A program made the position numbers and the translations under genes. From the IMG/VR virus record IMGVR_UViG_3300027969_000097, positions 1-64,000 of that record: DNA of 64,000 nucleotides, one strand, 5' to 3'. Each line of letters begins with the position of its first letter. The first letter of the stretch is position 1. The stretch comes from a virus. Under the pieces are notes generated by a model, which made no database searches, had not been told where the DNA came from, and saw only the letters and a list, made by a program, of their open reading frames with translations. Positions 1-64,000 of the stretch are shown here, piece by piece.

Positions 1-87
1 ACACAATCTAGATAATATTTACAGTGCTTCGCACTTGACTACTAACACAATAAGACATTAGAAAAAGCTCGAGCGAAAGCGAAGAGC

Positions 88-106
88 AGATGTACGCAGT
101 ACATCT
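88..106 (+). other. Perfect hairpin in the leader of the first gene
   Basis: An 8-bp perfect inverted repeat, AGATGTAC and GTACATCT, flanks a 3-base loop (GCA) and is followed by TT. Two smaller stem-loops lie just upstream, AGTGC/GCACT near 23-35 and a GCTC/GAGC pair enclosing a GCGAAAGC tetraloop near 67-87. The first 110 bases therefore look structured rather than coding. The hairpin could be a weak terminator for a gene to the left of the window, or an RNA-processing element. The T-run is too short for a confident terminator call. Confidence 0.4.
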
Positions 107-114
107 TTCAATAC

Positions 115-122
115 TATAAATA
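115..122 (+). promoter_or_regulatory. T4-type late promoter box TATAAATA
   Basis: Exact match to the T4 late-promoter core. It ends 7 bases before the ATG at 130, and no Shine-Dalgarno sequence lies between. In T4, initiation falls about six bases after this box, so the transcript would start almost at the ATG. Confidence 0.6.
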
Positions 123-129
123 ACATATC

Positions 130-939
130 ATGAAGATTTTAGACATAATCACTGAAGCCACAACCCCTGTTACTGCTGATGCAATAGCAATGGCTTGGAT
201 AAAAGCAAATCCTGAGAAAGCCGCGGCATATCAAGAAACGCTGGCAAAGCAATGGACTCTTAGTACTAGTATAATGAAATACTTTAAGTACGGGAATGTA
301 TGGTATCCTTCCCTACTGGCTGGCGCTAAAGTATGGGCATTGGAACAGATTGCCAAAGAACCTCTTGATACTTTTAGAAAGAGCGATCCAGCATTTGCGG
401 CTTATACAGATCTTGAAAAAGCACAATGGGTTAGCAAAGCAAGAGATGAAATATTTGGCATATGGTTTGCTCAGTATGCTGTCCAAGGTATAATACGTGG
501 TTGTTTTGCATCAGCTTCTTTGTTAGGAGCATTCTTACGAACAGTGGGCGGAGCGGCCGGGCTTGCCGTTACTAAAAAACCTGGGTTTGGCGTGGCAGTA
601 GCGCAAGAACTTATGATTTTAGCCGCACAAGGATGGATAGGGAGTCCAAGTGGCACTAAATGGCTTAAAGACCTTATCGGGCCTGCGTTCTTTAATGCAC
701 CCGGTGCGGCCATTACTACCAGCTGGGATTGGTTAAATGAGTTAATTAAAAAGTACACTGGCGTTGATATCAACGATACTGTAACGCCCGGTATAAATGA
801 TGCAGTAAAGAAAACTGTAGCGGCCGATACTACTGGTATAACATGGAAAGATCCTGCGCAAGCCGCTAAAGATTATGCTGATTTTGAAAAACGCACTGCA
901 TCAACAAACATAACAGGCAAGGCACCGGGCCAACTTTAA
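130..939 (+). CDS. Unknown protein with hydrophobic centre, probably late
   Basis: I do not recognise a family. The 269-residue product begins MKILDIITEA and has a charged N-terminal third. Two Gly/Ala/Leu/Val-rich hydrophobic stretches follow at about residues 110-147 and 152-170, then an Asp/Lys-rich C-terminal part. There is no signal peptide. The first ATG is chosen because a TATAAATA late-promoter box ends 7 bases upstream; no ribosome binding site is visible. The gene converges with the gp26-like unit on the other strand, whose frame-shifted extension ends at 936, so the two stop codons overlap by 4 bases. The late-type promoter and hydrophobic core would suit a virion component or a protein ejected with the DNA, but that is inference only. 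Confidence 0.75.
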   Translation: MKILDIITEATTPVTADAIAMAWIKANPEKAAAYQETLAKQWTLSTSIMKYFKYGNVWYPSLLAGAKVWALEQIAKEPLDTFRKSDPAFAAYTDLEKAQWVSKARDEIFGIWFAQYAVQGIIRGCFASASLLGAFLRTVGGAAGLAVTKKPGFGVAVAQELMILAAQGWIGSPSGTKWLKDLIGPAFFNAPGAAITTSWDWLNELIKKYTGVDINDTVTPGINDAVKKTVAADTTGITWKDPAQAAKDYADFEKRTASTNITGKAPGQL

Positions 940-1169
940 ACTAAGGGCAAGCCACTTTTCTGTGTAAGTTCAATATTTTCTTCAATAATAGAGCCCATCA
1001 GTGTTAAATCTTCTTTACTAAGTGTAAACAATAAATCATCTATACCAACACCGCCCCGCATATACCAGCATATACGGAATAAATTAGTCTTGAGTCTCTT
1101 AACATCTTTTTCTAGCCTAACTAGATATTCTTCAATTTCTTCGTTGGAAAGTCTAATTAGGCGCTGGCG
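936..1169 (-). CDS. Frame -1 extension of the gp26-like gene (no normal start codon)
   Basis: On the minus strand an open frame of about 77 codons follows the gp26-like stop codon and ends at the TAA at 936-938. It encodes an acidic/basic helical segment (EEIEEYLVRLEKDVKRLK) followed by ICWYMRGGVGID and a C-terminus ending SGLPLV. The region upstream of the helix holds no ATG, GTG or TTG; only rare ATT/ATC codons could start it. It is, however, exactly in the -1 frame relative to the gp26-like gene, entered at the heptamer T_TTT_TTC (1169-1175). From memory, small proteins with a WYMRGG-type core sit beside gp26 in other marine T4-like phages. The likely reading is a minor gp26-extension fusion made by -1 frameshifting. 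The alternative is initiation at ATT. Confidence 0.6.
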   Translation of the reverse strand, partial: RQRLIRLSNEEIEEYLVRLEKDVKRLKTNLFRICWYMRGGVGIDDLLFTLSKEDLTLMGSIIEENIELTQKSGLPLV

Positions 1170-1993
1170 AAAAAACCGGATTGATCCATATTAACAAACA
1201 GTGAATTATCAGCTTGGCAAGAATCGCACACTACTTGTACAGCAGGTAGTTCCCATCGTTTTCTATTTTCTTCAACTTTGGCTTTGATAGCATCGAACAC
1301 ACTCTTGTCGCAGTTGTTAAGCCACTCTTGAATAAACTGTCGTTGGTTAGTAACACCTTCTGGAGACTCTACACTTTCTACTTGTTGCATTAGTAAGTCA
1401 TTTTGTATCACTGTGACTTTTTCAAATAATCCTGCTAGTAATTTCTTTTGCTCTTCTTCTTGCTCTGGCTCAGTCATGGCCATTGCCTGTGATAACTGGC
1501 GTTGAATTTGAAAATTCTTAGTTTGAAATTCAGTCCATTGTCGATAATTTAACGGATGTAGTGTAATTGTTATATCTTGCAAAGGTACTTTACTGTTGTA
1601 TTCACAACTGCCAAAATGCTGGATATATGTACCTAGATCAATGTCATAATCATTTATTTCGTTACAAGAATTGCAAGTGTGTGAAACTGACATGGTATTG
1701 CCTTCTGTAGCAATTCGTATGGCCACCAACAACAAATCCAAATCTAACAAACACAAGTCCCACGCATCTTTAATTGTTGGGCAACAGCTTTCAATAACCT
1801 TTGTAGTGCTTTCCCCGTTCAACAACGCATCCGGTGTTTTGACCAGTATTTCATCCATGCCAGTCATACCGTAGATTGATACATTATCAGGGTCTCCATT
1901 CAAGGAGCCTGGTTGATTAAAAATCCCTTTGCTAGGTAGTTTAACGTAGACTTTAGGTTGTCTAAAATACTTCTTCAATGGATTATTGGCCAT
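1157..1993 (-). CDS. 26: Baseplate hub protein, gp26/gp51 family
   Basis: The 278-residue product resembles the T4 gp26/gp51 baseplate protein family, which is needed for assembly of the central baseplate hub. The N-terminus has the family-like stretch KYFRQPKVYVKLPSKG and a segment on activating targets (TGMDEILVKTPDALLNGES). Two CxxC pairs, C107/C110 and C256/C259, look like one zinc-binding site split across the protein. A Glu-rich helix lies near residues 175-185. The ATG at 1993 has a GGAG ribosome site (about 1998-2003) and a TATAAATA late box on the same strand at 2024-2031. The last codons contain a T_TTT_TTC slippery heptamer that could send some ribosomes into a downstream frame ending at 936. 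It is divergent from the tape-measure-like gene. Confidence 0.8.
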   Translation of the reverse strand: MANNPLKKYFRQPKVYVKLPSKGIFNQPGSLNGDPDNVSIYGMTGMDEILVKTPDALLNGESTTKVIESCCPTIKDAWDLCLLDLDLLLVAIRIATEGNTMSVSHTCNSCNEINDYDIDLGTYIQHFGSCEYNSKVPLQDITITLHPLNYRQWTEFQTKNFQIQRQLSQAMAMTEPEQEEEQKKLLAGLFEKVTVIQNDLLMQQVESVESPEGVTNQRQFIQEWLNNCDKSVFDAIKAKVEENRKRWELPAVQVVCDSCQADNSLFVNMDQSGFFASA

Positions 1994-2004
1994 TATTATC
2001 TCCA

Positions 2005-2012
2005 GATAAATA
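2005..2012 (+). promoter_or_regulatory. Late promoter box GATAAATA for the tape-measure-like gene
   Basis: Variant of the T4 late box, 43 bases upstream of the ATG at 2056, leaving room for a leader with an AAGGA ribosome site at about 2044-2048. Confidence 0.5.
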
Positions 2013-2023
2013 TTACTATGATG

Positions 2024-2031
2024 TATTTATA
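2024..2031 (-). promoter_or_regulatory. 26: Late promoter box TATAAATA for the gp26-like gene
   Basis: Exact T4 late box on the minus strand (TATTTATA on the plus strand), 30 bases upstream of the gp26-like ATG and overlapping the leader of the divergent gene. The two boxes form a compact back-to-back late promoter pair. Confidence 0.6.
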
Positions 2032-2055
2032 TACGTATATTTCAAGGATAAAATA

Positions 2056-4137
2056 ATGGCAGGTGTAAAAGTTGTCGATATGACCGCAGAAGAGTTTGCT
2101 ACCCTGATTGCTAAGGCAGTAAGCGGAGGATCAAACTCAAACTTTCAAAACAGAGTTGGTGGCGGAGCCACAGGCGATGTTAAAGGACTAATTGACAAAT
2201 TTGGTGATGGATTAACTGGTATACTAGGACACATGAGTGCCTTTGCTGGTAAAGCCATAGAACAAACAGCAGATACCAGTGATGCAGTAGCCATGGTGTC
2301 AAAAACCATGAGCGAAGTTTTGCCAGAAGCTTTTGGCGTATTGTTTAGTAAACTTGGTGGGTTTGTTGCTGACTCGGTTAGAGACTGGCAACAAGTTAGT
2401 AGTTTAGGATTTCAAATGGGCGGAGATGCTATGGCATTCCGCCAAGCATTCTCGTCAACTGGAATGAGTGTTCGAGATTGGGCAGGAATGTTAGATACTA
2501 CTAAACCTGCATTTGCAATGTTAACTGGTAATCTTAGTACAGGCGCTCAAGCATTTGGTCAGCTGTCATTTGAAATACAAAACAGCACTAACAGTCAACA
2601 ATTTTTAAAATTAGGCATGAATGCCAAAGACATGAACGAAGCATTAGCAGTTACTATTGCTTCGCAAGGTGTACAACGCATTCAGGGTCAAAGTCAGCAA
2701 GAGCGTATGAATTCTTTTTTAGATTCAACTGCTAAACTTTCAAGAGAAATGGATGAACAAGCAAAACTTACTGGAATAAGTAGACAAGAACAATTAAAAA
2801 ATGTAAGAGCAATACAAGAAGAAGCACAAACTCGTGCGGCCATACTGCAATTCCGTCAAAGAAATCCAGAAGGAGAAAAGACCCTAGGAAGTATTAACGC
2901 GGCTTCTGCTAACTACGGACAAGAAATGCAACGAGCATTGGTAATGTCAGTGGCAAGAAACGGCTCAATAACTCAAGACATGGCTAATCAGATTCAACAA
3001 ACATATGGCCCTGCGGTGCTTGCTCAAGTTGTGGAAATTGGTAGGATGGCAAATAGTTCCAATGCAGAAATTCGAGAACAAGCAGTGACAGCTTCAAAAG
3101 CCCTACAAGGCCAGATGGGCGAAGGACTAAAAACACAGTCACAAAATCATGCTCACGGTATTGCATTGCAATCAAAGATGACTCAAGAAGCATACAACCA
3201 GATTTTTAATCTAGAAACAAGTATGGCGGCTTATAGAAATGCTGATCCAAGTCGTAAAAACATGACCGATGCAGAAATTATGGCTGGAATAAAAGAGGAT
3301 ATAGCACTACAACAAAAAGGTCTACTGACAGAAGCATTAAAAGGAGTAATAAATCCTGAAACTGGAAAAGAATACGCACGAGGTGATAAAGACCCTCGAG
3401 CACTTGCTACAGATTTGACCATGGAAGCGCAACGTCAGATTACGTTGTTTGGCTCTAACCTTAATAGATTAGTTGATACTATGAATCAAAGGTTGACTAA
3501 CAATTCCGATGTGGTAACGGCAGGCGGTGACGCACTTAAAGCAATGAGACAAACTGGTACAACACCGGGCTCTAACATGCAACAAAGCCCAGTAACAGCA
3601 TTGACAAGTAAGCTACTTCTTAAATTTGACACCTTTAATACAGAAGCTGAAAAGTCTCAACTAAGAATTGCGGCAAAATGGGACGAAGTACTTAAAAGAA
3701 TTGAAACACTGTTTGGTAATGTTACTATAAGAGCAGACGGAACTAATCCTAGTAAATCTAGTTCATCAAGTTGGTTCCAATCTGGCCCGCAATTATCTAT
3801 GTGGGGTGAGGCAGGTCCTGAAGCCATAGTAAATGAAGCAGATGCCAGTAAGTTTATCATGGATAACATTGGTCTAGTTAGTAATTCTGGAGTCAATAGT
3901 CCCACAATGAATTCATTATTGAGAAATATTCCAGCTCAAATTAGTAGCGTTAAAGAAACAGTCAGTGCTCAAGTGGAGCAAGCAATCAACAGCACCACAG
4001 ATCAATCTGAACTGGTGTCAGCTTTGCGCGAGATAAGTACTGTGATGCAAGTAACTGCCACAACTATGAAAGAAGTTGCTAGAAATACCAAAGATACAGC
4101 CACAAACATTAAAGCCGCTGGCATTAATATTGTCTAA
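2056..4137 (+). CDS. Tape-measure-like tail protein
   Basis: The start is set at 2056 because AAGGA lies just upstream. An in-frame ATG at 1978 would put a late-promoter box inside the gene. The 693-residue product is long, helical and rich in Gln, Ala, Met and Ser. It has an N-terminal Gly-rich hydrophobic region (about residues 45-120) and long helical stretches through the middle. The motif WGEAGPEAIV near residue 583 is typical of the C-terminal part of phage tail tape-measure proteins. Tape-measure proteins fill the tail tube, set its length and enter the host envelope during injection. In T4 that role is played by gp29. I cannot show homology to gp29, so no symbol is given. The divergent gp26-like gene supports a tail assembly role. 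Confidence 0.7.
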   Translation: MAGVKVVDMTAEEFATLIAKAVSGGSNSNFQNRVGGGATGDVKGLIDKFGDGLTGILGHMSAFAGKAIEQTADTSDAVAMVSKTMSEVLPEAFGVLFSKLGGFVADSVRDWQQVSSLGFQMGGDAMAFRQAFSSTGMSVRDWAGMLDTTKPAFAMLTGNLSTGAQAFGQLSFEIQNSTNSQQFLKLGMNAKDMNEALAVTIASQGVQRIQGQSQQERMNSFLDSTAKLSREMDEQAKLTGISRQEQLKNVRAIQEEAQTRAAILQFRQRNPEGEKTLGSINAASANYGQEMQRALVMSVARNGSITQDMANQIQQTYGPAVLAQVVEIGRMANSSNAEIREQAVTASKALQGQMGEGLKTQSQNHAHGIALQSKMTQEAYNQIFNLETSMAAYRNADPSRKNMTDAEIMAGIKEDIALQQKGLLTEALKGVINPETGKEYARGDKDPRALATDLTMEAQRQITLFGSNLNRLVDTMNQRLTNNSDVVTAGGDALKAMRQTGTTPGSNMQQSPVTALTSKLLLKFDTFNTEAEKSQLRIAAKWDEVLKRIETLFGNVTIRADGTNPSKSSSSSWFQSGPQLSMWGEAGPEAIVNEADASKFIMDNIGLVSNSGVNSPTMNSLLRNIPAQISSVKETVSAQVEQAINSTTDQSELVSALREISTVMQVTATTMKEVARNTKDTATNIKAAGINIV

Positions 4138-4151
4138 GGAATACATATAAT

Positions 4152-5876
4152 ATGAGTTGGAAAAAGTTTTTCACACCAGTACCTGTTGGATCACAAAGCC
4201 GTAGCCCGTTGGGTCCAAATAACACTAGTGCTGGTATGGGTCCGGCTAAAACAAACTATTCAAGCTATTTGCCAGATGTATACAGCGGTAGTCCAAATCG
4301 TATTGATCGTTATAATCAATATGAAACAATGGATGCAGATCCAGAAGTTAATGCGGCCTTAGATATTTTAGCAGAATTTTGTACACAAAAAAACAAAGAC
4401 GGACACAGCGCGGCATTTAAAATTGAATGGCGTAGCAAAGCCACTAATGCTGAAACAAAAATTCTAACCGAATATTTAAATCAATGGGTTAAGTTACAAC
4501 AGTTTGATACACGTATTTTCCGTATATTGCGTAATACATTTAAGTTTGGTGATAGTTTCTTTATTCGTGATCCAGAAACACAAAAGTGGTTTTATGTTGA
4601 TCCAAGCAAAGTAGTTAAAATTATTGCCAACGAAAGCGAAGGTAAAAAGCCAGAGCAGTATGTTATCCGTGATATCAATCCTAACTTTCAAAATTTAGTT
4701 GCTACACAAATTGCACCTAACGTAAAAGATGTTAATCGAGGCGGATCAAGTGCAAGTGTAGGCACAGGCGGCATGGCCGCACGTGGTATGACAGGCGCAT
4801 ATCCATCAACCGGCAGTCGTTGGGATAAACAAGAAAATGAAGTAGCAGTTAACGCTGAACACGTTATTCATTTGTCATTAAGCGAAGGTTTAGACAACAA
4901 TTATCCGTTTGGTAACAGCTTATTAGAAAACATCTTTAAAGTTTACAAGCAAAAAGAACTATTAGAAGATGCTATTCTTATCTATCGTATACAACGTGCT
5001 CCAGAAAGACGCATCTTTCACATAGATGTAGGTAACATGCCCAGCCACTTGGCCATGGCGTTTGTGGAAAGAGTCAAAGACCAGATCCATCAACGTAGAA
5101 TTCCTAGCCAAAATGGCGGCGGTCAGAACGTTATTGACAGTGCTTACAACCCATTAAGCATTAATGAAGACTATTTCTTTCCTAAATCAGCAGACGGACG
5201 TGGTAGTGATGTTACAACATTGCCCGGCGGAACTAACTTAGGTGAGATTGACGACTTAAAATACTTTACTAACAAGTTATTCCGCGGTTTGCGCATACCA
5301 AGTAGCTATTTGCCTACTGGTGCAGACGACAGTAACAGCAGTTACAATGATGGTCGTGTGGGCACAGCATACATTCAAGAGCTACGCTTTAACAAATACT
5401 GCGAACGTTTGCAAGCATTGATATCAACTTCGTTTGATATTGAATTCAAACGCTACATGCACACACGTGGTGTGAACATTGATGCCACTTTGTTTGATTT
5501 GCGCTTTAATGAACCACTAAACTTTGCAAGTAGCCGTCAAGCGGCCTTGGACACTGAGCGTATCAATACCTTTAACACGATACAAGCAGTACCTTATATG
5601 AGTCATCGATTTGCATTAAAGCGTTTCTTAGGTCTAACAGAAGACGAGATTGCAGAAAACGAACGTCTATGGGCAGAAGAACAAGGCGACGGCAGTGCTA
5701 CTGACACAGATAGTGCTGGAGAATTACGCGGTGCAGGATTAAGTGCAGGTGGCATTGCAGGAGATATGACTACTAGCGGTGATTTGTCTGCTCCTGAAGG
5801 TATGGAAAATCCTTTAGAGCCTGCTCCAACACCAGGAGCAGAAGCACCGGCACCAGGAATGCCTCCCGCAAGATAA
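4152..5876 (+). CDS. 20: Portal vertex protein gp20
   Basis: The 574-residue product (T4 gp20 is about 520) forms the dodecameric portal at the special capsid vertex, where assembly starts and DNA is packaged. Recognisable parts are the N-terminal YNQYETMDADPEVNAALDIL segment, the FKFGDSFF strand and Val/Ile-rich clip region, the central KVYKQKELLEDAILIYRIQR helix, the RGLRIPSSYLP segment and the SRQAALDTERINTFN helix. The C-terminal 60 residues are Pro, Ala and Gly rich and probably disordered. AAGGA about 12 bases upstream supports the start. It begins the head-morphogenesis block in the usual T4 order (20, small core protein, 21, 22, 23). The stop codon overlaps a GATAAATA box serving the next gene. 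Confidence 0.95.
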   Translation: MSWKKFFTPVPVGSQSRSPLGPNNTSAGMGPAKTNYSSYLPDVYSGSPNRIDRYNQYETMDADPEVNAALDILAEFCTQKNKDGHSAAFKIEWRSKATNAETKILTEYLNQWVKLQQFDTRIFRILRNTFKFGDSFFIRDPETQKWFYVDPSKVVKIIANESEGKKPEQYVIRDINPNFQNLVATQIAPNVKDVNRGGSSASVGTGGMAARGMTGAYPSTGSRWDKQENEVAVNAEHVIHLSLSEGLDNNYPFGNSLLENIFKVYKQKELLEDAILIYRIQRAPERRIFHIDVGNMPSHLAMAFVERVKDQIHQRRIPSQNGGGQNVIDSAYNPLSINEDYFFPKSADGRGSDVTTLPGGTNLGEIDDLKYFTNKLFRGLRIPSSYLPTGADDSNSSYNDGRVGTAYIQELRFNKYCERLQALISTSFDIEFKRYMHTRGVNIDATLFDLRFNEPLNFASSRQAALDTERINTFNTIQAVPYMSHRFALKRFLGLTEDEIAENERLWAEEQGDGSATDTDSAGELRGAGLSAGGIAGDMTTSGDLSAPEGMENPLEPAPTPGAEAPAPGMPPAR

Positions 5877-5879
5877 ATA
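5872..5879 (+). promoter_or_regulatory. Possible late promoter box GATAAATA overlapping the gp20 stop
   Basis: The box contains the gp20 TAA and ends 5 bases before the next ATG (5885), which has no Shine-Dalgarno sequence. The overlap with a stop codon could be coincidence, but the spacing matches that at several other genes here. Confidence 0.4.
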
Positions 5880-5884
5880 TTAAC

Positions 5885-6124
5885 ATGATACTACGTGAAC
5901 TTTTTAATATGTCGGATGCTGGGCGCAATGTTAATGACATGCGTTATGATCCATTGCGCGACCAATCAGCTATGAAGAAATCCGACACACGTAAGACAAG
6001 ATTGACACTATCTCAGATCAACGAACTTCGCAAAGGTAGCGAAGCACACATACTAGAACAAGAGCATGAACTAGCTTTTATTAACAAGATGTATGCTAAA
6101 CCACCGGTGCCGGCACCGGCATAA
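5885..6124 (+). CDS. Small protein at the gp67 position (possible prohead core)
   Basis: A 79-residue basic, polar protein (MILRELFNMSDAGRNVNDMR...) with a predicted helix from about residue 38 (RLTLSQINELRKGSEAHILE) and a Pro/Ala tail. No sequence match to T4 gp67 is visible, but it occupies the place gp67 has in T4, directly after gp20 and before the protease and scaffold. An internal prohead core or portal-associated role is therefore inferred from position only. The start is the first ATG after gp20. No ribosome site is seen, and a GATAAATA box ends 5 bases upstream. Confidence 0.7.
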   Translation: MILRELFNMSDAGRNVNDMRYDPLRDQSAMKKSDTRKTRLTLSQINELRKGSEAHILEQEHELAFINKMYAKPPVPAPA

Positions 6125-6151
6125 ACGGGTTAGTACATAAAACGGGCTGTT

Positions 6152-6191
6152 TTTACACTATATCAGCATGTATTTTGCTGATACGTGTAAA
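6152..6191 (+). other. Long hairpin before the acidic head-protein gene
   Basis: TTTACAC and TATCAGC on the left pair with GCTGATA and GTGTAAA on the right, giving two 7-bp stems with a small bulge and a 9-base loop. No T-run follows, so it is not a standard terminator. It lies 40 bases upstream of the ATG at 6231 and may be a processing or stability element, or a partial terminator. Confidence 0.5.
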
Positions 6192-6230
6192 TATCATACA
6201 GCCTTGTATTCATATTCACAGGAGACAAAC

Positions 6231-7181
6231 ATGACTGATCGTACACAATTCGAGCAAATGCTCGAGGCTTTGATTAATGAAGATAAATCAACAGCACAAG
6301 AAATATTCCACAACATCGTAGTCGCAAAATCACGCGAAATCTACGAAGAACTATTAGAAAATGACTTTGGACAATCAAGTTCAGATTCTTCAACTCCACC
6401 TACCGATACCGGAATGGAAGAAGAAGACGAAAAAGATGACGCTGAAGATGACTTCAGTGCCGACGATGAAACTGATGACATGGTCGGAGACGTTGATGCA
6501 GACAGCGATGACGAAGGCGACGAACCAGAAGGTGACGTTGAAGATCGCGTACAAGATTTAGAAGATGCTTTAGAAGACTTAAAAGCAGAGTTTGAACAGC
6601 TAATGGCTGGTGAAGAAAACGGCGACATGGGTGCTGATGACATGGCAGGCGATGACATGGCAGGCGACGAATTTGGTGCTGATGACATGGGTATGGATGC
6701 CATGGCAGGCGATGACAGCATGGAAGATGAAAGCGCAGGTTCAGGCGAAGGCACTGAAGTACATCACTATATCCACACAGACGAACAAAGTTTTATGGAA
6801 GATGACGAACAACTAATCCGCGAATACGTTGAAAAAGTTGGCGGCGCCACATACAACACATTCGGCTCTATGGGCGACAACGGTACAAACACTAAGTCTG
6901 TTGTAGCTGGTAAGAACGATATGGGCGGTACAGTAAAGAATATTGCGCAGAACCACACAGAAGTTAGTGCTGATATTGGTGCTAAATCGACAGTTCAAGG
7001 CAATGGTGTAATGAGTCCTAAAGTAGCTCCTAACCCAGATGCTAAAGGTAACATTAATGTTCCAGGCGGCAAAGCAGGCAATGCATTTAGTACAAAACAG
7101 CCAGGACACGGTGCTGAAAAAGCAGGTTCTAAAGAAACTGCTACTAACAAGCAAAGCATTTTACGTCAAGCTAAGAAATAA
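6231..7181 (+). CDS. Acidic repeat protein of the head block
   Basis: A 316-residue product with the start at 6231, where AGGAG at 6220-6224 is correctly spaced; an earlier in-frame ATG at 6168 falls in the hairpin loop. The N-terminus (MTDRTQFEQMLEALINEDKS) is a helix of about 45 residues ending IYEELLEND. Then comes an extremely Asp/Glu-rich segment (about residues 50-190) with a coiled coil (VQDLEDALEDLKAEFEQL) and repeats of GDDMAGD. The final 110 residues are Gly, Asn, Thr and Lys rich. I do not recognise it by sequence. Its place between gp20 and gp21 is that of T4 prohead core proteins gp67/gp68, and strong acidity is common among internal scaffold components, so a prohead core role is inferred. 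Confidence 0.8.
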   Translation: MTDRTQFEQMLEALINEDKSTAQEIFHNIVVAKSREIYEELLENDFGQSSSDSSTPPTDTGMEEEDEKDDAEDDFSADDETDDMVGDVDADSDDEGDEPEGDVEDRVQDLEDALEDLKAEFEQLMAGEENGDMGADDMAGDDMAGDEFGADDMGMDAMAGDDSMEDESAGSGEGTEVHHYIHTDEQSFMEDDEQLIREYVEKVGGATYNTFGSMGDNGTNTKSVVAGKNDMGGTVKNIAQNHTEVSADIGAKSTVQGNGVMSPKVAPNPDAKGNINVPGGKAGNAFSTKQPGHGAEKAGSKETATNKQSILRQAKK

Positions 7182-7199
7182 AAAGAGACTATTTAAAAT

Positions 7200-7829
7200 A
7201 TGTCACTATACCTCCGAGAGAATCTCAGTTTCAACGAAGCAAAAATGGTCGTTGAGTCTGATGACAAAGACGGGAAAAGTTTATACATGTCCGGGATTTG
7301 CATCCAGGGCGGTATAAAAAACGCTAACCAGCGTGTTTATCCGGTGCAAGAGATTGGCAAGGCTGTCAAAACCCTTAACGATCAGATTCAAAACGGCTAT
7401 TCAGTTCTCGGAGAAGTAGATCATCCAGATGATCTAAAAATAAATTTGGACAGGGTCAGTCACATGATAACAAACATGTGGATGGACGGTCCAAATGGTT
7501 ACGGCAAACTTAAAATTTTGCCAACTCCTATGGGGCAACTAATTCGTACAATGCTGGAAAGCGGAGTAAAATTAGGTGTCTCCAGCAGGGGGTCCGGTAA
7601 CGTCAAAGGCGACGGCTCCGGTGAAGTATCAGATTTTGAGATTATCACAGTAGATATGGTAGCTCAACCTAGTGCTCCGGGAGCATATCCAACACCAATT
7701 TATGAACACCTTATGAATAATAAGGGAGGATTAAGTGCCTTACGCATAGCGCAAGAGGTGAAAGGTGATCCTAAAGCACAGAAATATCTCAAAGAGAGCC
7801 TATTAGCAATAATTGGCAAACTCCAATAA
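7200..7829 (+). CDS. 21: Prohead core protease gp21
   Basis: The 209-residue product is the T4-type prohead maturation serine protease, which degrades the scaffold and trims head proteins before DNA packaging. Visible signatures are the N-terminal GICIQGGIKNANQRVYP strand-loop, the His motif GEVDHPDD (H75), and the Ser motif GVSSRGSG (S128/S129), followed by EVSDFEIITVDMVAQPSAP, which is highly typical of this family. The length is close to T4 gp21 (212). AAGAGA at about 7183-7188 precedes the ATG. It lies directly upstream of its main substrate, the scaffold gp22. Confidence 0.95.
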   Translation: MSLYLRENLSFNEAKMVVESDDKDGKSLYMSGICIQGGIKNANQRVYPVQEIGKAVKTLNDQIQNGYSVLGEVDHPDDLKINLDRVSHMITNMWMDGPNGYGKLKILPTPMGQLIRTMLESGVKLGVSSRGSGNVKGDGSGEVSDFEIITVDMVAQPSAPGAYPTPIYEHLMNNKGGLSALRIAQEVKGDPKAQKYLKESLLAIIGKLQ

Positions 7830-7841
7830 AAGGAGAATCAC

Positions 7842-8942
7842 ATGTTGGAAGCACTTAAAAGTTTATTTGAAAACAACGTGATTTCTGAAGAGATCCAAGC
7901 TTCTCTTGAGTCTGCTTTCGAAGCTCGTTTAACCGAGACTCGCGAAGTATTAACTCAACAGTTACGCGAAGAATTTTCCCAAAAGTACGAACATGACAAA
8001 CAAGTTATGATTGAAGCTGTCGACACAATGATCAGCGAACAATTAGCACAGGAAATTGTCGAGTTTACAGAAGATCGTAATCAACTTGCAGAAATGAAAG
8101 TTAAGTATGCTCAAAAAATGAAAGCAGACACAGCGACAATGAAGGAATTCGTTACTCGCCAGTTGGCTTCTGAAGTTTTAGAGCTACATGAAGATCAGAA
8201 AGTAATGGCTAGTAAATTTGGACTATTAGAAACTTTCGTAGTAGAAGCATTGGCCCAAGAAATCGCAGAATTTTACAAAGACAAGCAAGACCTTGCTGAG
8301 ACCAAGGTACGATTAGTCCGTGAAGGACGTCAACAACTTGCAAAAGTTAAAGAACAGTTTGTACAACGAGCCGCTCAGATGGTTGACACATTAGTAACAG
8401 AAGGTTTAACTACCGAACTTACTAGTTTGAAAGAAGACATCGAATCAGCACGCCGCACAGACTTTGGTCGTAAGATGTTCGAGGCGTTTGCCGCAGAATA
8501 TCAGACTAGTTACTTGAACGAGAAATCAGAAACTGCAAAATTGCTCAAAGTCATAGACTTGAAAACGGCTGAACTAACAGAAGCGCAAGCTCATGTTATC
8601 ATGGCACAAAAAGTAATAGAAAGCAAAAAAGCAGAATCAAGACGTCTAGGCGAAAGCATTGAACGTCAAAAAATCATGGCAGAATTGCTAAGTCCACTTA
8701 ACGGTGAACAAAAAGTAATTATGAGTGAATTAATGGAAAGCGTGAAAACAGCAAAACTAGTTGATAGTTTTGACAAGTATCTACCAGCTGTTATAGCAGG
8801 TAAAGCTCCACAAAAACAAAAACAGGCACTAACTGAGGCAAAAGAAATCACAGGAAACAAAGTTTCCAACACCAATCGTAGCAGTGAGCTAGAAAACAAT
8901 AACATTATTGATATTCGTAGACTTGCTGGACTAAAAATTTAA
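7842..8942 (+). CDS. 22: Scaffold (prohead core) protein gp22
   Basis: A 366-residue, almost entirely helical protein rich in Glu, Lys, Gln and Ala. Coiled-coil-forming repeats span about residues 15-290, with recurring units such as EQLAQEIVEF, RQLASEVLEL and EALAQEIAEF that show internal duplication. The C-terminus ends IIDIRRLAGLKI. In T4, gp22 forms the core on which the gp23 shell assembles and is then digested by gp21. Identification rests on composition, coiled coil, and the conserved 21-22-23 order. AAAGGAG immediately precedes the ATG, and AAGGAG lies just past its stop for gp23. Confidence 0.9.
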   Translation: MLEALKSLFENNVISEEIQASLESAFEARLTETREVLTQQLREEFSQKYEHDKQVMIEAVDTMISEQLAQEIVEFTEDRNQLAEMKVKYAQKMKADTATMKEFVTRQLASEVLELHEDQKVMASKFGLLETFVVEALAQEIAEFYKDKQDLAETKVRLVREGRQQLAKVKEQFVQRAAQMVDTLVTEGLTTELTSLKEDIESARRTDFGRKMFEAFAAEYQTSYLNEKSETAKLLKVIDLKTAELTEAQAHVIMAQKVIESKKAESRRLGESIERQKIMAELLSPLNGEQKVIMSELMESVKTAKLVDSFDKYLPAVIAGKAPQKQKQALTEAKEITGNKVSNTNRSSELENNNIIDIRRLAGLKI

Positions 8943-8953
8943 GGAGAATTTAA

Positions 8954-10126
8954 ATGTCAGAACTACTAAACGGACGTTGGGCAGAAACTAAGGAAGCACT
9001 TTTAGAAGGCCTAAACGGCACTAAAAAATCAGTAATGTCGGTTACACTAGAAAATACTCGTAAGTATTTGATGGAATCCCCAACAGCTGGTGCTACCTCT
9101 GCCGGTAACGTTGCCACACTAAATCGCGTAATCCTTCCAGTGATTCGCCGCGTTATGCCTACAGTCATTGCTAATGAACTAGTCGGCGTACAACCAATGA
9201 CTGGTCCAGTTGGACAAATCCACACATTGCGTGTTCGTTATGCAGATAACTCAACAAACAGTGGAGTAACAGCAGGTGAAGAGGCATTGAGCCCATTCAA
9301 GATTGCAGAAGCATATTCTGGAAACGAAAGTGCAACAGCTAAAGCGGCTTCAACAGCTACTTTAGAAGGTCGTGCTGGTAACAGAATGAGCATTCAAATC
9401 TTGAAACAAACAGTTGAAGCTAAGACACGTAAGTTATCAGCTCGCTGGACGTTTGAAGCCGCACAAGACGCACAAGCCCAACAAGGTATTGACGTTGAAG
9501 CAGAAATCATGGCCGCTTTAGCACAAGAAATTACTGCTGAAATCGACCAGGAAGTATTGGCTAGCTTGTTAACACTTGCTGGTTCAGATACTGAGACATA
9601 CAACCAAGCTAGCGTATCTGGTACAGCTACATTCGTTGGTGACGAGCATGCCGCATTGGCAGTTCAGATCAACCGTGTTGCTAACTTGATCGCTCAGCGT
9701 ACACGTCGTGGTGCTGGTAACTACGCTGTGGTAAGTCCATTTGCATTGACAATCCTACAATCTGCTACTACAAGCGCATTTGCTCGTACAACAGAAGGTA
9801 CATTCGAAGCACCTACAAACACCAAGTTTGTTGGTACATTGAACAATGCTATGAAGATTTATGTTAACTCATACGCAAACGATTCAACAAGTATTCTTGT
9901 TGGTTACAAAGGTTCTTCAGAGTCTGATGCTCCTGCATTCTACTGCCCATACATTCCTTTAATGTCAAGCGGTGTTGTGTTAGATCCATCAACATTTGAA
10001 CCAGTCGTATCATTCATGACACGTTATGGCTACGTAGAATTAAGCAACACTGCTTCTTCTCTAGGTAACGCCGCTGACTACTTAGGTCGTGTTGGTATTA
10101 CTTCAGCTAACGTTAAATTCAGTTAA
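8954..10126 (+). CDS. 23: Major capsid protein gp23
   Basis: The 390-residue product matches the gp23 fold region: ESPTAGATSAGNVATLNRVI, VIRRVMPTVIANELVGVQPM, and the C-terminal SFEP-like part DPSTFEPVVSFMTRYGYVEL. It is clearly shorter than T4 gp23 (521 aa), with a compact N-terminal delta region of about 45 residues and no room for the large insertion domain of T4. Assembled capsomers form the shell after gp21 trims the N-terminus. AAGGAG lies about 7 bases before the ATG. A strong terminator follows 27 bases after the stop, fitting a highly expressed last gene of the head operon. Confidence 0.95.
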   Translation: MSELLNGRWAETKEALLEGLNGTKKSVMSVTLENTRKYLMESPTAGATSAGNVATLNRVILPVIRRVMPTVIANELVGVQPMTGPVGQIHTLRVRYADNSTNSGVTAGEEALSPFKIAEAYSGNESATAKAASTATLEGRAGNRMSIQILKQTVEAKTRKLSARWTFEAAQDAQAQQGIDVEAEIMAALAQEITAEIDQEVLASLLTLAGSDTETYNQASVSGTATFVGDEHAALAVQINRVANLIAQRTRRGAGNYAVVSPFALTILQSATTSAFARTTEGTFEAPTNTKFVGTLNNAMKIYVNSYANDSTSILVGYKGSSESDAPAFYCPYIPLMSSGVVLDPSTFEPVVSFMTRYGYVELSNTASSLGNAADYLGRVGITSANVKFS

Positions 10127-10153
10127 TCTGAAAATAACATTATTGTTATAGAC

Positions 10154-10179
10154 AAAGGACTTCTTCGGAAGTCCTTTTT
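10154..10179 (+). terminator. Rho-independent terminator after gp23
   Basis: Perfect 10-bp stem AAAGGACTTC / GAAGTCCTTT closed by a TTCG tetraloop and followed by further Ts. It ends the head operon. Confidence 0.92.
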
Positions 10180-10187
10180 CATTTGTA

Positions 10188-10195
10188 GCTAAATA
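10188..10195 (+). promoter_or_regulatory. Late-promoter-like box GCTAAATA after the terminator
   Basis: Lies 87 bases upstream of the ATG at 10282, immediately after the gp23 terminator, so it could restart transcription into the decoration/fibre block. The same GCTAAATA version occurs at 15478 and 61197. The leader between box and gene contains a short inverted repeat (ACTTACAC/GTGTAAGT). Confidence 0.4.
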
Positions 10196-10281
10196 CATAG
10201 TACGACTTACACGGTGTAAGTTTTATGCGGAAATCCAACCGCGTATGGCCTAGAACGCCATTATTCTTAAGGAGAAATAAA

Positions 10282-11256
10282 ATGGGACGTCCTTTACACA
10301 AGAAATTTTTTGGTGGTACCGACTTAGGTAACGTAGCTGGTGAATTTTTAAACACAATTACTACAGCTTCTGGTGCTAACAACTCATCAGGTTTTACTAA
10401 CGGTTCAACCACACAAGTAACATTATCAGCACCACAAATTGCTGGTGGTGTAACAGCAACAGTTACAGTACAAAGCGTAGCTGGAGCAATTTTACAATTA
10501 ACAGCTGGTAACGGTAGCGGCACAACATTATCAGGTGCTGGTACAGCAGTAGCAGTAACACAAACATTTACTGGTTTGACACAAAAATCAACAAGCGGTT
10601 CTGGTACTGGTGCTGTGTTTACAGTAGCACGTACTGGTGGTACTAGCTATGGCGCTAACACAACTATCACTTGTACCTCGGCAGGTTCTGGCTACGCTAA
10701 CAGTGCCACAATCGTTATTGACGGCGCATTTTTAGGCGGTGTTACTTCAACAAACGATTTAACAATTACTTTAGGTACAGTAGCAACAGCTGGTCAAATT
10801 ACTGGTTTAACAATTACCAATCCTGGTTCAGGTTACACAAGTGCTCCAACACCAACATACTCAACAGGTACAATTGGTACATTGGCATTTACATATACAT
10901 TGTCTACAACACAACAAAACGCAATTCTGCCACAAGCAGTTACAGTTGGTTCAACAAATCGTACAACTGGTAACGACATTATCAAACAAGTTTCAACACG
11001 TCGTTACAGAGTTCAAAGTCAAGACGGTACAGCAATTTGTACATTACAAACTGCTACTCCAAGTGCGGCCGGACAAATGATTATTGTTGCTACTGACTCT
11101 ACAGCTTGTACATATTACGTTACCAAGTTAACAAAGAACAAAGCAACATTGACACGCTTTGGCGGTGGTTCATATGAATTTGCTGACGGCGCATCGGTTC
11201 CTTGGACTCTTGCTAGTCCAACAGCTAACGTTAACGTTCAATTAGCTAATAACTAA
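10282..11256 (+). CDS. Virion decoration-like structural protein
   Basis: A 324-residue Thr/Gly/Ser-rich beta protein starting MGRPLHKKFFGGTD. The start is at 10282, after AAGGAG. Residues about 110-175 carry a module (GTGAVFTV ... GSGYA ... LGGVTSTNDLTIT) that also occurs once in each of the two giant fibre genes. The C-terminal 95 residues (RRYRVQSQDGTAICTL ... ASVPWTL) resemble, from memory, small structural proteins encoded after gp23 in marine T4-like phages. Its position right after gp23 suggests a capsid-surface or fibre-attachment role, but a tail location cannot be excluded. Confidence 0.75.
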   Translation: MGRPLHKKFFGGTDLGNVAGEFLNTITTASGANNSSGFTNGSTTQVTLSAPQIAGGVTATVTVQSVAGAILQLTAGNGSGTTLSGAGTAVAVTQTFTGLTQKSTSGSGTGAVFTVARTGGTSYGANTTITCTSAGSGYANSATIVIDGAFLGGVTSTNDLTITLGTVATAGQITGLTITNPGSGYTSAPTPTYSTGTIGTLAFTYTLSTTQQNAILPQAVTVGSTNRTTGNDIIKQVSTRRYRVQSQDGTAICTLQTATPSAAGQMIIVATDSTACTYYVTKLTKNKATLTRFGGGSYEFADGASVPWTLASPTANVNVQLANN

Positions 11257-11261
11257 AAACT

Positions 11262-11287
11262 AACAGGGGAGCGCAAGCTCCCTGTTT
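11262..11287 (+). terminator. Terminator-like hairpin between structural genes
   Basis: AACAGGG(G)AGC pairs with GCTCCCTGTT around a GCAA loop, with one bulged G. Only TTT follows, so it may be a partial terminator or an RNA-stability element lowering expression of the downstream fibre genes. Confidence 0.55.
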
Positions 11288-11297
11288 AGGATAACTA

Positions 11298-12563
11298 ATG
11301 TCAAGAATAGTCAAAATAAGTAACGGAGACTACAAAGTTGTTGTAGGATCTGCGGCCACACCTGCTAATATCACTTTGGATACTACAGGACAATCTGCAA
11401 ATCCTTCCAGTTACGGTAGCGTAACTATCAAAGGAAATTTGGATGTGCAAGGCACAACAACGTATGTTGAGTCAACAAATAGTTATGTTAAAGATGTAAT
11501 TTTTGAATTAAATTATGATCCTGCAGATGTTAATTCAGGCATTAGTGCCCTAAACAATTATCGTGCAGGTATTCAAATCAACCGCGGCATATTATCAGCC
11601 GCCCAATTTATTTTTGATGAATCAGTCACACACTATGATCCTAACTTAGGAACAAGTGCGCCAGGTTCATTTGTAGCACGTACCGCAGACGGAGCATTGA
11701 CCAGTGTGCAATTGGCCGCAGTTGGTACTCAAGCAGGGTTTGATATTAACTTTGACTTGAACAACACCACTAACGTTTTAAGTATTGCTCGAGGCACTGC
11801 TACTGTGGGAAGTGTGCCTTATTATGCTCGTGTGACCCAAGACGATCATATTCCTAATAAGAAATATGTCACAAATTATGTAGCGGCTGGAGCATTTTTG
11901 CCAGGCGTTGCTGACGTTAATCAAATTTATTCAGGCGACACCACAGTTCGTGTGTTTGATTCAAGCGTAAGCGCAACACGAATTGCCACATTAACTAGTG
12001 CAAACATTTCTGGTGCAACTCCTGGAATATTAACATTTACGCAATCAACAGGTGATTCAGTTCAGCCGGGTATGTTATTAAGCGGCGGCGGAGTTACTGC
12101 GGATACTTATATTGTTTCTGGAAGCGGACTTACTTGGACTTTAAATAAAGCGGCCACAGGAAATCCAACCCAAGGTGTTTATACAGAACCATTTAGCCCA
12201 TCAGACCCGAGCCCAGTAGCTGAAACAAGTCAAGTAGTCTTTACTGTAGATGGTATTATAAGATCTCAGTTAAATGCTAACGGATTTTATATTGATAATA
12301 TAAAAATTAAAACTAATACAATTAAGAACTATGACGGATCTAACGATTTAATTTTAGGTGCAAATAACGGTAATGTCCAAGTAGCGGCAACATTAACACT
12401 CAACAACCAAACTTTACCAACTTATACAACAGGTGGTACAAAAGTATACTCAAGCATTAGTCCAGGACCAGGAAAGTCGGGAATATTTTTTGTAAATAGT
12501 ACAAACTATGCCGATGAGTTAGTGGCAAAGAATCGAGCATTACTTTTAAGTATGATATTTTAA
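11298..12563 (+). CDS. Tail fibre-like structural protein
   Basis: A 421-residue beta-rich protein. The N-terminal part contains VTIKGNLDVQGTTTYVEST, a motif common in phage fibre and spike proteins. A central segment (about 185-205) reads PYYARVTQDDHIPNKKYVTN. Residues about 235-295 hold a module (LTFTQSTGDSVQPGMLLSGG ... TWTLNK) that recurs in the genes at 15587 and 26682. The C-terminus ends VAKNRALLLSMIF. It is followed after 9 bases by the next gene, in a run of co-directional fibre genes with tight spacing. The exact place in the virion is unknown. Confidence 0.75.
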   Translation: MSRIVKISNGDYKVVVGSAATPANITLDTTGQSANPSSYGSVTIKGNLDVQGTTTYVESTNSYVKDVIFELNYDPADVNSGISALNNYRAGIQINRGILSAAQFIFDESVTHYDPNLGTSAPGSFVARTADGALTSVQLAAVGTQAGFDINFDLNNTTNVLSIARGTATVGSVPYYARVTQDDHIPNKKYVTNYVAAGAFLPGVADVNQIYSGDTTVRVFDSSVSATRIATLTSANISGATPGILTFTQSTGDSVQPGMLLSGGGVTADTYIVSGSGLTWTLNKAATGNPTQGVYTEPFSPSDPSPVAETSQVVFTVDGIIRSQLNANGFYIDNIKIKTNTIKNYDGSNDLILGANNGNVQVAATLTLNNQTLPTYTTGGTKVYSSISPGPGKSGIFFVNSTNYADELVAKNRALLLSMIF

Positions 12564-12572
12564 GGACAAAAC

Positions 12573-13175
12573 ATGGCATTAACTTGTACAGCAATTAACG
12601 CGGCAAACACAGTATTATATACTAGTAGTGGCAATACTGCCATTACCACTTTGATTGTTTCAAATGTAAACACATATAATCCCGCTACCCCAACAGTTGG
12701 CCAAAGCAATTTAAATTTATTCATAGTTCCTGGTGGCGGCACTCCAAACTTTGCCAACATGATTGTTAGCGCATTGCCATTACCGGCAGGTGAAACATTT
12801 ACTTTTGACAATGAAAAAATTATTATGAGTAATAATGATACGCTAGTAGCTACTAGTAGCGCACCTTCCGGAATTGCACCCAGCGCCGTTAGCTTAACAA
12901 TCAGCAGTTATAATGCAAAAAGCGGAACTGGCCCATACCTTGTTACATTTAATATTCCAACAACGGCAAGTTTAGGAACTAGCGGCGGAGTTGGATTTTA
13001 TTTTAGTATTATTGGTAACGGCAATGCTTTATATAATGGCGTGTATGTATGTACAGCCAGTACAACCACTACAATACAATTAAGTTATACAGCTGATCCA
13101 GGAACATACGGTTCTGGAACTACTGTTATGAATATCAGTAGTCTTGTTTCTACTGTAAGTACATTGAGCGTATAA
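12573..13175 (+). CDS. Small beta-structured virion protein
   Basis: A 200-residue protein. The first 105 residues (VLYTSSGNTAITTLIVSN ... LPAGETFTFDNEKIIMSNND) look like a jelly-roll-type structural domain seen in many phages, in which a short protein holds a conserved 'leave the default value' strand order. The second half is a Ser/Thr/Gly-rich extension. It is a distant relative of the 184-aa protein at 17309, with the same ILYT-A-GN start and a similar resistant-core pattern. AAGGAC precedes the ATG, and its TAA shares one base with the next ATG (TAATG), indicating translational coupling. Confidence 0.75.
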   Translation: MALTCTAINAANTVLYTSSGNTAITTLIVSNVNTYNPATPTVGQSNLNLFIVPGGGTPNFANMIVSALPLPAGETFTFDNEKIIMSNNDTLVATSSAPSGIAPSAVSLTISSYNAKSGTGPYLVTFNIPTTASLGTSGGVGFYFSIIGNGNALYNGVYVCTASTTTTIQLSYTADPGTYGSGTTVMNISSLVSTVSTLSV

Positions 13176-14329
13176 TGCGATTTTTAAGAAACATAAATCT
13201 TAATCCCAAAGCACCACACGATCAGCGACTGGTAATTACCAAAGCTGATGAAGTGCAGTTCAATACCCCGGGCAGTTTGAAATTACCCAGCGGCACCACA
13301 GCCCAACGTGCGGCCAGTCCCACTGCTGGCATGATGCGTCTTAACACAGATACTAATCAAGTTGAAGTTTATCAAAGTTCGAGCTGGCGCAGTTTGCGTT
13401 ACAAAGAAAGTGGAGCAATTGCTTTACAAAGTTTAGGCAACGGTGACGGCATTAGCACATTGTACGGCCCACTTAGCCCAGCGCCACCATCGGTTGTACA
13501 AAGCAGTTACACATGGACAGGTGCTAACTTAATGATTTATGTTGAAAACGTATTTCAAATTTATAATACAAACTATTTGATTGCACAAAATCCAACAGTT
13601 AATGCCACAGCCAACACATTGGCCAATAGCGGAGCAACAAGTATAACATTAAACAGCGTTGCAGATATTATTGTAGGCTCGACAATTACAACAACCGCTC
13701 CAACTACAACTGTATCAACAACAGTCAATGCGTCTAATGCTACAGCTACCTATGTCAGCGGCGGCGTTGCAACTACAACTATGGTAGTCAGCAGTAAAGT
13801 TGGTACATTTGTTGACGGACAAGCCATTGTTAATACTACTGGATTCCGTTCCGGACAATATATTGCTAGCGGATCTGCCACAACAAGTTTTGTACTTAAT
13901 GCTGTGGCAAACAGCACCCCAAGTGGCACACTTACATTTGCGGCATGGGGCGGCGGCACCAATTTAATTGTTGCTAGTACCACTAGTATTGTTGCAGGAA
14001 TGTATGTAAACGGTATTGGATTTAACAGCGGCCAAACTGTTGTTAGTGCTAGTGGAGTTGTTGTTGTTCTTAGCGCACCGCCAGATTCAACGCCAACTGG
14101 AACTGTAATTTTTACAAGTAGCGCAAGTGGAACAGTGTTTGCGGCCAGTACAACAGTAACCGCAGTTAATAGTTTTACCAACGTAATTACATTAAACCAA
14201 GCAACAACTGGCAATATTGCGGCTGGCAGAGATATAACAATGACCTTGCCCACAGGTTACTATGTTCGATTCACCGGCCCTGCGGCCGCAACCAAACCAA
14301 TTACAGTCATCTCAGGTTTTGACAGTTAA
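13175..14329 (+). CDS. Tail fibre-like protein with GTTAQR motif
   Basis: 384 residues. Residues about 36-75 carry the block LPSGTTAQRAASPTAGMMRL followed by NTDTNQVEVY and SSWRSL. This is a fibre motif also present in the genes at 14341, 15587, 38965, 40043 and, in weaker form, 41186. The rest is Thr/Ser/Gly/Val-rich beta repeat. Two copies of a module (about 205-250 and 265-315) with GFRSGQYIASGSATTSFVLN and GFNSGQTVVSASGVVVVLSA also have a counterpart in the 2789-aa gene. It starts by a 1-base overlap with the previous stop, so the two are probably translated together. It is likely a component of a multi-protein fibre or baseplate fringe. Confidence 0.75.
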   Translation: MRFLRNINLNPKAPHDQRLVITKADEVQFNTPGSLKLPSGTTAQRAASPTAGMMRLNTDTNQVEVYQSSSWRSLRYKESGAIALQSLGNGDGISTLYGPLSPAPPSVVQSSYTWTGANLMIYVENVFQIYNTNYLIAQNPTVNATANTLANSGATSITLNSVADIIVGSTITTTAPTTTVSTTVNASNATATYVSGGVATTTMVVSSKVGTFVDGQAIVNTTGFRSGQYIASGSATTSFVLNAVANSTPSGTLTFAAWGGGTNLIVASTTSIVAGMYVNGIGFNSGQTVVSASGVVVVLSAPPDSTPTGTVIFTSSASGTVFAASTTVTAVNSFTNVITLNQATTGNIAAGRDITMTLPTGYYVRFTGPAAATKPITVISGFDS

Positions 14330-14340
14330 AGGGGTAGCTA

Positions 14341-15465
14341 ATGGCCCTTGATCTAACGCCAGAATATGCACAAAGCCTAGGCCGTATTGGCGGACAACTA
14401 CTGTCTGCTAACTTAGAGTTCCAAGGCGATGATGTTCAGTTTGATACTGATTTATTATACCTAGACGTTGTTAATAAACGTATTGGTATCAATAATTATG
14501 GTACGAGTCCTAACGAACTTTACTTAGGAAATGTTACCGGCGACCAAGCATTATACACAACAGCATTAATAGTTGATGGTACAACTACTACTGATTCTAA
14601 CTGGACTATTAGTACCAATAACATTCAATTATCTAGTGGCACACTATATCTAAGACCTAACCAAGCTGGCAGTCCAACAATTACAGCCAACGGCGTTGGC
14701 AGTGCAAATGTCAATATCACTGACAGATTAATTGCTACAAAAAATATAAATGAGAGCTTGTACTTAACTCCAGATAACGTTGGTATTGTTCAAGTTACTG
14801 GCAATATGCAAGTTACTGGAGTCAGTAGTTTAACCTATGTAACTGGTAATGTGCTAGTAGATGGTAACTATATTGCAGGTAGTGTAATTAATTTAGGCGA
14901 TGCTAGTAGTGATACTATCTCATTCACAGCCGACGAAAATTCAGATTTGATTCCCAAAACCACCAACACATACAGCTTAGGTTCTGCAAGTAAACAATGG
15001 AATAATGTTTATGCACAACAGCTAGTCGGCACTGGAGTTACTACCACAAGTGCCACTGCTGGCGGTATAACCTTATCCGGTAACAGCATTTATAGTACCA
15101 ATATCGCCAGTGATATTACTATTACTCCTTTGGGCACAGGCAATGTAACCTTCAACGGATTAACAGCATTTACTCAAAACAATATTAATAACAATACTGT
15201 TAGAATTTATAATGCTCCGTATTATTTGCTATCTACTGCTGACGGCTATGTAAACTTTGCTGGTACAAATGGTGTAGTTTTTCCAGTAGGAACCACAGCA
15301 CAGCGAAATACTGTAACCACAGGTACTACCCGTTATAATACAGATCTGGGATTTTTAGAAATCTACAACGGCACCAGTTGGCAAAATTCCAACGGCAATA
15401 TTCCACTTGCAACTACCGCAGACATCAACGATAGTTCTATCATTTACGACCTTATACTAGGTTAA
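14341..15465 (+). CDS. Tail fibre-like protein, paralogue of the gene at 15587
   Basis: 374 residues. The N-terminus has FDTDLLYLDVVNKRIGINN, closely matching the neighbour at 15587 (FETNLLYLDVSNRRIGIN). A central motif SDLIPKTTNTYSLGSASKQW then NNVYA (about residues 200-225) and a C-terminal GTTAQR ... RYNTDLGFLEIYNGTSW block (about 318-350) are typical phage fibre elements. AAAGGGG lies upstream of the ATG. This and the 15587 gene arose by duplication. In the latter the C-terminal motif is pushed further away by inserted modules. Confidence 0.75.
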   Translation: MALDLTPEYAQSLGRIGGQLLSANLEFQGDDVQFDTDLLYLDVVNKRIGINNYGTSPNELYLGNVTGDQALYTTALIVDGTTTTDSNWTISTNNIQLSSGTLYLRPNQAGSPTITANGVGSANVNITDRLIATKNINESLYLTPDNVGIVQVTGNMQVTGVSSLTYVTGNVLVDGNYIAGSVINLGDASSDTISFTADENSDLIPKTTNTYSLGSASKQWNNVYAQQLVGTGVTTTSATAGGITLSGNSIYSTNIASDITITPLGTGNVTFNGLTAFTQNNINNNTVRIYNAPYYLLSTADGYVNFAGTNGVVFPVGTTAQRNTVTTGTTRYNTDLGFLEIYNGTSWQNSNGNIPLATTADINDSSIIYDLILG

Positions 15466-15477
15466 AAACTCCAAACC

Positions 15478-15485
15478 GCTAAATA
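15478..15485 (+). promoter_or_regulatory. Late-promoter-like box GCTAAATA
   Basis: Lies in the 121-base gap before the gene at 15587, the longest non-coding gap inside the first part of the fibre block. Same GCTAAATA-C form as at 10188. Confidence 0.4.
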
Positions 15486-15586
15486 CTATTACTGTAAGAA
15501 CTGACCAAGTTTTTACGATACTCAACAGCGAGGCCCGCTATGCAAGGTGGCTATATCCGTGAAATTCGGTGGTAAAGGAGAGGCAG

Positions 15587-17305
15587 ATGGCCCTTGGTCG
15601 AATTAGTGGTCCGCTCTTAAAATCGAATCTACTTCGTAACGGTGTAGACTTGGCTTTTGAGACGAATCTATTATACTTGGATGTATCAAATCGCCGCATT
15701 GGTATTAATACCAGTTCTCCTTCACACGATTTACAAGTTAACGGCACCACAAGAACCACTACATTGAATGTCAGCGGTTCAAGCACGTTGGGCTTGATCA
15801 ACTTTACCAGCAGTGCCATTACCAGTTCAAGCAATCAAATTACTTTGACTGCTGGCGGGTCTAATCCAGTTGTGTATCAGGGAATTTTACAAGTTGGCAG
15901 TTTGCAACTTACTGCAAATACACTTAGTACAACTAGTGGCAATCAAAATATTTCACTTACTACCACAGGCACCGGTGCTGTTATAGTAAACAACAATTTA
16001 ACTGTAACTGGAAATTTATATACCCAAGGCAACTTGACCGTTGACGGCACTGTCACTATCAAAGGCAATATTACAATTGGTGATCAAACTACTGATACTG
16101 TGGCAATTACCGCGGGTATCAGTAGTGATTTGATACCAGCAACAACCGCAACTTACAATTTAGGTAGCAGTGCATCCAGCCTATACTGGAACAATATCTA
16201 CGCAACCAACAGTTACTTCACCAGTTTCAATGTTACAAACTTTCAAACCAGCAACTTGGTTTTTAGTGCAAATACTATCACGGACACTGTTAATAATGCA
16301 GATATTAACTTTGCCACAACTGGTGTTGGCGGAATCATTATCGGTAACGTTAAAGTTAATGCTAACAACATTACCAATACTGTTTCTAATGCGGTAACTA
16401 CATTTAATCAAACAACTGGTACTGCCAGCTTTACTGGATCAATAGCAAATGCTACAGCAGTAACATTTACTGGCAGTATTAGCGGATCGACGTTAACAGT
16501 TACTAGCGCACCTACTGGCGCAGGACTAGTAGTAGGACAAAGTTTAAGCGGCGGCACAATACTAGCAGGCACTTATATTGTTGCTAATTTAACTGGTACT
16601 GGAACAAGTGCAAGCAGTACTTGGACTATTAATAATTATTTTACACAAGCTAGTATAACAATTACAGCACAATTGGCAACATTAATAGTTACAGCAGTTA
16701 CTACTAGTCCAATTAATTCTGGGATGATATTAAGTGGTAGCGGAGTTACTACCAATACTGTAATTATTAGCCAAAATACAGCAACAACAAGTGCCGTAGC
16801 AAGCCCAACATTTGCAAGTGGAGGAGCTCCAAGTTCATATAGTTTTGTAGTTAGTTCTGGCACTAGCATTGTAAAAAATCAATTTGTAAGCGGCACAGGC
16901 ATTCCGAGTAACACATTTGTAAGCAGTGTTGCTGGTACAACTGTTATATTGACCAAAGCATTTACAACTCAAGCGTCTGGCACATATAATTTTTACACAC
17001 CGGGCACACAAGGTACATACTATGTGAGTCCAGCACAAACAGCAAGTTCAACTGTTATAACAGGAACTGTAACTGGATATGTTTATATTGGCGGAACCAA
17101 CGGCGTTGTTATTCCAGCAGGCACGACTGGACAACGTCCAGGTAGTCCAGCAACAGGAATGATTAGATTCAATACTGATATTTCCAGTCAAGCTGTTGAA
17201 GTTTATACAGGTAGCCAGTGGGCAGGTGTTGCTGGTGTTGCCGCAGGTATCACAGTCAATCAAGCAACAGACACTGCCGCTCAATGGGCATTGGCATTAG
17301 GATAA
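15587..17305 (+). CDS. Tail fibre-like modular protein
   Basis: 572 residues with the start at 15587, preceded by AAAGGAGAGG; an upstream ATG at 15569 lies before this ribosome site. The N-terminus copies that of the 14341 gene. GNLTVDGTVTIKGNITIGDQ (about 152-171) and SDLIPATTATYNLGS ... YWNNIYA (about 185-207) follow. Then come inserted modules, including SGGTILAGTYIV ... STWTINNYF and a block from ASPTFASGG to TGTYNFYTPG-like residues (about 405-485) that recurs in the 3619-aa gene. The C-terminus has the GTTGQRPGSP ... RFNTD block and ends AAQWALALG. It is probably a fibre or fibre-adaptor protein. Confidence 0.75.
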   Translation: MALGRISGPLLKSNLLRNGVDLAFETNLLYLDVSNRRIGINTSSPSHDLQVNGTTRTTTLNVSGSSTLGLINFTSSAITSSSNQITLTAGGSNPVVYQGILQVGSLQLTANTLSTTSGNQNISLTTTGTGAVIVNNNLTVTGNLYTQGNLTVDGTVTIKGNITIGDQTTDTVAITAGISSDLIPATTATYNLGSSASSLYWNNIYATNSYFTSFNVTNFQTSNLVFSANTITDTVNNADINFATTGVGGIIIGNVKVNANNITNTVSNAVTTFNQTTGTASFTGSIANATAVTFTGSISGSTLTVTSAPTGAGLVVGQSLSGGTILAGTYIVANLTGTGTSASSTWTINNYFTQASITITAQLATLIVTAVTTSPINSGMILSGSGVTTNTVIISQNTATTSAVASPTFASGGAPSSYSFVVSSGTSIVKNQFVSGTGIPSNTFVSSVAGTTVILTKAFTTQASGTYNFYTPGTQGTYYVSPAQTASSTVITGTVTGYVYIGGTNGVVIPAGTTGQRPGSPATGMIRFNTDISSQAVEVYTGSQWAGVAGVAAGITVNQATDTAAQWALALG

Positions 17306-17308
17306 ATT

Positions 17309-17863
17309 ATGGCAACCACATTTAAAAACGTATTAAGTGCAAGTTTAGGAACAAGTGAAACAATTTTGTATACAGCGGCCGGTAACGTGCGTGTTACAGT
17401 GTTGGGTATCAGTTTGGCAAATTTAACACCTGGGTTTGTTACAGCTAGTATTAAGATAACAGATCCAACACCAAGCGGAACTTTTACAGCCAATCAAAGC
17501 ACTGTGACTAATCCAACTGTACTTACTAACGTAAGCACATTTAACAATATCAGTGTTGGCGCCGCTCTTACCGGTGCAAATATTGCCAGCAATACCACTG
17601 TGTCATCGTTTGATCCTGTGGCAAAAACAATTACTATGAACAATGCGGCTTTATTAACCGCAACTGCAAATACGATAACATTTGTTGCCACAGTTGCAGT
17701 ATCAACTTATTATATTAACACAGTGGTTATACCACCAAATCAAAGTTTACGTGTTATCAACGGCGGGGAGCGTTTAGTTTTAGGATCATCAAACAGTTTA
17801 TCAATTGTAACAAACACAGCGGCCAGTTGCGATGCTATTGTTAGTTTAGTTGAAATCGTTTAA
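17309..17863 (+). CDS. Small beta-structured virion protein, paralogue of 12573 gene
   Basis: 184 residues. The first 50 (ETILYTAAGNVRVTVLGISL) and the last 45 (IPPNQSLRVINGGERLVLGS) form a domain like that of the 12573 gene. About 70 Thr/Ser/Asn-rich residues (55-125) are inserted in between. Such short proteins are common beside phage fibre genes and may be capping or adaptor subunits; that role is inferred. It starts 3 bases after the previous stop and is followed by the next gene after GGAAT. Confidence 0.7.
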   Translation: MATTFKNVLSASLGTSETILYTAAGNVRVTVLGISLANLTPGFVTASIKITDPTPSGTFTANQSTVTNPTVLTNVSTFNNISVGAALTGANIASNTTVSSFDPVAKTITMNNAALLTATANTITFVATVAVSTYYINTVVIPPNQSLRVINGGERLVLGSSNSLSIVTNTAASCDAIVSLVEIV

Positions 17864-17874
17864 GGAATATTATT

Positions 17875-18246
17875 ATGTCAGAACATTATGTTGGCAGTGT
17901 AGGACTAGGAGACTTATTAGGAGAAGGACAAAGCCGATTCTTCTACGGTCTGAGAAGAACAGAAGACGGTACTTTATTTTTTGCTAAAGTAGATCAATTA
18001 ACTAGCACGGATACTGTCACAGTCAACGTTGCTGGATCTAATGCAAATAACTTTGAAGATTTTGAATACGGCGTGGATTATTTTGACGGACGTAGTGCAA
18101 GTGACCATAGCCGTCCTTATCCAAATTTATATTATGATCAATATCGTTGGGATAATAAAAACGTTTATTATTACATTAACACAAACGGGGAACTTGTAGT
18201 GAGAGTTAACCAAGCATATACATACTCAGCGGCGCAGATCGTTTAA
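17875..18246 (+). CDS. Small structural protein upstream of the giant fibre genes
   Basis: 123 residues, hydrophilic and aromatic-rich (YGVDYFDGR, PNLYYDQYRWDNKNVYYYIN), with no repeats. Its N-terminus MSEHYVGSVGLGDLLGEG and short length suggest a compact virion subunit or adaptor. I do not recognise a family with certainty. It sits between two fibre-type genes with short spacers (11 and 14 bases), so it is likely co-expressed with them. AAGGAAT precedes its start. Confidence 0.7.
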   Translation: MSEHYVGSVGLGDLLGEGQSRFFYGLRRTEDGTLFFAKVDQLTSTDTVTVNVAGSNANNFEDFEYGVDYFDGRSASDHSRPYPNLYYDQYRWDNKNVYYYINTNGELVVRVNQAYTYSAAQIV

Positions 18247-18260
18247 TAGGAATATAGAAA

Positions 18261-21200
18261 ATGGCGGCAGAATTTAAAATTAATAGATTACGTTTTACAT
18301 GGGCAGGCCCTTGGACAGCCAGCACATTTTATAATCGCGATGCGGTTGTAAGCTACAATGGTAAAACGTATGTTTGTCTAGTTCCTAATACATCAAGCAA
18401 CAGTTTTAATGCTGATTTAAACTACACTACGCCTGGCGGCGCAAGTACTCCATACTGGGGACTAGTAGTTGACGGCCGCGTTTGGAAACAAGCATGGACA
18501 GCAAGTACCTATTACTTTACCGGTAACATTGTTACTTACGGTGGTACTGTTTATAATTGTATTACACAACATACTAGTACAATTTCATTTGATGCAACCA
18601 AGTGGACAACAATCAGCCAAAGTTCTGCATGGAGAACTAATTGGACAACTAATACAAATTATGGTATTGGCGATGTTGTCAAATACGGCGGCATTGTATA
18701 TCAATGTAATACACTCCATACATCTGCATCTACAACTATACTTGGATTAGAAAATCTTGGAATCGATCTTCCTAAGTGGACCATTATTAATAAAGGTCTT
18801 GATTATAAAGGTGCATGGGTATCAAATGCAAGATACAAAGCACAAGATATTGTAAAAGTAGGCCCGGATCTTTATCTAGCCAATGTTGGTCATTCTGCGA
18901 TGACATTCAATTCAAGTGCAGAATGGACTTTGTGGGTACCTGGAATTGAATTTGCAGGTACTTGGGATAGTGCAACTGTATATCAAACAGGTGATACCGC
19001 ATCCTACGGCGGATACGCTTATGTAAGTGCAACACAAAACAATACTAATAATATTCCATCTGTTGATGCAGTTGATTGGGTGTTATTAACATTGGGTTAT
19101 ACTATAGGCGGTGAATGGTCAAACGGACTGCCTGCTAAAATTGGAACAATCGTAACACGCGGTGGCCGGTTATATGTAGCAATTGCCGATAATCTTTCAG
19201 AAGATCCTACTGCAATATCATTATCTACAACATATACAGCTAGCGGTAGTAGCGGTACTACTATTAAAGTTGCAAGTTCAACAGGTGTACAACCTGGCAT
19301 GAATGTAATTGGTGTTGGATTTACGCTAGGCCAATCTGTTTCTCGAGTAGTTAACAGCACAACAATAGTACTTGATAGAAGTCCTGACGGCACAGTTATT
19401 GACGCACAGTCTTTAACATTTGTTGGAGTAAACTATACATATTGGCAAATGGTAGTTCCAGGATCAACTTGGAATAATCGTTGGACCGTTGGAACTGAAT
19501 ACACTCTTGGAAATATAGTAGTATGGAAAAACGGCACTTATAGATGTATACAAAGACATACAGCTTCGGCAGTATCTAATCGTCCCGATGTTGATGTAAT
19601 GAACAGTTACTGGTCCCTTGTTGTTGCACATCACAGAAAAAATGCATCTACAACTACAGGCGATATTGAAATATATAACGGAACAACCGGCGCTTACGAT
19701 GTATTACCCATTGGAACCAACAGTTATACTTTAAGAAGCACAAGTGGAAATCCTACATGGAGTCACTTAAATGCTATCAATGCGGTATATTATGTTGCAC
19801 CATCAGGAACAGATAGTTCATCATCAGGCTGGGGGCAAACTTGGGACAAACCTTGGAAGAGTATTAAATTTGCCTGCGATTATATCGAATCTGGAACTTA
19901 TAACCCACTTGCCAAAATTGCATTAACTAACGCTAAAGAATGGCTTGCTCAAGAAATTTACAATTTCTGTTTGTATAATAAAAATAACAATATTGCACCA
20001 TTTACATCTAGCTCGGTATTTGATGCAGACAAGACAAAACGCGATGTTCGTTTGATAGTTGATGCAGTAGTGTATGATATTAGTCGTGGCGGAAATAGTC
20101 AAACCGTGGCCGCAACATTATCATATTTTAAAACTGGCTCAGCAGATCAATTGCTCAATGCAGGTATCACAAGTCAAATTACATATTTTGTATCAGCATA
20201 CACATATTTGCGAAGTTTGATTATTTCAAATGCATTTACTGGTACTGCGCCTGCATTAAACTATCAAGTCTTAAATAGCCAAAGTACAATAGTTAGCCAA
20301 CCAGCACTAGGTGGAAGTAGTGTCGAAGCTCAAGCAGTAGTTGATACTACTACGCTATTGACTATTTTAATTGATGCACTAACAAATGTAAACACTACTA
20401 AAGTGCCAGCCGCAAACTCAGGTGCCACAGCTACAGTTATGGTCAAGACTGGTACATATTCAGAAACATTGCCCATTGTTGTACCTGCTAACGTTGCTAT
20501 CAACGGTGACGAATTGCGTGGCGCAGTGGTACAACCTGCAACAATTTATAATGGAATTATAAAAGGTACAACTATTTCAGAAACTGTTGGGGAAGGAATT
20601 TCTTCTGCAACATTAAGTACAATCACAGCATTATCAACAGCTAATTTAGTAATAGGAGAACCAATTCAATTTGGAACAACTACCGGTAACATTGCCGCAT
20701 TTACCACTTATTACATCCACGGTGTTTGGAGCAATACTAAATTTAGTATTAAGACAACTGCCACAGGAAATACAGCACTAACATTAACTACTACTGCATT
20801 AGGTTTATCAATCGTAGCGTATGGTGGTCAGGCATTACGTGATATGTTCCGCTTACGAAACGGTAGCGGATTACGTAATTTGACCGTAACTGGATTGCTA
20901 GGTTTCTTGGGTAACACAAATGTAAACGGTACAGCTAGACCAACAGGCGGCTCATTTGCGTGTTTAGATCCTGGAACAGGAGTAGACGATACCAAGACTT
21001 GGATTGTTCGTCGTAGCCCATACATACAAAACGTTACCACGTTTGGTTATGGTTGTACCGGTATGAAAATCGACGGCGCACTACATAATGGCGGTAACAA
21101 GTCGATGGTAGCCAACGATTTTACACAAATTATTAGCAAAGGCATTGGTGTTTGGTGTACCGGCGCAGGCGCATTGACTGAAATTGTTTCGGTGTTTGCG

Positions 21201-24200
21201 TATTACGGATATTGCGGTTACTTTGCTGAAGATGGTGGACGTATGCGAGCCACTAACGGCAACACATCATATGGTAGTTACGGTGTTATTGCTGAAGGTT
21301 ATGACATAACCGAAACTCCTATTGCTGGTAAAGTATTCAACCAGTCAAGTCAAGTGCAAGCAAATGTTCAAAGTAGCTTTGGTAGTAACGCTCAACTTCT
21401 AAAAGTATTATACGGAAATGCCGGTTCAAACTATAACCAAACAACTACCAATATGTTTAGTTACAGTAATGCATTTACCAACGCGGCATGGTCTGGCGAC
21501 AGTAATATTTCATTAACTAAAAATTCTGCAAGCCCTATTGGAACTGGAACAGATGCTTGGTCTTTAACTGGCAATACTGCTAATACTGGCGAAAATTATA
21601 TTGCACAAACTGTAACTATTGCACCGGCAGGAGCATTATATTCCAACGTTGGCGCTGTAAATATTTCAGGTTCAGGTTCTGCCGCAACATTTAACGTTAC
21701 TGTAACTAGTACAGCTTATCTTGTAACAGTTAACACAGGTGGTAGCGGATATGTTGGCGGCGGCGCAGGTGCTGGTAATCAACTATACATTGCAGGTAGT
21801 CAATTAGGCGGAGTTGACAGCGTAAACGACTGTATTATTACTGTAGATACACTAGCAGGTAGTAGTATTTTAACAGTAATTGTTTCTGGCACAGTGCCAG
21901 CAGGTAGTGCATTAAGTTATACAGCAAGTGTGTATGTGAAAAAAGGTACTGCTGTTTCTATTGACATGCAAGCAATATTTACTGGCTCAAGTTCCAAAAC
22001 TAGCCAAATATCTTACACATTTGATACAAATACAATTCTTTCTTCTAATGCTACAGGAGGATTCCTCCCAACGCAATATGGTGCAACTGCAACTGCGGTA
22101 ACAGGGTGGTATAGATTATGGTTTGCATTTAATGATACCCTTGGTTTGAATAATAGTTTACAAATTAGAATTTATCCTAAAGGTTATAGTGGAATTGCAG
22201 GCGCATATTCTTATATATACGGAGCTCAATTAGAATTATCATCTGCAACATACACTCCAAGTTTTTATCTAGATAACTTGTCAACAAATAAATTTACAAC
22301 TTATGCAAATTACACAGTAGTCGGCGCAGGCTCGGGTGCAGTTTTAGTAGGCGATGAATTGAGATCTAAAGCAGTATTTGAAACTCGTGTAGTTGCAGAT
22401 TCATCTGGCGGCGTTGGCGGTAATGGATATTTAACTGCAAGTAACAATGCACAGTCTGGCACAACAACTTATGTACAGTTAGCACAGTCAGATGTAAATC
22501 TTGCTTCTAACTATGTAGGTATGCGTGTGTTTATCAATAGCGGAACAGGTGCTGGGCAATACGGATATATTTCTTCATATGACTCGAGCACTAAAATTGC
22601 ATACGTATTAAAAGAAACATTTGACGCTGTAGGAATTACAAATACATCTTCTAGTGGGAATTTATTAACACTTGGCGGCAGTTACAATACTGCTCGATTA
22701 TACGTTGGCCAGCCTATACAATTTATTCCAACATATTATACAGCAACTATTACAGGAACATCACTAGCTCAAACTTCTATCCTTACAATTACTGGCGGAG
22801 TTACTAATACAATATTAGTAAGCTCAACAGTTGGTATGTATGTTAACATGCCGTTTAGTGTTAGTGCAAGTACAAGTACATTGCTAGCAGGATATACATA
22901 TTATGTGTTCAGTATTAATCCAGCCGATCCAGTTACTGGATTATACCCAACTAATACTATCCAAGTTACAAATCAATTGTTTGGAAATCTATGGCAATTA
23001 AATAGTGTACCAACTGTAGCTTCAATATACATGAACTTTACATCGAACACAGGTTACTTGACATCTAATACTACAAACATGTCAGTTAATTTGCCAATAC
23101 AGTTTACTGGTCAAGCACAAGGCGGCCTAACAGCCGGCACAACATATTATATTCAAGATGTAATCGATGCTACTAACTTTACTATATCTGCTAACTTAGT
23201 AAATGTAACAGTTACAAGCACAACAAGTCCTAGTACACTCACAGTTACAGTTGGAACAGCGGCCAATTTAACTCCATTGAATCCAATTGTGTTTACAGCA
23301 GGTGCTGGCGCAATATTTGGAGGAGTTACCGAAGGTCAGAAATATTATATTAGTAAAATCTTAACAGGTTCTACTTTTGCAATAGCAACTAGTGTTATTA
23401 CTGCAACTATTACAGCAACATCGTCAGGAACAAACTTGATTGTTACCAGCGACACAAGCCAATTTGTAGTTAATAATCCTATTATATTTACTGGTACAAC
23501 TTTTGGAAACATTGTAGCAGAAACAATTTATTATATACAAGTTATTAATAGCGGCACTACATTTACTATTAGTCAAACTCCAGGTGGCGGCGCACTAGGA
23601 TTACAAGACAAGACTGGAGTTGTAACAGCAAGAACTTGCCCAGCATCGTTCACAGGTATTACTACGGCGGCTAGTGGCACAATGACAGGCTCAAGTACTG
23701 CTACTAAACGAGTAGTTACTGTATCGGCAAATAGTAGCATGAACGCTACTTGGTCTACTACAGTATTTGGTAACGTTGTTATTGGTACAACATACTATGT
23801 TAATACAATTGATAGTGGCGCAAATCAAATAACAATTACTACTGTACAAAACAGCGGTAGCGCATTTACTTTACAAACTAAAGCTGGATCAATGAACCTA
23901 GCCGCAGTAGGATGGGATCATGTAAGCCCAGGAACTGCACCAGTAGCAAGTTTGGATTCTTCAAGTAGTTATTTTATAGAACCAAGAACAACTTATAGCG
24001 AGCCTACATTTACACAAATTGCGGCCAGCACAGTTATTGCTTTGGCTAGCCCAACAGTGTATTCACAGATAGCATATGGTAATGGATATTGGTTAGCAGT
24101 TCCAAACGGAAATGCTATAGGTGCTAGATCTGTTGACGGCAATACTTGGACACAAGTAGTAATGCCGGTGGCATTAAACTATTCAGGAGTTGCATACGGT

Positions 24201-26630
24201 AACGGATATTTTGTTACCATTAATGCAAACGGCACCACCGCGGCATATACTAAGTCAAATGGAATAGGTTGGAGAACTACTACGTTACCAACTAACACTG
24301 CCTGGAACGCTATTACGTATGGCAACGGTGTATTTGTTGCTGTAGGATCTACAGATACCACTGCGGCATATTCTATAAACTCAGGCGCGACTTGGACCTC
24401 AACATTATTAAAAGCATCTAATACATTTACTGCATCGGGAAATGCTCAGTTAAGTACTGCACAAAAACAATTTGGAACAGCAAGTTTATATCTTGACGGC
24501 ACTACTAATACTTTTATATCCAGCCTAGCAAGTGATGATTTTGGAACAACTAGCAGTCAAGACTTTGCTATTGAATGTTTTGTTAAGTTTTCTGCAATCA
24601 GCGGATCGCAACCAATTTTTGATACACGCACCAACGGCACTGAAGTAGCATTAACATTAGATATTAGCGGCGGCGGTCTACTGCGATTGTTTGTCAATGG
24701 TGCGTATGTAATTACAGGCAACACAGTAATTACAACTGCATGGACACACGTTGCGGTAACTCGTAGTAACGGTACAACTAGTTTGTTTGTTGGCGGAGTA
24801 TTACAATCAACAACATATTCAGATACAAACGTGTATCTTGCCCGCCCACTAAGAATTGGAGCGTACTATAATGGTAGTCCTATGACTGGTTATATTGATG
24901 AATTTAGAATTTCTAAAGATGTTAGTCGATATCAAGCAACATTCACTGTGCCAGTAACAGAATTTACTAACGATTCTAACACTGTAACGTTGTTACATTT
25001 CAACGGTGCCAATGCAAGTACTAGTATGTTAAGTACTATCATCAAAGGTACAATGAGTTGTTTAACTTATGGCAACGGACGATTTGTTGCACTTGCTACT
25101 GGATCTAGTATTGCTCATTATAGCTCAGATGGAATTACATGGAATTCTACAAACTTGCCGGTGTCTAGCACTTGGGCTAGCGTTACTTACGGTAACGGAT
25201 TATTTGTAGCAGTGTCTAGCGCAATAGCACCAGCTGTTGGATCTGTTTATAGTACAGATGGAATAACTTGGTATAGCTCTAATATTCCAGTATCTGCAGA
25301 TAAGATTGCTTACGGCCAAGGAGTGTTTGTAGCAGTTCGCTCGGCCAGTACAGTTAGCTATATTGGTGATGGAGGTGGCGACTGGAAAATTAAAACTATT
25401 TCAAATAGTGCTTATAGTGCTATGACATTTGGTTATCAATCTACTAGCAAGATAGGAGTGTTTGTAACACTTGCTGGACAAAATAGTGGTAGCAGAATTT
25501 ATGCAGGTATTACTGCTAAAGGCAGAGCAATCATCACCAGTAACGTTATTACATCTTTAAGTGAATGGGAACCAGGTTCTAATTATGTTGTTGCATCAAC
25601 AGGAACTAACGCTCCTCCTACAGTAACATTTACCGATCCAAACGTAACTACACTTGCTACTGTAACTCCGCGTCTTGGCACCGGAGCATTAGGTAACCCT
25701 GCTTTCTTTAATAAAGGAACTGGCTACAGTAGTAATTCAACAATTATTACTATTACTGGTAACGGCTATTCTGATGCTTATCAAACAGGTCTAAGTATTA
25801 TTTTGTATGATTTAACAAGATTGCCACAGCCTGGAGATAACTTAACAATTACAGGCGTAAGTCAGATTTATAAAGTTACAAGTTCAACCGCTATGTTTGG
25901 AACTACTGCTCCAAACATTGAAGCTAACGTACAAGTAAGTCCTGAAATTACAACAGCAAATAGTCCAGCACAAGATGTACTTGTAAGTATTAGAACAAAA
26001 TATAGTCAAGTACGTTTAACAGGGCATGACTATTTAAATATTGGTTATGGAACACAAGCAGAAGCTAATTATCCAAACTTGCCAACTGAAACTGGACTAG
26101 AACCCCAGAATCAGCAAGTTGAGGTTAACTATGGCCGTGTGTTTTATACGTCAACCGACCAAGACGGTAACTTCTTAGTTGGCGGATTATTTGGTGTTCA
26201 ACAGGCAACTGGTATTGTTACACTAAGCGCAAGTCAATTTGGATTAAGCGGCTTGAATACGTTGAGTTTGGGTGGTATCGCTGTTGGTGGTTCTAGTGTT
26301 ATTATTACACAGTTTAGTACAGACGGCACATTTACAGCAAACAGTGACAGCATTCTTTCAACACAACGAGCAATTAAAACATACTTGACTGCTCGTTTAA
26401 GTCAAGGCGGATCAAACACATTTACTGGACAATTGATAGCAGGTACAGTGCTAGTTGGAGGTCCAAACTTAATTGCTAGTTCAATTCCAAACGGAACTAC
26501 TGGATCAAATGTTAAGGTATTAAACGTAATGAATTTCTGTGGAACAGCAACAAACCCGCGTACAGACTCGTTAGTAGACGGTAATATGGTAGCTCAGAAC
26601 TTCTTCTATAAGCACTTCTTCCACAGATAA
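18261..26630 (+). CDS. Giant modular adhesin/fibre protein (2789 aa)
   Basis: Modules in order: about residues 10-460 hold seven repeats of W ... Y..GD.V.Y.G..Y.C ... H.S ... W, similar to carbohydrate-binding CBM5/12 domains. A beta-helix follows from YVAPSGTDSSSSGWGQTWDK (about 511) to IAEG (about 1015), with MFRLRNGSGLRNLTVTGLLG and IGVWCTGAGALTEIVSVFAY. A long beta region (1050-1900) contains several 'TYYI' repeats. A propeller-like set of YGNG.FVAV ... S.DG.TW repeats (about 1930-2415) is split by a LamG/concanavalin-like lectin insert (about 2055-2250). The C-terminal module has GRVFYTSTDQDGNFLVGGLF and STQRAIKTYLTARL. The C-terminal module resembles, from memory, large structural proteins of cyanophages. 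Two lectin-like parts suggest glycan binding. Paralogous with the next gene. Confidence 0.85.
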   Translation: MAAEFKINRLRFTWAGPWTASTFYNRDAVVSYNGKTYVCLVPNTSSNSFNADLNYTTPGGASTPYWGLVVDGRVWKQAWTASTYYFTGNIVTYGGTVYNCITQHTSTISFDATKWTTISQSSAWRTNWTTNTNYGIGDVVKYGGIVYQCNTLHTSASTTILGLENLGIDLPKWTIINKGLDYKGAWVSNARYKAQDIVKVGPDLYLANVGHSAMTFNSSAEWTLWVPGIEFAGTWDSATVYQTGDTASYGGYAYVSATQNNTNNIPSVDAVDWVLLTLGYTIGGEWSNGLPAKIGTIVTRGGRLYVAIADNLSEDPTAISLSTTYTASGSSGTTIKVASSTGVQPGMNVIGVGFTLGQSVSRVVNSTTIVLDRSPDGTVIDAQSLTFVGVNYTYWQMVVPGSTWNNRWTVGTEYTLGNIVVWKNGTYRCIQRHTASAVSNRPDVDVMNSYWSLVVAHHRKNASTTTGDIEIYNGTTGAYDVLPIGTNSYTLRSTSGNPTWSHLNAINAVYYVAPSGTDSSSSGWGQTWDKPWKSIKFACDYIESGTYNPLAKIALTNAKEWLAQEIYNFCLYNKNNNIAPFTSSSVFDADKTKRDVRLIVDAVVYDISRGGNSQTVAATLSYFKTGSADQLLNAGITSQITYFVSAYTYLRSLIISNAFTGTAPALNYQVLNSQSTIVSQPALGGSSVEAQAVVDTTTLLTILIDALTNVNTTKVPAANSGATATVMVKTGTYSETLPIVVPANVAINGDELRGAVVQPATIYNGIIKGTTISETVGEGISSATLSTITALSTANLVIGEPIQFGTTTGNIAAFTTYYIHGVWSNTKFSIKTTATGNTALTLTTTALGLSIVAYGGQALRDMFRLRNGSGLRNLTVTGLLGFLGNTNVNGTARPTGGSFACLDPGTGVDDTKTWIVRRSPYIQNVTTFGYGCTGMKIDGALHNGGNKSMVANDFTQIISKGIGVWCTGAGALTEIVSVFAYYGYCGYFAEDGGRMRATNGNTSYGSYGVIAEGYDITETPIAGKVFNQSSQVQANVQSSFGSNAQLLKVLYGNAGSNYNQTTTNMFSYSNAFTNAAWSGDSNISLTKNSASPIGTGTDAWSLTGNTANTGENYIAQTVTIAPAGALYSNVGAVNISGSGSAATFNVTVTSTAYLVTVNTGGSGYVGGGAGAGNQLYIAGSQLGGVDSVNDCIITVDTLAGSSILTVIVSGTVPAGSALSYTASVYVKKGTAVSIDMQAIFTGSSSKTSQISYTFDTNTILSSNATGGFLPTQYGATATAVTGWYRLWFAFNDTLGLNNSLQIRIYPKGYSGIAGAYSYIYGAQLELSSATYTPSFYLDNLSTNKFTTYANYTVVGAGSGAVLVGDELRSKAVFETRVVADSSGGVGGNGYLTASNNAQSGTTTYVQLAQSDVNLASNYVGMRVFINSGTGAGQYGYISSYDSSTKIAYVLKETFDAVGITNTSSSGNLLTLGGSYNTARLYVGQPIQFIPTYYTATITGTSLAQTSILTITGGVTNTILVSSTVGMYVNMPFSVSASTSTLLAGYTYYVFSINPADPVTGLYPTNTIQVTNQLFGNLWQLNSVPTVASIYMNFTSNTGYLTSNTTNMSVNLPIQFTGQAQGGLTAGTTYYIQDVIDATNFTISANLVNVTVTSTTSPSTLTVTVGTAANLTPLNPIVFTAGAGAIFGGVTEGQKYYISKILTGSTFAIATSVITATITATSSGTNLIVTSDTSQFVVNNPIIFTGTTFGNIVAETIYYIQVINSGTTFTISQTPGGGALGLQDKTGVVTARTCPASFTGITTAASGTMTGSSTATKRVVTVSANSSMNATWSTTVFGNVVIGTTYYVNTIDSGANQITITTVQNSGSAFTLQTKAGSMNLAAVGWDHVSPGTAPVASLDSSSSYFIEPRTTYSEPTFTQIAASTVIALASPTVYSQIAYGNGYWLAVPNGNAIGARSVDGNTWTQVVMPVALNYSGVAYGNGYFVTINANGTTAAYTKSNGIGWRTTTLPTNTAWNAITYGNGVFVAVGSTDTTAAYSINSGATWTSTLLKASNTFTASGNAQLSTAQKQFGTASLYLDGTTNTFISSLASDDFGTTSSQDFAIECFVKFSAISGSQPIFDTRTNGTEVALTLDISGGGLLRLFVNGAYVITGNTVITTAWTHVAVTRSNGTTSLFVGGVLQSTTYSDTNVYLARPLRIGAYYNGSPMTGYIDEFRISKDVSRYQATFTVPVTEFTNDSNTVTLLHFNGANASTSMLSTIIKGTMSCLTYGNGRFVALATGSSIAHYSSDGITWNSTNLPVSSTWASVTYGNGLFVAVSSAIAPAVGSVYSTDGITWYSSNIPVSADKIAYGQGVFVAVRSASTVSYIGDGGGDWKIKTISNSAYSAMTFGYQSTSKIGVFVTLAGQNSGSRIYAGITAKGRAIITSNVITSLSEWEPGSNYVVASTGTNAPPTVTFTDPNVTTLATVTPRLGTGALGNPAFFNKGTGYSSNSTIITITGNGYSDAYQTGLSIILYDLTRLPQPGDNLTITGVSQIYKVTSSTAMFGTTAPNIEANVQVSPEITTANSPAQDVLVSIRTKYSQVRLTGHDYLNIGYGTQAEANYPNLPTETGLEPQNQQVEVNYGRVFYTSTDQDGNFLVGGLFGVQQATGIVTLSASQFGLSGLNTLSLGGIAVGGSSVIITQFSTDGTFTANSDSILSTQRAIKTYLTARLSQGGSNTFTGQLIAGTVLVGGPNLIASSIPNGTTGSNVKVLNVMNFCGTATNPRTDSLVDGNMVAQNFFYKHFFHR

Positions 26631-26653
26631 GCGGAAGACAAAAAAATGGTAAA

Positions 26654-26661
26654 GATAAATA
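26654..26661 (+). promoter_or_regulatory. Possible late promoter box GATAAATA
   Basis: Located in the 51-base gap before the 3619-aa gene, 20 bases upstream of its ATG, with an AGAGGG ribosome site between them. Confidence 0.5.
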
Positions 26662-26681
26662 TTATCAGAGGGATATAAAAA

Positions 26682-29600
26682 ATGGCAGAATTTAAACTAG
26701 GTAGAATTAAGTTTGTTTATCAAGGTGCATGGAGTCAAAACTTTGCATACGTAGTGGATGACGTGGTTACTGTAAGCGGTAAAACCTACATTTGCGTGGT
26801 AAGTCATACTTCTACAAATACAACAACTGGATTTGCTACAGATTTAGCTTTCAATCCAACCAAGTGGAATATTGTTGCTGAAGGCCAACTATGGCGCGGA
26901 AGCTGGACTAACAACACGTATTATAATTCAGGCGACTTAATTCAATACGGCGGATTAGTTTATACTGCTAACACAGCACATACTAGTGTTGCTACTAACG
27001 CACCATTAACTGTAACAGGCGCATCTGGATCAGGGTCTGTAGTTACCATTACGTTTGCGTCACAAATTGTTCAGCCGTTTTTAGTTGGATCCAGTATTAC
27101 AGTTGCAGGCATTACTACTACTGCCAGTGGATATAATGCAACCGCAACTGTTACAGCATGTACAACAACTAGTGTAAGTTATGCAAATGCTACTAGTGCA
27201 ACATATACAAGCGGTGGTACTATTGTTGGTACACTACAAACAGGTTTAGAAACAGATCAAAGCAAGTGGGATGTATTTGCACAAGCATTTAGTTGGAATA
27301 ATGCATGGGCAATCAATACACGTTATAAAGTTCGTGATTTAATTTATTATGGCGGACAAACTTATGTTTGTAATGCCGCACACGTTTCAGCAAATACTCT
27401 AGCACTTGGCCTTGAAAATGATCAAAGCAAGTGGGACTCATTTAATGCTGGATTTTTATACACAGGTAATTTTGCAGGTAGCACACGTTATAGATTAAAC
27501 GATATCGTTCGTTACGGTGCTGACTTATGGATTTGCACAACTCAACACTCAAGTACTTCAACTTTTGATGATACTAAATGGAGTATCTTTGTTAACGGAT
27601 TCCAATTTGAAAATAGTTGGACTGGCGGTACAACATACCAAATAGGTGATATGGTTACATATGGTGGCAACACATATACTGCTATACAAAACCATAGTAC
27701 TGTTCAAATTCCAAGTACAGCAACAGCTTACTGGCAACCATACACCTCTGGTTTTACTTACCAGGGCGATTATGCAGTAGCAACAGCATACAAAATAGGA
27801 AGCGTTGTTCGCACAGGCGGTTATACATACCTAGCATTGGTTGATAATGTACAAGCGGTTGTACAAGTTGTATCAACTACTAGCGGAACTAACGTAATTA
27901 ATTTAGCCGGTTCATTAAATATTACAGCGGCTAGTGTAACATCAACTACTGCCACATTAACGTATGCAAGTCAGCCAAGTATTCCATTTGTAGTTGGCCA
28001 AACTATCGTTGTTGCAGGTGTAACTAACACAGCATACAACGGAACATTCACAGTAACTGGTTCTCCCACTACAACTCAAGTACAATATACATTGTCTGGT
28101 TCTCCAGCAAGTTCAAGTGGTGGTACAGTAACATCAACAACTAGCGGATTAATTGTTAATGTTCCTATCAACGTTGCATCTAACGTTGGAAATTTATTAA
28201 CAACAAGTACATACTATGTACGTACAATCAATGCCACATCATTTACAGTTGGTACAACACCAAGTGCAGGCTCAGATTTTACTTTGGCCACAACTACTGC
28301 ACAAACAGTAGCGGCAACAACAGATCCAAGTCCTCCATTTGCAACATACTGGACTCGTTTAAATTCTGGTATTCGTTGGAACGCACAAGCACAATCGTTT
28401 ACTGGATTGTCTGGAACTAACATTATTGGTACTGGCTCAGGCGCAACCTTTAACGTCACAGTATCAGGAACAGTTTATACTGCGACAGTTGCAGGCGGCG
28501 GAACAGGTTACGCATCTACAAACACATTAAAAATTCTTGGTACAAGTTTAGGTGGTATTACACCAGCAAACGATTTAACAATTACAGTTAATACAGTATC
28601 TAGCGGTGTTATTCAAGCATTAGGTATTAGCGTTAGTGGCCAATCGGTAACATGGAAAACTGGCACAGCGTATGTATTAGGTGATGCAGTATTTTTTGGC
28701 GCAAATAGTTATATTTGCGTATTGGCGCATATTGGCGCATCGGGCAATCGTCCTGATGCAGATACAACAGCTACTTATTGGAACTTGTTAGCCAGCGGAA
28801 GTGAGCCAGCAGTTTTAACAACACAAGGCGATACATTCTTTTACGGTGTAAATGGTCCAACACGTTTACCAGTTGGCTCTGACGGACAAGTACTACGTGT
28901 AAGCGGAACTCAACCAGCTTGGCAATATTACGGTATCATTAATAATCTAGTATATGTTGCTCCTAGCGGAACTGACACATTAGGTAACGGGCAAGGATTA
29001 ACCATTGACAAGCCATGGCAGACTGTACGTTATGCGGCTAAACAAGTAGAAGATGGTTATCAAAATACTAGTGCGGCAATGTTACTTGCAAAAAATAAAC
29101 AATTTATTTTAAAAGAAGTTTCAAATTATGTAACTTATACTTACAAAGCTAGTGTAACAGGCACAAACACTGGAGCATTTACAACAGGAAATACAAGTGG
29201 GTTGTCTGTAGGAATGCCAATTAGATTCAGTGCGCAAACAGGCAGTATGACTATTGCTACGGTTGCTATCAGCAACACTACAACATATTATGTTCAATCA
29301 ATTACAGCAAATGCAAGTTTCACAGTAGCATCTACATATAACGGATCGGCATTAACTGCGGCTGGAACAGGTACTGCTACTGTTAGTTATTATACAAGTT
29401 TAGCAAGTGAAATTGAACGTGATGCAGGTTATGTGCTTGACGGTGTAATTTTTGACGTAAGCCACGGCGGCACAGCAAAAACTGTAACCAATGCTCGCGC
29501 ATATTTAAATTCTGCTGGAACAGGATACATCAACACTGCTACACAAAGTCAAATTCCACAATTTGTTGGCGCACAAACATACATGTCAACTTTAATTGGC

Positions 29601-32600
29601 AATGTATTAGCAAATACAGTACCTAGTAGCAATTATCAAACATTAAACAGTGTGGGTACAGTTGCAAGTCAAATAATTGACACAACTTTAACAGCTGAAA
29701 CTGGATCAACAGCGTTAGCACAATCATTAATTACAATCGTTACTAATGCGCTAACAGCAGGAGTGTCAACAAATATTCCTCCAGCAAGCCAACCAAATAC
29801 TACTATTAGTGTTAAGACAGGTACATTTAACGAAGTATTACCAATTGTTATTCCAAGCAATACTGCAATCGTCGGTGATGAATTGCGTAGTACTGTTATT
29901 CAACCACAAAGTGCTATTCCAGCATTGGTTAACGATAAATCAAAATCTATTAATGCGTTAAACAGAGTTAAAGCAATTGTATCAAGTGTTATGGCTAATA
30001 CAGCAGTAACTCCTAGTGCAAGTCACGCATACTCTTTTGCAACATTGACTGCAACTAGCACTGGCGGTACAAGCACAATTACATTTGCGTCGCAGGCAAC
30101 TGCTCCATTCGTAGTAGGTCAAAAGATTACAGTTAGTGGCGTTACACCAGTAGGATTTAACGGATCTAAAACAGTAACAGCTTGTACAACTACTAGTGTT
30201 TCGTTTACTGGCGGCACCGCCGGCCCACAAACTATTGCAGGTATTGTTACTAATCAAGACACAAGTTTGCCAGCAGGCGATACTGGAAGTTTAGCCGCAA
30301 CAACAAGCGTTGTTACCAATGTAAACTTAATGCAAGACATGTTGTTGAATGGACAAGCACAACAAATTGCTTACACATTTACTAATCCATCTAACTATAA
30401 CACAACGTACTTAGGTGGGTTTGGCGATGGTAAAGCACAGATTGTACAAAACTATCAATTTATTAAAGATGAAATATCAGCTTTCTTAAACACAAACTAT
30501 AATGCAGTGTGGACAGCATTAGGCGGCACAGGACAGGCACTATGTCAACGTGACGTTGGATATTTGCTAGATGCATTGCAATACGATATGACTTATGGTT
30601 GTAATAATCAAAGTTTAATTGCAGGCTCGAGCTACTATTCTTATTATGTATTAACTATTGCGCAAACAGAAAAAGTAGCTACAGTAGCGGCTTATAAACG
30701 TCTACAACAAGTTGTAAGTCAAATTGTTACTAAAGCATCAGTAGTTGTAAGTGCTGGTAACAGCACATCGCAAGTTACATCAGGATCTGCAGGTAGTGTA
30801 ACTGCCGCGGCTTTTGCGGCAGAACGTATTGGAGATACTGTATATTATCTTAACAACTCTAACGCTAATTCAAGTACTTGGGTTGGTACAGGAACTATTG
30901 CTACAACCGTACTAACATTGACAGCGGTGGCAAGTGGAACAGTGGTTCCTGCAACAGCAATAACAGGCACAGGTGTATCAATTGGTACATACATTATAGC
31001 ACAAGCAACATCAACGGCAAGTGCAATAGCAAGCCCTACGTATGCAAGCGGCGGCACTTCAGGCGCACAAACATTTGTAGTAAGTAGTGCGACTGGTATT
31101 GTAGCCGGCCAATTAGTTGTTGGTACTGGTGTACCAGCCGGTTCGTATGTTATTTCTTCATACACATCTGGTACAACAATTACATTAGTTGACTACTGGG
31201 GAAATCCAGCGTTGTTAACCACGCAAGCAACTGGTACATATAATTTTTACACACCAGGCGGCGTTGGAACTTACAATATTAACGTAAGTCAAACAGTAAC
31301 TCCTGCAATAACCATCACTGGCTCAAGCACAATTACTCCAGTAACAAGCGGTGCTATTAGTCTAGCAACAAGCGCATTACAAGCATCATTTAATTTAGTA
31401 CAAGCAAGAAAAACTGAAATTCAATCAGATGCAACAGTATGGGTACAAAAGTTCTATCAAACTTTAGCGTTCAATACTACTACTTGTTATAGAGATGCTG
31501 GCTACATTGTTGATGCGTTAAGTTATGACTTTGCATTAGGCACAAACTTTAACAGTATTATTTCAGCTAAATCATATTTTAGAGCTATTAGTTCTGCCCA
31601 AGTTGTTATTAATACTCAGTTAGCGGCCGAAGTAGGATCTATTAGATTTATAGGTTATAAGATTAGATCTATTGCAGGCGCAGGATCTGTTGTTCAAGTA
31701 CAAAATCTTGTTGATGACATTAACGAATATGTTGTTGGCGGAGCAGTTCCTCGCTTCTTTACATGGCCTGATTATACAGGTATTAGTGCTAACCCAGCGG
31801 CCGCGGCCAAAGTTATTTGGCGCAACAAGGCATTTATCCAAGCTGAAATTTCATCATTCTTAAGTACAAACTACAGTAGTGTTTGGACAAGTATTGTTCA
31901 AGCAACCTGTACACGTGACATTGGATATATTGTAGATGCTATCCGCTACGATTTAACATATGGCGGCAATTCTGCAAGCAAACAAGCTGGTATTGCATAT
32001 TATTCACGTTTGACTTCTGGATTCCAAATTGCTGGAACAGAAAAAGTTGCTACACTAGCGGCATATACATTGTTAGGAACATTGGTTAGTGCTATTGCAC
32101 AGAACGGTGCTTATAGCGCATTACAAGGTACTGTAAGTCGTGTATCAGCAACTGCATATGGTACAGGAACTGAAGGTACTGCGGCGGCCGCATTAGTAAC
32201 TATTGTTTATAATTATGTGGATCTTGGACTAACATCTGGCGCTCCACAAATTACAATTACAACTATTGCAGGTACTACTACATTTACTAGCGGCACACAC
32301 GGATTGGCTATAGGCGATGAAGTTATTCCGCAAACAACTGCTAACGGTTTAGTTGCTGGAACAATTTACTATGTTGCATCTATTCCATTAGGAACAACGT
32401 TTACATTAGCCGCAACATGGGGCGGCGCGGCTATAACAACATTTACTAACGGTACTGGATTAAGTATTGTTGCAGAAAAGACAAATAATCCAAGCATAAG
32501 TTGGGTAGCTACTACATTAAAAGATAGCACAACAACAATGTTAGGTTCTAAGTCTGCACTGCAAACAAGTATAACTTCTTATATTTCGACTAACTATCCA

Positions 32601-35600
32601 AACTTAGTATATAACAGTGCTACCTGCCAACGTGACATTGGATATGTGCTTGATGCAGTCGCATATGACTTTATGTTAGGTACTAACTTTAAAACTATTA
32701 AAGCCGCCATGGCATACTATCAAGCACAATCTGCTGTGGTAATTGCTTCGCAAAAAATGGCTACGTATTCAGCGTTTGGACAATTACAAACCTTGTTACA
32801 AACTACACTAGCAACAAATCCAACAGCACTAGCTAGAATGAACGCTGTTATGGCTACATTCCTTGCTATTGTAGATAAAGGTGTTGGAGAAACTCCGGAA
32901 ATTAATGGTACATTAACTTACAATAATTCATTGTCTACTATTCAAGGCGCCGAAGTATTACGTGCTAACAAATCATTTATAGCATCTGAGTTAGCGGCTT
33001 TTACAACAGCTAGCTACGGCGGCACAGTAACTACAACAACTGCTTCTACAGATTTGTTTACAGTGGGTGTAAATCATAACTTTACAGTTGGTGATCCTGT
33101 TGTATTTTCTGGAACGTTGATTACAAGTAGTGGTGTTACACTTGGAACAACTTATTATATTAAAACAATTCCAAGTCCTACAACATTCACAGTTAGTGCT
33201 ACCAGCGGAGGAACTACAGTTGACGTTACTGCTAACGGTAGCGGATCAACAATGTTTGTACGATATTCATATTCATTAGCAAAATGTCTTCGTGATTCAA
33301 ACTTGTTTATAGAAGCAATGGTTTATGATTTACAATATCCGGGCAACTATAAATCACTACGTGCGGCAGAATTATATGTTAATGCTGTTAAAGGTTCACA
33401 AGCATCAGACATGTTCCGTGTACGTAACGGTTCTGGATTAAGAAACTGTACACTAAGCGGATTAAGTGCAGGAATGACCAATGCTAATAGTTACGGTACT
33501 AAACGTCCAATGGCAGGAGCGTTCGTTGCTCTCGATCCAGGCTTTGGACCAAACGATAGCAATGTATGGGTCAACACTCGTTCACATTATTCACAAAACG
33601 TAACAATGTTTGGTACAGGATGTAGTGGTGCTAAGATTGATGCGGCATTACATGCTGGTGGCAACAAATCAATGGTTAAAAACGACTTTACAACAATTAT
33701 CAGTGATGGTATTGGAGTATGGTGTACAGGTGCTGGATCATTAACAGAATTAGTATCGGTGTTTAACTACTATGGTTACGCAGGTTATATGGCAGAACTA
33801 GGCGGACGTATCCGTGCTACTAACGGTAACAGCTCATATGGTACATATGGTGTTATTGCCGAAGGTGTTGATACTTACGAAACACCACTTTATGCAACAA
33901 TTAACAATCGTTATTTTGGCGCACAAGTTACTGCTGTTGTAACAGATCTTACAAACAAGATTTTACGTTTTGAATATGGTAATGCTGGTAGTAACTATTC
34001 CAACGTTGTTCCAACAATTAGCGGATCTGGATATAATGCTATCGCAGTCGGCGACGAATTCCGCGATGCGGCCTTGTTTGAAACAAGAACCATTGATAAC
34101 AATGACGGCACAAGTACAAGCGTAGGTGGTACAAGTTATGTAACAGCAACTAACAGTGCTCAAAGTGGCGACAAATACAGTATTACAATTGCGGCCACTG
34201 ATGCAGTATTAACTGGAGCATACAATGGTATGCGTGTTCAGATAACTGCTGGTTCAGGTGTTGGACAATATGCAAACATTTTAACTTACTTAAACGGCAC
34301 CAAAGTTGCTCAAGTAGTTAAAGATAGTTTTGCAACATTAACTGTAACAGGAACTACTACCACAGTATTACAAGTAGCAAGTACAGCTACATTGTATTTG
34401 AACATGCCAATTTATCTTGGCGCAACAACCGGCGTGGCATTGTCGGCTAATACTTTATATTTTGTTAAGACTATACCAGACGGCACAACATTTACAGTAT
34501 CGTCAACAAGCGGCGGCACGGCAATCACTGGTTTAACTGCAACAAGCGGTCAAACTATTAGTTTGTATGCGGCAGGATGGGATCATGTTGTTCCAGGAAC
34601 TACTATTGTTAACGCAATTGACTTGACTTCTGGTTATATCATTGAACCACGCATTAGTTATACTAGCCCAGGATTTACTAGTGTTGCAAAAACAATGCCA
34701 GCAACAGCAACTTGGTCAGCGGCCGCATATGGCAATGGACGATTTGTTGCAGTGGCGGCAGGCAGTACATCAACAGGATATAGTACAGATGGTTTAACAT
34801 GGGCAACTGCTGGAGCAAATACTGGAACTCAAAACTGGGTTGACGTAATATATGCTGGTGGTGAAGGTGCTGTTGCTACAGCAGTGGTTGGCGGCTTTGG
34901 CGGTACAGCGGCCGTATTAACTGCGGTATTAGGCACAGGACTTACTGCTAATCAAGTTGTTAGTGTAACTATTGTTAACGGTGGCGCAGGATTTACAACT
35001 CCTCCAACTATTGTGTTTACAAGTGCTAGTGGTGTTGGTGCAACAGCAACGGCTACTGTATTGAACGGCGCAATTGCAAGTATAACAATGACAATTAACG
35101 GTTCAGGTTACTTGACAGCACCAACAGTTACAGCCGCAGTTGATCGTGTATCTAGTGTTACAATGAATAGTTGGGGTAAAAACTATTATGGAACTCCAAC
35201 AGTGACATTTAGTAATCCAGGCGGCGTAACTACTCAAGCATGGGCGGCTACTACATCGGTAGCTCAAGGCACATATTTACTTACTGTGGATCAAAACATC
35301 TACTTGGTAACAAGTTCAGCGACATCAACAGGTGCTACTAAACCAGTTCATACAACTGGAAGTGCGGCCAACGGTACAGCAACATTGCAATATTATGCAA
35401 CAGCCGCGGCTGGTACAGCAGTGATGAGCAACTATGGTGTTCAATCTATCACAATGACCAACTATGGAAACAGTTACTCGACTGTTCCAACGGTTACTAT
35501 TAGAGATACAACAGCAAAATTTGTAACAATTGCTAACGGCGCGGCAGTAAGTGCATGGCAAGATGCTACAACACCAACAACAGCATGGACTGGTGGCGCT

Positions 35601-37541
35601 AGCACATCTTCTAAAACAGATTTGAATTCGCTAGCATACGGCGCAGGCCTATATATTGCAGTTGGCGGCACAAGCGGAACAGCAAGTGTTATAAGTTCTA
35701 CAGATCCAACTACAGGCGGATCATGGGTAGATCGTTCAAGTAATATTAATACTGCAAATGCATTAAGTACAGGTTCTTGGACTGCAATCACTTACGGTGC
35801 AGGCACATTCCTAGCAATTAACGGCGGCGGCGGTAATAAGACAGCATGGTGTACTGGTAATCCTCAATCTTGGACAGCAGGCGGAAACTTGCCAGCAAGC
35901 GGAAACTGGACCAGTGTTGCTTACGGTAACGGACGATTTGTAGCAATACAAAGTGGTTCTGCTGTAACTGCAATCAGTACAGACTTTGGCGTTACTTGGG
36001 TAAGTAGTCAAGCAAATGCATTCTCAGCACAGTTACCAAGCAGTCAAACATGGACTCGTATTAAGTACGGCCAAGGATTGTTTATGGCAATTGCGTCAAG
36101 CACTGCGGTGTGCGCTACAAGTCCAGATGGTATTAATTGGACTGTTAGAGCAATGCAAAGTTCAAGCAACTGGTTAGCACTGGCATTTGGTAACCCAAAT
36201 AATAATCCAACATGGATTGCGGCTTCTAATACTTCAGGTACACTTGGCCAATTTATTAAAACTGGTGCTCAGGCATTAGGTAGAGTAAAAGTTATTAGTG
36301 GAGTAGTTAATGAAGTTCGTACTATTGAACCAGGAAGCGGTTATTCAAAAGGTACTGCTACTGCTACAACAGTTACAACTAATTTAATTACAGCAGATCA
36401 AACATACAATTTAGTTGACAGTCAACCAATTGTGTTTACAGGTACAAGTGCAGGCGGCATTACTGCCAACACAACCTACTATGTTATTGGATCTACAATT
36501 ACAAGTACACAATTTAAAGTTAGTTTAACAGCAGGCAGTGCAACAGCAATACCATTGACTACAGCAACAATTAGTATGTCATGGCAAGCTAGTCCAATTG
36601 CTACACAAACTGATCCTAACAAAGTTAAAACAGCCGCAATTACGCAACGTATGGGTAATGGAGTATTAGGCAATCCAAGTTTCCCTAACAGAGGTACTAA
36701 TAATGCCACTGCTACTGCAAGCGTAGTAGGCGATGGGTATAGCGATTTGTATCAAACAAGTAGCTTTATTAACGTGAGCGGATTATATAGCTTACCACAA
36801 GCTGGTGCAAACATACAGTTCTCAACACTATCAACAAGCTATTATAAACTTGTTGCAGTAACTAATGTACTTGGTATTCCAGGAAACTATACAGCGCAGT
36901 TCCAAATTAATCCAGCATTGACAACTGCTACTGCTCCGATCCACGCAACATTAATTACTACTAAGTTGAAATACAGTCAAGTACGTTTAACTGGACATGA
37001 CTTCTTGTACATTGGTACTGGCGGCAAGGATAAAACAAATTATCCATATGTTGACCCAACAACTGCTATACAAGCTAATCAACAATTGTCTAGTGGCGGT
37101 GGACGAGTGTTCTTTACTTCAACTGACCAGGACGGTAACTTCAACGTTGGTAACTTGTTTGGAGTTCAACAGGCAACTGGTACTGCTACGTTGAACGCTA
37201 GTGCGTTTAACTTAGCTGGTCTACAGAGTTTGACATTGGGCGCGGTAACATTGGGCATTGGCTCAGCTACAATTACTCAATTCAGTACAGATCCGTACTT
37301 TACAGCTAATAGCGATAACATTGTTCCAACACAAAAAGCTATTAAATCGTATATTACGGCTCAAATTGGTGGCGGATCAAGCTCACTAAACGTAAATACA
37401 TTGACAGCGGGTCAAGTTTTCCTTGCAAATAACACTATTAGCAATACAACTGGCGCACAGATCAAAGTAACAAGTAAAATGAATTTCGTGGGCGGTATCG
37501 ACGGATCACCCGTTGCCCTTGGATTCTTTATGCAACGATAA
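26682..37541 (+). CDS. Giant modular adhesin/fibre protein (3619 aa)
   Basis: Paralogue of the preceding gene with the same order of parts: N-terminal CBM5/12-like W/Y repeats (about 10-720), YVAPSGTDTLGNGQGLTIDK (about 757), beta-helix, a YGNG/DG.TW propeller-like region (about 2680-3180), and the C-terminal STDQDGNFNVGNLFG/PTQKAIKSYITAQ module. The main difference is an insertion of roughly 1150 residues (about 1075-2240) between VGDELRSTVIQP and MFRVRNGSGLRN. This insert holds five copies of C-x-R-D-x-G/N-x(4)-[DE]A-x-x-YD; a related segment lies just upstream at about 914. Three copies of a V-G-Q-x-I-x-V-x-G-V-T module and several 'TYYV' repeats are also present. At about 380 kDa it is the largest product here and is presumably a trimeric fibre or spike for surface binding. 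No catalytic site is claimed. Confidence 0.85.
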   Translation: MAEFKLGRIKFVYQGAWSQNFAYVVDDVVTVSGKTYICVVSHTSTNTTTGFATDLAFNPTKWNIVAEGQLWRGSWTNNTYYNSGDLIQYGGLVYTANTAHTSVATNAPLTVTGASGSGSVVTITFASQIVQPFLVGSSITVAGITTTASGYNATATVTACTTTSVSYANATSATYTSGGTIVGTLQTGLETDQSKWDVFAQAFSWNNAWAINTRYKVRDLIYYGGQTYVCNAAHVSANTLALGLENDQSKWDSFNAGFLYTGNFAGSTRYRLNDIVRYGADLWICTTQHSSTSTFDDTKWSIFVNGFQFENSWTGGTTYQIGDMVTYGGNTYTAIQNHSTVQIPSTATAYWQPYTSGFTYQGDYAVATAYKIGSVVRTGGYTYLALVDNVQAVVQVVSTTSGTNVINLAGSLNITAASVTSTTATLTYASQPSIPFVVGQTIVVAGVTNTAYNGTFTVTGSPTTTQVQYTLSGSPASSSGGTVTSTTSGLIVNVPINVASNVGNLLTTSTYYVRTINATSFTVGTTPSAGSDFTLATTTAQTVAATTDPSPPFATYWTRLNSGIRWNAQAQSFTGLSGTNIIGTGSGATFNVTVSGTVYTATVAGGGTGYASTNTLKILGTSLGGITPANDLTITVNTVSSGVIQALGISVSGQSVTWKTGTAYVLGDAVFFGANSYICVLAHIGASGNRPDADTTATYWNLLASGSEPAVLTTQGDTFFYGVNGPTRLPVGSDGQVLRVSGTQPAWQYYGIINNLVYVAPSGTDTLGNGQGLTIDKPWQTVRYAAKQVEDGYQNTSAAMLLAKNKQFILKEVSNYVTYTYKASVTGTNTGAFTTGNTSGLSVGMPIRFSAQTGSMTIATVAISNTTTYYVQSITANASFTVASTYNGSALTAAGTGTATVSYYTSLASEIERDAGYVLDGVIFDVSHGGTAKTVTNARAYLNSAGTGYINTATQSQIPQFVGAQTYMSTLIGNVLANTVPSSNYQTLNSVGTVASQIIDTTLTAETGSTALAQSLITIVTNALTAGVSTNIPPASQPNTTISVKTGTFNEVLPIVIPSNTAIVGDELRSTVIQPQSAIPALVNDKSKSINALNRVKAIVSSVMANTAVTPSASHAYSFATLTATSTGGTSTITFASQATAPFVVGQKITVSGVTPVGFNGSKTVTACTTTSVSFTGGTAGPQTIAGIVTNQDTSLPAGDTGSLAATTSVVTNVNLMQDMLLNGQAQQIAYTFTNPSNYNTTYLGGFGDGKAQIVQNYQFIKDEISAFLNTNYNAVWTALGGTGQALCQRDVGYLLDALQYDMTYGCNNQSLIAGSSYYSYYVLTIAQTEKVATVAAYKRLQQVVSQIVTKASVVVSAGNSTSQVTSGSAGSVTAAAFAAERIGDTVYYLNNSNANSSTWVGTGTIATTVLTLTAVASGTVVPATAITGTGVSIGTYIIAQATSTASAIASPTYASGGTSGAQTFVVSSATGIVAGQLVVGTGVPAGSYVISSYTSGTTITLVDYWGNPALLTTQATGTYNFYTPGGVGTYNINVSQTVTPAITITGSSTITPVTSGAISLATSALQASFNLVQARKTEIQSDATVWVQKFYQTLAFNTTTCYRDAGYIVDALSYDFALGTNFNSIISAKSYFRAISSAQVVINTQLAAEVGSIRFIGYKIRSIAGAGSVVQVQNLVDDINEYVVGGAVPRFFTWPDYTGISANPAAAAKVIWRNKAFIQAEISSFLSTNYSSVWTSIVQATCTRDIGYIVDAIRYDLTYGGNSASKQAGIAYYSRLTSGFQIAGTEKVATLAAYTLLGTLVSAIAQNGAYSALQGTVSRVSATAYGTGTEGTAAAALVTIVYNYVDLGLTSGAPQITITTIAGTTTFTSGTHGLAIGDEVIPQTTANGLVAGTIYYVASIPLGTTFTLAATWGGAAITTFTNGTGLSIVAEKTNNPSISWVATTLKDSTTTMLGSKSALQTSITSYISTNYPNLVYNSATCQRDIGYVLDAVAYDFMLGTNFKTIKAAMAYYQAQSAVVIASQKMATYSAFGQLQTLLQTTLATNPTALARMNAVMATFLAIVDKGVGETPEINGTLTYNNSLSTIQGAEVLRANKSFIASELAAFTTASYGGTVTTTTASTDLFTVGVNHNFTVGDPVVFSGTLITSSGVTLGTTYYIKTIPSPTTFTVSATSGGTTVDVTANGSGSTMFVRYSYSLAKCLRDSNLFIEAMVYDLQYPGNYKSLRAAELYVNAVKGSQASDMFRVRNGSGLRNCTLSGLSAGMTNANSYGTKRPMAGAFVALDPGFGPNDSNVWVNTRSHYSQNVTMFGTGCSGAKIDAALHAGGNKSMVKNDFTTIISDGIGVWCTGAGSLTELVSVFNYYGYAGYMAELGGRIRATNGNSSYGTYGVIAEGVDTYETPLYATINNRYFGAQVTAVVTDLTNKILRFEYGNAGSNYSNVVPTISGSGYNAIAVGDEFRDAALFETRTIDNNDGTSTSVGGTSYVTATNSAQSGDKYSITIAATDAVLTGAYNGMRVQITAGSGVGQYANILTYLNGTKVAQVVKDSFATLTVTGTTTTVLQVASTATLYLNMPIYLGATTGVALSANTLYFVKTIPDGTTFTVSSTSGGTAITGLTATSGQTISLYAAGWDHVVPGTTIVNAIDLTSGYIIEPRISYTSPGFTSVAKTMPATATWSAAAYGNGRFVAVAAGSTSTGYSTDGLTWATAGANTGTQNWVDVIYAGGEGAVATAVVGGFGGTAAVLTAVLGTGLTANQVVSVTIVNGGAGFTTPPTIVFTSASGVGATATATVLNGAIASITMTINGSGYLTAPTVTAAVDRVSSVTMNSWGKNYYGTPTVTFSNPGGVTTQAWAATTSVAQGTYLLTVDQNIYLVTSSATSTGATKPVHTTGSAANGTATLQYYATAAAGTAVMSNYGVQSITMTNYGNSYSTVPTVTIRDTTAKFVTIANGAAVSAWQDATTPTTAWTGGASTSSKTDLNSLAYGAGLYIAVGGTSGTASVISSTDPTTGGSWVDRSSNINTANALSTGSWTAITYGAGTFLAINGGGGNKTAWCTGNPQSWTAGGNLPASGNWTSVAYGNGRFVAIQSGSAVTAISTDFGVTWVSSQANAFSAQLPSSQTWTRIKYGQGLFMAIASSTAVCATSPDGINWTVRAMQSSSNWLALAFGNPNNNPTWIAASNTSGTLGQFIKTGAQALGRVKVISGVVNEVRTIEPGSGYSKGTATATTVTTNLITADQTYNLVDSQPIVFTGTSAGGITANTTYYVIGSTITSTQFKVSLTAGSATAIPLTTATISMSWQASPIATQTDPNKVKTAAITQRMGNGVLGNPSFPNRGTNNATATASVVGDGYSDLYQTSSFINVSGLYSLPQAGANIQFSTLSTSYYKLVAVTNVLGIPGNYTAQFQINPALTTATAPIHATLITTKLKYSQVRLTGHDFLYIGTGGKDKTNYPYVDPTTAIQANQQLSSGGGRVFFTSTDQDGNFNVGNLFGVQQATGTATLNASAFNLAGLQSLTLGAVTLGIGSATITQFSTDPYFTANSDNIVPTQKAIKSYITAQIGGGSSSLNVNTLTAGQVFLANNTISNTTGAQIKVTSKMNFVGGIDGSPVALGFFMQR

Positions 37542-37559
37542 AAATGGAGAATATATAAC

Positions 37560-37886
37560 ATGGCAACAGGAAGAGTAGCAACGTCAGTGATTTCAAACGG
37601 TAGTGCTTTACAATCACTTTATCAAGTTCCGGCAGGATATTATGGAGTGTACAACATTTCATTTTGTAACTACGGAGCAACATCAACTACAATTAGAATG
37701 GCAATCAGCACTTCTAACAGCGCACCAGGTGCAGGCGAATACTATGAATATGGTACAGTTATTGCGGCCGGCGGCGTGTTTGAACGTACTGGATTAGTAG
37801 CCCAGGCAGGTTTGTACGTTGTTGTATGGTCTACTTCAACATCCGTAGCAGTTAATGTCTACGGTATTGAAACATCAACATCATAA
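37560..37886 (+). CDS. Small virion protein between fibre genes
   Basis: 108 residues. It resembles the compact beta-sandwich proteins found beside phage fibre genes: VISNGSALQSLYQVPAGYYG, a middle NISFCNYGATSTTIRMAIS strand pair, GTVIAAGGVFERTGLVAQAG, and a final VVVWSTSTSVAVNVYGIE. Nearly identical architecture is seen in many tailed phages, where such proteins are annotated only as structural. It is preceded by TGGAGA and sits 18 bases after the giant fibre gene. A head-fibre or tip-adaptor role is possible but unproven. Confidence 0.75.
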   Translation: MATGRVATSVISNGSALQSLYQVPAGYYGVYNISFCNYGATSTTIRMAISTSNSAPGAGEYYEYGTVIAAGGVFERTGLVAQAGLYVVVWSTSTSVAVNVYGIETSTS

Positions 37887-37901
37887 TAGTGAGAGAATAT
37901 A

Positions 37902-38963
37902 ATGGCACGATTTAATACAACAATTCCAGTAGCAACGGGTAGCGGTGCTCAATCACTTGGTACAACCAATCAAGGTTCGATATATACTATTACAGGCACT
38001 GCACCGTTTACAGTTACTATTGGTGATCCACTGTACTTACTTGGACAAAGTCAAGTATTGTATAATACAACAAGTGGCGATGTCACAGTTCAATCTAGCG
38101 GATCTGGAGTATTTGTAGGGCCGGGCGCAAGCGGATCTAGCAGTCAAATTATGCCAGCGGGTAGTTTGTTATGTGTTACCAGCAATGGTACTAATTGGAT
38201 TGTACAATTTGACGGTGGCGGTAACTTAGTAGCAGGAACATTGAGCGCAAGCAAAGCAGTTACATTGAGCCCAGCAAGTGCTAACGTAACAATTAGTCCA
38301 AGCGGTAGCGGTAATATTATTATTAATCCAGCAGGAACATTAGCTAACAATACTATTGACAACGTAACAATTGGTGCAACAACACGTGGATCTGCGCTAT
38401 TTACAACATTGGGTGCTAACGGTGCTGTGACATTAAGTCCAGCCGCATTAGTTACAATTAGCCCAACAGGCGGATTAACTATTGCTCCAAGTAGTGTAAC
38501 TGGTACAATGGACAACGTAACAATTGGTGCAACAACACGTGGATCTGCGCTATTTACAACATTGGGTGCTAACGGTCAAGTAAGTTTTACAGCAGGTACT
38601 ACTTCAAGCACTACCGGCACAGGTACTATTGTTGTTACTGGTGGTGTTGGTGTTTCAGGTCAAGTTACTTGTGCAACACTAGTTGAAACTTCAAGTATTG
38701 CATTTAAAGAAAACGTACAACCACTAACAAACGCTTTAGATGTAGTTATGCAATTAATGGGTGTAACATACGATCGTAAAGATAATCATAAACATGAAGC
38801 TGGTTTAATTGCTGAAGAAGTATTTAAATTTGCTCCAGAACTAGTTAGTTTAGATGCCGATGGCAAGCCATACGGAATTCAATACACCAAGTTAGGTGCT
38901 TATCTAGTTGAGTCTATCAAAACACTTAAAGAAGAAATTAACTTGTTAAAAGGTATAAAATAA
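37902..38963 (+). CDS. Fibre protein with C-terminal S74-type chaperone domain
   Basis: 353 residues. The N-terminal 110 residues form a beta domain (ITGTAPFTVTIGDPLYLLGQ). The middle is a repetitive fibre shaft with two copies of DNVTIGATTRGSALFTTLGA, encoded by a perfect 66-bp repeat. From about residue 264 the motif SSIAFKENVQPL, then AGLIAEEVFKFAPELV and KLGAYLVESIKTLKEEINLL, identify the intramolecular chaperone domain of the endosialidase/peptidase S74 family. It trimerises fibre shafts and then cleaves itself off. The lysine of KENV fits the family's Ser...Lys arrangement. The C-terminal coiled-coil helix fits trimer formation. Confidence 0.85.
   Translation: MARFNTTIPVATGSGAQSLGTTNQGSIYTITGTAPFTVTIGDPLYLLGQSQVLYNTTSGDVTVQSSGSGVFVGPGASGSSSQIMPAGSLLCVTSNGTNWIVQFDGGGNLVAGTLSASKAVTLSPASANVTISPSGSGNIIINPAGTLANNTIDNVTIGATTRGSALFTTLGANGAVTLSPAALVTISPTGGLTIAPSSVTGTMDNVTIGATTRGSALFTTLGANGQVSFTAGTTSSTTGTGTIVVTGGVGVSGQVTCATLVETSSIAFKENVQPLTNALDVVMQLMGVTYDRKDNHKHEAGLIAEEVFKFAPELVSLDADGKPYGIQYTKLGAYLVESIKTLKEEINLLKGIK
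38358..38423 (+). repeat. 66-bp perfect direct repeat, copy 1
   Basis: Identical to 38511-38576 at every base, in the shaft region of the S74-type fibre gene. Each copy encodes 22 residues in the same frame, so the repeat works as a protein shaft unit and can also recombine to change shaft length. Confidence 0.9.
38511..38576 (+). repeat. 66-bp perfect direct repeat, copy 2
   Basis: Second copy of the repeat at 38358-38423, separated by 87 bases (an exact multiple of three). Gain or loss by recombination would keep the frame. Confidence 0.9.
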
Positions 38964-38964
38964 A

Positions 38965-40029
38965 ATGGCATCATTAGTGCAATCATCGTTTACGGACTTG
39001 TCATTACCGCAAGGTACAACTGCTCAACGTCCGGGTAGTCCAGTATCTGGAATGATGCGTTACAATACCGATTATGCATTAGTGGAATTTTATGATGGTG
39101 CAAGCTGGAGACCAGTGACTGGATTTAGTTCAGGCACTATGGGATCAGGCGGCGATCAAAGATTTATCATGGGCAACAGCATTGTTCATATGTTTACTAG
39201 CGTTGGCGCTGGTACATTTACACCTAGTTTTACAGGCTACGTGCAAGTGTTAATAGTTGCAGGCGGCGCTGGTGCTGGCGCAAACAGTTGGTCGGGCGGT
39301 GGAGGAGGTGGAGGCGTTATTTTTAATCGCTCATTTCCAGTTACAGCCAACACAGGTATTCCAATCAGTGTAGGCGGCGGAGCAGGCGCAGGCGGCCAAG
39401 GCGGCAGTACTAGTTTTGGTGGCACTACTGCCACAGGCGGCGGCACAGGCGGAGTATGGGATTCAACAACACCGGGACGCCCAGGCGGATCGGGTGGCGG
39501 AGGTGGCCCAAGTTCTGCTGATAGTAGTCGATTCAGAGTATCAGGCGGCCCTGGTATAACAGGGCAAGGTTTTCCAGGCGGCAGTGGTGTACGTTTTAAC
39601 GATGACGGAACTGATTCGCACAATGGTGGTGGTGGTGGCGGAGCAGGCGGCCCAGGATTAGCAAGCCAGGATCAAAATCAAAAACAAGCAACACACGGCG
39701 GCCCAGGGCGAGCAAGTGATATCACAGGAAGCGTATTATATTGGGGCGGCGGCGGCGCAAGCGGGCCGCATATTTGTGACGGCGGTGGCGGTGATGGAGG
39801 CGTTGGAGGTGGTGGCGGAGGATCTGCTCACTATGTTCCAGGTTTTGGCCCAGGATTAGGCAATGGCAGGGGCGGCGGTCAAGCACTGAACCAAGGCGGC
39901 AACTCGTCAAACAGTGACGGACATGCACGTTATGGTGGCAACGGCGGCGCTAATACAGGCGGTGGCGGTGGCAACGGTGGATCATATCACGGCAGTGGCG
40001 GTTCCGGTATCGTTGTTGTAAGGTATTAA
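38965..40029 (+). CDS. Glycine-rich tail fibre adhesin, copy 1
   Basis: 354 residues. N-terminal fibre motif LPQGTTAQRPGSPVSGMMRY, then NTDYALVEFYDGASWRPVTG (about 13-53). IVHMFTSVGAGTFTPSFTGY and VQVLIVAGGAGAG follow (about 73-105), then about 240 residues dominated by Gly runs (GGGGGGG, GGTGG, GGPG). Such runs can form polyglycine-II helix bundles like those at the tips of T-even gp38 adhesins, and similar Gly-rich domains occur in many phage fibres. It is the first of three tandem paralogues (38965, 40043, 41186). Receptor recognition by the variable loops between Gly strands is an inference. ATG lies 1 base after the previous stop. Confidence 0.85.
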   Translation: MASLVQSSFTDLSLPQGTTAQRPGSPVSGMMRYNTDYALVEFYDGASWRPVTGFSSGTMGSGGDQRFIMGNSIVHMFTSVGAGTFTPSFTGYVQVLIVAGGAGAGANSWSGGGGGGGVIFNRSFPVTANTGIPISVGGGAGAGGQGGSTSFGGTTATGGGTGGVWDSTTPGRPGGSGGGGGPSSADSSRFRVSGGPGITGQGFPGGSGVRFNDDGTDSHNGGGGGGAGGPGLASQDQNQKQATHGGPGRASDITGSVLYWGGGGASGPHICDGGGGDGGVGGGGGGSAHYVPGFGPGLGNGRGGGQALNQGGNSSNSDGHARYGGNGGANTGGGGGNGGSYHGSGGSGIVVVRY

Positions 40030-40042
40030 TAAGAGAATATAA

Positions 40043-41173
40043 ATGGCAAATCTACAAACAACAGTAATAAATGATCAAGGATTTTTGCAATTACCAAAAG
40101 GTAACGCAGGAGCTCGTCCAAGCCCAACAGCTGGTATGATACGTTATAACACTACCAATAATCTAGTTGAATTTTATGACAATACTGGCTGGCGACCAGT
40201 CACTGGTATCAGTAAAGGATCCATAGGTACTGGCGGCAATCAAATTTTATATGCAGGATCAAATACTAGTCGTAGTAATTCTGTTGTTCACGTGTTTACA
40301 GGTGGCAGTCAAACATTTACTCCAGCGTTTACCGGAACAGTAGAAGTGCTTGTTGTAGGCGGCGGCGGCTCTGGCGGCGGACATTTAGGTTCAGGCGGTG
40401 GTGCCGGCGGCATTATATATAACAGATCATTTCCTGTTACTAACGGTGTAGGTATTCCAGTAACAGTTGGAGCAACTGCTGGATCCCCACCTGCATACTC
40501 AACAAGTTCTACAAACGGAAATAATTCAGTATTTGGATCCATTACTGCTAACGGCGGTGGCGGTGGCGGATCATGGGACGGATATGCCGGTCGTCCAGGC
40601 GGCTCAGGCGGTGGCGGTTGCCCAGGATCAAACGGTGCAGGATCAAACGGATTTACAGGCCCAAATGATAGTAGAAATAAAAATATGGGTGGTCGGGGAA
40701 TAACAGGTCAAGGATATCCCGGCGGTAGCGGAATTAGATTTAATCGTCAAAGCGAAGATACACACAAAGGTGGTGGCGGTGGCGGCGCTGGCGGCCCAGG
40801 ACATAGTGCAGAAGATGATTGCCACCAAGGATTGCTCAACGATGGCGGCCCAGGAATAGCAAACAGTATACTTGGATATACTGAATACTGGGGTGGCGGT
40901 GGTGGTGGCGCATGCCATCATGGAAATAGCACATTGGCTTCTAGCGGAGGCATTGGTGGCGGTGGTGGCGGTACTCAAACGCACGGCGGCCCAAGATATT
41001 CAGGTAGTTCACATGGTGGTGCTGGCGTTGGCGGGCCTGGTTATAACAACGGCGGCAATGGTTCTAGTCACTATAACGGCGGCAATGCTGGCGACAATAC
41101 CGGAGGCGGTGGCTCTGGCGCTCACGGACAAGCTGGCAACGGCGGATCCGGCATTGTAATTGTAAAATATTAA
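40043..41173 (+). CDS. Glycine-rich tail fibre adhesin, copy 2
   Basis: 376 residues with the same plan as the previous gene: LPKGNAGARPSPTAGMIRYN ... LVEFYDNTGWRPVTG, then VVHVFTGGSQTFTPAFTG and VEVLVVGGGGSGGG, then the Gly-rich region to the end (GNGGSGIVIVKY). Shared anchors such as GVIFNRSFPV / GIIYNRSFPV, GITGQG(F/Y)PGGSG and GGAGGPG alternate with segments that differ strongly between the copies. That is what is expected if loops vary for receptor choice and the framework is fixed. GAGAAT lies just upstream. All three genes are short enough to exchange parts by recombination. Confidence 0.85.
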   Translation: MANLQTTVINDQGFLQLPKGNAGARPSPTAGMIRYNTTNNLVEFYDNTGWRPVTGISKGSIGTGGNQILYAGSNTSRSNSVVHVFTGGSQTFTPAFTGTVEVLVVGGGGSGGGHLGSGGGAGGIIYNRSFPVTNGVGIPVTVGATAGSPPAYSTSSTNGNNSVFGSITANGGGGGGSWDGYAGRPGGSGGGGCPGSNGAGSNGFTGPNDSRNKNMGGRGITGQGYPGGSGIRFNRQSEDTHKGGGGGGAGGPGHSAEDDCHQGLLNDGGPGIANSILGYTEYWGGGGGGACHHGNSTLASSGGIGGGGGGTQTHGGPRYSGSSHGGAGVGGPGYNNGGNGSSHYNGGNAGDNTGGGGSGAHGQAGNGGSGIVIVKY

Positions 41174-41185
41174 TTAGAGAAAAAT

Positions 41186-42286
41186 ATGGCAACGTTAAAA
41201 AATACAACAATTACTTCAACAGATTCAGTAAACTTACCAAATCAAACAGTAAGTACAGCGGCTGGAACATCTAAATTACGATTTAATACTACAAATAATC
41301 AAAATACTTTAGAGTTTTATGACGCAGGTAACTGGCGCCCAGTAACTGGATATAGTCAAGGATTAGTAGGAACTGGCGGAGATTCTATCTCTTATATTCC
41401 AGGCGGCGGCATTGTACACATGTTTACCAGTGTTACTAGCGGAACATTTACTCCTGCGTTTACAGGTAACGTTCAAGTTTTAGTAGTCGCGGGCGGAGGA
41501 GGCGGAGGCTCAAGCTGGGGTGGCGGCGGTGGTGGTGGTGGAGTTGTTTTTAATCGTAGTTTTCCTGTTAGTAATGGTACTGGATATCCTGTTTCGGTTG
41601 GCGGCGGTGGCACACACGGCCCAGGAAATAGAGGAGGTAACAGTGTATTTTCAACACTAACTGCCAACGGTGGAGGTTCAGGCGGCACATGGACACATAC
41701 TAATCCAGGTGCTTTAGGAACTTATACAGCTGGTAATCCTGGAGGCTCAGGCGGTGGTGGAACAAATACTGGAGACGGTATTGATAGTCGCACACGCTGT
41801 TACGGCGGTTTAGGAGACAGCGGACAAGGATATCCTGGAGGTAGCGGAATTAGATTTAACGTCGATTCTGAAAATACTCATCAAGGCGGCTCAGGCGGCG
41901 GAGCAGGTGGCGGCGGCGCATCGGCACCAGATGGTCGTCAAAATTACCGCGGCGATTTTAGAAGCGATAATATGACAGGCGGCGCTGGTCGAGCAAGCGA
42001 TGTATTAGGAAATATGTTATACTTTGCAGGTGGAGGTGGCGGTGGTGGTCACTTAGGCTGGGGACTATCTGATGGTGGTATTGGTGGTGGCGGTGGCGGC
42101 GGACATCATCACAGTGGCCCATATGGCGGTACAAGCAGACAAAGTTTAGGCGGTGGTAAGGCTTTAAATGACGGTACTGCTTGCGGAGGAACTGTTAGCG
42201 GAGGGCCTGGCGGATCAAATTCAGGCGGCGGCGCCGGCGCTCACGGTGGCACAGGTGGTAGCGGAGTTGTTATTATTAGATACTAA
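41186..42286 (+). CDS. Glycine-rich tail fibre adhesin, copy 3
   Basis: 366 residues. The N-terminal motif is degenerate compared with the other two (LPNQTVSTAAGTSKLRFNTT, then EFYDAGNWRPVTGYSQG). IVHMFTSVTSGTFTPAFTG and VQVLVVAGGGGGG follow, and the Gly-rich domain ends GGTGGSGVVIIRY. It is the last gene of the fibre block. A terminator lies 18 bases after its stop, inside the 3' end of the convergent gene, and the two stop codons overlap by 3-4 bases. It is interpreted as another variant of the receptor-binding tip. Confidence 0.85.
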   Translation: MATLKNTTITSTDSVNLPNQTVSTAAGTSKLRFNTTNNQNTLEFYDAGNWRPVTGYSQGLVGTGGDSISYIPGGGIVHMFTSVTSGTFTPAFTGNVQVLVVAGGGGGGSSWGGGGGGGGVVFNRSFPVSNGTGYPVSVGGGGTHGPGNRGGNSVFSTLTANGGGSGGTWTHTNPGALGTYTAGNPGGSGGGGTNTGDGIDSRTRCYGGLGDSGQGYPGGSGIRFNVDSENTHQGGSGGGAGGGGASAPDGRQNYRGDFRSDNMTGGAGRASDVLGNMLYFAGGGGGGGHLGWGLSDGGIGGGGGGGHHHSGPYGGTSRQSLGGGKALNDGTACGGTVSGGPGGSNSGGGAGAHGGTGGSGVVIIRY

Positions 42287-43032
42287 ACTGACTTGTCAGT
42301 ATCAAAAGGGCACTTAGTTGCCCTTTTTTCTTCTAATGCTGTATAACGTTCTTTTAAAGGTCTAAACATGTTAGCATTACGTATGTCATTACATAGTTTC
42401 ATTTCTTCGTAAGGTGTTTCTGCCTCAACTAGTTTTACTATATCGTCTGTATGAAATTTTATATAAGCAAGTGCATCGCCTTTTTTAATTACAATGCGCT
42501 CTTTATGACTTCTAATTTCAAAAGCAGTTTCTACAGGTCTAGTCCATTTGCTAATGTCGTACTGGCCTGGAACTATAGTAGTTTTTTCTGTAAATTCATT
42601 ACGATGCATAAAAGCTGGAAATACTTGTATCATAGTAGATTCTTTACAAGTAAAAATAGTAAGCCAATCAACTCCTAGTAACGGATATACATCGTTACCT
42701 TTTTCTGTACCAAATAAAAATCTAGTATCTATGATTGAATCAAACACTTCTTGAGATATATTATCGCACCAAATTTTTACAGTATCTGTAGATATATCTA
42801 TATCAAGATTAATTGTTAAATCAAACGGCGCACAAAATACAAACGTATTTCGCAAAAAATCGGTATGTGCAGGACATTTTAAATACGTTATACCTTTTCT
42901 TGAACTAGTTATTTCCTTGGATAAATTTTTAAAAGGTTTGTAGTTAGCATCTAATAACGGCTTAACACAATCTGGATGATCAATGCCCCATGTATTATGA
43001 GTTGTAAAAGACCAATTTATTATTCTTGTCAT
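42283..43032 (-). CDS. Unknown conserved-looking protein of the halogenase island
   Basis: 249 residues, no signal peptide or membrane segment. It has KCPAHTDFLRNTFVFCAPFD near residue 53 and VFPAFMHRNEFTEKTTIVPG (about 137-156). DISKWTRPVETAFEI and KKGDALAYIKFHTDDIVKL follow, the last two looking like strands of a double-stranded beta-helix. A cupin-like fold is possible, but I do not see an HxD...H metal site and do not assign a family. It overlaps the halogenase gene at 43029 by an ATGA, with this gene upstream of the overlap on the minus strand... that is, its ATG (43030-43032) shares bases with the halogenase stop, so it is translated after the halogenase. Its 3' end is crossed by a terminator for the opposite strand. 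Confidence 0.75.
   Translation of the reverse strand: MTRIINWSFTTHNTWGIDHPDCVKPLLDANYKPFKNLSKEITSSRKGITYLKCPAHTDFLRNTFVFCAPFDLTINLDIDISTDTVKIWCDNISQEVFDSIIDTRFLFGTEKGNDVYPLLGVDWLTIFTCKESTMIQVFPAFMHRNEFTEKTTIVPGQYDISKWTRPVETAFEIRSHKERIVIKKGDALAYIKFHTDDIVKLVEAETPYEEMKLCNDIRNANMFRPLKERYTALEEKRATKCPFDTDKSV
42304..42329 (+). terminator. Terminator ending the fibre block
   Basis: Stem AAAAGGGCA / TGCCCTTTT with a 6-base loop and two further Ts. It lies in the last codons of the minus-strand gene 42283-43032. Because of its A and T tracts it could also act on the opposite strand. Confidence 0.8.
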
Positions 43033-44492
43033 TTTGTAAGTTCATGTATGCGATCAATTTCACTACTATGGTGTCGACTCCATACATGTTTATGTTTTTC
43101 AAATTCTACATATACTTTTCTTAGTAATTCTCTAGCGTATTCAGGTGTGTAAGGAATATTCCTAGGAGCAATTTCAAACCCTAACTGTTGCAAGCACATG
43201 GTCCAACTACTACCGCCAAACATATAATTAAATTTACTATCAACAGGCACTTTAATATCAGGATTTTTCAAACGTTCAAGATAATGTAGCATTCTTTCAC
43301 TAGGTACAAATGTATCTTGAACATGTTTCCAAAATTTACTTGTCCTATTATTATTAGCATAATGCATACTAACAAATGATACACAATCCTCAAACAGTGT
43401 AACCATAAATGTGTTGAACAAATCTATATCATTTTGTGTATAGTACTGTTCATGTAGTGTATTGCTTAATTGTGTAATGCCCACAGTAATTAATCCAACG
43501 CCTGTGCTTTCTAAAGGTTCTATAAATCCGCCACTTAGGCCAATTTGTACAACATTGCCAACCCATGGATCTTCATTATAAAACGGATCCCAATTGATAG
43601 CACGTACATTTTCTTTTTTAATTCTACCTTCCCAATAGTTGGCAAAATATTCTTTAGCTTCTTCAACATCCGTAATATGTCTATTAAACACCATGCCACT
43701 TCCAATACGATTTGCAACTCCAATTTTCCATATCCAGCCGTGATCAACAGCATCACACTCAGCGTATGGTTTAAATTCGTTAGGCCTGTCTACATATGGA
43801 ACTTGATGTACTACCGCAGTATTAACAAACAGGCGATTTTTTAAATCAATTTTTCTTTCAGATGTTCTTAAGATATTATAAAACCCTGTACAATCAACGT
43901 ATAAATCTGATTTAATAAACTGTCCGTTTTTTAATTCTATAAAATCGATGTTGTCATTTTCTTTTATAACATTGACTACTTCAGATTTGATAATTCTAAT
44001 TTTGTCTTTTAATTTTTCTTGTATATATAACACTAGCTTTCCACAATTAATGTGATACGCCGCACTATCACCACTTATTGGATTAATTGTATTATGTAGT
44101 ACTGCTGAACTATAGCCGCCTGTAACATGTGTTTTAAAATCTAAATCCTGAACTAAAGACCAAATATCCCACAAATGATAATCTTCATTTACTTTTCTAT
44201 TGCCTTTAAAAAATGGATGCCAAATATTGTTACCAGATTCACGCCAATTTGTAAACAATATTCCAGCTTTGTACCCAGAGTCTAATTCTACAAACCAATC
44301 TTCTAACGGAAATCCGCATTCTTCCATAAAAGGTTGAAAACTTAATAGTGTTGCCTCGCCAACTCCTATTGAGTTGCCTACTTCTTTATCAACAACTGTG
44401 ATTTTAATGGCCGGATGGTTGTGATGTAAATAGGCGGCCGCCAGCCATGCACTAGTGCCCCCGCCTACAATGGTTAAAGTTTCTGTTTTCAT
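43029..44492 (-). CDS. Flavin-dependent tryptophan-halogenase family protein 1
   Basis: 487 residues from the ATG at 44492, which places the dinucleotide-binding motif IVGGGTSAWLAAAYL at the N-terminus as usual. An ATG 54 bases upstream would add 18 residues. Family members use FADH2 and oxygen to make hypohalous acid, which reaches a catalytic Lys near the substrate. K75 in SGYKAGILF matches that Lys, and E328 in FIEPLESTG matches the catalytic Glu. The W-x-W-x-I-P signature reads WIWKIG, lacking the Pro. It is the most diverged of the four copies here and the only one with ES rather than EA after the Glu. A TATAAGTA box ends 5 bases before the start. Substrate unknown. The phage homologue VirX1 iodinates diverse compounds. 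Confidence 0.85.
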   Translation of the reverse strand: MKTETLTIVGGGTSAWLAAAYLHHNHPAIKITVVDKEVGNSIGVGEATLLSFQPFMEECGFPLEDWFVELDSGYKAGILFTNWRESGNNIWHPFFKGNRKVNEDYHLWDIWSLVQDLDFKTHVTGGYSSAVLHNTINPISGDSAAYHINCGKLVLYIQEKLKDKIRIIKSEVVNVIKENDNIDFIELKNGQFIKSDLYVDCTGFYNILRTSERKIDLKNRLFVNTAVVHQVPYVDRPNEFKPYAECDAVDHGWIWKIGVANRIGSGMVFNRHITDVEEAKEYFANYWEGRIKKENVRAINWDPFYNEDPWVGNVVQIGLSGGFIEPLESTGVGLITVGITQLSNTLHEQYYTQNDIDLFNTFMVTLFEDCVSFVSMHYANNNRTSKFWKHVQDTFVPSERMLHYLERLKNPDIKVPVDSKFNYMFGGSSWTMCLQQLGFEIAPRNIPYTPEYARELLRKVYVEFEKHKHVWSRHHSSEIDRIHELTK

Positions 44493-44497
44493 AATAT

Positions 44498-44505
44498 TAC
44501 TTATA
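44498..44505 (-). promoter_or_regulatory. Weak late-promoter-like box TATAAGTA
   Basis: One mismatch from TATAAATA, on the minus strand, ending 5 bases before the ATG at 44492, which has no clear ribosome site. Confidence 0.3.
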
Positions 44506-44531
44506 TTATTTTCTGCCTCTAGTTCAAATTT

Positions 44532-44539
44532 CATAAATA
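44532..44539 (+). promoter_or_regulatory. Late-promoter-like box CATAAATA
   Basis: Ends 5 bases before the ATG at 44545. No ribosome site lies upstream of that ATG, so a near-leaderless transcript is suggested. Divergent from the box at 44498. Confidence 0.45.
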
Positions 44540-44544
44540 TTGTC

Positions 44545-45159
44545 ATGAATACCAGTAGCCTAAGAATATTTGACGATTTTCTCTCACCCGATGAATTTAA
44601 AACATTATCGGAAACTGTGCTAGGACAGAAATTTCCCTGGTTTTTTGGAGAACATGTATCTATGGATCCCAGAGATACTGCTAATGTAGACGATCCGTTA
44701 GCAGTTGAAACATGGGGATTTAATCATTCTGTATTTGAACGTGAATGGGAAGTTAAAAGTTTTACCTACGATCAACTAGAACCCTTGTTTAAAAAATTAG
44801 GATCTGAATTTGGATTTACACAGGCCCATTTAATTAGAGCAAGATTAAGCATGAAATTTCAAAAAGAAGGATTTACTGCTGATAATTATAACATCCCCCA
44901 TGTTGATTACTATTATCCTCATGAATCTTTTATATTCTATCTCAATGATACAGATGGCGATACCCGTATATTTGATCAGTGGCACACATATTCGGAATCC
45001 ACTAGGCCAGCATTTCCTGTAGAATTCACAACCCAAGCTCGGGTAACCCCCAAAGCTAATCGTCTAGTATGGATTAACGGACTGCAATATCATACTGCCA
45101 GTAATCCTATTAGCGGTACTAAACGAGTTATAATTAATATTAATTTACAACCATTATGA
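44545..45159 (+). CDS. 2OG-Fe(II) oxygenase-like protein (HVD...H...R)
   Basis: 204 residues from the ATG at 44545; the longer frame from 44455 lies inside the divergent halogenase and has an unlikely hydrophobic start. The beta-helix core carries the metal triad H119-x-D121 (IPHVDYYYPHES) and H183 (GLQYHTASNP), with R194 (GTKRVIININ) placed to bind 2-oxoglutarate, so it is probably active. These enzymes hydroxylate or otherwise oxidise C-H bonds, and substrates cannot be read from sequence. It is related to the gene at 48491, sharing the FPWF ... DGDT.IFD ... RVTPK pattern. The next gene starts in its stop codon (ATGA). Confidence 0.8.
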   Translation: MNTSSLRIFDDFLSPDEFKTLSETVLGQKFPWFFGEHVSMDPRDTANVDDPLAVETWGFNHSVFEREWEVKSFTYDQLEPLFKKLGSEFGFTQAHLIRARLSMKFQKEGFTADNYNIPHVDYYYPHESFIFYLNDTDGDTRIFDQWHTYSESTRPAFPVEFTTQARVTPKANRLVWINGLQYHTASNPISGTKRVIININLQPL

Positions 45160-45767
45160 TAGTTGACAACATTTTTCCTATACCACTTGTTAGATTTATT
45201 GTTGATCCTGCTATTGTTAAAAATACACAACAGTTAGTTAATCAATATGTAATAGATTCAGACATGACTAACCCACCAGCGCCTGGCGAATTATTAACTA
45301 CTTTTTACAAAGATAAAAATTTCTTAGGCAAACTAGGAGATAAGCCTTTATCAAATTATATTAATAAAGTAACACGAGAATATTTAAACTTGTTAGGTTA
45401 CGATCCAGATTGCTTTATAGAACTAACGTCGTGGTTGCAATTTAATCAACCTGGTAGTTATTTTGTCCGACATGATCACTACGGAGCATTAGTAAGTGGT
45501 GTATTATACTTACAAGTACCTGAAGAATCTGGAGATATTATTTTTCATAACCCGTTGGAAGCAAGACGTGTATCAAATACTTTTTTTGATAGAGTAAAAA
45601 AAGAAGAAAATAATTATAATTTCAGCCATGTAAAATACAAACCGGTAGTGGGTGAAATGCTAATGTTTGAGTCTTGGTTACAACATACTGTAGCACAGAA
45701 TCATTCTAATGAAAATAGAATTTCAGTTTCATTTAACGTATGGGCAGACACAGATGTCAAAAGTTGA
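45156..45767 (+). CDS. 2OG-Fe(II) oxygenase-like protein (HxH subtype)
   Basis: 203 residues. It follows the phage TIGR02466-type layout: N-terminal FPIPLVRF, core FVRHDHYGALVSGVLYLQVP with H106-x-H108, then GEMLMFESWLQHTVAQN (H177) and ENRISVSFNVW (R188). In this subfamily the second ligand position is His rather than Asp, as also at 45754 and 62023. Many T4-like marine phages carry such genes, with unknown targets. It is coupled to the preceding gene by ATGA (45156-45159) and overlaps the next by 14 bases, so the three plus-strand genes form one operon. Confidence 0.8.
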   Translation: MIVDNIFPIPLVRFIVDPAIVKNTQQLVNQYVIDSDMTNPPAPGELLTTFYKDKNFLGKLGDKPLSNYINKVTREYLNLLGYDPDCFIELTSWLQFNQPGSYFVRHDHYGALVSGVLYLQVPEESGDIIFHNPLEARRVSNTFFDRVKKEENNYNFSHVKYKPVVGEMLMFESWLQHTVAQNHSNENRISVSFNVWADTDVKS

Positions 45768-46335
45768 AATGTGGTTTCCAGTTGCAATATATCGACAAGA
45801 CGGTATAATTACTCGCGAGCAAAATGACCGTTTACGAAAACATTGTCTTGCTATACAAAAAAATACTCCAACCGGCGGCGCAGAATGGCTAGGAGGCACG
45901 TATAATACACATCAAACTCATGATTTATCTACAGATATAGAATTTCAACCAGCATTAGATGCTGTTACACATCATGTTCACGAATTTGCCAAATTACATA
46001 ATTGTAATATGTCATATCAAGGAAGTTATGCATGGATGAATATTGCAGAAGGGTCGGCATGGCAAGAATTTCACACACACAACGGTAATATCTTTAGTGC
46101 TGTGTATTATGTGGATGCGCCAGAAGGGTCTGGTAAAATTATATTTGAAGATCCTAAAGAACCCGATATGATGCCATTAAAAACACATATCAATAAGAAT
46201 CATCTACGTTATACTAGAATTTCATATACACCTGAGCCGGGTACATTATTAATATTCAGGTCTTATCTTAGACATTGTGTAGAACCTGGGACTAATAGCG
46301 AACCCAGAATTTCAATTGCAATGAATTTTAACTAA
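45754..46335 (+). CDS. 2OG-Fe(II) oxygenase-like protein (HxH subtype) 2
   Basis: 193 residues from ATG 45754 (MSKVEMWFPVAIYRQDG). An ATG at 45769, just after the previous stop, is an alternative. The N-terminal FPVAIY matches the start of this subfamily. The core is EFHTHNGNIFSAVYYVDAPE with H107-x-H109, then SGKIIFEDPK, GTLLIFRSYLRHCVEP (H174) and EPRISIAMNFN (R185). All positions expected of a working enzyme are present in the HxH form. It converges with halogenase 2 on the opposite strand, and the two 3' ends overlap by 8 bases with no terminator visible between them. Confidence 0.8.
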   Translation: MSKVEMWFPVAIYRQDGIITREQNDRLRKHCLAIQKNTPTGGAEWLGGTYNTHQTHDLSTDIEFQPALDAVTHHVHEFAKLHNCNMSYQGSYAWMNIAEGSAWQEFHTHNGNIFSAVYYVDAPEGSGKIIFEDPKEPDMMPLKTHINKNHLRYTRISYTPEPGTLLIFRSYLRHCVEPGTNSEPRISIAMNFN

Positions 46336-47806
46336 TTTTTTTAAATTTACGGATACTTTCAATATATTGTTTATGCCCTACAGTTGGTTGAACTGATCCT
46401 AACATTCTAATTTCTCGAATAAAATCTTCTGCAATGTCTTTAATTTTAGGATGCATCATTTCGTATTCTTGTTTAATTGCACTGGTATCAAATAAATTTA
46501 ATCCGTACAAGATATGTGTATAGTGTGCTTCGCTGAACAGTTTATAGTCAGTTGATCCTCTAAAATCATCGGCTACTGGTAAATTCTTCTTCCACATTTT
46601 TAAATTTTTTGCAAGACTTTCAGGAATAGGCATGTTTTGTACATCTTTCCAAAACTGAGTATTATCTTTCTTAGTGATATAGTGTAATATAACAAAATCA
46701 CGTATGTTAGTCAGTATGTCGGCAATATCTTTATTGTATTTTTCTATATTATCTTCACTATAGTTAGGCAATCGGTGCATTAACAAAAATGACTGTTGTA
46801 TGCTAGTACCAATACTAGTGGCTTCTAAAGGTTCGACAAAACTGGCACTTAAACCAATAGCACAACAATTTTTAATCCACACTCGATCTAATGCTCCAGG
46901 ATCAAAAGTTAATGTTTTTCCAACAGTGATCTCTTTGCCCAACATTTTTTCAACTTCTAGTTTAGCTTGTTCCGGAGTTATATAGTTACTATCAAATATA
47001 TAACCGTTGCCGCTACGTCCCCATACTGGAATTTTAAACATCCAACCGTAATCCATTGCCTGAGCTAGAGTCCACATGTTATATTCATCAGTATCTTCCA
47101 TTGGAAATACAATAGCAGTATTCATTTTAAGATATTTGCTATGGCTTTGCCATGTAGCACCTAGTTTGGTAATTAACATCTTTCTAAAACCGGTGCTGTC
47201 AATGTAAAAATCAGCATGATATTTGTCAGCTTCGCCTACTAAGTGATTAATTTTTCCGTCATCGTCTAGTACTATATCTAAAATTTCATCGTCTATAACA
47301 TCAATTTGTCTATCCATTGCAACTCGTGTAAGAAAATCATTAAGTTTTTGTGTATTAAAATGATACTGGTTCCACGGCGGCCCAGTACTGATGTCTTCTA
47401 ATCGATAAGCCGCAACCCTATTATTCCAAGAACCTGGTATGTTTAGCGTATGTTTAGGAGCACGATCTCCAATCAGTTTGCCGTATACTGAATGATATTG
47501 ACCATTTTTTACATCTTTCTCTGGGCCAATGCTATGCATATAGTCTTCCTTAGCCCATCCTTTGAACATAATCCCGCATTTAAAGGTAGCATCGCATTCT
47601 TGTATAACACGTTCAAATGGAACTCCAATATACTGCATGAATTCATTCCAATGCTCTGTACTTCCTTCACCTACTCCTATGATACCAATTTTTTTAGAGC
47701 GAATAACATTAACTTTAGAAGTAGGAAATCGCATTTTTAAAATTAATGCGGCCACAAAACCTGCTGTGCCGCCGCCTACTACTGAAATTGTATCTATTTT
47801 ATTCAT
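46328..47806 (-). CDS. Flavin-dependent tryptophan-halogenase family protein 2
   Basis: 492 residues. FAD-binding motif VVGGGTAGFVAALIL at the N-terminus and GIIGVGEGSTEHW (about 41-53). Catalytic-type Lys K76 in CDATFKCGIMF, and Glu E328 in FVEPLEATSIG, spaced as in halogenase 1. The W-x-W-x-I-P signature is WMFKIP, with Phe for the second Trp. The residue after the Glu is Ala, not the Ser of PrnA/RebH. Trp halogenases need a flavin reductase; none is encoded in this window, so host FADH2 would be used. AGGAAA precedes the ATG. It lies 10 bases after the DUF6445-like gene and forms the end of a six-gene minus-strand operon (52.2 to 46.3 kb). Confidence 0.85.
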   Translation of the reverse strand: MNKIDTISVVGGGTAGFVAALILKMRFPTSKVNVIRSKKIGIIGVGEGSTEHWNEFMQYIGVPFERVIQECDATFKCGIMFKGWAKEDYMHSIGPEKDVKNGQYHSVYGKLIGDRAPKHTLNIPGSWNNRVAAYRLEDISTGPPWNQYHFNTQKLNDFLTRVAMDRQIDVIDDEILDIVLDDDGKINHLVGEADKYHADFYIDSTGFRKMLITKLGATWQSHSKYLKMNTAIVFPMEDTDEYNMWTLAQAMDYGWMFKIPVWGRSGNGYIFDSNYITPEQAKLEVEKMLGKEITVGKTLTFDPGALDRVWIKNCCAIGLSASFVEPLEATSIGTSIQQSFLLMHRLPNYSEDNIEKYNKDIADILTNIRDFVILHYITKKDNTQFWKDVQNMPIPESLAKNLKMWKKNLPVADDFRGSTDYKLFSEAHYTHILYGLNLFDTSAIKQEYEMMHPKIKDIAEDFIREIRMLGSVQPTVGHKQYIESIRKFKKIS

Positions 47807-47816
47807 TTATATTTTC

Positions 47817-48494
47817 CTATACAGTACTTATTGTTTGCTGGTTGTAGTTAAACTGCGATATGAAAAACAACAAAGTTAACCGTGGAGTTCCAGTTTTGGT
47901 GGACATACTGTTTGGCCTATGCCACATTTTAGAATCGTACGCAATTAAACGATTAAATTTATTTCCAATTCTGATAGTTTCTGAATTTTCAAGTAACTTT
48001 CGATTTCTTTCAAATCCTTCAACAAATTCCGGAGTAACATTTTCGTCTAAATAAAATTTTAAACGAGCTTCTGCATCCGAAGGTAATTCATCACATGTTG
48101 ATAAGTCTGCACCTTTGCCTGAAAATATAGAAGTTCCAGTATTAAGATTATCCTCGTCAGGAGTTAAGTATACCAATCCTGCTAAATTGCCATAGTCTGC
48201 GTGTATCCAACCTGCATTAAATCTTTTATCTTTGTAAACATCATTAATATGGAAACATACGTATATTTCGTATCGACTAATGCCTGGAAATACATCATAA
48301 CTAACCCTATCAGCAAACCAATCAGCAAATTTTTTAATTTCTGGATCTTCCATAGCTAATAAATTTCCAGTTCTACGTCCTGGAAAATATGTGGACTTGT
48401 GGAAATCTAAATTATTTGCTATTGCAATAACATTGTCAGGTTTATCAAAATAGTCATCTCTACAAATAAGATAATTTTTATAAAGATGTGTCAT
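47817..48494 (-). CDS. 2OG-oxygenase-like protein, DUF6445-like
   Basis: 225 residues. N-terminal FPGRRTGNLLAMED and the core GWIHADYGNLAGLVYLTPDE have H98-x-D100; WHRPNSMSTKTGTPRLTLLF gives H192 and R205. The pattern fits the DUF6445 family (from memory), whose members look like small Fe(II)/2OG dioxygenases with a longer insert between the HxD and distal His. All metal and oxoglutarate ligands appear intact. Coupled by ATGA to the gene upstream on this strand (48491-49141) and followed after 10 bases by halogenase 2. Substrate unknown; association with halogenases is recurrent in this island. Confidence 0.75.
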   Translation of the reverse strand: MTHLYKNYLICRDDYFDKPDNVIAIANNLDFHKSTYFPGRRTGNLLAMEDPEIKKFADWFADRVSYDVFPGISRYEIYVCFHINDVYKDKRFNAGWIHADYGNLAGLVYLTPDEDNLNTGTSIFSGKGADLSTCDELPSDAEARLKFYLDENVTPEFVEGFERNRKLLENSETIRIGNKFNRLIAYDSKMWHRPNSMSTKTGTPRLTLLFFISQFNYNQQTISTV

Positions 48495-49141
48495 AATGTC
48501 TCAAAATCAAAATTAATTACAATTCTAGAACTTTTTGTTACGGGATAATTGCCAGCGTGGTATCTGTGACCGTTAAAGAATAAGCCTGCACCTCGCTTGG
48601 GAGTAACACGTACTAACTCTGGTAGCGGTTCTGCAAATACTGGATCGTATATTTCTTCAGCAGGATTAAAAATTTTATCAAATATAATAGTATCACCGTC
48701 ACAGTCGTCTATATAGTAAACTAGTGTACTATACGGATGCCCAGTGTTAAAGTCAACATGCGGTGCGGCATATTTAAAATCAGTATGCCCTTGCCCTTTG
48801 TGTGTATAACGTAATCGTATACGCAGTAAGTTTTTAACATTAATATTAGTCTTTTCTGTAAAAAAATCTAAGATAGGTCTAAAAAAATCATAGTGAGCAG
48901 ACGTAACATTACCGTCAAACGCCATATGGAAGAATCCTACATCATCTGTTATGTTAGGATCTACGTAATTAGGAGTAGTACCTACCCCATAGTGATCTGG
49001 ATGGCCGATACGATGCAATAAAAACCAAGGAAAGTGATTTACACCTTGTACTCTTTCTAAAATTGCATTTTGAAAAGATTCTGGAACAATGTTTTCTATT
49101 AAAAGAATCTCGTCTTTAATATTGTTTATTTGATAGGCCAT
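48491..49141 (-). CDS. 2OG-Fe(II) oxygenase-like protein (HVD...H...R) 2
   Basis: 216 residues. Metal triad H128-x-D130 (AAPHVDFNTGHPYS) and H195 (GHRYHAGNYP), with R206 in SSRIVINFDF for 2-oxoglutarate. Further family features are HFPWFLLHRIGH near the N-terminus, DCDGDTIIFD after the HxD, and RVTPKRGAGLFFNGHR before the distal His. Related to the gene at 44545. Its first 26 bases overlap the 3' end of halogenase 3 in another frame, and its stop overlaps the next ATG, so it is embedded in a tightly coupled operon. Confidence 0.8.
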   Translation of the reverse strand: MAYQINNIKDEILLIENIVPESFQNAILERVQGVNHFPWFLLHRIGHPDHYGVGTTPNYVDPNITDDVGFFHMAFDGNVTSAHYDFFRPILDFFTEKTNINVKNLLRIRLRYTHKGQGHTDFKYAAPHVDFNTGHPYSTLVYYIDDCDGDTIIFDKIFNPAEEIYDPVFAEPLPELVRVTPKRGAGLFFNGHRYHAGNYPVTKSSRIVINFDFETL

Positions 49142-50672
49142 TTTTTTGTCGTATATCTCGTATATATTTTATAAAATTATTATATGTGTAACAACTTGAA
49201 AATTCTGTTCTCCATATATCTTGTAAATCATAATATGTTTGAGCAGTAACAGTCTTAATATCGCCGTGTACTGGCAATTTAAAACCTAATTCTGCCTTAG
49301 CAACCGATGGATCTAGCAAATTTAGCCCATCCATTACAAAACTGTATAGCGGCCAACCTGCAGATCCAGAATAACTAGGAAAATCATTTACAGTTGGTAC
49401 TTTTGTTTTAGACATTTCTAATAAATTTGTTACAAATTCAGTTTTAACAATACCAGACTTAATGTATCTCCAAAATTCACTGTCATCTCTTCCGCCCATA
49501 TAATGCATGACTAGGAAATCCTTAATATCATCATACATTTTTCTAACTCTTTGGTTGTGTATATTTCTAGAACCAGTGTTTAATGTTTCTTCTAGTGTAG
49601 GTTTTAAATACTCAAACACTATCATTTGTGCTTGAACAATAGACGAATGAATACTTGTAGCTTCTAATGGTTCTAAAAATGCACTACTAAGTCCAATAGC
49701 AACACAGTTTTTAACCCATGCATTTTCTTGTCTGCCAGAATCAAACTTAATAACTCTTGCCGGATTGATCTTTTTACCAAGTAATGTTTCAATTTCTTCT
49801 TGTGCTTTATCCGCAGTTGTAAATGCATCGCAAAATGCATAGCCGTTACCTTTACGATCGATTAATGGTACAGTCCACATCCATCCGTTCTGTTGTGCCC
49901 ATGCCGTTGTATACGGAACCGGCAATTCGTCAGCATCATAATCTAATAAAAACGGTATAGCAGAATTAAGAGGAAGGTTAGCTTGATAGCTAACCCATTT
50001 ATTAGGCAATTCGTTCATCAACACTTTATGAAATCCAGAGCAATCGATGAAAAAATCTCCAGATACTGGATTGTTGTCTTGTAAATTTAATGTTTTTATA
50101 TTACCAGTTACTGAATCTAATTCTACATTTACTATTTCATCGTCAATATATTGTACATTGCCGGCACGTAAACAAAGTTTTTTAAAATACTTACCTACTA
50201 AATGAGCATCTACGTGAAATGCATTAGACGGTACTTGGAAAGAGTTTGTACGCTCGTCAAAATTTGAAAGCCCGTGCTCTAACCAATAACCGCATCTGCT
50301 AGTTGTTAGTAAGGAATCATTTGCTAAACCAACACTTCGGCAAAATAAAGGATCAGGAACACTCATATGTGTCCATGATCCATCGATGGGTGCTAAGTAA
50401 GAACTATTAATATCGTTAGTCCAACCTTTGTGTTTAATACCGTATTTCAATGTGGCGCCGGTTTCTATAATAAATTCGTTTATGTCACACCCTAAATCGT
50501 AAATGTGATTTGTCAGCACGTCAGTTATTCTACCGGTGGTACTTTCTCCAACCCCAATGATTCCAATCTTTGACGATTCAATTACAATAATATTATGATT
50601 AGGATGACGTCTGGCCGCTAGTAATGCTGTAATCCAGCCTGCCGTTCCACCTCCAACAATAACTACGTTCAT
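49116..50672 (-). CDS. Flavin-dependent tryptophan-halogenase family protein 3
   Basis: 518 residues, tandem paralogue of halogenase 4. FAD motif MNVVIVGGGTAGWITALLAA, then GIIGVGESTTGRITDVLTNH. Lys K76 in TGATLKYGIKHKGW, signature WMWTVPLIDRKGNGY (264-278) with both Trp residues and the Pro, and Glu E337 in FLEPLEATSIHSS. Like the other two EA-type copies it has Ala after the catalytic Glu. It therefore keeps all residues thought essential for halide activation. ATGA coupling (50669-50672) links it to halogenase 4 upstream, and its 3' end overlaps the 48491 gene by 26 bases. Confidence 0.87.
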   Translation of the reverse strand: MNVVIVGGGTAGWITALLAARRHPNHNIIVIESSKIGIIGVGESTTGRITDVLTNHIYDLGCDINEFIIETGATLKYGIKHKGWTNDINSSYLAPIDGSWTHMSVPDPLFCRSVGLANDSLLTTSRCGYWLEHGLSNFDERTNSFQVPSNAFHVDAHLVGKYFKKLCLRAGNVQYIDDEIVNVELDSVTGNIKTLNLQDNNPVSGDFFIDCSGFHKVLMNELPNKWVSYQANLPLNSAIPFLLDYDADELPVPYTTAWAQQNGWMWTVPLIDRKGNGYAFCDAFTTADKAQEEIETLLGKKINPARVIKFDSGRQENAWVKNCVAIGLSSAFLEPLEATSIHSSIVQAQMIVFEYLKPTLEETLNTGSRNIHNQRVRKMYDDIKDFLVMHYMGGRDDSEFWRYIKSGIVKTEFVTNLLEMSKTKVPTVNDFPSYSGSAGWPLYSFVMDGLNLLDPSVAKAELGFKLPVHGDIKTVTAQTYYDLQDIWRTEFSSCYTYNNFIKYIRDIRQKNGLSNKQY

Positions 50673-52219
50673 TTAACACCTCGAAATTTTCTTATATCTC
50701 TGAAATAATTTATAAATTCTTCGTATGAGTAACAATCTTGTAAATTATTGGTCCATTGGTCTTGCATATTATAGTATACTTCAGTACCTACATCTTGCAA
50801 ATTACCGTGCCTAGACATTATCATTTTTAGATCCATAGCACTAGCACGTTTATCTATTAAATTCAATCCGTTCATGACAAAACTATACAAGGGCCAGCCG
50901 GCACTACCGGGATAATTTGAAAAATCGTGGTCTGAAGGAACTTTACTTTTGCCCATATGTAACAATGTATCGACAAAGTCTGTTCGAGTAACACCACTAC
51001 TAATCATGCGCCAAAAATCGCTATCGTTTCTACCACCTTGATAGTGCAATACTAGGAAATCTTTAATATCATCGTACATTATACGTGTACGATGGTTGTA
51101 TACCCTACGGGATCCTTCATTCATTGTTTCGATTAGGTCTTCTTTTAAGTATTCAGCCGCAAAGTTATGAGCTTGTACTACTGAAGAATGTATACTAGTA
51201 GCTTCTAATGGTTCTAAAAATGCACTACTAAGTCCAATAGCAACACAGTTTTTAACCCACGCTTCCCGTTGTCTACCAGCATCAAATTTAATAGTACGTA
51301 TAGGTTCTATTGGCTGTCCTAGTATTGTTTCAATTTCTTCTTGTGCTTTATCCGTAGTTGTAAATGCATCGCAAAATACATACCCACAACCTTTACGATC
51401 CATTAAAGGAATTTGCCACATCCATCCGTTTTTTTGTGCCCAAGCAGTTGTGTACGATTCAGGAACTTCATTTTCTTTGTATTTTAGTAAAAAAGGCATG
51501 CCTGTATTAAGAGGTAAATTTTTCTGATAACTAATCCACTGATTGGGCGCCACAGTATTCATTAATACTCGATTAAATCCAGAACAATCGATAAAGAAGT
51601 CGCCCTCTATTAACTGGTCATCATCTAATATAACGGATTTTACAAATCCATTTTTAGAATTTAAATTAACATGTTTTACAATACTATCTATATAAGATGC
51701 ATTTGCATTTTTTAAAGTTATTTTTTTAAAATATTGACCTGCGAGGTGTGCATCAATATGCATAGCGTGGTCATGATTTATGAATGTTTTAGTAAATTTA
51801 TTAAAATTAGATTTATTGTTTGCTATACGATGCCCGCATTCACTAATTTTAATAAAATCTTTAGGTTCTAAATTATGTTGAGCCCAAGATAGTAAAAAAT
51901 CAGGCACAGATGTTCGTGTATAACTACCGTCTATTGGGCCGATATAACCTTGATCAATATTATTAGTCCATCCTTTGTGATGAATGGCATATTTTAAGGT
52001 TGCACCTGTTTCTATAATAAACTCGTTTAGATCACAACCGTAATTAAATCTGTGATTTGTTAAAATATCAGTTAACCATCCAGTAGTACTTTCTCCAACT
52101 CCAATTACTCCAAGTTTTGAAGACTCAATTATAGTAACAGTATGATTAGGATGTCGTGCAGATATCATCAACGCTGTGACCCAACCTGCTGTTCCACCTC
52201 CAACAATAACTACATTCAT
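50669..52219 (-). CDS. Flavin-dependent tryptophan-halogenase family protein 4
   Basis: 516 residues, closest to halogenase 3 throughout its length. FAD motif MNVVIVGGGTAGWVTALMIS, Lys K76 (TGATLKYAIHHKGW), signature WMWQIPLMDRKGCGY (266-280), Glu E339 (FLEPLEATSIHSS). The differences between copies 3 and 4 are concentrated in about residues 105-200, a region that would cover the substrate side in Trp halogenases, which hints at different targets. AAAGGA lies about 5-10 bases before the ATG. The gene is preceded by the paired oxygenase-like genes at 52233 and 52847 on the same strand. Confidence 0.87.
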   Translation of the reverse strand: MNVVIVGGGTAGWVTALMISARHPNHTVTIIESSKLGVIGVGESTTGWLTDILTNHRFNYGCDLNEFIIETGATLKYAIHHKGWTNNIDQGYIGPIDGSYTRTSVPDFLLSWAQHNLEPKDFIKISECGHRIANNKSNFNKFTKTFINHDHAMHIDAHLAGQYFKKITLKNANASYIDSIVKHVNLNSKNGFVKSVILDDDQLIEGDFFIDCSGFNRVLMNTVAPNQWISYQKNLPLNTGMPFLLKYKENEVPESYTTAWAQKNGWMWQIPLMDRKGCGYVFCDAFTTTDKAQEEIETILGQPIEPIRTIKFDAGRQREAWVKNCVAIGLSSAFLEPLEATSIHSSVVQAHNFAAEYLKEDLIETMNEGSRRVYNHRTRIMYDDIKDFLVLHYQGGRNDSDFWRMISSGVTRTDFVDTLLHMGKSKVPSDHDFSNYPGSAGWPLYSFVMNGLNLIDKRASAMDLKMIMSRHGNLQDVGTEVYYNMQDQWTNNLQDCYSYEEFINYFRDIRKFRGVK

Positions 52220-52232
52220 TTAAAATCCTTTA

Positions 52233-52850
52233 TTAATTATATGTAACAACAAACACAATTCTGCGGGTTTTAGGCGCAGGGTATCTGTGGGCATGCCATT
52301 CTTGCTTAAACGATACTGCTGTATTTTGTACACACGGAATACTATAAGTAGTAGAAAAATCGTCAGGCCATATTAACGTTTCACCTGCTTCGCATGTATT
52401 CAAATACATAATGAAATTACAGTGCGGCCAATCGTGGTCCAAATGCGGCTCTGTATGATTAATATCATTATACCAGTTTAAATTTAAATTGGCTCTGTAT
52501 ATTTTAGTATATTTAATATTGTTTGTAGACATGAATCTATGAAACAATTCAATAAAAAATTCATAATATATACTAAAATCGTCAGGGCCTCTGTCTAAAT
52601 GACTTTGATCACCGTGCTCTGCTTTCTTTAGTAATGTATGACTAAAGAATTGCGAATTATAATGTACTAACTGTGGCCTTAACCAATCAGGAAGATGTTT
52701 ATTATAAAAAAACTCAGTATCAAATGCTTGCCCGCTTTTCCAAAACCAAGGAAATTTTGAACCCATTATAACGGTTTCAATAAATTCTTGTTCTTGAGGA
52801 TATACAACAACCGTACCGTGTGTTATTGCATTTGTAATATCTTTGCTCAT
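52233..52850 (-). CDS. 2OG-Fe(II) oxygenase-like protein, tandem copy A
   Basis: 205 residues, start placed at 52850 where the ATG overlaps the TGA of the preceding gene (ATGA); a longer frame from 52913 lies within that gene. Motifs: FPWFWKSG near residue 33, core EPHLDHDWPHCNFIMYL with H136-x-D138, GETLIWPDDF, then EWHAHRYPAPKTRRIVFVV (H186/H188 and R197). The HLDHDWPH block and EWHAHRYPAP are shared with copy B at 52847. The pair is thus a recent duplication that kept all ligands in both copies. Followed by halogenase 4 after 14 bases. Confidence 0.8.
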   Translation of the reverse strand: MSKDITNAITHGTVVVYPQEQEFIETVIMGSKFPWFWKSGQAFDTEFFYNKHLPDWLRPQLVHYNSQFFSHTLLKKAEHGDQSHLDRGPDDFSIYYEFFIELFHRFMSTNNIKYTKIYRANLNLNWYNDINHTEPHLDHDWPHCNFIMYLNTCEAGETLIWPDDFSTTYSIPCVQNTAVSFKQEWHAHRYPAPKTRRIVFVVTYN

Positions 52851-53470
52851 ACATAAGTTACCACAAATACCAGTCGCTTTGTTCCAGGTGCCGGATACCT
52901 GTGTGCATGCCAATGCTGTTTAAAAGTTACAGCAGTATATTGTATACAGGGTATCATGTAACTAGTTGCAAAATCTTCAGGCCATACTATAGTTTGTCCA
53001 TCTTCGCAGTCTGTTAGATACATGATAAAATTACTGTGCGGCCAATCATGGTCTAAATGCGGAGCAGTATGCCAATCTCCGTTATACCATGTTAAATTTA
53101 AATTAGCTCTAAATATATTTGTATATTTTATATTGTTTTCAACAGTAAATCTATGGAATATCTCAAGGAAAAACTCCCAGTACTGACTAATTTCGTTACT
53201 TGGACGCTCTGTATGTTTTACATTTTCAATTTCTGTACGATGCAATAATGTATGACTTAAAAATGCACCATTGTAAAAGTCTATATGTTCACGTAACGCT
53301 GTAGGAAAATTACTTTTAACTGTTTCTTTGTCATCGGTAGTTTGTCGATCTTGCCAAAACCATGGAAAATAAGGTCCCAAGAATAAACTGTTAACAACAT
53401 CACGTTCGGCAGGATACACAGTAACCGGCGCATGTGTTACAACTGAATTTACCAGCAAATCTCCAATCAT
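52847..53470 (-). CDS. 2OG-Fe(II) oxygenase-like protein, tandem copy B
   Basis: 207 residues and first gene of the minus-strand operon. PYFPWFWQDR near residue 34, core APHLDHDWPHSNFIMYL with H138-x-D140, GQTIVWPEDF, and HWHAHRYPAPGTKRLVFVV (H188/H190, R199). It shares most of its length with copy A. AGAGG lies upstream of the ATG. A weak TTAAATA box on this strand (53491-53498) in the divergent spacer could drive the operon that runs through both oxygenase copies, halogenases 4 and 3, two more oxygenases and halogenase 2. Confidence 0.8.
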   Translation of the reverse strand: MIGDLLVNSVVTHAPVTVYPAERDVVNSLFLGPYFPWFWQDRQTTDDKETVKSNFPTALREHIDFYNGAFLSHTLLHRTEIENVKHTERPSNEISQYWEFFLEIFHRFTVENNIKYTNIFRANLNLTWYNGDWHTAPHLDHDWPHSNFIMYLTDCEDGQTIVWPEDFATSYMIPCIQYTAVTFKQHWHAHRYPAPGTKRLVFVVTYV

Positions 53471-53596
53471 TTAAACATCCTCTTGTAGGATATTTAACCT
53501 ATAAAATTTTAAGATTGTACAGACTTGATATAGCCAAATTTTAAATATATTGCTGGAAACAAAGATAAGTACAAAAACTAATCAACGGAGTATTTC
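53471..53596 (+). other. AT-rich divergent spacer of the accessory island
   Basis: A 126-base gap between genes running away from each other, so it should hold promoters for both directions. It is AT-rich. I see a weak late-like box GTTAAATA for the minus-strand operon and no convincing sigma70 pair; a TTGATA followed by TATATT at 15-base spacing on the plus strand is too short to trust. Confidence 0.35.
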
Positions 53597-54208
53597 ATGA
53601 CATCTACTACAACCCAGGGCAATTTTACCGATGCGGCCACTGAAGGCCCAAGCAAACTAGCTTCTTTAGAAATTGTATCAATTAATAAATCTGAACTTTT
53701 TACTAAAGAAGAATGCGAAACTATAATGAGTAATTGCATAGATGAACTATGGTTGCCGGCAACTGTAGTTGGTAACACAGACGGCAGTTTCCACCGTTCC
53801 CGCCGACAAAAATTAAGAGGAGATATTGCAGGATTTCCTTTTTTAAACATTCGAGATATAACAAAACTAGCAAATAACGAAGTTTATGATTTTAAATTGC
53901 TTGGTATAATTGATCAAGATTTCCCACAAATTTTTAGTTATGGTGAAAATGATTTTTATAAAATGCATATGGAATTAAATTCAATGTCATCTTCAAGAAA
54001 GCTAAGTTTTATTATCAATTTATCAGACCCAGATTCTTACGAAGGCGGTGATATTGAGTTTTTAAATATTGCCGCAGACCCTGCACTTCTTAAAGAACAG
54101 GGATCTTGTTTAGTTTTCCCATCATATCTAGCATATGGTATTGCTCCTGTGACTAAGGGCATTAAAAAAGTTATTGTTGGACATGTCCACGGTGCTGTGT
54201 TTAAATGA
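53597..54208 (+). CDS. 2OG-oxygenase-like protein with degenerate metal site
   Basis: 203 residues. It follows the PKHD-type hydroxylase layout (RKLSFIINLSDPDSYEGGDI, then LVFPSYLAYGIAPVTKG) and is clearly related to the next gene. The metal positions differ: HxD is HxE (H124-x-E126 in FYKMHMELNSM), the distal His of FPS..xH is replaced by Tyr (Y180), and the RY that binds 2-oxoglutarate is KK. It is probably inactive as a standard dioxygenase and could be a non-catalytic partner of the adjacent enzyme. An AACGGAG ribosome site precedes the ATG, and the stop overlaps the next start (ATGA). Confidence 0.8.
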   Translation: MTSTTTQGNFTDAATEGPSKLASLEIVSINKSELFTKEECETIMSNCIDELWLPATVVGNTDGSFHRSRRQKLRGDIAGFPFLNIRDITKLANNEVYDFKLLGIIDQDFPQIFSYGENDFYKMHMELNSMSSSRKLSFIINLSDPDSYEGGDIEFLNIAADPALLKEQGSCLVFPSYLAYGIAPVTKGIKKVIVGHVHGAVFK

Positions 54209-54993
54209 TTTTAAAATATAGTTACTGGTATTTTTTGTCGGCGTTACCGCCACATGTTTGTGATCAAATTATGGAAATGGGTTTAGAATCCATGCACGAA
54301 CAAAAACTAAAATATGGTGAAGAAGCACTAGTTGGAACAGTGGGCGGTTGGCTTCAAAAAGGCCAGAACAACGATGCAATACCAAGTAATCATGAAACTA
54401 GGGAACAACTAGCAGAAAAAGGAATAGATCTTAATCAAACGTATGTTCGAGATTCTAATGTAACATTTTTAAGTAATCCTTCTTTGTACGAGTTAGTATG
54501 GCCTTACATACGTGAAGCTAATAAAAAAGCAAATTGGAATTTTGATTGGGATTATACTGAAGATTTTCAATTTACAAAATATGGTATCAATCAGTTTTAT
54601 GGTTGGCATGCTGATTCTAGTGATTCTCCTTACGAAGAATTCAATCCAGAAGTTCATAGCTCTCATAAAAATCCAGACGGTACTACAATGACAAGTCAGC
54701 TTGGAGATCCAGTGCCCGAAGATCATAATAAAACTCTTAATAAAAATATGATTGGCAAAATAAGAAAACTTAGTGTTACTATTAGCCTAAATGATCCAGC
54801 AGAGTATGATGGCGGGAATTTACAATTCGATTTAGGGCCGCACCGCCCAGATAGATTTCATACTGTCACAGAAATACGTCCTCGAGGGTCAGTTATTGTA
54901 TTTCCATCACATATTCAGCATCAAGTAACACCGGTTACAAGAGGGACACGCTATAGTTTAGTATGTTGGAATTTAGGACCCTCATGGAAATGA
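54205..54993 (+). CDS. PKHD-type 2OG-Fe(II) hydroxylase-like protein
   Basis: 262 residues with a complete active site: H135-x-D137 in NQFYGWHADSSDSPYEEF, H239 in IVFPSHIQHQVTPVTRG, and R249 in TRYSLVCWNLG. RKLSVTISLNDPAEYDGGNL lies between. The family includes prolyl and other hydroxylases acting on proteins. It is paired with the degenerate homologue just upstream (ATGA overlap) and with the following gene (ATGA at 54990), forming a three-gene operon. About 60 extra residues (140-185, Asp/Pro/Asn-rich) are inserted between HxD and the RKLS strand. Substrate unknown. Confidence 0.85.
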   Translation: MILKYSYWYFLSALPPHVCDQIMEMGLESMHEQKLKYGEEALVGTVGGWLQKGQNNDAIPSNHETREQLAEKGIDLNQTYVRDSNVTFLSNPSLYELVWPYIREANKKANWNFDWDYTEDFQFTKYGINQFYGWHADSSDSPYEEFNPEVHSSHKNPDGTTMTSQLGDPVPEDHNKTLNKNMIGKIRKLSVTISLNDPAEYDGGNLQFDLGPHRPDRFHTVTEIRPRGSVIVFPSHIQHQVTPVTRGTRYSLVCWNLGPSWK

Positions 54994-55598
54994 CCAATAA
55001 CACATTTAATCAAAACAAATACATTGCAGTGACAGGGTTAATACCTGTTGATTTATGTAGAATTGTTACCAAATATGCTTTATTAAAAGAAGCTACTGAA
55101 TTTAATCCTGAAGGGCCAGGAACACAAGTAGAAAAAGCACACTCTGTATATGGTGATACTTTAATGGAAACGTTAATGTTTTTTTTACATCCGCATATGG
55201 AACAGCAAACTGGTAAAAAACTATGTCCTACGTATACATACTATCGTGTATATCGTCCAGGAGACAAGTTAGATGTGCATAGAGATCGAGAAAGTTGTGA
55301 AATAAGCACTACTGTTTGTTTTGGCTTTCATTATACTCTAAAAGATGCAGATTGGCGCTGGGGTATGTATGTTGAACCTGGTAATTTAATTACGCAAAAT
55401 CCGGGTGATGCTATTATATATAAAGGATGTGATTTAGATCATTGGCGCGACATCTTTGACGCAGGCCCAGATAGCTATCAAATCCAAGCATTTTTTCATT
55501 ATATTGATGTCGAAGGCCCCCATTATCCTGAATATGCGTACGATAAAAGAGGTGGGATAGGCATACGCAACGATGTCACAAAACGCATAAATAACTGA
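54990..55598 (+). CDS. 2OG-Fe(II) oxygenase-like protein (HRD subtype)
   Basis: 202 residues with the start at 54990, where the ATG overlaps the preceding TGA; earlier in-frame ATGs lie in the previous gene. Core YYRVYRPGDKLDVHRDRESC has H97-x-D99. A second block, NPGDAIIYKGCDLDHWRDIF, has H151. The C-terminal QIQAFFHYIDVEG ends the fold. The motif order matches a bacterial and phage family of small dioxygenases with the sequence YKGC(D/E)L.HWR. Last gene of this operon; the tail-chaperone-like gene follows after 25 bases behind its own GGAGA. Confidence 0.8.
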   Translation: MTNNTFNQNKYIAVTGLIPVDLCRIVTKYALLKEATEFNPEGPGTQVEKAHSVYGDTLMETLMFFLHPHMEQQTGKKLCPTYTYYRVYRPGDKLDVHRDRESCEISTTVCFGFHYTLKDADWRWGMYVEPGNLITQNPGDAIIYKGCDLDHWRDIFDAGPDSYQIQAFFHYIDVEGPHYPEYAYDKRGGIGIRNDVTKRINN

Positions 55599-55623
55599 TA
55601 AACAGTGTGACCAGGAGATACAG

Positions 55624-56079
55624 ATGTCAAAAATATTTACAGTAGATGATATACACGAAATTACATTAATCAGAGAGATGATGGGCGTTGAAGCCGTTTG
55701 GTGTACTATTCTATTTAAAGGATGCACTAATCCAGTGAAATTCTATGCAACTCCGCATAAGGGCGATGAAATTCACCTTGGAGATGACTTTCAAGCAGAA
55801 ATGTATACTAGATTAAAAGCAGGCGAGTTTGGCGAAATTAGTGAAGGAATTGGAGATATATATGTTACTATACCCCCAAGTTTAAAAACTCTCGAAGAAA
55901 CAGCCCTTGCTCAACGTAACCAGCTATTATTAGATTCTGATTGGACTGACACTAATTCAGGCCAGGCAAGACTTAGTGATTCTGCTAAAACAGCATGGGC
56001 AACATATAGACAAGCACTACGCGATATTACTAGTTCACAAACATGGCCTACAGACCCAACATGGCCTACTAAACCTTAA
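55624..56079 (+). CDS. Tail-assembly-chaperone-like protein
   Basis: 151 residues. The first 90 form a compact unknown domain (TLIREMMGVEAVWCTILFKG, then GFEI-type strands). The C-terminal block RNQLLLDSDWTDTNSGQARL, then WATYRQALRDITSSQTWPTD and WP, is the signature of phage tail-assembly chaperone / fibre-assembly C-terminal domains, in which the R..LL...DW and YRQALRDI parts recur. Such proteins help fold or attach tail components and are often absent from the virion. A clear CAGGAGATAC ribosome site lies at 55613-55622. A bidirectional terminator follows. Confidence 0.75.
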   Translation: MSKIFTVDDIHEITLIREMMGVEAVWCTILFKGCTNPVKFYATPHKGDEIHLGDDFQAEMYTRLKAGEFGEISEGIGDIYVTIPPSLKTLEETALAQRNQLLLDSDWTDTNSGQARLSDSAKTAWATYRQALRDITSSQTWPTDPTWPTKP

Positions 56080-56094
56080 TAGTTTTTAGCCAAC

Positions 56095-56120
56095 AAAAAA
56101 GGCGCATCATGCGCCTTTTT
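56095..56120 (+). terminator. Bidirectional terminator between chaperone-like gene and groEL
   Basis: Stem AAAAAGGCGCA / TGCGCCTTTTT with a 3-base loop (TCA), 11 bp and perfect. The A and T tracts on either side allow termination of both converging transcription units. Confidence 0.92.
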
Positions 56121-56136
56121 GTTTGAGTACGTTAAA

Positions 56137-57807
<1,671 letters not shown>

Positions 57808-58110
57808 TTACATTTCCCCTTCTGTCAATATTGCTAGCACTTCATTTTCATCAATAATCAAGTATTCCTGATTATCTACTTTTGCAGGGTGTCCGGCATA
57901 TTTTGGATACAAAACAGTGTCGCCCACCTTAATAATCATAGGCAGAATAACTCCGTCGTCATTCATCGTGCCTCCACCAATTGCTAATACAGTTCCTTTA
58001 GTTGGCCTTTCTTTCGAGTCGTCGGAGAGTTTAAGGCCAGACTTGGTCCTGTTGTCGTCTTCAATTTTTTTAATTACTAGACGACCTCTAATAGGTACAA
58101 TTTTAGTCAT
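57808..58110 (-). CDS. groES: GroES-type co-chaperonin
   Basis: 100 residues, the usual length. IVPIRGRLVIKKIEDDN..., mobile-loop region KSGLKLSDDSKERPTKGTVL with LKL in place of the canonical IVL that docks on GroEL, then GDTVLYPKYAGHPAKVDNQE and a C-terminal DENEVLAIL. It forms the heptameric lid of the chaperonin. Ribosome site CAGGAG lies about 10 bases upstream; no convincing promoter is seen in the 72-base gap after the Nudix gene. T4 itself encodes only a GroES substitute (gp31) and no GroEL, so a complete pair in a T4-like genome is notable. Confidence 0.95.
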   Translation of the reverse strand: MTKIVPIRGRLVIKKIEDDNRTKSGLKLSDDSKERPTKGTVLAIGGGTMNDDGVILPMIIKVGDTVLYPKYAGHPAKVDNQEYLIIDENEVLAILTEGEM

Positions 58111-58182
58111 AATTTTTCTCCTGAATAATAGACTGTGCTTTAATTTATCATTTAACTTACAGTAAAACCTTAAATTTTGGCG

Positions 58183-58632
58183 TTAAATTAAATCTATAAT
58201 ATCAAATACAGTTTGGAGTTTGGTGCGGATTGCACGGTTTGTAAAGCTAGTACGTAGACCTTGATGTAAAGGTTTAGGAGCATTATCCATTGCAGACCAT
58301 GCCCAACCATTATGCTCTGGACTTAAAATTGGAACAAATTCGTTCTCAACTACGCACAAGTATGTGTGAAAATGAAATACAAAGTCATTACTAACAAATG
58401 TTTCTAAGGGAAGTGTTTTTTTAATATCAGGAATTGCGCCAATTTCTTCAGCAATTTCTCTCTGTAAACCTTGCCATGGGTTTTCACCTTCTACAGTAGT
58501 ACCGCCGACAAGCCCCCAAGTACCAGCATGTTTGCCTGTGGCTTTTTGTAATAGTAAAAATCTGTGAGTATTTCTGGCGTAAATTAATGCGCCACTACAA
58601 ACAATTCTATCTCTTACAGTACCAGTCTCCAT
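58183..58632 (-). CDS. Nudix hydrolase
   Basis: 149 residues with a complete Nudix box, G44-x5-E50-x7-R58-E59-I60-x-E62-E63-x-G65 (GTTVEGENPWQGLQREIAEE, then IGA). The N-terminus SGALIYARNTHRFLLLQK and the C-terminal HNGWAWSAMDNAPKPLHQGL are typical of MutT-like members. Substrate classes of the family are nucleoside di- and triphosphates, NADH, dinucleoside polyphosphates and capped RNA, and the choice cannot be made here. In phages a role in nucleotide clean-up or RNA decapping is plausible. It overlaps the gp15 3' end by 19 bases on the same strand. Confidence 0.88.
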   Translation of the reverse strand: METGTVRDRIVCSGALIYARNTHRFLLLQKATGKHAGTWGLVGGTTVEGENPWQGLQREIAEEIGAIPDIKKTLPLETFVSNDFVFHFHTYLCVVENEFVPILSPEHNGWAWSAMDNAPKPLHQGLRTSFTNRAIRTKLQTVFDIIDLI

Positions 58633-60035
58633 GCACCTGCCCTATATTCACCTTCAAAGCTCTTAACCCATGAAACTCCGTTCCATTTGTATTGAACTCC
58701 TGTGTATATATTCGTTTGATAGATTAGGTTATCTTCGTTCTGAGCCGCAGAAAATATAACGGCCCATGCTGTTCCATCGTATTCTATAATATCATTTGCC
58801 TTGGCAATTAATGTGCCCCAAGCTACGGAATTGTTTGTATCTGTATTTGTTTGTGCATCGCCTATATCATCTATTAACAAGTAACGTCTGCCGGCTACAG
58901 GTGTATTATCGACCGGATTAAATGTTAATGGATTGATAATTGCATCAAATGTTCCAGGGCTTACACGATTTACACTAGCAATCGTAGTATTACTAGGGTA
59001 AGTATCAGCGTTCCATGTTACAGTTAACAATGTTGTATCAAGGGCATTAACTGTAAATGTGCCAGACACTTCATAACCAGTTGGTTGTATTAGGTAAATG
59101 TGGCCTGCACCTGCGATATATTTTCCAGGATACTGGTCTAACAACCCAAACCAGTCAACTGGCGTGCCTTGCTTAGTTGGAATATCCAGTTGATCATTAT
59201 CAGCAGTTGAATTTTCTCCAGGATTTAGTAATTGTATTTGGCCATTGATAGCTAAAATACCAAATCCGCCAGCAATAGTGGTAGATTGTGTGCTTAATAT
59301 CGATCCTAGGCTTGGTCCATTACTAGTATTGTCTACTCCTAGTCCGTCAATATATCCATAATTTTCTGTACCAATACCATCGTATATACTAGTGATAATA
59401 TTTGTAATAACTCCAAGTTTTTTAACTTTAACAGGCGGACTAATCCATATAGGACTTTCTAATGTTAAAGTTGCTATGTCAATAGGACTATCATTACCAA
59501 CAGGAACACTTCGGCTAGACCATGTTAAGTCGGTTAAATCTAAAAGACTTAAACTAGTCCAATCGATATAGTTGTCCGTTGATTGTATTTCTAAACTTGG
59601 GTTGAACAAAACCAATATTTGTTCCATTATTTGCAATTTTTGTTCAGTACTGCTGGCCCAAATATCAACTTTAACTGTTAACTTAAATGGAGTTGGCATT
59701 AAACGTTCCACTGTATAGTTTCTACCTTGTGCAGAAGTATAATCGCCGCCAACAACGTCTCTTTCTCTAAAATGCATTTTACCTACATAGCTAGGATCAC
59801 CTAATCGACTACGATCTAATTGTAAACCGGTAATATGTACAGCAATACGTGGCACTGATTGCACCACATTCTCACTATTTTGTCTCATAACAACTGCGGC
59901 TTGTCTATCAGGATCTCCATACATTACTGGAATTTGATGTAACGTATTGTCGCCATATTTGACAGTAAAATTACTGAATACGCGAATGATTTGTACTAGA
60001 TATCTGCGTATCTGTTTGTCATAAAAAAATTGCAT
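58614..60035 (-). CDS. 15: Tail terminator / sheath stabiliser gp15
   Basis: 473 residues; T4 gp15 is 272. The N-terminal 210 residues align well by pattern with T4 gp15: FFYDKQIRRYLVQIIRVFSN, QIPVMYGD, VPRIAVHITGLQLD, TPFKLTVKVDIWASSTEQKL, IMEQILVLFNPSLEIQ. The remaining 260 residues are an extension of beta-rich Thr/Asn sequence ending in NGVSWVKSFEGEYRAGAWRL, reminiscent of fibre modules. gp15 forms the ring that caps the finished tail and joins it to the neck. Start codon shares a base with the gp14 stop (TAATG), a coupled pair. Confidence 0.85.
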   Translation of the reverse strand: MQFFYDKQIRRYLVQIIRVFSNFTVKYGDNTLHQIPVMYGDPDRQAAVVMRQNSENVVQSVPRIAVHITGLQLDRSRLGDPSYVGKMHFRERDVVGGDYTSAQGRNYTVERLMPTPFKLTVKVDIWASSTEQKLQIMEQILVLFNPSLEIQSTDNYIDWTSLSLLDLTDLTWSSRSVPVGNDSPIDIATLTLESPIWISPPVKVKKLGVITNIITSIYDGIGTENYGYIDGLGVDNTSNGPSLGSILSTQSTTIAGGFGILAINGQIQLLNPGENSTADNDQLDIPTKQGTPVDWFGLLDQYPGKYIAGAGHIYLIQPTGYEVSGTFTVNALDTTLLTVTWNADTYPSNTTIASVNRVSPGTFDAIINPLTFNPVDNTPVAGRRYLLIDDIGDAQTNTDTNNSVAWGTLIAKANDIIEYDGTAWAVIFSAAQNEDNLIYQTNIYTGVQYKWNGVSWVKSFEGEYRAGAWRLVL

Positions 60036-61180
60036 TATAAGTCTGCCCTAGGTTTAAGTGCCTCACTAAGGCTCGAACGTTCTGGGAATGTTTCGCCAGC
60101 AACCGTAGTAGTATTTGTATTATTAATGAAACTAGTTTTAAGTGTATTACGAGAATCTGTATTTGTTATAGTTTGTCGAACAGCATCTTCAACTTTAACC
60201 CAACGTGCTCCATCAAAGCGGAATAGTCTGTTAGGCATAAAATCTGTCCTTAAATAAAAATCATCTTGTGCGGCACTATCTGGAAATTGTATACCCGAAC
60301 CAAAACTCGACCCGTTAGTTGGTACTCCGTCACCTAGTAAGTAACCAGTATATCCAGGACGTACAGGGACTGCCGCAATAGCATCAGCAGTTACCGTATC
60401 AATACTGCCATCTTCATTGGTAATATCAGCAGTTTGATTAATAACACTTCTTCCAGTTAACGGATCAACAGCTAATGTAAAAAATTGTCTAGTTTCATAT
60501 CCGCTCAGTGGAGTGTAAGCTTCTGCTTCGTCTAATATGCCTTGATTAATTTGCAAATCTTTAGCACGGGTACTAAGAAGATCTTGTAGTGTAGTTGAAC
60601 TACCTTCGCTAATAGGTTGTGCAAAGATATCTTTATATTGCTGACTGTCAATAATCTTTTTAATTTTTAATCTGTATAGATGCGGATACCAAGTGGCACT
60701 AAATCCTTCGCTAGCACGACCTACATCCTCAATAACATAATATCTAGGCAAGCTAACATCGTAATCATTAAATGCAAATTCGTCACGTAAGTGCGGCAGT
60801 TCAACAACATCACCGCTCATAGGTTTACGACCAATATATTTGATAAAATCGTTAATATGCACTGTCATGTATAGTGTGTCATTATCAATAAACAAGCCAA
60901 ATTGACTTAGATTAAAGTCTACGTTTTGGACATTATAAATTCCGCGAAGTTTATATACACTAGAATCGTATTTTCTATCACGATTTTCTAATAATAATAA
61001 ATCTTGAATTTGTGTATGATCTTTAGTTATTGTATTTCCATTAGAATCGATGGCTTCAGTACCAATATACTTGTGTAAGTATACATCTGTACCGCCAACT
61101 TGAAACATCTCAGAAATCTGACGATCAATGAACTTGTAATCTTGCCCACGTTCGGGTTTATATAGGGATAGTCTTGGCAT
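60035..61180 (-). CDS. 14: Neck protein gp14
   Basis: 381 residues; T4 gp14 is 256. Shared features are TDVYLHKYIGTEAIDS early, IYNVQNVDFNLSQFGLFIDN, VHINDFIKYIGRKPMSGDVV, ELPHLRDEF, and YYVIEDVGRASEGFSATWYP with HLYRLKIKKI. After about residue 215 come a helical linker and a Gly/Asn/Thr-rich extension. In T4, gp13 and gp14 join the packaged head to the tail. The gene is divergent from gp13 across a 42-base spacer that contains late-type boxes for both. The ATG is 4 bases after GATAAATA on this strand and has no ribosome site. Confidence 0.85.
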   Translation of the reverse strand: MPRLSLYKPERGQDYKFIDRQISEMFQVGGTDVYLHKYIGTEAIDSNGNTITKDHTQIQDLLLLENRDRKYDSSVYKLRGIYNVQNVDFNLSQFGLFIDNDTLYMTVHINDFIKYIGRKPMSGDVVELPHLRDEFAFNDYDVSLPRYYVIEDVGRASEGFSATWYPHLYRLKIKKIIDSQQYKDIFAQPISEGSSTTLQDLLSTRAKDLQINQGILDEAEAYTPLSGYETRQFFTLAVDPLTGRSVINQTADITNEDGSIDTVTADAIAAVPVRPGYTGYLLGDGVPTNGSSFGSGIQFPDSAAQDDFYLRTDFMPNRLFRFDGARWVKVEDAVRQTITNTDSRNTLKTSFINNTNTTTVAGETFPERSSLSEALKPRADL

Positions 61181-61184
61181 ATGA

Positions 61185-61192
61185 TATTTATC
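61185..61192 (-). promoter_or_regulatory. Late promoter box GATAAATA for gp14/gp15
   Basis: Minus-strand GATAAATA that ends 4 bases before the gp14 ATG; no ribosome site in between. Back-to-back with the box at 61197. Confidence 0.5.
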
Positions 61193-61196
61193 GCCA

Positions 61197-61204
61197 GCTA
61201 AATA
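61197..61204 (+). promoter_or_regulatory. Late-promoter-like box GCTAAATA for gp13
   Basis: 18 bases upstream of the gp13 ATG (61223), with GGAGA between. Same GCTAAATA form as at 10188 and 15478. Confidence 0.45.
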
Positions 61205-61222
61205 TGTGTGGAGAATCCAATT

Positions 61223-61999
61223 ATGTCAGATACATCTGCTAGTACCAGCTTATTAGAGCGAAATAAAGTGTTCGATTATGTGCGAGATATGCTAGGCGAC
61301 GGCATGATCGAAGTTGAACTAGATCCTAAACACTACGAAACAGCACTAAATCGTGCTATAACTAAATTACGTCAGCGCAGTAGCAATGCTGTAGAAGAAA
61401 GTTATTTGTTTGTAGAATTAACTGTGGATCAAAATGAATACAGATTGCCTGACGAAGTTATCTTAGTACAAAGTGCATTTCGTAGAAGTATTGGAAGTAG
61501 GACTGGTATGGGCGCAGGCGGCACATTGTTTGAGCCGTTCAACTTAGCCTACACAAATACATACTTGATGAACGGTAGTCAGCTAGGCGGCCTTGCTACT
61601 TACGAATTGTATGCAGGCTATCAAAAATTGATAGGACGCATGTTTGGTAGTTTCATAGAGTTTAATTGGAATCCAACTAAGCACATGCTGACTATATTAC
61701 AACGTCCGTTTGCCACAGGCGAACAAGTTATGTTAAAAACTCAGAACTATCGTCCAGATTTTGTCCTATTACAAGATATCTATGCCAAGCAATGGCTATA
61801 CGATTACACACTGGCTGTTTGTAAGCTAATGCTAGGTGAAGCACGTAGCAAATTCGCTTCTATTGCAGGCCCAAGTAGTGGCATCCAAATGAACGGCGCC
61901 ACATTGAAAACAGAAGGCACCGCAGAAATTACTCAATTAGAAAAAGATATCGGCGACATGATTCCAGGTGGTACACCAATGACATTTATTATTGGATAA
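61223..61999 (+). CDS. 13: Neck protein gp13 (head completion)
   Basis: 258 residues from the ATG at 61223, placed after the GGAGA ribosome site; the ATG at 61208 comes before it. T4 gp13 is 309 aa, and marine homologues are nearer this size. Characteristic parts: FDYVRDMLGDGMIEVELDPK, YRLPDEVILVQSAFRRSIGS, LATYELYAGYQKLIGRMFGS, FIEFNWNPTKHMLTILQRPF, AKQWLYDYTLAVCKLMLGEA and RSKFASIAGPSSGIQMNG. With gp14 it forms the neck that seals the DNA-filled head and accepts the tail. It is followed after 23 bases by a 2OG-oxygenase-like gene. Confidence 0.88.
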   Translation: MSDTSASTSLLERNKVFDYVRDMLGDGMIEVELDPKHYETALNRAITKLRQRSSNAVEESYLFVELTVDQNEYRLPDEVILVQSAFRRSIGSRTGMGAGGTLFEPFNLAYTNTYLMNGSQLGGLATYELYAGYQKLIGRMFGSFIEFNWNPTKHMLTILQRPFATGEQVMLKTQNYRPDFVLLQDIYAKQWLYDYTLAVCKLMLGEARSKFASIAGPSSGIQMNGATLKTEGTAEITQLEKDIGDMIPGGTPMTFIIG

Positions 62000-62022
62000 G
62001 GATTTTCTAGCATATATACTGG

Positions 62023-62595
62023 ATGAAGATTGAACATATTTTTACAACTCCAGTAGTTGTTGATAGCTTAGATTTAAATAACAACGCATTAGAACAATTT
62101 TGTCGAGACATAATTGATAAAGCTGTTGGACACCCGGGACAAAGCGGCCCATTAAGTCTATCTACACCCGAATTACAACCTTTAATAAAAGAAATACAAA
62201 TTCGCCTAGACGAATTACATACTGAATTAGGTTTTAAACCAGGTACAGCATTTAAAATAATCAAAGCATGGGCAAATATCAACAATTCAAAACCCGTTGA
62301 TCTTCCACATTGTCATCCTAATAGCGTATTCAGTATTGTTTACTATGTAAAAGGAGCAGGCGTTCCTGAAAATGGTAATATCGTTTTATTATCCCCATTA
62401 GATACAGTTATCCAATATGCTATACCTGAAGAACACAAGGATTTTAATAATTTTTTTAATTCCTGGCATTGCACAATTCCTCCGGAAACTGGTAGATTGG
62501 TGATGTTTCCTTCTTGGATAATGCATAGCGTGTCCCATAATAATTTGACTAGTTCGGACAGAATATCTATTGCATTTGATGCAATTATATCTTGA
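62023..62595 (+). CDS. 2OG-Fe(II) oxygenase-like protein beside the neck genes
   Basis: 190 residues, HxH subtype: N-terminal IFTTPVVVDS, core LPHCHPNSVFSIVYYVKGAG with H96-x-H98, then LVMFPSWIMHSVSHN (H168) and SDRISIAFDAI (R180). It matches the widespread phage TIGR02466-type family and resembles the genes at 45156 and 45754, which lie 16 kb away in the halogenase island. No ribosome site is evident (the nearest AAGGA is 20 bases upstream), so it may rely on coupling to gp13. Its neck location shows these enzymes are not restricted to the island. Confidence 0.8.
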   Translation: MKIEHIFTTPVVVDSLDLNNNALEQFCRDIIDKAVGHPGQSGPLSLSTPELQPLIKEIQIRLDELHTELGFKPGTAFKIIKAWANINNSKPVDLPHCHPNSVFSIVYYVKGAGVPENGNIVLLSPLDTVIQYAIPEEHKDFNNFFNSWHCTIPPETGRLVMFPSWIMHSVSHNNLTSSDRISIAFDAIIS

Positions 62596-62620
62596 CGTTG
62601 TAATAAAACTGTTATATACT
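62592..62620 (+). promoter_or_regulatory. Sigma70-type promoter upstream of gp1
   Basis: TTGACG and TATACT separated by exactly 17 bases, a near-consensus host sigma70 promoter. The start would be about 62627, with AGGGGG and the ATG at 62642 following. It suggests early expression of gp1 within a late region. Confidence 0.8.
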
Positions 62621-62641
62621 AGAGTTACTTTAGGGGGCTCT

Positions 62642-63322
62642 ATGATTATAGGCGTGTGTGGTTTTATTGGTTCCGGCAAAGATACTATTGCCGATTATTT
62701 GACTAACTGTCACGGTTTTAGACGAGAAAGTTTTGCCAACAGTTTGAAAGATGCAGTGGCATACGTGTTTGGTTGGGACAGAACCATGCTGGAAGGTCGC
62801 ACAAAACAAGCTCGCGAATGGCGAGAGCAAATAGATCCGTGGTGGAGTGAACGATTAAACATGCCCAATCTTACTCCACGGTGGGTACTACAATATTGGG
62901 GCACTGAAGTTTGCCGTAAGGCATTCCACGATGATATTTGGATTGCCAGCTTAGAAAACAAACTACGCAACTCAACTGACGATATTGTCATAAGCGATTG
63001 CAGATTCCCTAATGAAATTAAATCAATTAAAGAAGCAGGCGGTATTGTGATCCGTGTAAAACGTGGTGCAGAACCCGAATGGTACAAGGATGCGGCTGAT
63101 ATGAATGCCGGCGATCACTGTATGAATTGGGCACTTGCTTCGAACCGTATGAAGCAACTGGGAATACATGCTAGCGAAACTGCTTGGGTTGGCACCAAGT
63201 TTGATGCAGTGCTGACCAATGATGGAACAATAGACGACCTCATGTCTAAAGTTAAAGATCTGGTACAAGATCCCCTTGCTTCCATTGAATCCCTTCCTTA
63301 TGTAACACTCTCTGACAATTAG
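62642..63322 (+). CDS. 1: Deoxynucleoside monophosphate kinase gp1
   Basis: 226 residues from the ATG at 62642, after AGGGGG. An earlier frame start at 62570 would overlap the previous gene and the promoter. P-loop GFIGSGKDT at 7-15, then GFRRESFANSLKDAVAYVFG, TPRWVLQYWGTEVCRKAFHD and VISDCRFPNEIKSIKEAGGI, all as in T4 gp1. The enzyme phosphorylates dNMPs to dNDPs, feeding DNA synthesis with nucleotides recycled from host DNA. Placed next to structural genes but driven by its own sigma70-type promoter. Its last 71 bases are overlapped antisense by the HNH-like gene. Confidence 0.93.
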   Translation: MIIGVCGFIGSGKDTIADYLTNCHGFRRESFANSLKDAVAYVFGWDRTMLEGRTKQAREWREQIDPWWSERLNMPNLTPRWVLQYWGTEVCRKAFHDDIWIASLENKLRNSTDDIVISDCRFPNEIKSIKEAGGIVIRVKRGAEPEWYKDAADMNAGDHCMNWALASNRMKQLGIHASETAWVGTKFDAVLTNDGTIDDLMSKVKDLVQDPLASIESLPYVTLSDN

Positions 63323-63578
63323 CACATACTGTTTTAAGATTAGCATGTCGGCAATTGTTTAAATCTCCGTCTACATGAAAAACAGCAAATACTTCCCTAT
63401 GTTGGCTTTTAAATCCGCATTTGTCGCAAATATTCTTTAATTTATAGCCAGCATGTTGCCAACGGGATACTTTTACTCCCCGCAAACAAGAACCGCATAC
63501 TCGTCGATAGTATGGTTGTCCTTCTTTATAGTAATTAATGGCTACAGGCGCTCTGCCGCATCTACATAATGGTCGCAT
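63252..63578 (-). CDS. Small HNH-like zinc protein
   Basis: 108 residues. It has two CxxC pairs (C28/C31 and C51/C54), N-terminal C5xC7 and a third pair C85/C88. The segment FHVDGDLNNCRHANLKTVCA contains the H68-x-D70, N80 and Cys spacing of an HNH endonuclease, although the usual His after the last CxxC is Gln with H93 four residues on. Free-standing HNH enzymes are common in T4-like phages and may nick DNA. The 3' end overlaps gp1 on the opposite strand by 71 bases. CTTAAATA ends 4 bases before the ATG, and AAGG lies 12 bases upstream. Confidence 0.7.
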   Translation of the reverse strand: MRPLCRCGRAPVAINYYKEGQPYYRRVCGSCLRGVKVSRWQHAGYKLKNICDKCGFKSQHREVFAVFHVDGDLNNCRHANLKTVCANCQRVLHKEGIQWKQGDLVPDL

Positions 63579-63582
63579 TTTA

Positions 63583-63590
63583 TATTTAAG
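63583..63590 (-). promoter_or_regulatory. Late-promoter-like box CTTAAATA
   Basis: Minus strand, ending 4 bases before the HNH-like ATG. It matches the short-spacing group seen elsewhere in this window. Confidence 0.35.
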
Positions 63591-63642
63591 CCTTTTCTGT
63601 GCCTTTTCTAGGTAGTATACTAGCTTAATTTTGTAGTTTATC

Positions 63643-63650
63643 TATAAATA
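63643..63650 (+). promoter_or_regulatory. 18: Late promoter box TATAAATA for gp18
   Basis: Exact T4 late box, 33 bases upstream of the gp18 ATG, with CCGGAGAG as ribosome site between. Confidence 0.75.
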
Positions 63651-63683
63651 CAATTGAACTAGTATTCACCGGAGAGTCAACAA

Positions 63684-64000
63684 ATGGCACAATTGAACAG
63701 CCCAGGCGTAGCGGTTACAGTAATAGACGAAAGCTTCTATACGCCAGCCGCCCCAGGTACAACACCTTTAATTATCGTAGCAACTGAACAAGACAAAGCG
63801 AACGGCGCTGGCACTGGCACAGCACCAGGAACACTAAAAGCAAATGCAGGCAAAGTTTATTTGATGACAAGTCAAATGGACTTGGGCAGTACTTTTGGTA
63901 CACCTATGTTTGAAACAGATGCTAGTAATAATCCAGTTCACGCAGGTGAACGTAATGAATATGGACTTCAAGCGGCTTATAGCTATCTCGGAGTTAGCAG
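63684..64000 (+). CDS. 18: Tail sheath protein gp18 (5' part only)
   Basis: The reading frame runs off the window after about 105 codons. The N-terminus MAQLNSPGVAVTVIDESFYT, then PLIIVATEQDK, GKVYLMTSQMDL and the domain start NEYGLQAAYSYLGV are the usual opening of T4-type contractile sheath proteins (gp18). Sheath monomers form the outer tail cylinder that contracts during infection. CCGGAGAG and an exact TATAAATA late box precede the gene, as expected for an abundant late protein. The remaining three quarters or more lie beyond the window. Confidence 0.9.
   Translation, partial: MAQLNSPGVAVTVIDESFYTPAAPGTTPLIIVATEQDKANGAGTGTAPGTLKANAGKVYLMTSQMDLGSTFGTPMFETDASNNPVHAGERNEYGLQAAYSYLGVS

Follow-up and report, generated by a model that had tools for sequence, protein, structure and literature searches.

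An island of 15 genes (42283-55598) in a large, uncultured, T4-like phage was found to combine four PF04820 halogenases with 10 2OG-oxygenase-like proteins and one protein of unknown function. The island lies beside Gly-rich fibre genes, and on genomic grounds we consider it about an even bet that it is a module for fibre-tip modification. The window, meaning the whole 64,000-nucleotide stretch analysed, is positions 1-64,000 of the IMG/VR record IMGVR_UViG_3300027969_000097.

Gene content of the island

Every ORF of the island had a family match or deep relatives. The four halogenases are all encoded on the minus strand and matched PF04820 with E values from 1e-78 to 2e-95; their scores were 265-321 bits, the curated cut-off being 21 bits. 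halA (43029-44492) is the sister of the S-SSM7 halogenase, halB (46328-47806) is the sister of the P-SSM2 and S-H38 halogenases, halC (49116-50672) has its sister group in Syn1 and in the 172-kb copy of S-RIM44, and halD (50669-52219) is a second member of the halC lineage. A halE lineage in related contigs groups with VirX1; the window has no such VirX1-type halE and carries the A, B and C/D lineages instead. By the GxGxxG criterion, the flavin motif is present in all four as GGGTxxx. The catalytic Lys and Glu, which a sequence-only reading of this DNA had pointed out, were confirmed in all four by profile matches and alignment and are invariant in every relative aligned. The WxWxIP region reads WMWQIP in halD and WMWTVP in halC, and it departs from the motif in halB (WMFKIP) and halA (WIWKIG).

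The same reading had counted 10 2OG-like proteins of at least five subtypes. The count and the diversity stood, with 10 proteins in five groups, but one of them is probably inactive. Four belong to phrog_274: o274a (44542-45159, plus strand; H120/D122/H184, R195), o274b (48491-49141, minus; H128/D130/H195, R206), o274c (52233-52850, minus; H136/D138/H188, R197) and o274d (52847-53470, minus; H138/D140/H188, R199). A DUF6445/phrog_1644 protein (47817-48494, minus; H98/D100/H192, R205) and the phrog_2954 protein oFC (54963-55598, plus; H106/D108/H160) each form a group. The PF13640/PKHD group consists of o61b (54205-54993, plus), which has HxD..H, and the prolyl-hydroxylase-like o61a (53597-54208, plus), which has HxE and lacks the distal His, reading LAYG where its neighbour has IQHQ; from its sequence, o61a is probably an inactive partner of o61b. 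The metal triad HxD..H is thus intact in seven of the 10 proteins. The remaining two, o81a (45156-45767, plus; H106/H108/H177, R188) and o81b (45754-46335, plus), are of the PF13759/TIGR02466 type and have HxH..H, which is kept in their relatives. An eleventh 2OG oxygenase-like protein, o81c (phrog_81; 62023-62595, plus), lies outside the island.

Only o81a, o81b, o61a and o61b exceeded the Pfam cut-off for a 2OG profile. The phrog_274 proteins were assigned by motif plus weak matches (in o274c, to PF13640), oFC by motif and PHROG, and the DUF6445 protein matched its DUF only. A search for PDB sequence relatives of the phrog_274 group gave none that was convincing, and the DUF6445 protein used alone as a query retrieved zero viral loci. 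The PHROG labels endonuclease V, ferrochelatase (that of phrog_2954) and minor coat protein were rejected because the proteins so labelled carry 2OG triads.

The one protein of unknown function, unk (249 aa, phrog_17480; 42283-43032, minus), was expected from the earlier reading. Its AlphaFold model is a beta-rich fold with a weak resemblance to dUTPase. Comparison with its positional counterpart in cyanophages (phrog_7084, E 0.0028, hhalign probability 11%) only suggests homology, and none of the bacterial genomes scanned encoded a relative. The gene overlaps halA by ATGA (43029-43032), and further four-base overlaps of this type, also predicted, were found at 45156-45159, 48491-48494, 50669-50672, 52847-52850 and 54205-54208, making six junctions. 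A tail fibre assembly chaperone-like protein (PF16778; 55624-56079, plus) is the conserved border gene. The T4-type late promoter TATAAATA had 161 near-matches compared to 175 expected, and none of its three exact matches was at the island.

Conservation and linkage to Gly-rich fibre genes

Upstream of the island, the fibre-like GR1 (37902-38963, plus) is followed by three putative receptor-binding fibre-tip proteins, GR2 (38965-40029, plus; 32% Gly), GR3 (40043-41173, plus; 30% Gly) and GR4 (41186-42286, plus; 31% Gly), the last convergent with unk. PF21722 (Gly_rich_2) was above the cut-off in GR2, GR3 and GR4. PDB sequence relatives were sought for the GR proteins and none was convincing. 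The top PDB match of the GR4 AlphaFold model was the Pam3 fibre 7ypx (E 2.8e-4), with a TM to the target of only 0.42; a role in binding the host receptor has been proposed for the Gly-rich domain of this cyanophage fibre (PMC9608196). The PF21722 domains and the Pam3 match both argue for the fibre tip as the site of modification.

About 18 other IMG/VR records, near-duplicates among them, carry the block with its gene order kept; they have three to five clustered halogenases, and protein identity is about 50-80% between diverged phages that share the synteny. Gene-order conservation in relatives had been named beforehand as a test, and the order was strictly kept across diverged records, so random assortment of the gene set was rejected. 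Wherever a record extends as far as the fibre genes, the unk/halE end adjoins three PF21722 proteins of about 30% Gly, which supports a fibre-tip role. The contents of the same locus in halogenase-free relatives point the same way: G015 has neither the Gly-rich proteins nor the enzymes and keeps its giant fibre genes, and in G023 and G010 Gly-rich proteins occur together with 2OG genes. In another T4-like contig (L012), one ORF encodes an Asp/Asn beta-hydroxylase and a halA-type halogenase as an in-frame fusion, linking the two chemistries, hydroxylation and halogenation.

The layout also recurs independently in cultured phages. S-RIM44, syn9 and Syn10 have a fibre, Gly_rich_2 proteins, two tandem halogenases and then 2OG-type genes, an arrangement that is apparently undescribed so far, and the Pelagibacter phage HTVC008M has the 2OG genes at this position. 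Both families were present in 14 non-duplicate cultured-phage genomes, and in 10 of these a halogenase and a Gly_rich_2 gene lay no more than 2 kb apart, compared to a mean of 0.95 and a maximum of 6 in 20,000 random rotations. This linkage adds to the case for a fibre-tip module. Some phage halogenases, namely those of P-SSM2, Syn1, S-MbCM6 and the 172-kb copy of S-RIM44, do not adjoin a Gly_rich_2 gene, and some of the unlinked cyanophage halogenases have large virion structural genes a few kb away. The contrast drawn earlier with known single phage halogenases was too strong, since S-RIM44 has three and P-TIM40 has two full-length copies plus fragments.

Possible substrates of the enzymes

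The sequence-only reading had proposed a multi-step modification pathway, perhaps for a virion protein. The conserved order supports this idea; the activity of the enzymes, the protein nature and identity of their substrate, the residues, the timing and the benefit are what we infer. If the island is a fibre-tip module, the phage would make several flavin-dependent halogenases and several 2OG-Fe(II) hydroxylases during virion production, and both would act on the neighbouring GR2-GR4. FADH2 would presumably come from a host flavin reductase, because no flavin reductase gene was recognised here. Oxidation by the hydroxylases would fall on exposed Pro, Asp/Asn or His side chains, for example, and Cl or Br would be added by the halogenases to exposed aromatic ones (Trp, Tyr, His); the adhesive tip would thereby be tuned or protected. 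The multiplicity of enzymes would be accounted for if each residue or fibre copy needed one of its own. Conserved candidate residues, in GR4 numbering, are W169, P217, H232, D249, Y279/position 280, H289 and P312; their conservation may have no other reason than structure.

The chief alternative is a pathway for a small molecule or sugar, in which the island makes a halogenated, hydroxylated metabolite, derived from an amino acid or from an amino acid and a sugar, whose target would be the host or competitors. The enzyme families nearest to the island halogenases are Trp halogenases, several of which act on free Trp. The same proposal was made for the S-SSM6a cyanophage cluster, which has halogenase, 2OG and carbamoyltransferase genes (PMC7824862), and the carbamoyltransferase or sugar-type enzymes at the equivalent site in S-SSM7, G023 and G030 fit a glycan or small molecule, which counts against a fibre-tip role. 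However, profile searches of the island genes recognised no synthetase, carrier, ligase, carbamoyltransferase or transporter, in line with the earlier observation on carriers, synthetases and transporters. The island is also located at the fibre tip and varies together with the fibre-tip type, and nine active-looking hydroxylases are many for one small molecule. We regard a metabolite as unlikely. Another possible explanation is a role at the host surface, where the enzymes would modify LPS, the capsule or a receptor protein and block superinfection or aid adsorption; the genes would then lie in a host-recognition region as a result of evolving together with receptor use. This same region, hypervariable in pelagimyophages and cyanophages, does hold glycosyltransferases believed to modify the LPS of the host (PMC7029224). 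The G023 and G030 loci contain a carbamoyltransferase-like gene and a possible glycosyltransferase gene, but sugar enzymes are absent from the window island. This halogenase family is not known to halogenate envelope glycans, and overall a host-surface role seems improbable.

Other virion proteins could be the substrates instead of the Gly-rich tips, e.g. baseplate proteins or the giant fibres of 2789 and 3619 aa, as the giant fibre genes adjoin the island and are conserved in the same records and some unlinked halogenases are near structural genes. We give this little credence, since the nearest genes, and the family common to the fibre-linked cases, are Gly_rich_2, and since G015 keeps its giant fibres where Gly-rich genes and enzymes are both missing. 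A collection of selfish or neutral hitch-hikers, gathered at a hot spot of recombination and sharing no pathway, would agree with the known hypervariable site and a copy number of 3 to 5. The conserved order, the catalytic residues invariant over deep divergence, the ATGA coupling and the 2OG-halogenase fusion make this extremely improbable. Fibre-tip modification itself has evidence against it: the linkage could stem from one inherited hypervariable host-recognition region and not from an enzyme-substrate relation, some phage halogenases are away from Gly_rich_2 genes, G023 has a Gly_rich_2 protein without a halogenase, that of G030 is sub-threshold, and halA and halB depart from WxWxIP.

The combination of a halogenase with 2OG genes is already known in kind; the multi-halogenase cassette and the fibre-tip link appear to be new. 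VirX1, the sole viral halogenase studied, has been developed as a biocatalyst, and the accessible literature gives no native substrate for it. Its surroundings show the same enzyme and fibre-tip pairing, which suggests fibre decoration. If its genomic partners are its substrates, the question could be tested directly on cultured cyanophages. It is possible, if somewhat doubtful, that phages with Gly-rich receptor-binding tips run a dedicated post-translational halogenation and hydroxylation of these tips, that VirX1 and its kin are protein (fibre) halogenases and that virions carry enzymatically halogenated proteins. If true, enzymatic halogenation of a virion protein would add a new layer to how phage and host interact. 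The island would be a source of several related halogenases, possibly able to use proteins as substrates, and halogenase and 2OG genes that are at present classed as auxiliary metabolic genes would be reassigned.

Comparison with known systems

The flavin halogenases SrpI and MibH of RiPP pathways halogenate Trp in peptides (PMC10858898) and are thus a precedent for the proposed role; their targets, in contrast, are short precursor peptides, and their genes are in bacterial clusters. The S-SSM6a/S-SSM7 cluster resembles the window in having a halA-sister halogenase and 2OG genes downstream of Gly-rich proteins. It differs in its carbamoyltransferases and sugar-type genes; no such carbamoyltransferase or sugar/amino-acid tailoring genes were found among the window island genes. 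A jumbo-phage survey reads that cluster as a secondary-metabolite or capsule pathway (PMC7824862). HTVC008M has a fibre, a Gly_rich_2 protein and then a run of 2OG-type genes like the window, but its sole halogenase is 8 kb away between terminase genes, with another 2OG gene.

In the S-RIM44 fibre island, a 3496-aa fibre, three Gly_rich_2 proteins and two halogenases are followed by phrog_7084-, phrog_81-, phrog_1644-, phrog_274- and oFC-type genes, a parts list near that of the window. It differs in having one operon direction, fewer genes, another halogenase lineage and an end at neck genes. The VirX1 locus (Syn10/syn9, PDB 6QGM) has two halogenases compared to the window's four, and it shares tandem halogenases, Gly_rich_2 fibre genes and 2OG genes with the window: VirX1 sits between the Gly_rich_2 fibre-tip genes and the 2OG genes, with the tandem halogenases directly downstream of the Gly_rich_2 genes and followed by a phrog_7084 gene and the 2OG run.

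Gene content of the island

Fifteen genes were found at 42283-55598. Four encode PF04820 halogenases (265-321 bits in a Pfam profile search), namely halA (43029-44492), halB (46328-47806), halC (49116-50672), and halD (50669-52219), and the catalytic Lys and Glu claimed by the sequence-only reading are invariant in all four and in all aligned relatives. Its ten 2OG-oxygenase-like genes were also recovered, but one of them is probably dead. Only four of the ten proteins passed the Pfam 2OG cut-off and one more passed the DUF6445 cut-off, while the other assignments rely on PHROG hits together with the metal triad. The HxD..H triad is complete in seven, whereas the two PF13759 proteins and their relatives have HxH..H instead. 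The last, o61a (53597-54208), has lost the distal metal His and, judged from its sequence, is probably the dead partner of the next gene, o61b. In relatives, o61a keeps its place beside the active-looking o61b as a conserved inactive partner. The fifteenth gene, unk (42283-43032), has a function-less match to phrog_17480.

Outside the island, an eleventh 2OG oxygenase-like gene (phrog_81; 62023-62595, + strand) is flanked by genes for a head-tail adaptor-like protein and a dNMP kinase. Phage GroEL and GroES (56137-58110) are immediately past the island and are kept in relatives extending that far. Three PHROG labels look wrong, as the proteins carry 2OG-type metal triads: DNA endonuclease V (phrog_274; 44542-45159, 48491-49141, and 52233-53470), ferrochelatase (phrog_2954; 54963-55598), and minor coat protein (phrog_1644; 47817-48494). 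Such labels may mislead annotation in many cyanophages.

The viral record is 64.7 kb long. Since the major capsid protein (8954-10126) is closest to those of large T4-like phages (Sinorhizobium phage Phosso, PA5oct, and CBB/GAP32; 66-72% identity), the window is most likely one piece of the genome of a large T4-like myovirus. No tRNA genes were found in the window.

Conservation of the block and its lineages

IMG/VR was scanned with two halogenases and the unk protein as queries, which returned records with the same gene block, including the near-duplicate pairs G003/G004, G006/G007, and L140/L142. The order is GroES/GroEL, a fibre-assembly chaperone, oFC, o61b, o61a, phrog_274 genes, halC/D, o274b, a DUF6445-type gene, halB, o81b, o81a, o274a, halA, unk, an optional halE, GR4, GR3, GR2, GR1, and giant fibres. 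Random variation without linkage, the outcome named earlier as counting against a functional set, was not seen among these records. One more divergent record, G005, is arranged differently. In every record of adequate length, the 3-5 full-length halogenases all sit inside ~13 kb, and none lies elsewhere on these 66-153 kb contigs. halA, halB, and halC/D form a constant core, and the fourth and fifth halogenases vary by lineage.

In a quick ML tree, in which some deep joins on long branches are unsure, halA groups with the S-SSM7 halogenase, halB with those of P-SSM2/S-H38, and halC/D with the Syn1/S-RIM44 172-kb type; halE, from other contigs, falls among VirX1 and fibre-linked cyanophage halogenases. 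By these placements, the island gathers lineages carried mostly singly or in pairs by cyanophages. Possibly decayed halogenase genes, either interrupted by an in-frame stop or matched only in split, partial form, were seen away from the fibre region in S-PM2 (121-122 kb), S-SSM7 (168 kb), and P-TIM40 (184 kb).

A T4-like phage locus, L012, has a 1167-aa ORF (4453-7953, +) adjoining T4-like clamp genes, in which an Asp/Asn beta-hydroxylase domain (PF05118, E 2.9e-10) is fused to a halA-type halogenase (E 3.6e-85), followed by ~500 aa of uncharacterised C-terminal sequence. The fusion links both chemistries to one shared task.

Capsid relatives that lack halogenases at this locus show the site to be modular. 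At the G015 site, Gly-rich proteins and enzymes are both absent. In G023, Cys/Gly-rich proteins precede a possible glycosyltransferase, a protein resembling carbamoyltransferases, and three genes of 2OG type, all named by sequence reading and comparison with window proteins rather than by profile searching. In G010, Gly-rich proteins are accompanied by one phrog_7084-like, one 2OG-like, and one unk-like gene. All three contigs are fragments, so absences are only suggestive. G023 (L176/L177) and S-SSM7 (L137:4754-7147) have Cys-rich versions of these Gly-rich fibre proteins, next to carbamoyltransferase-type genes rather than a multi-halogenase set; enzyme type may follow tip type.

Fibre tips as the candidate substrate

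GR2-GR4, within the fibre-side neighbours GR1-GR4 (37902-42286), adjoin the island, are ~30% Gly, and match PF21722 (Gly_rich_2). The best PDB match of the GR4 AlphaFold model (mean pLDDT 81) is the Pam3 cyanophage fibre (E 2.8e-4), in which this domain is described as a tip recognising the host receptor (PMC9608196). Conserved non-Gly positions across 21 GR proteins include W169, R202, P217, H232, D249, Y279, and P312 (GR4 numbering). These are candidate modification sites only, as structural roles would also conserve them.

When 23 cultured-phage records bearing a halogenase were searched over their full length, 14 non-duplicate genomes proved to carry Gly_rich_2 as well. The two genes were within 2 kb in 10 of them, compared to a mean of 0.95 and a maximum of 6 in 20,000 random halogenase rotations, a test that overstates independence because the 14 genomes are mutually related.

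Published alternatives are antibiotic protection for the host (PMC2984593), a role in 2OG metabolism or DNA repair (PMC3037559), and, for the S-SSM6a cyanophage cluster, a halogenated metabolite or capsule decoration (PMC7824862). The best-supported reading here is that the island enzymes modify fibre-tip proteins, and flavin enzymes that halogenate peptides have precedent (PMC10858898). The gene set first noticed is confirmed, and the earlier proposal of multi-step, virion-protein modification is partly supported and sharpened to fibre tips; activity, substrate, and benefit are what we infer.

Comparison with cultured cyanophages

The papers searched, a set without the one on VirX1 and many others behind subscription, draw no link between halogenases and Gly-rich fibre tips and describe no conserved 3-5-halogenase cassette. 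In syn9, the Gly_rich_2 gene gp39 (L138:8672-9850) contains an internal repeat and seems to change frame, and the corresponding ORF of Syn10 is shorter; a tip-gene duplication or an assembly error is possible. Islands of halogenase and 2OG genes are already known in cyanophage genomes. In S-RIM44, syn9, and Syn10, a fibre gene leads into Gly_rich_2 genes and two halogenases that overlap, after which come a phrog_7084 gene and then 2OG-type genes, and the second syn9 halogenase matches VirX1 (6QGM) over its full length (1271 bits).
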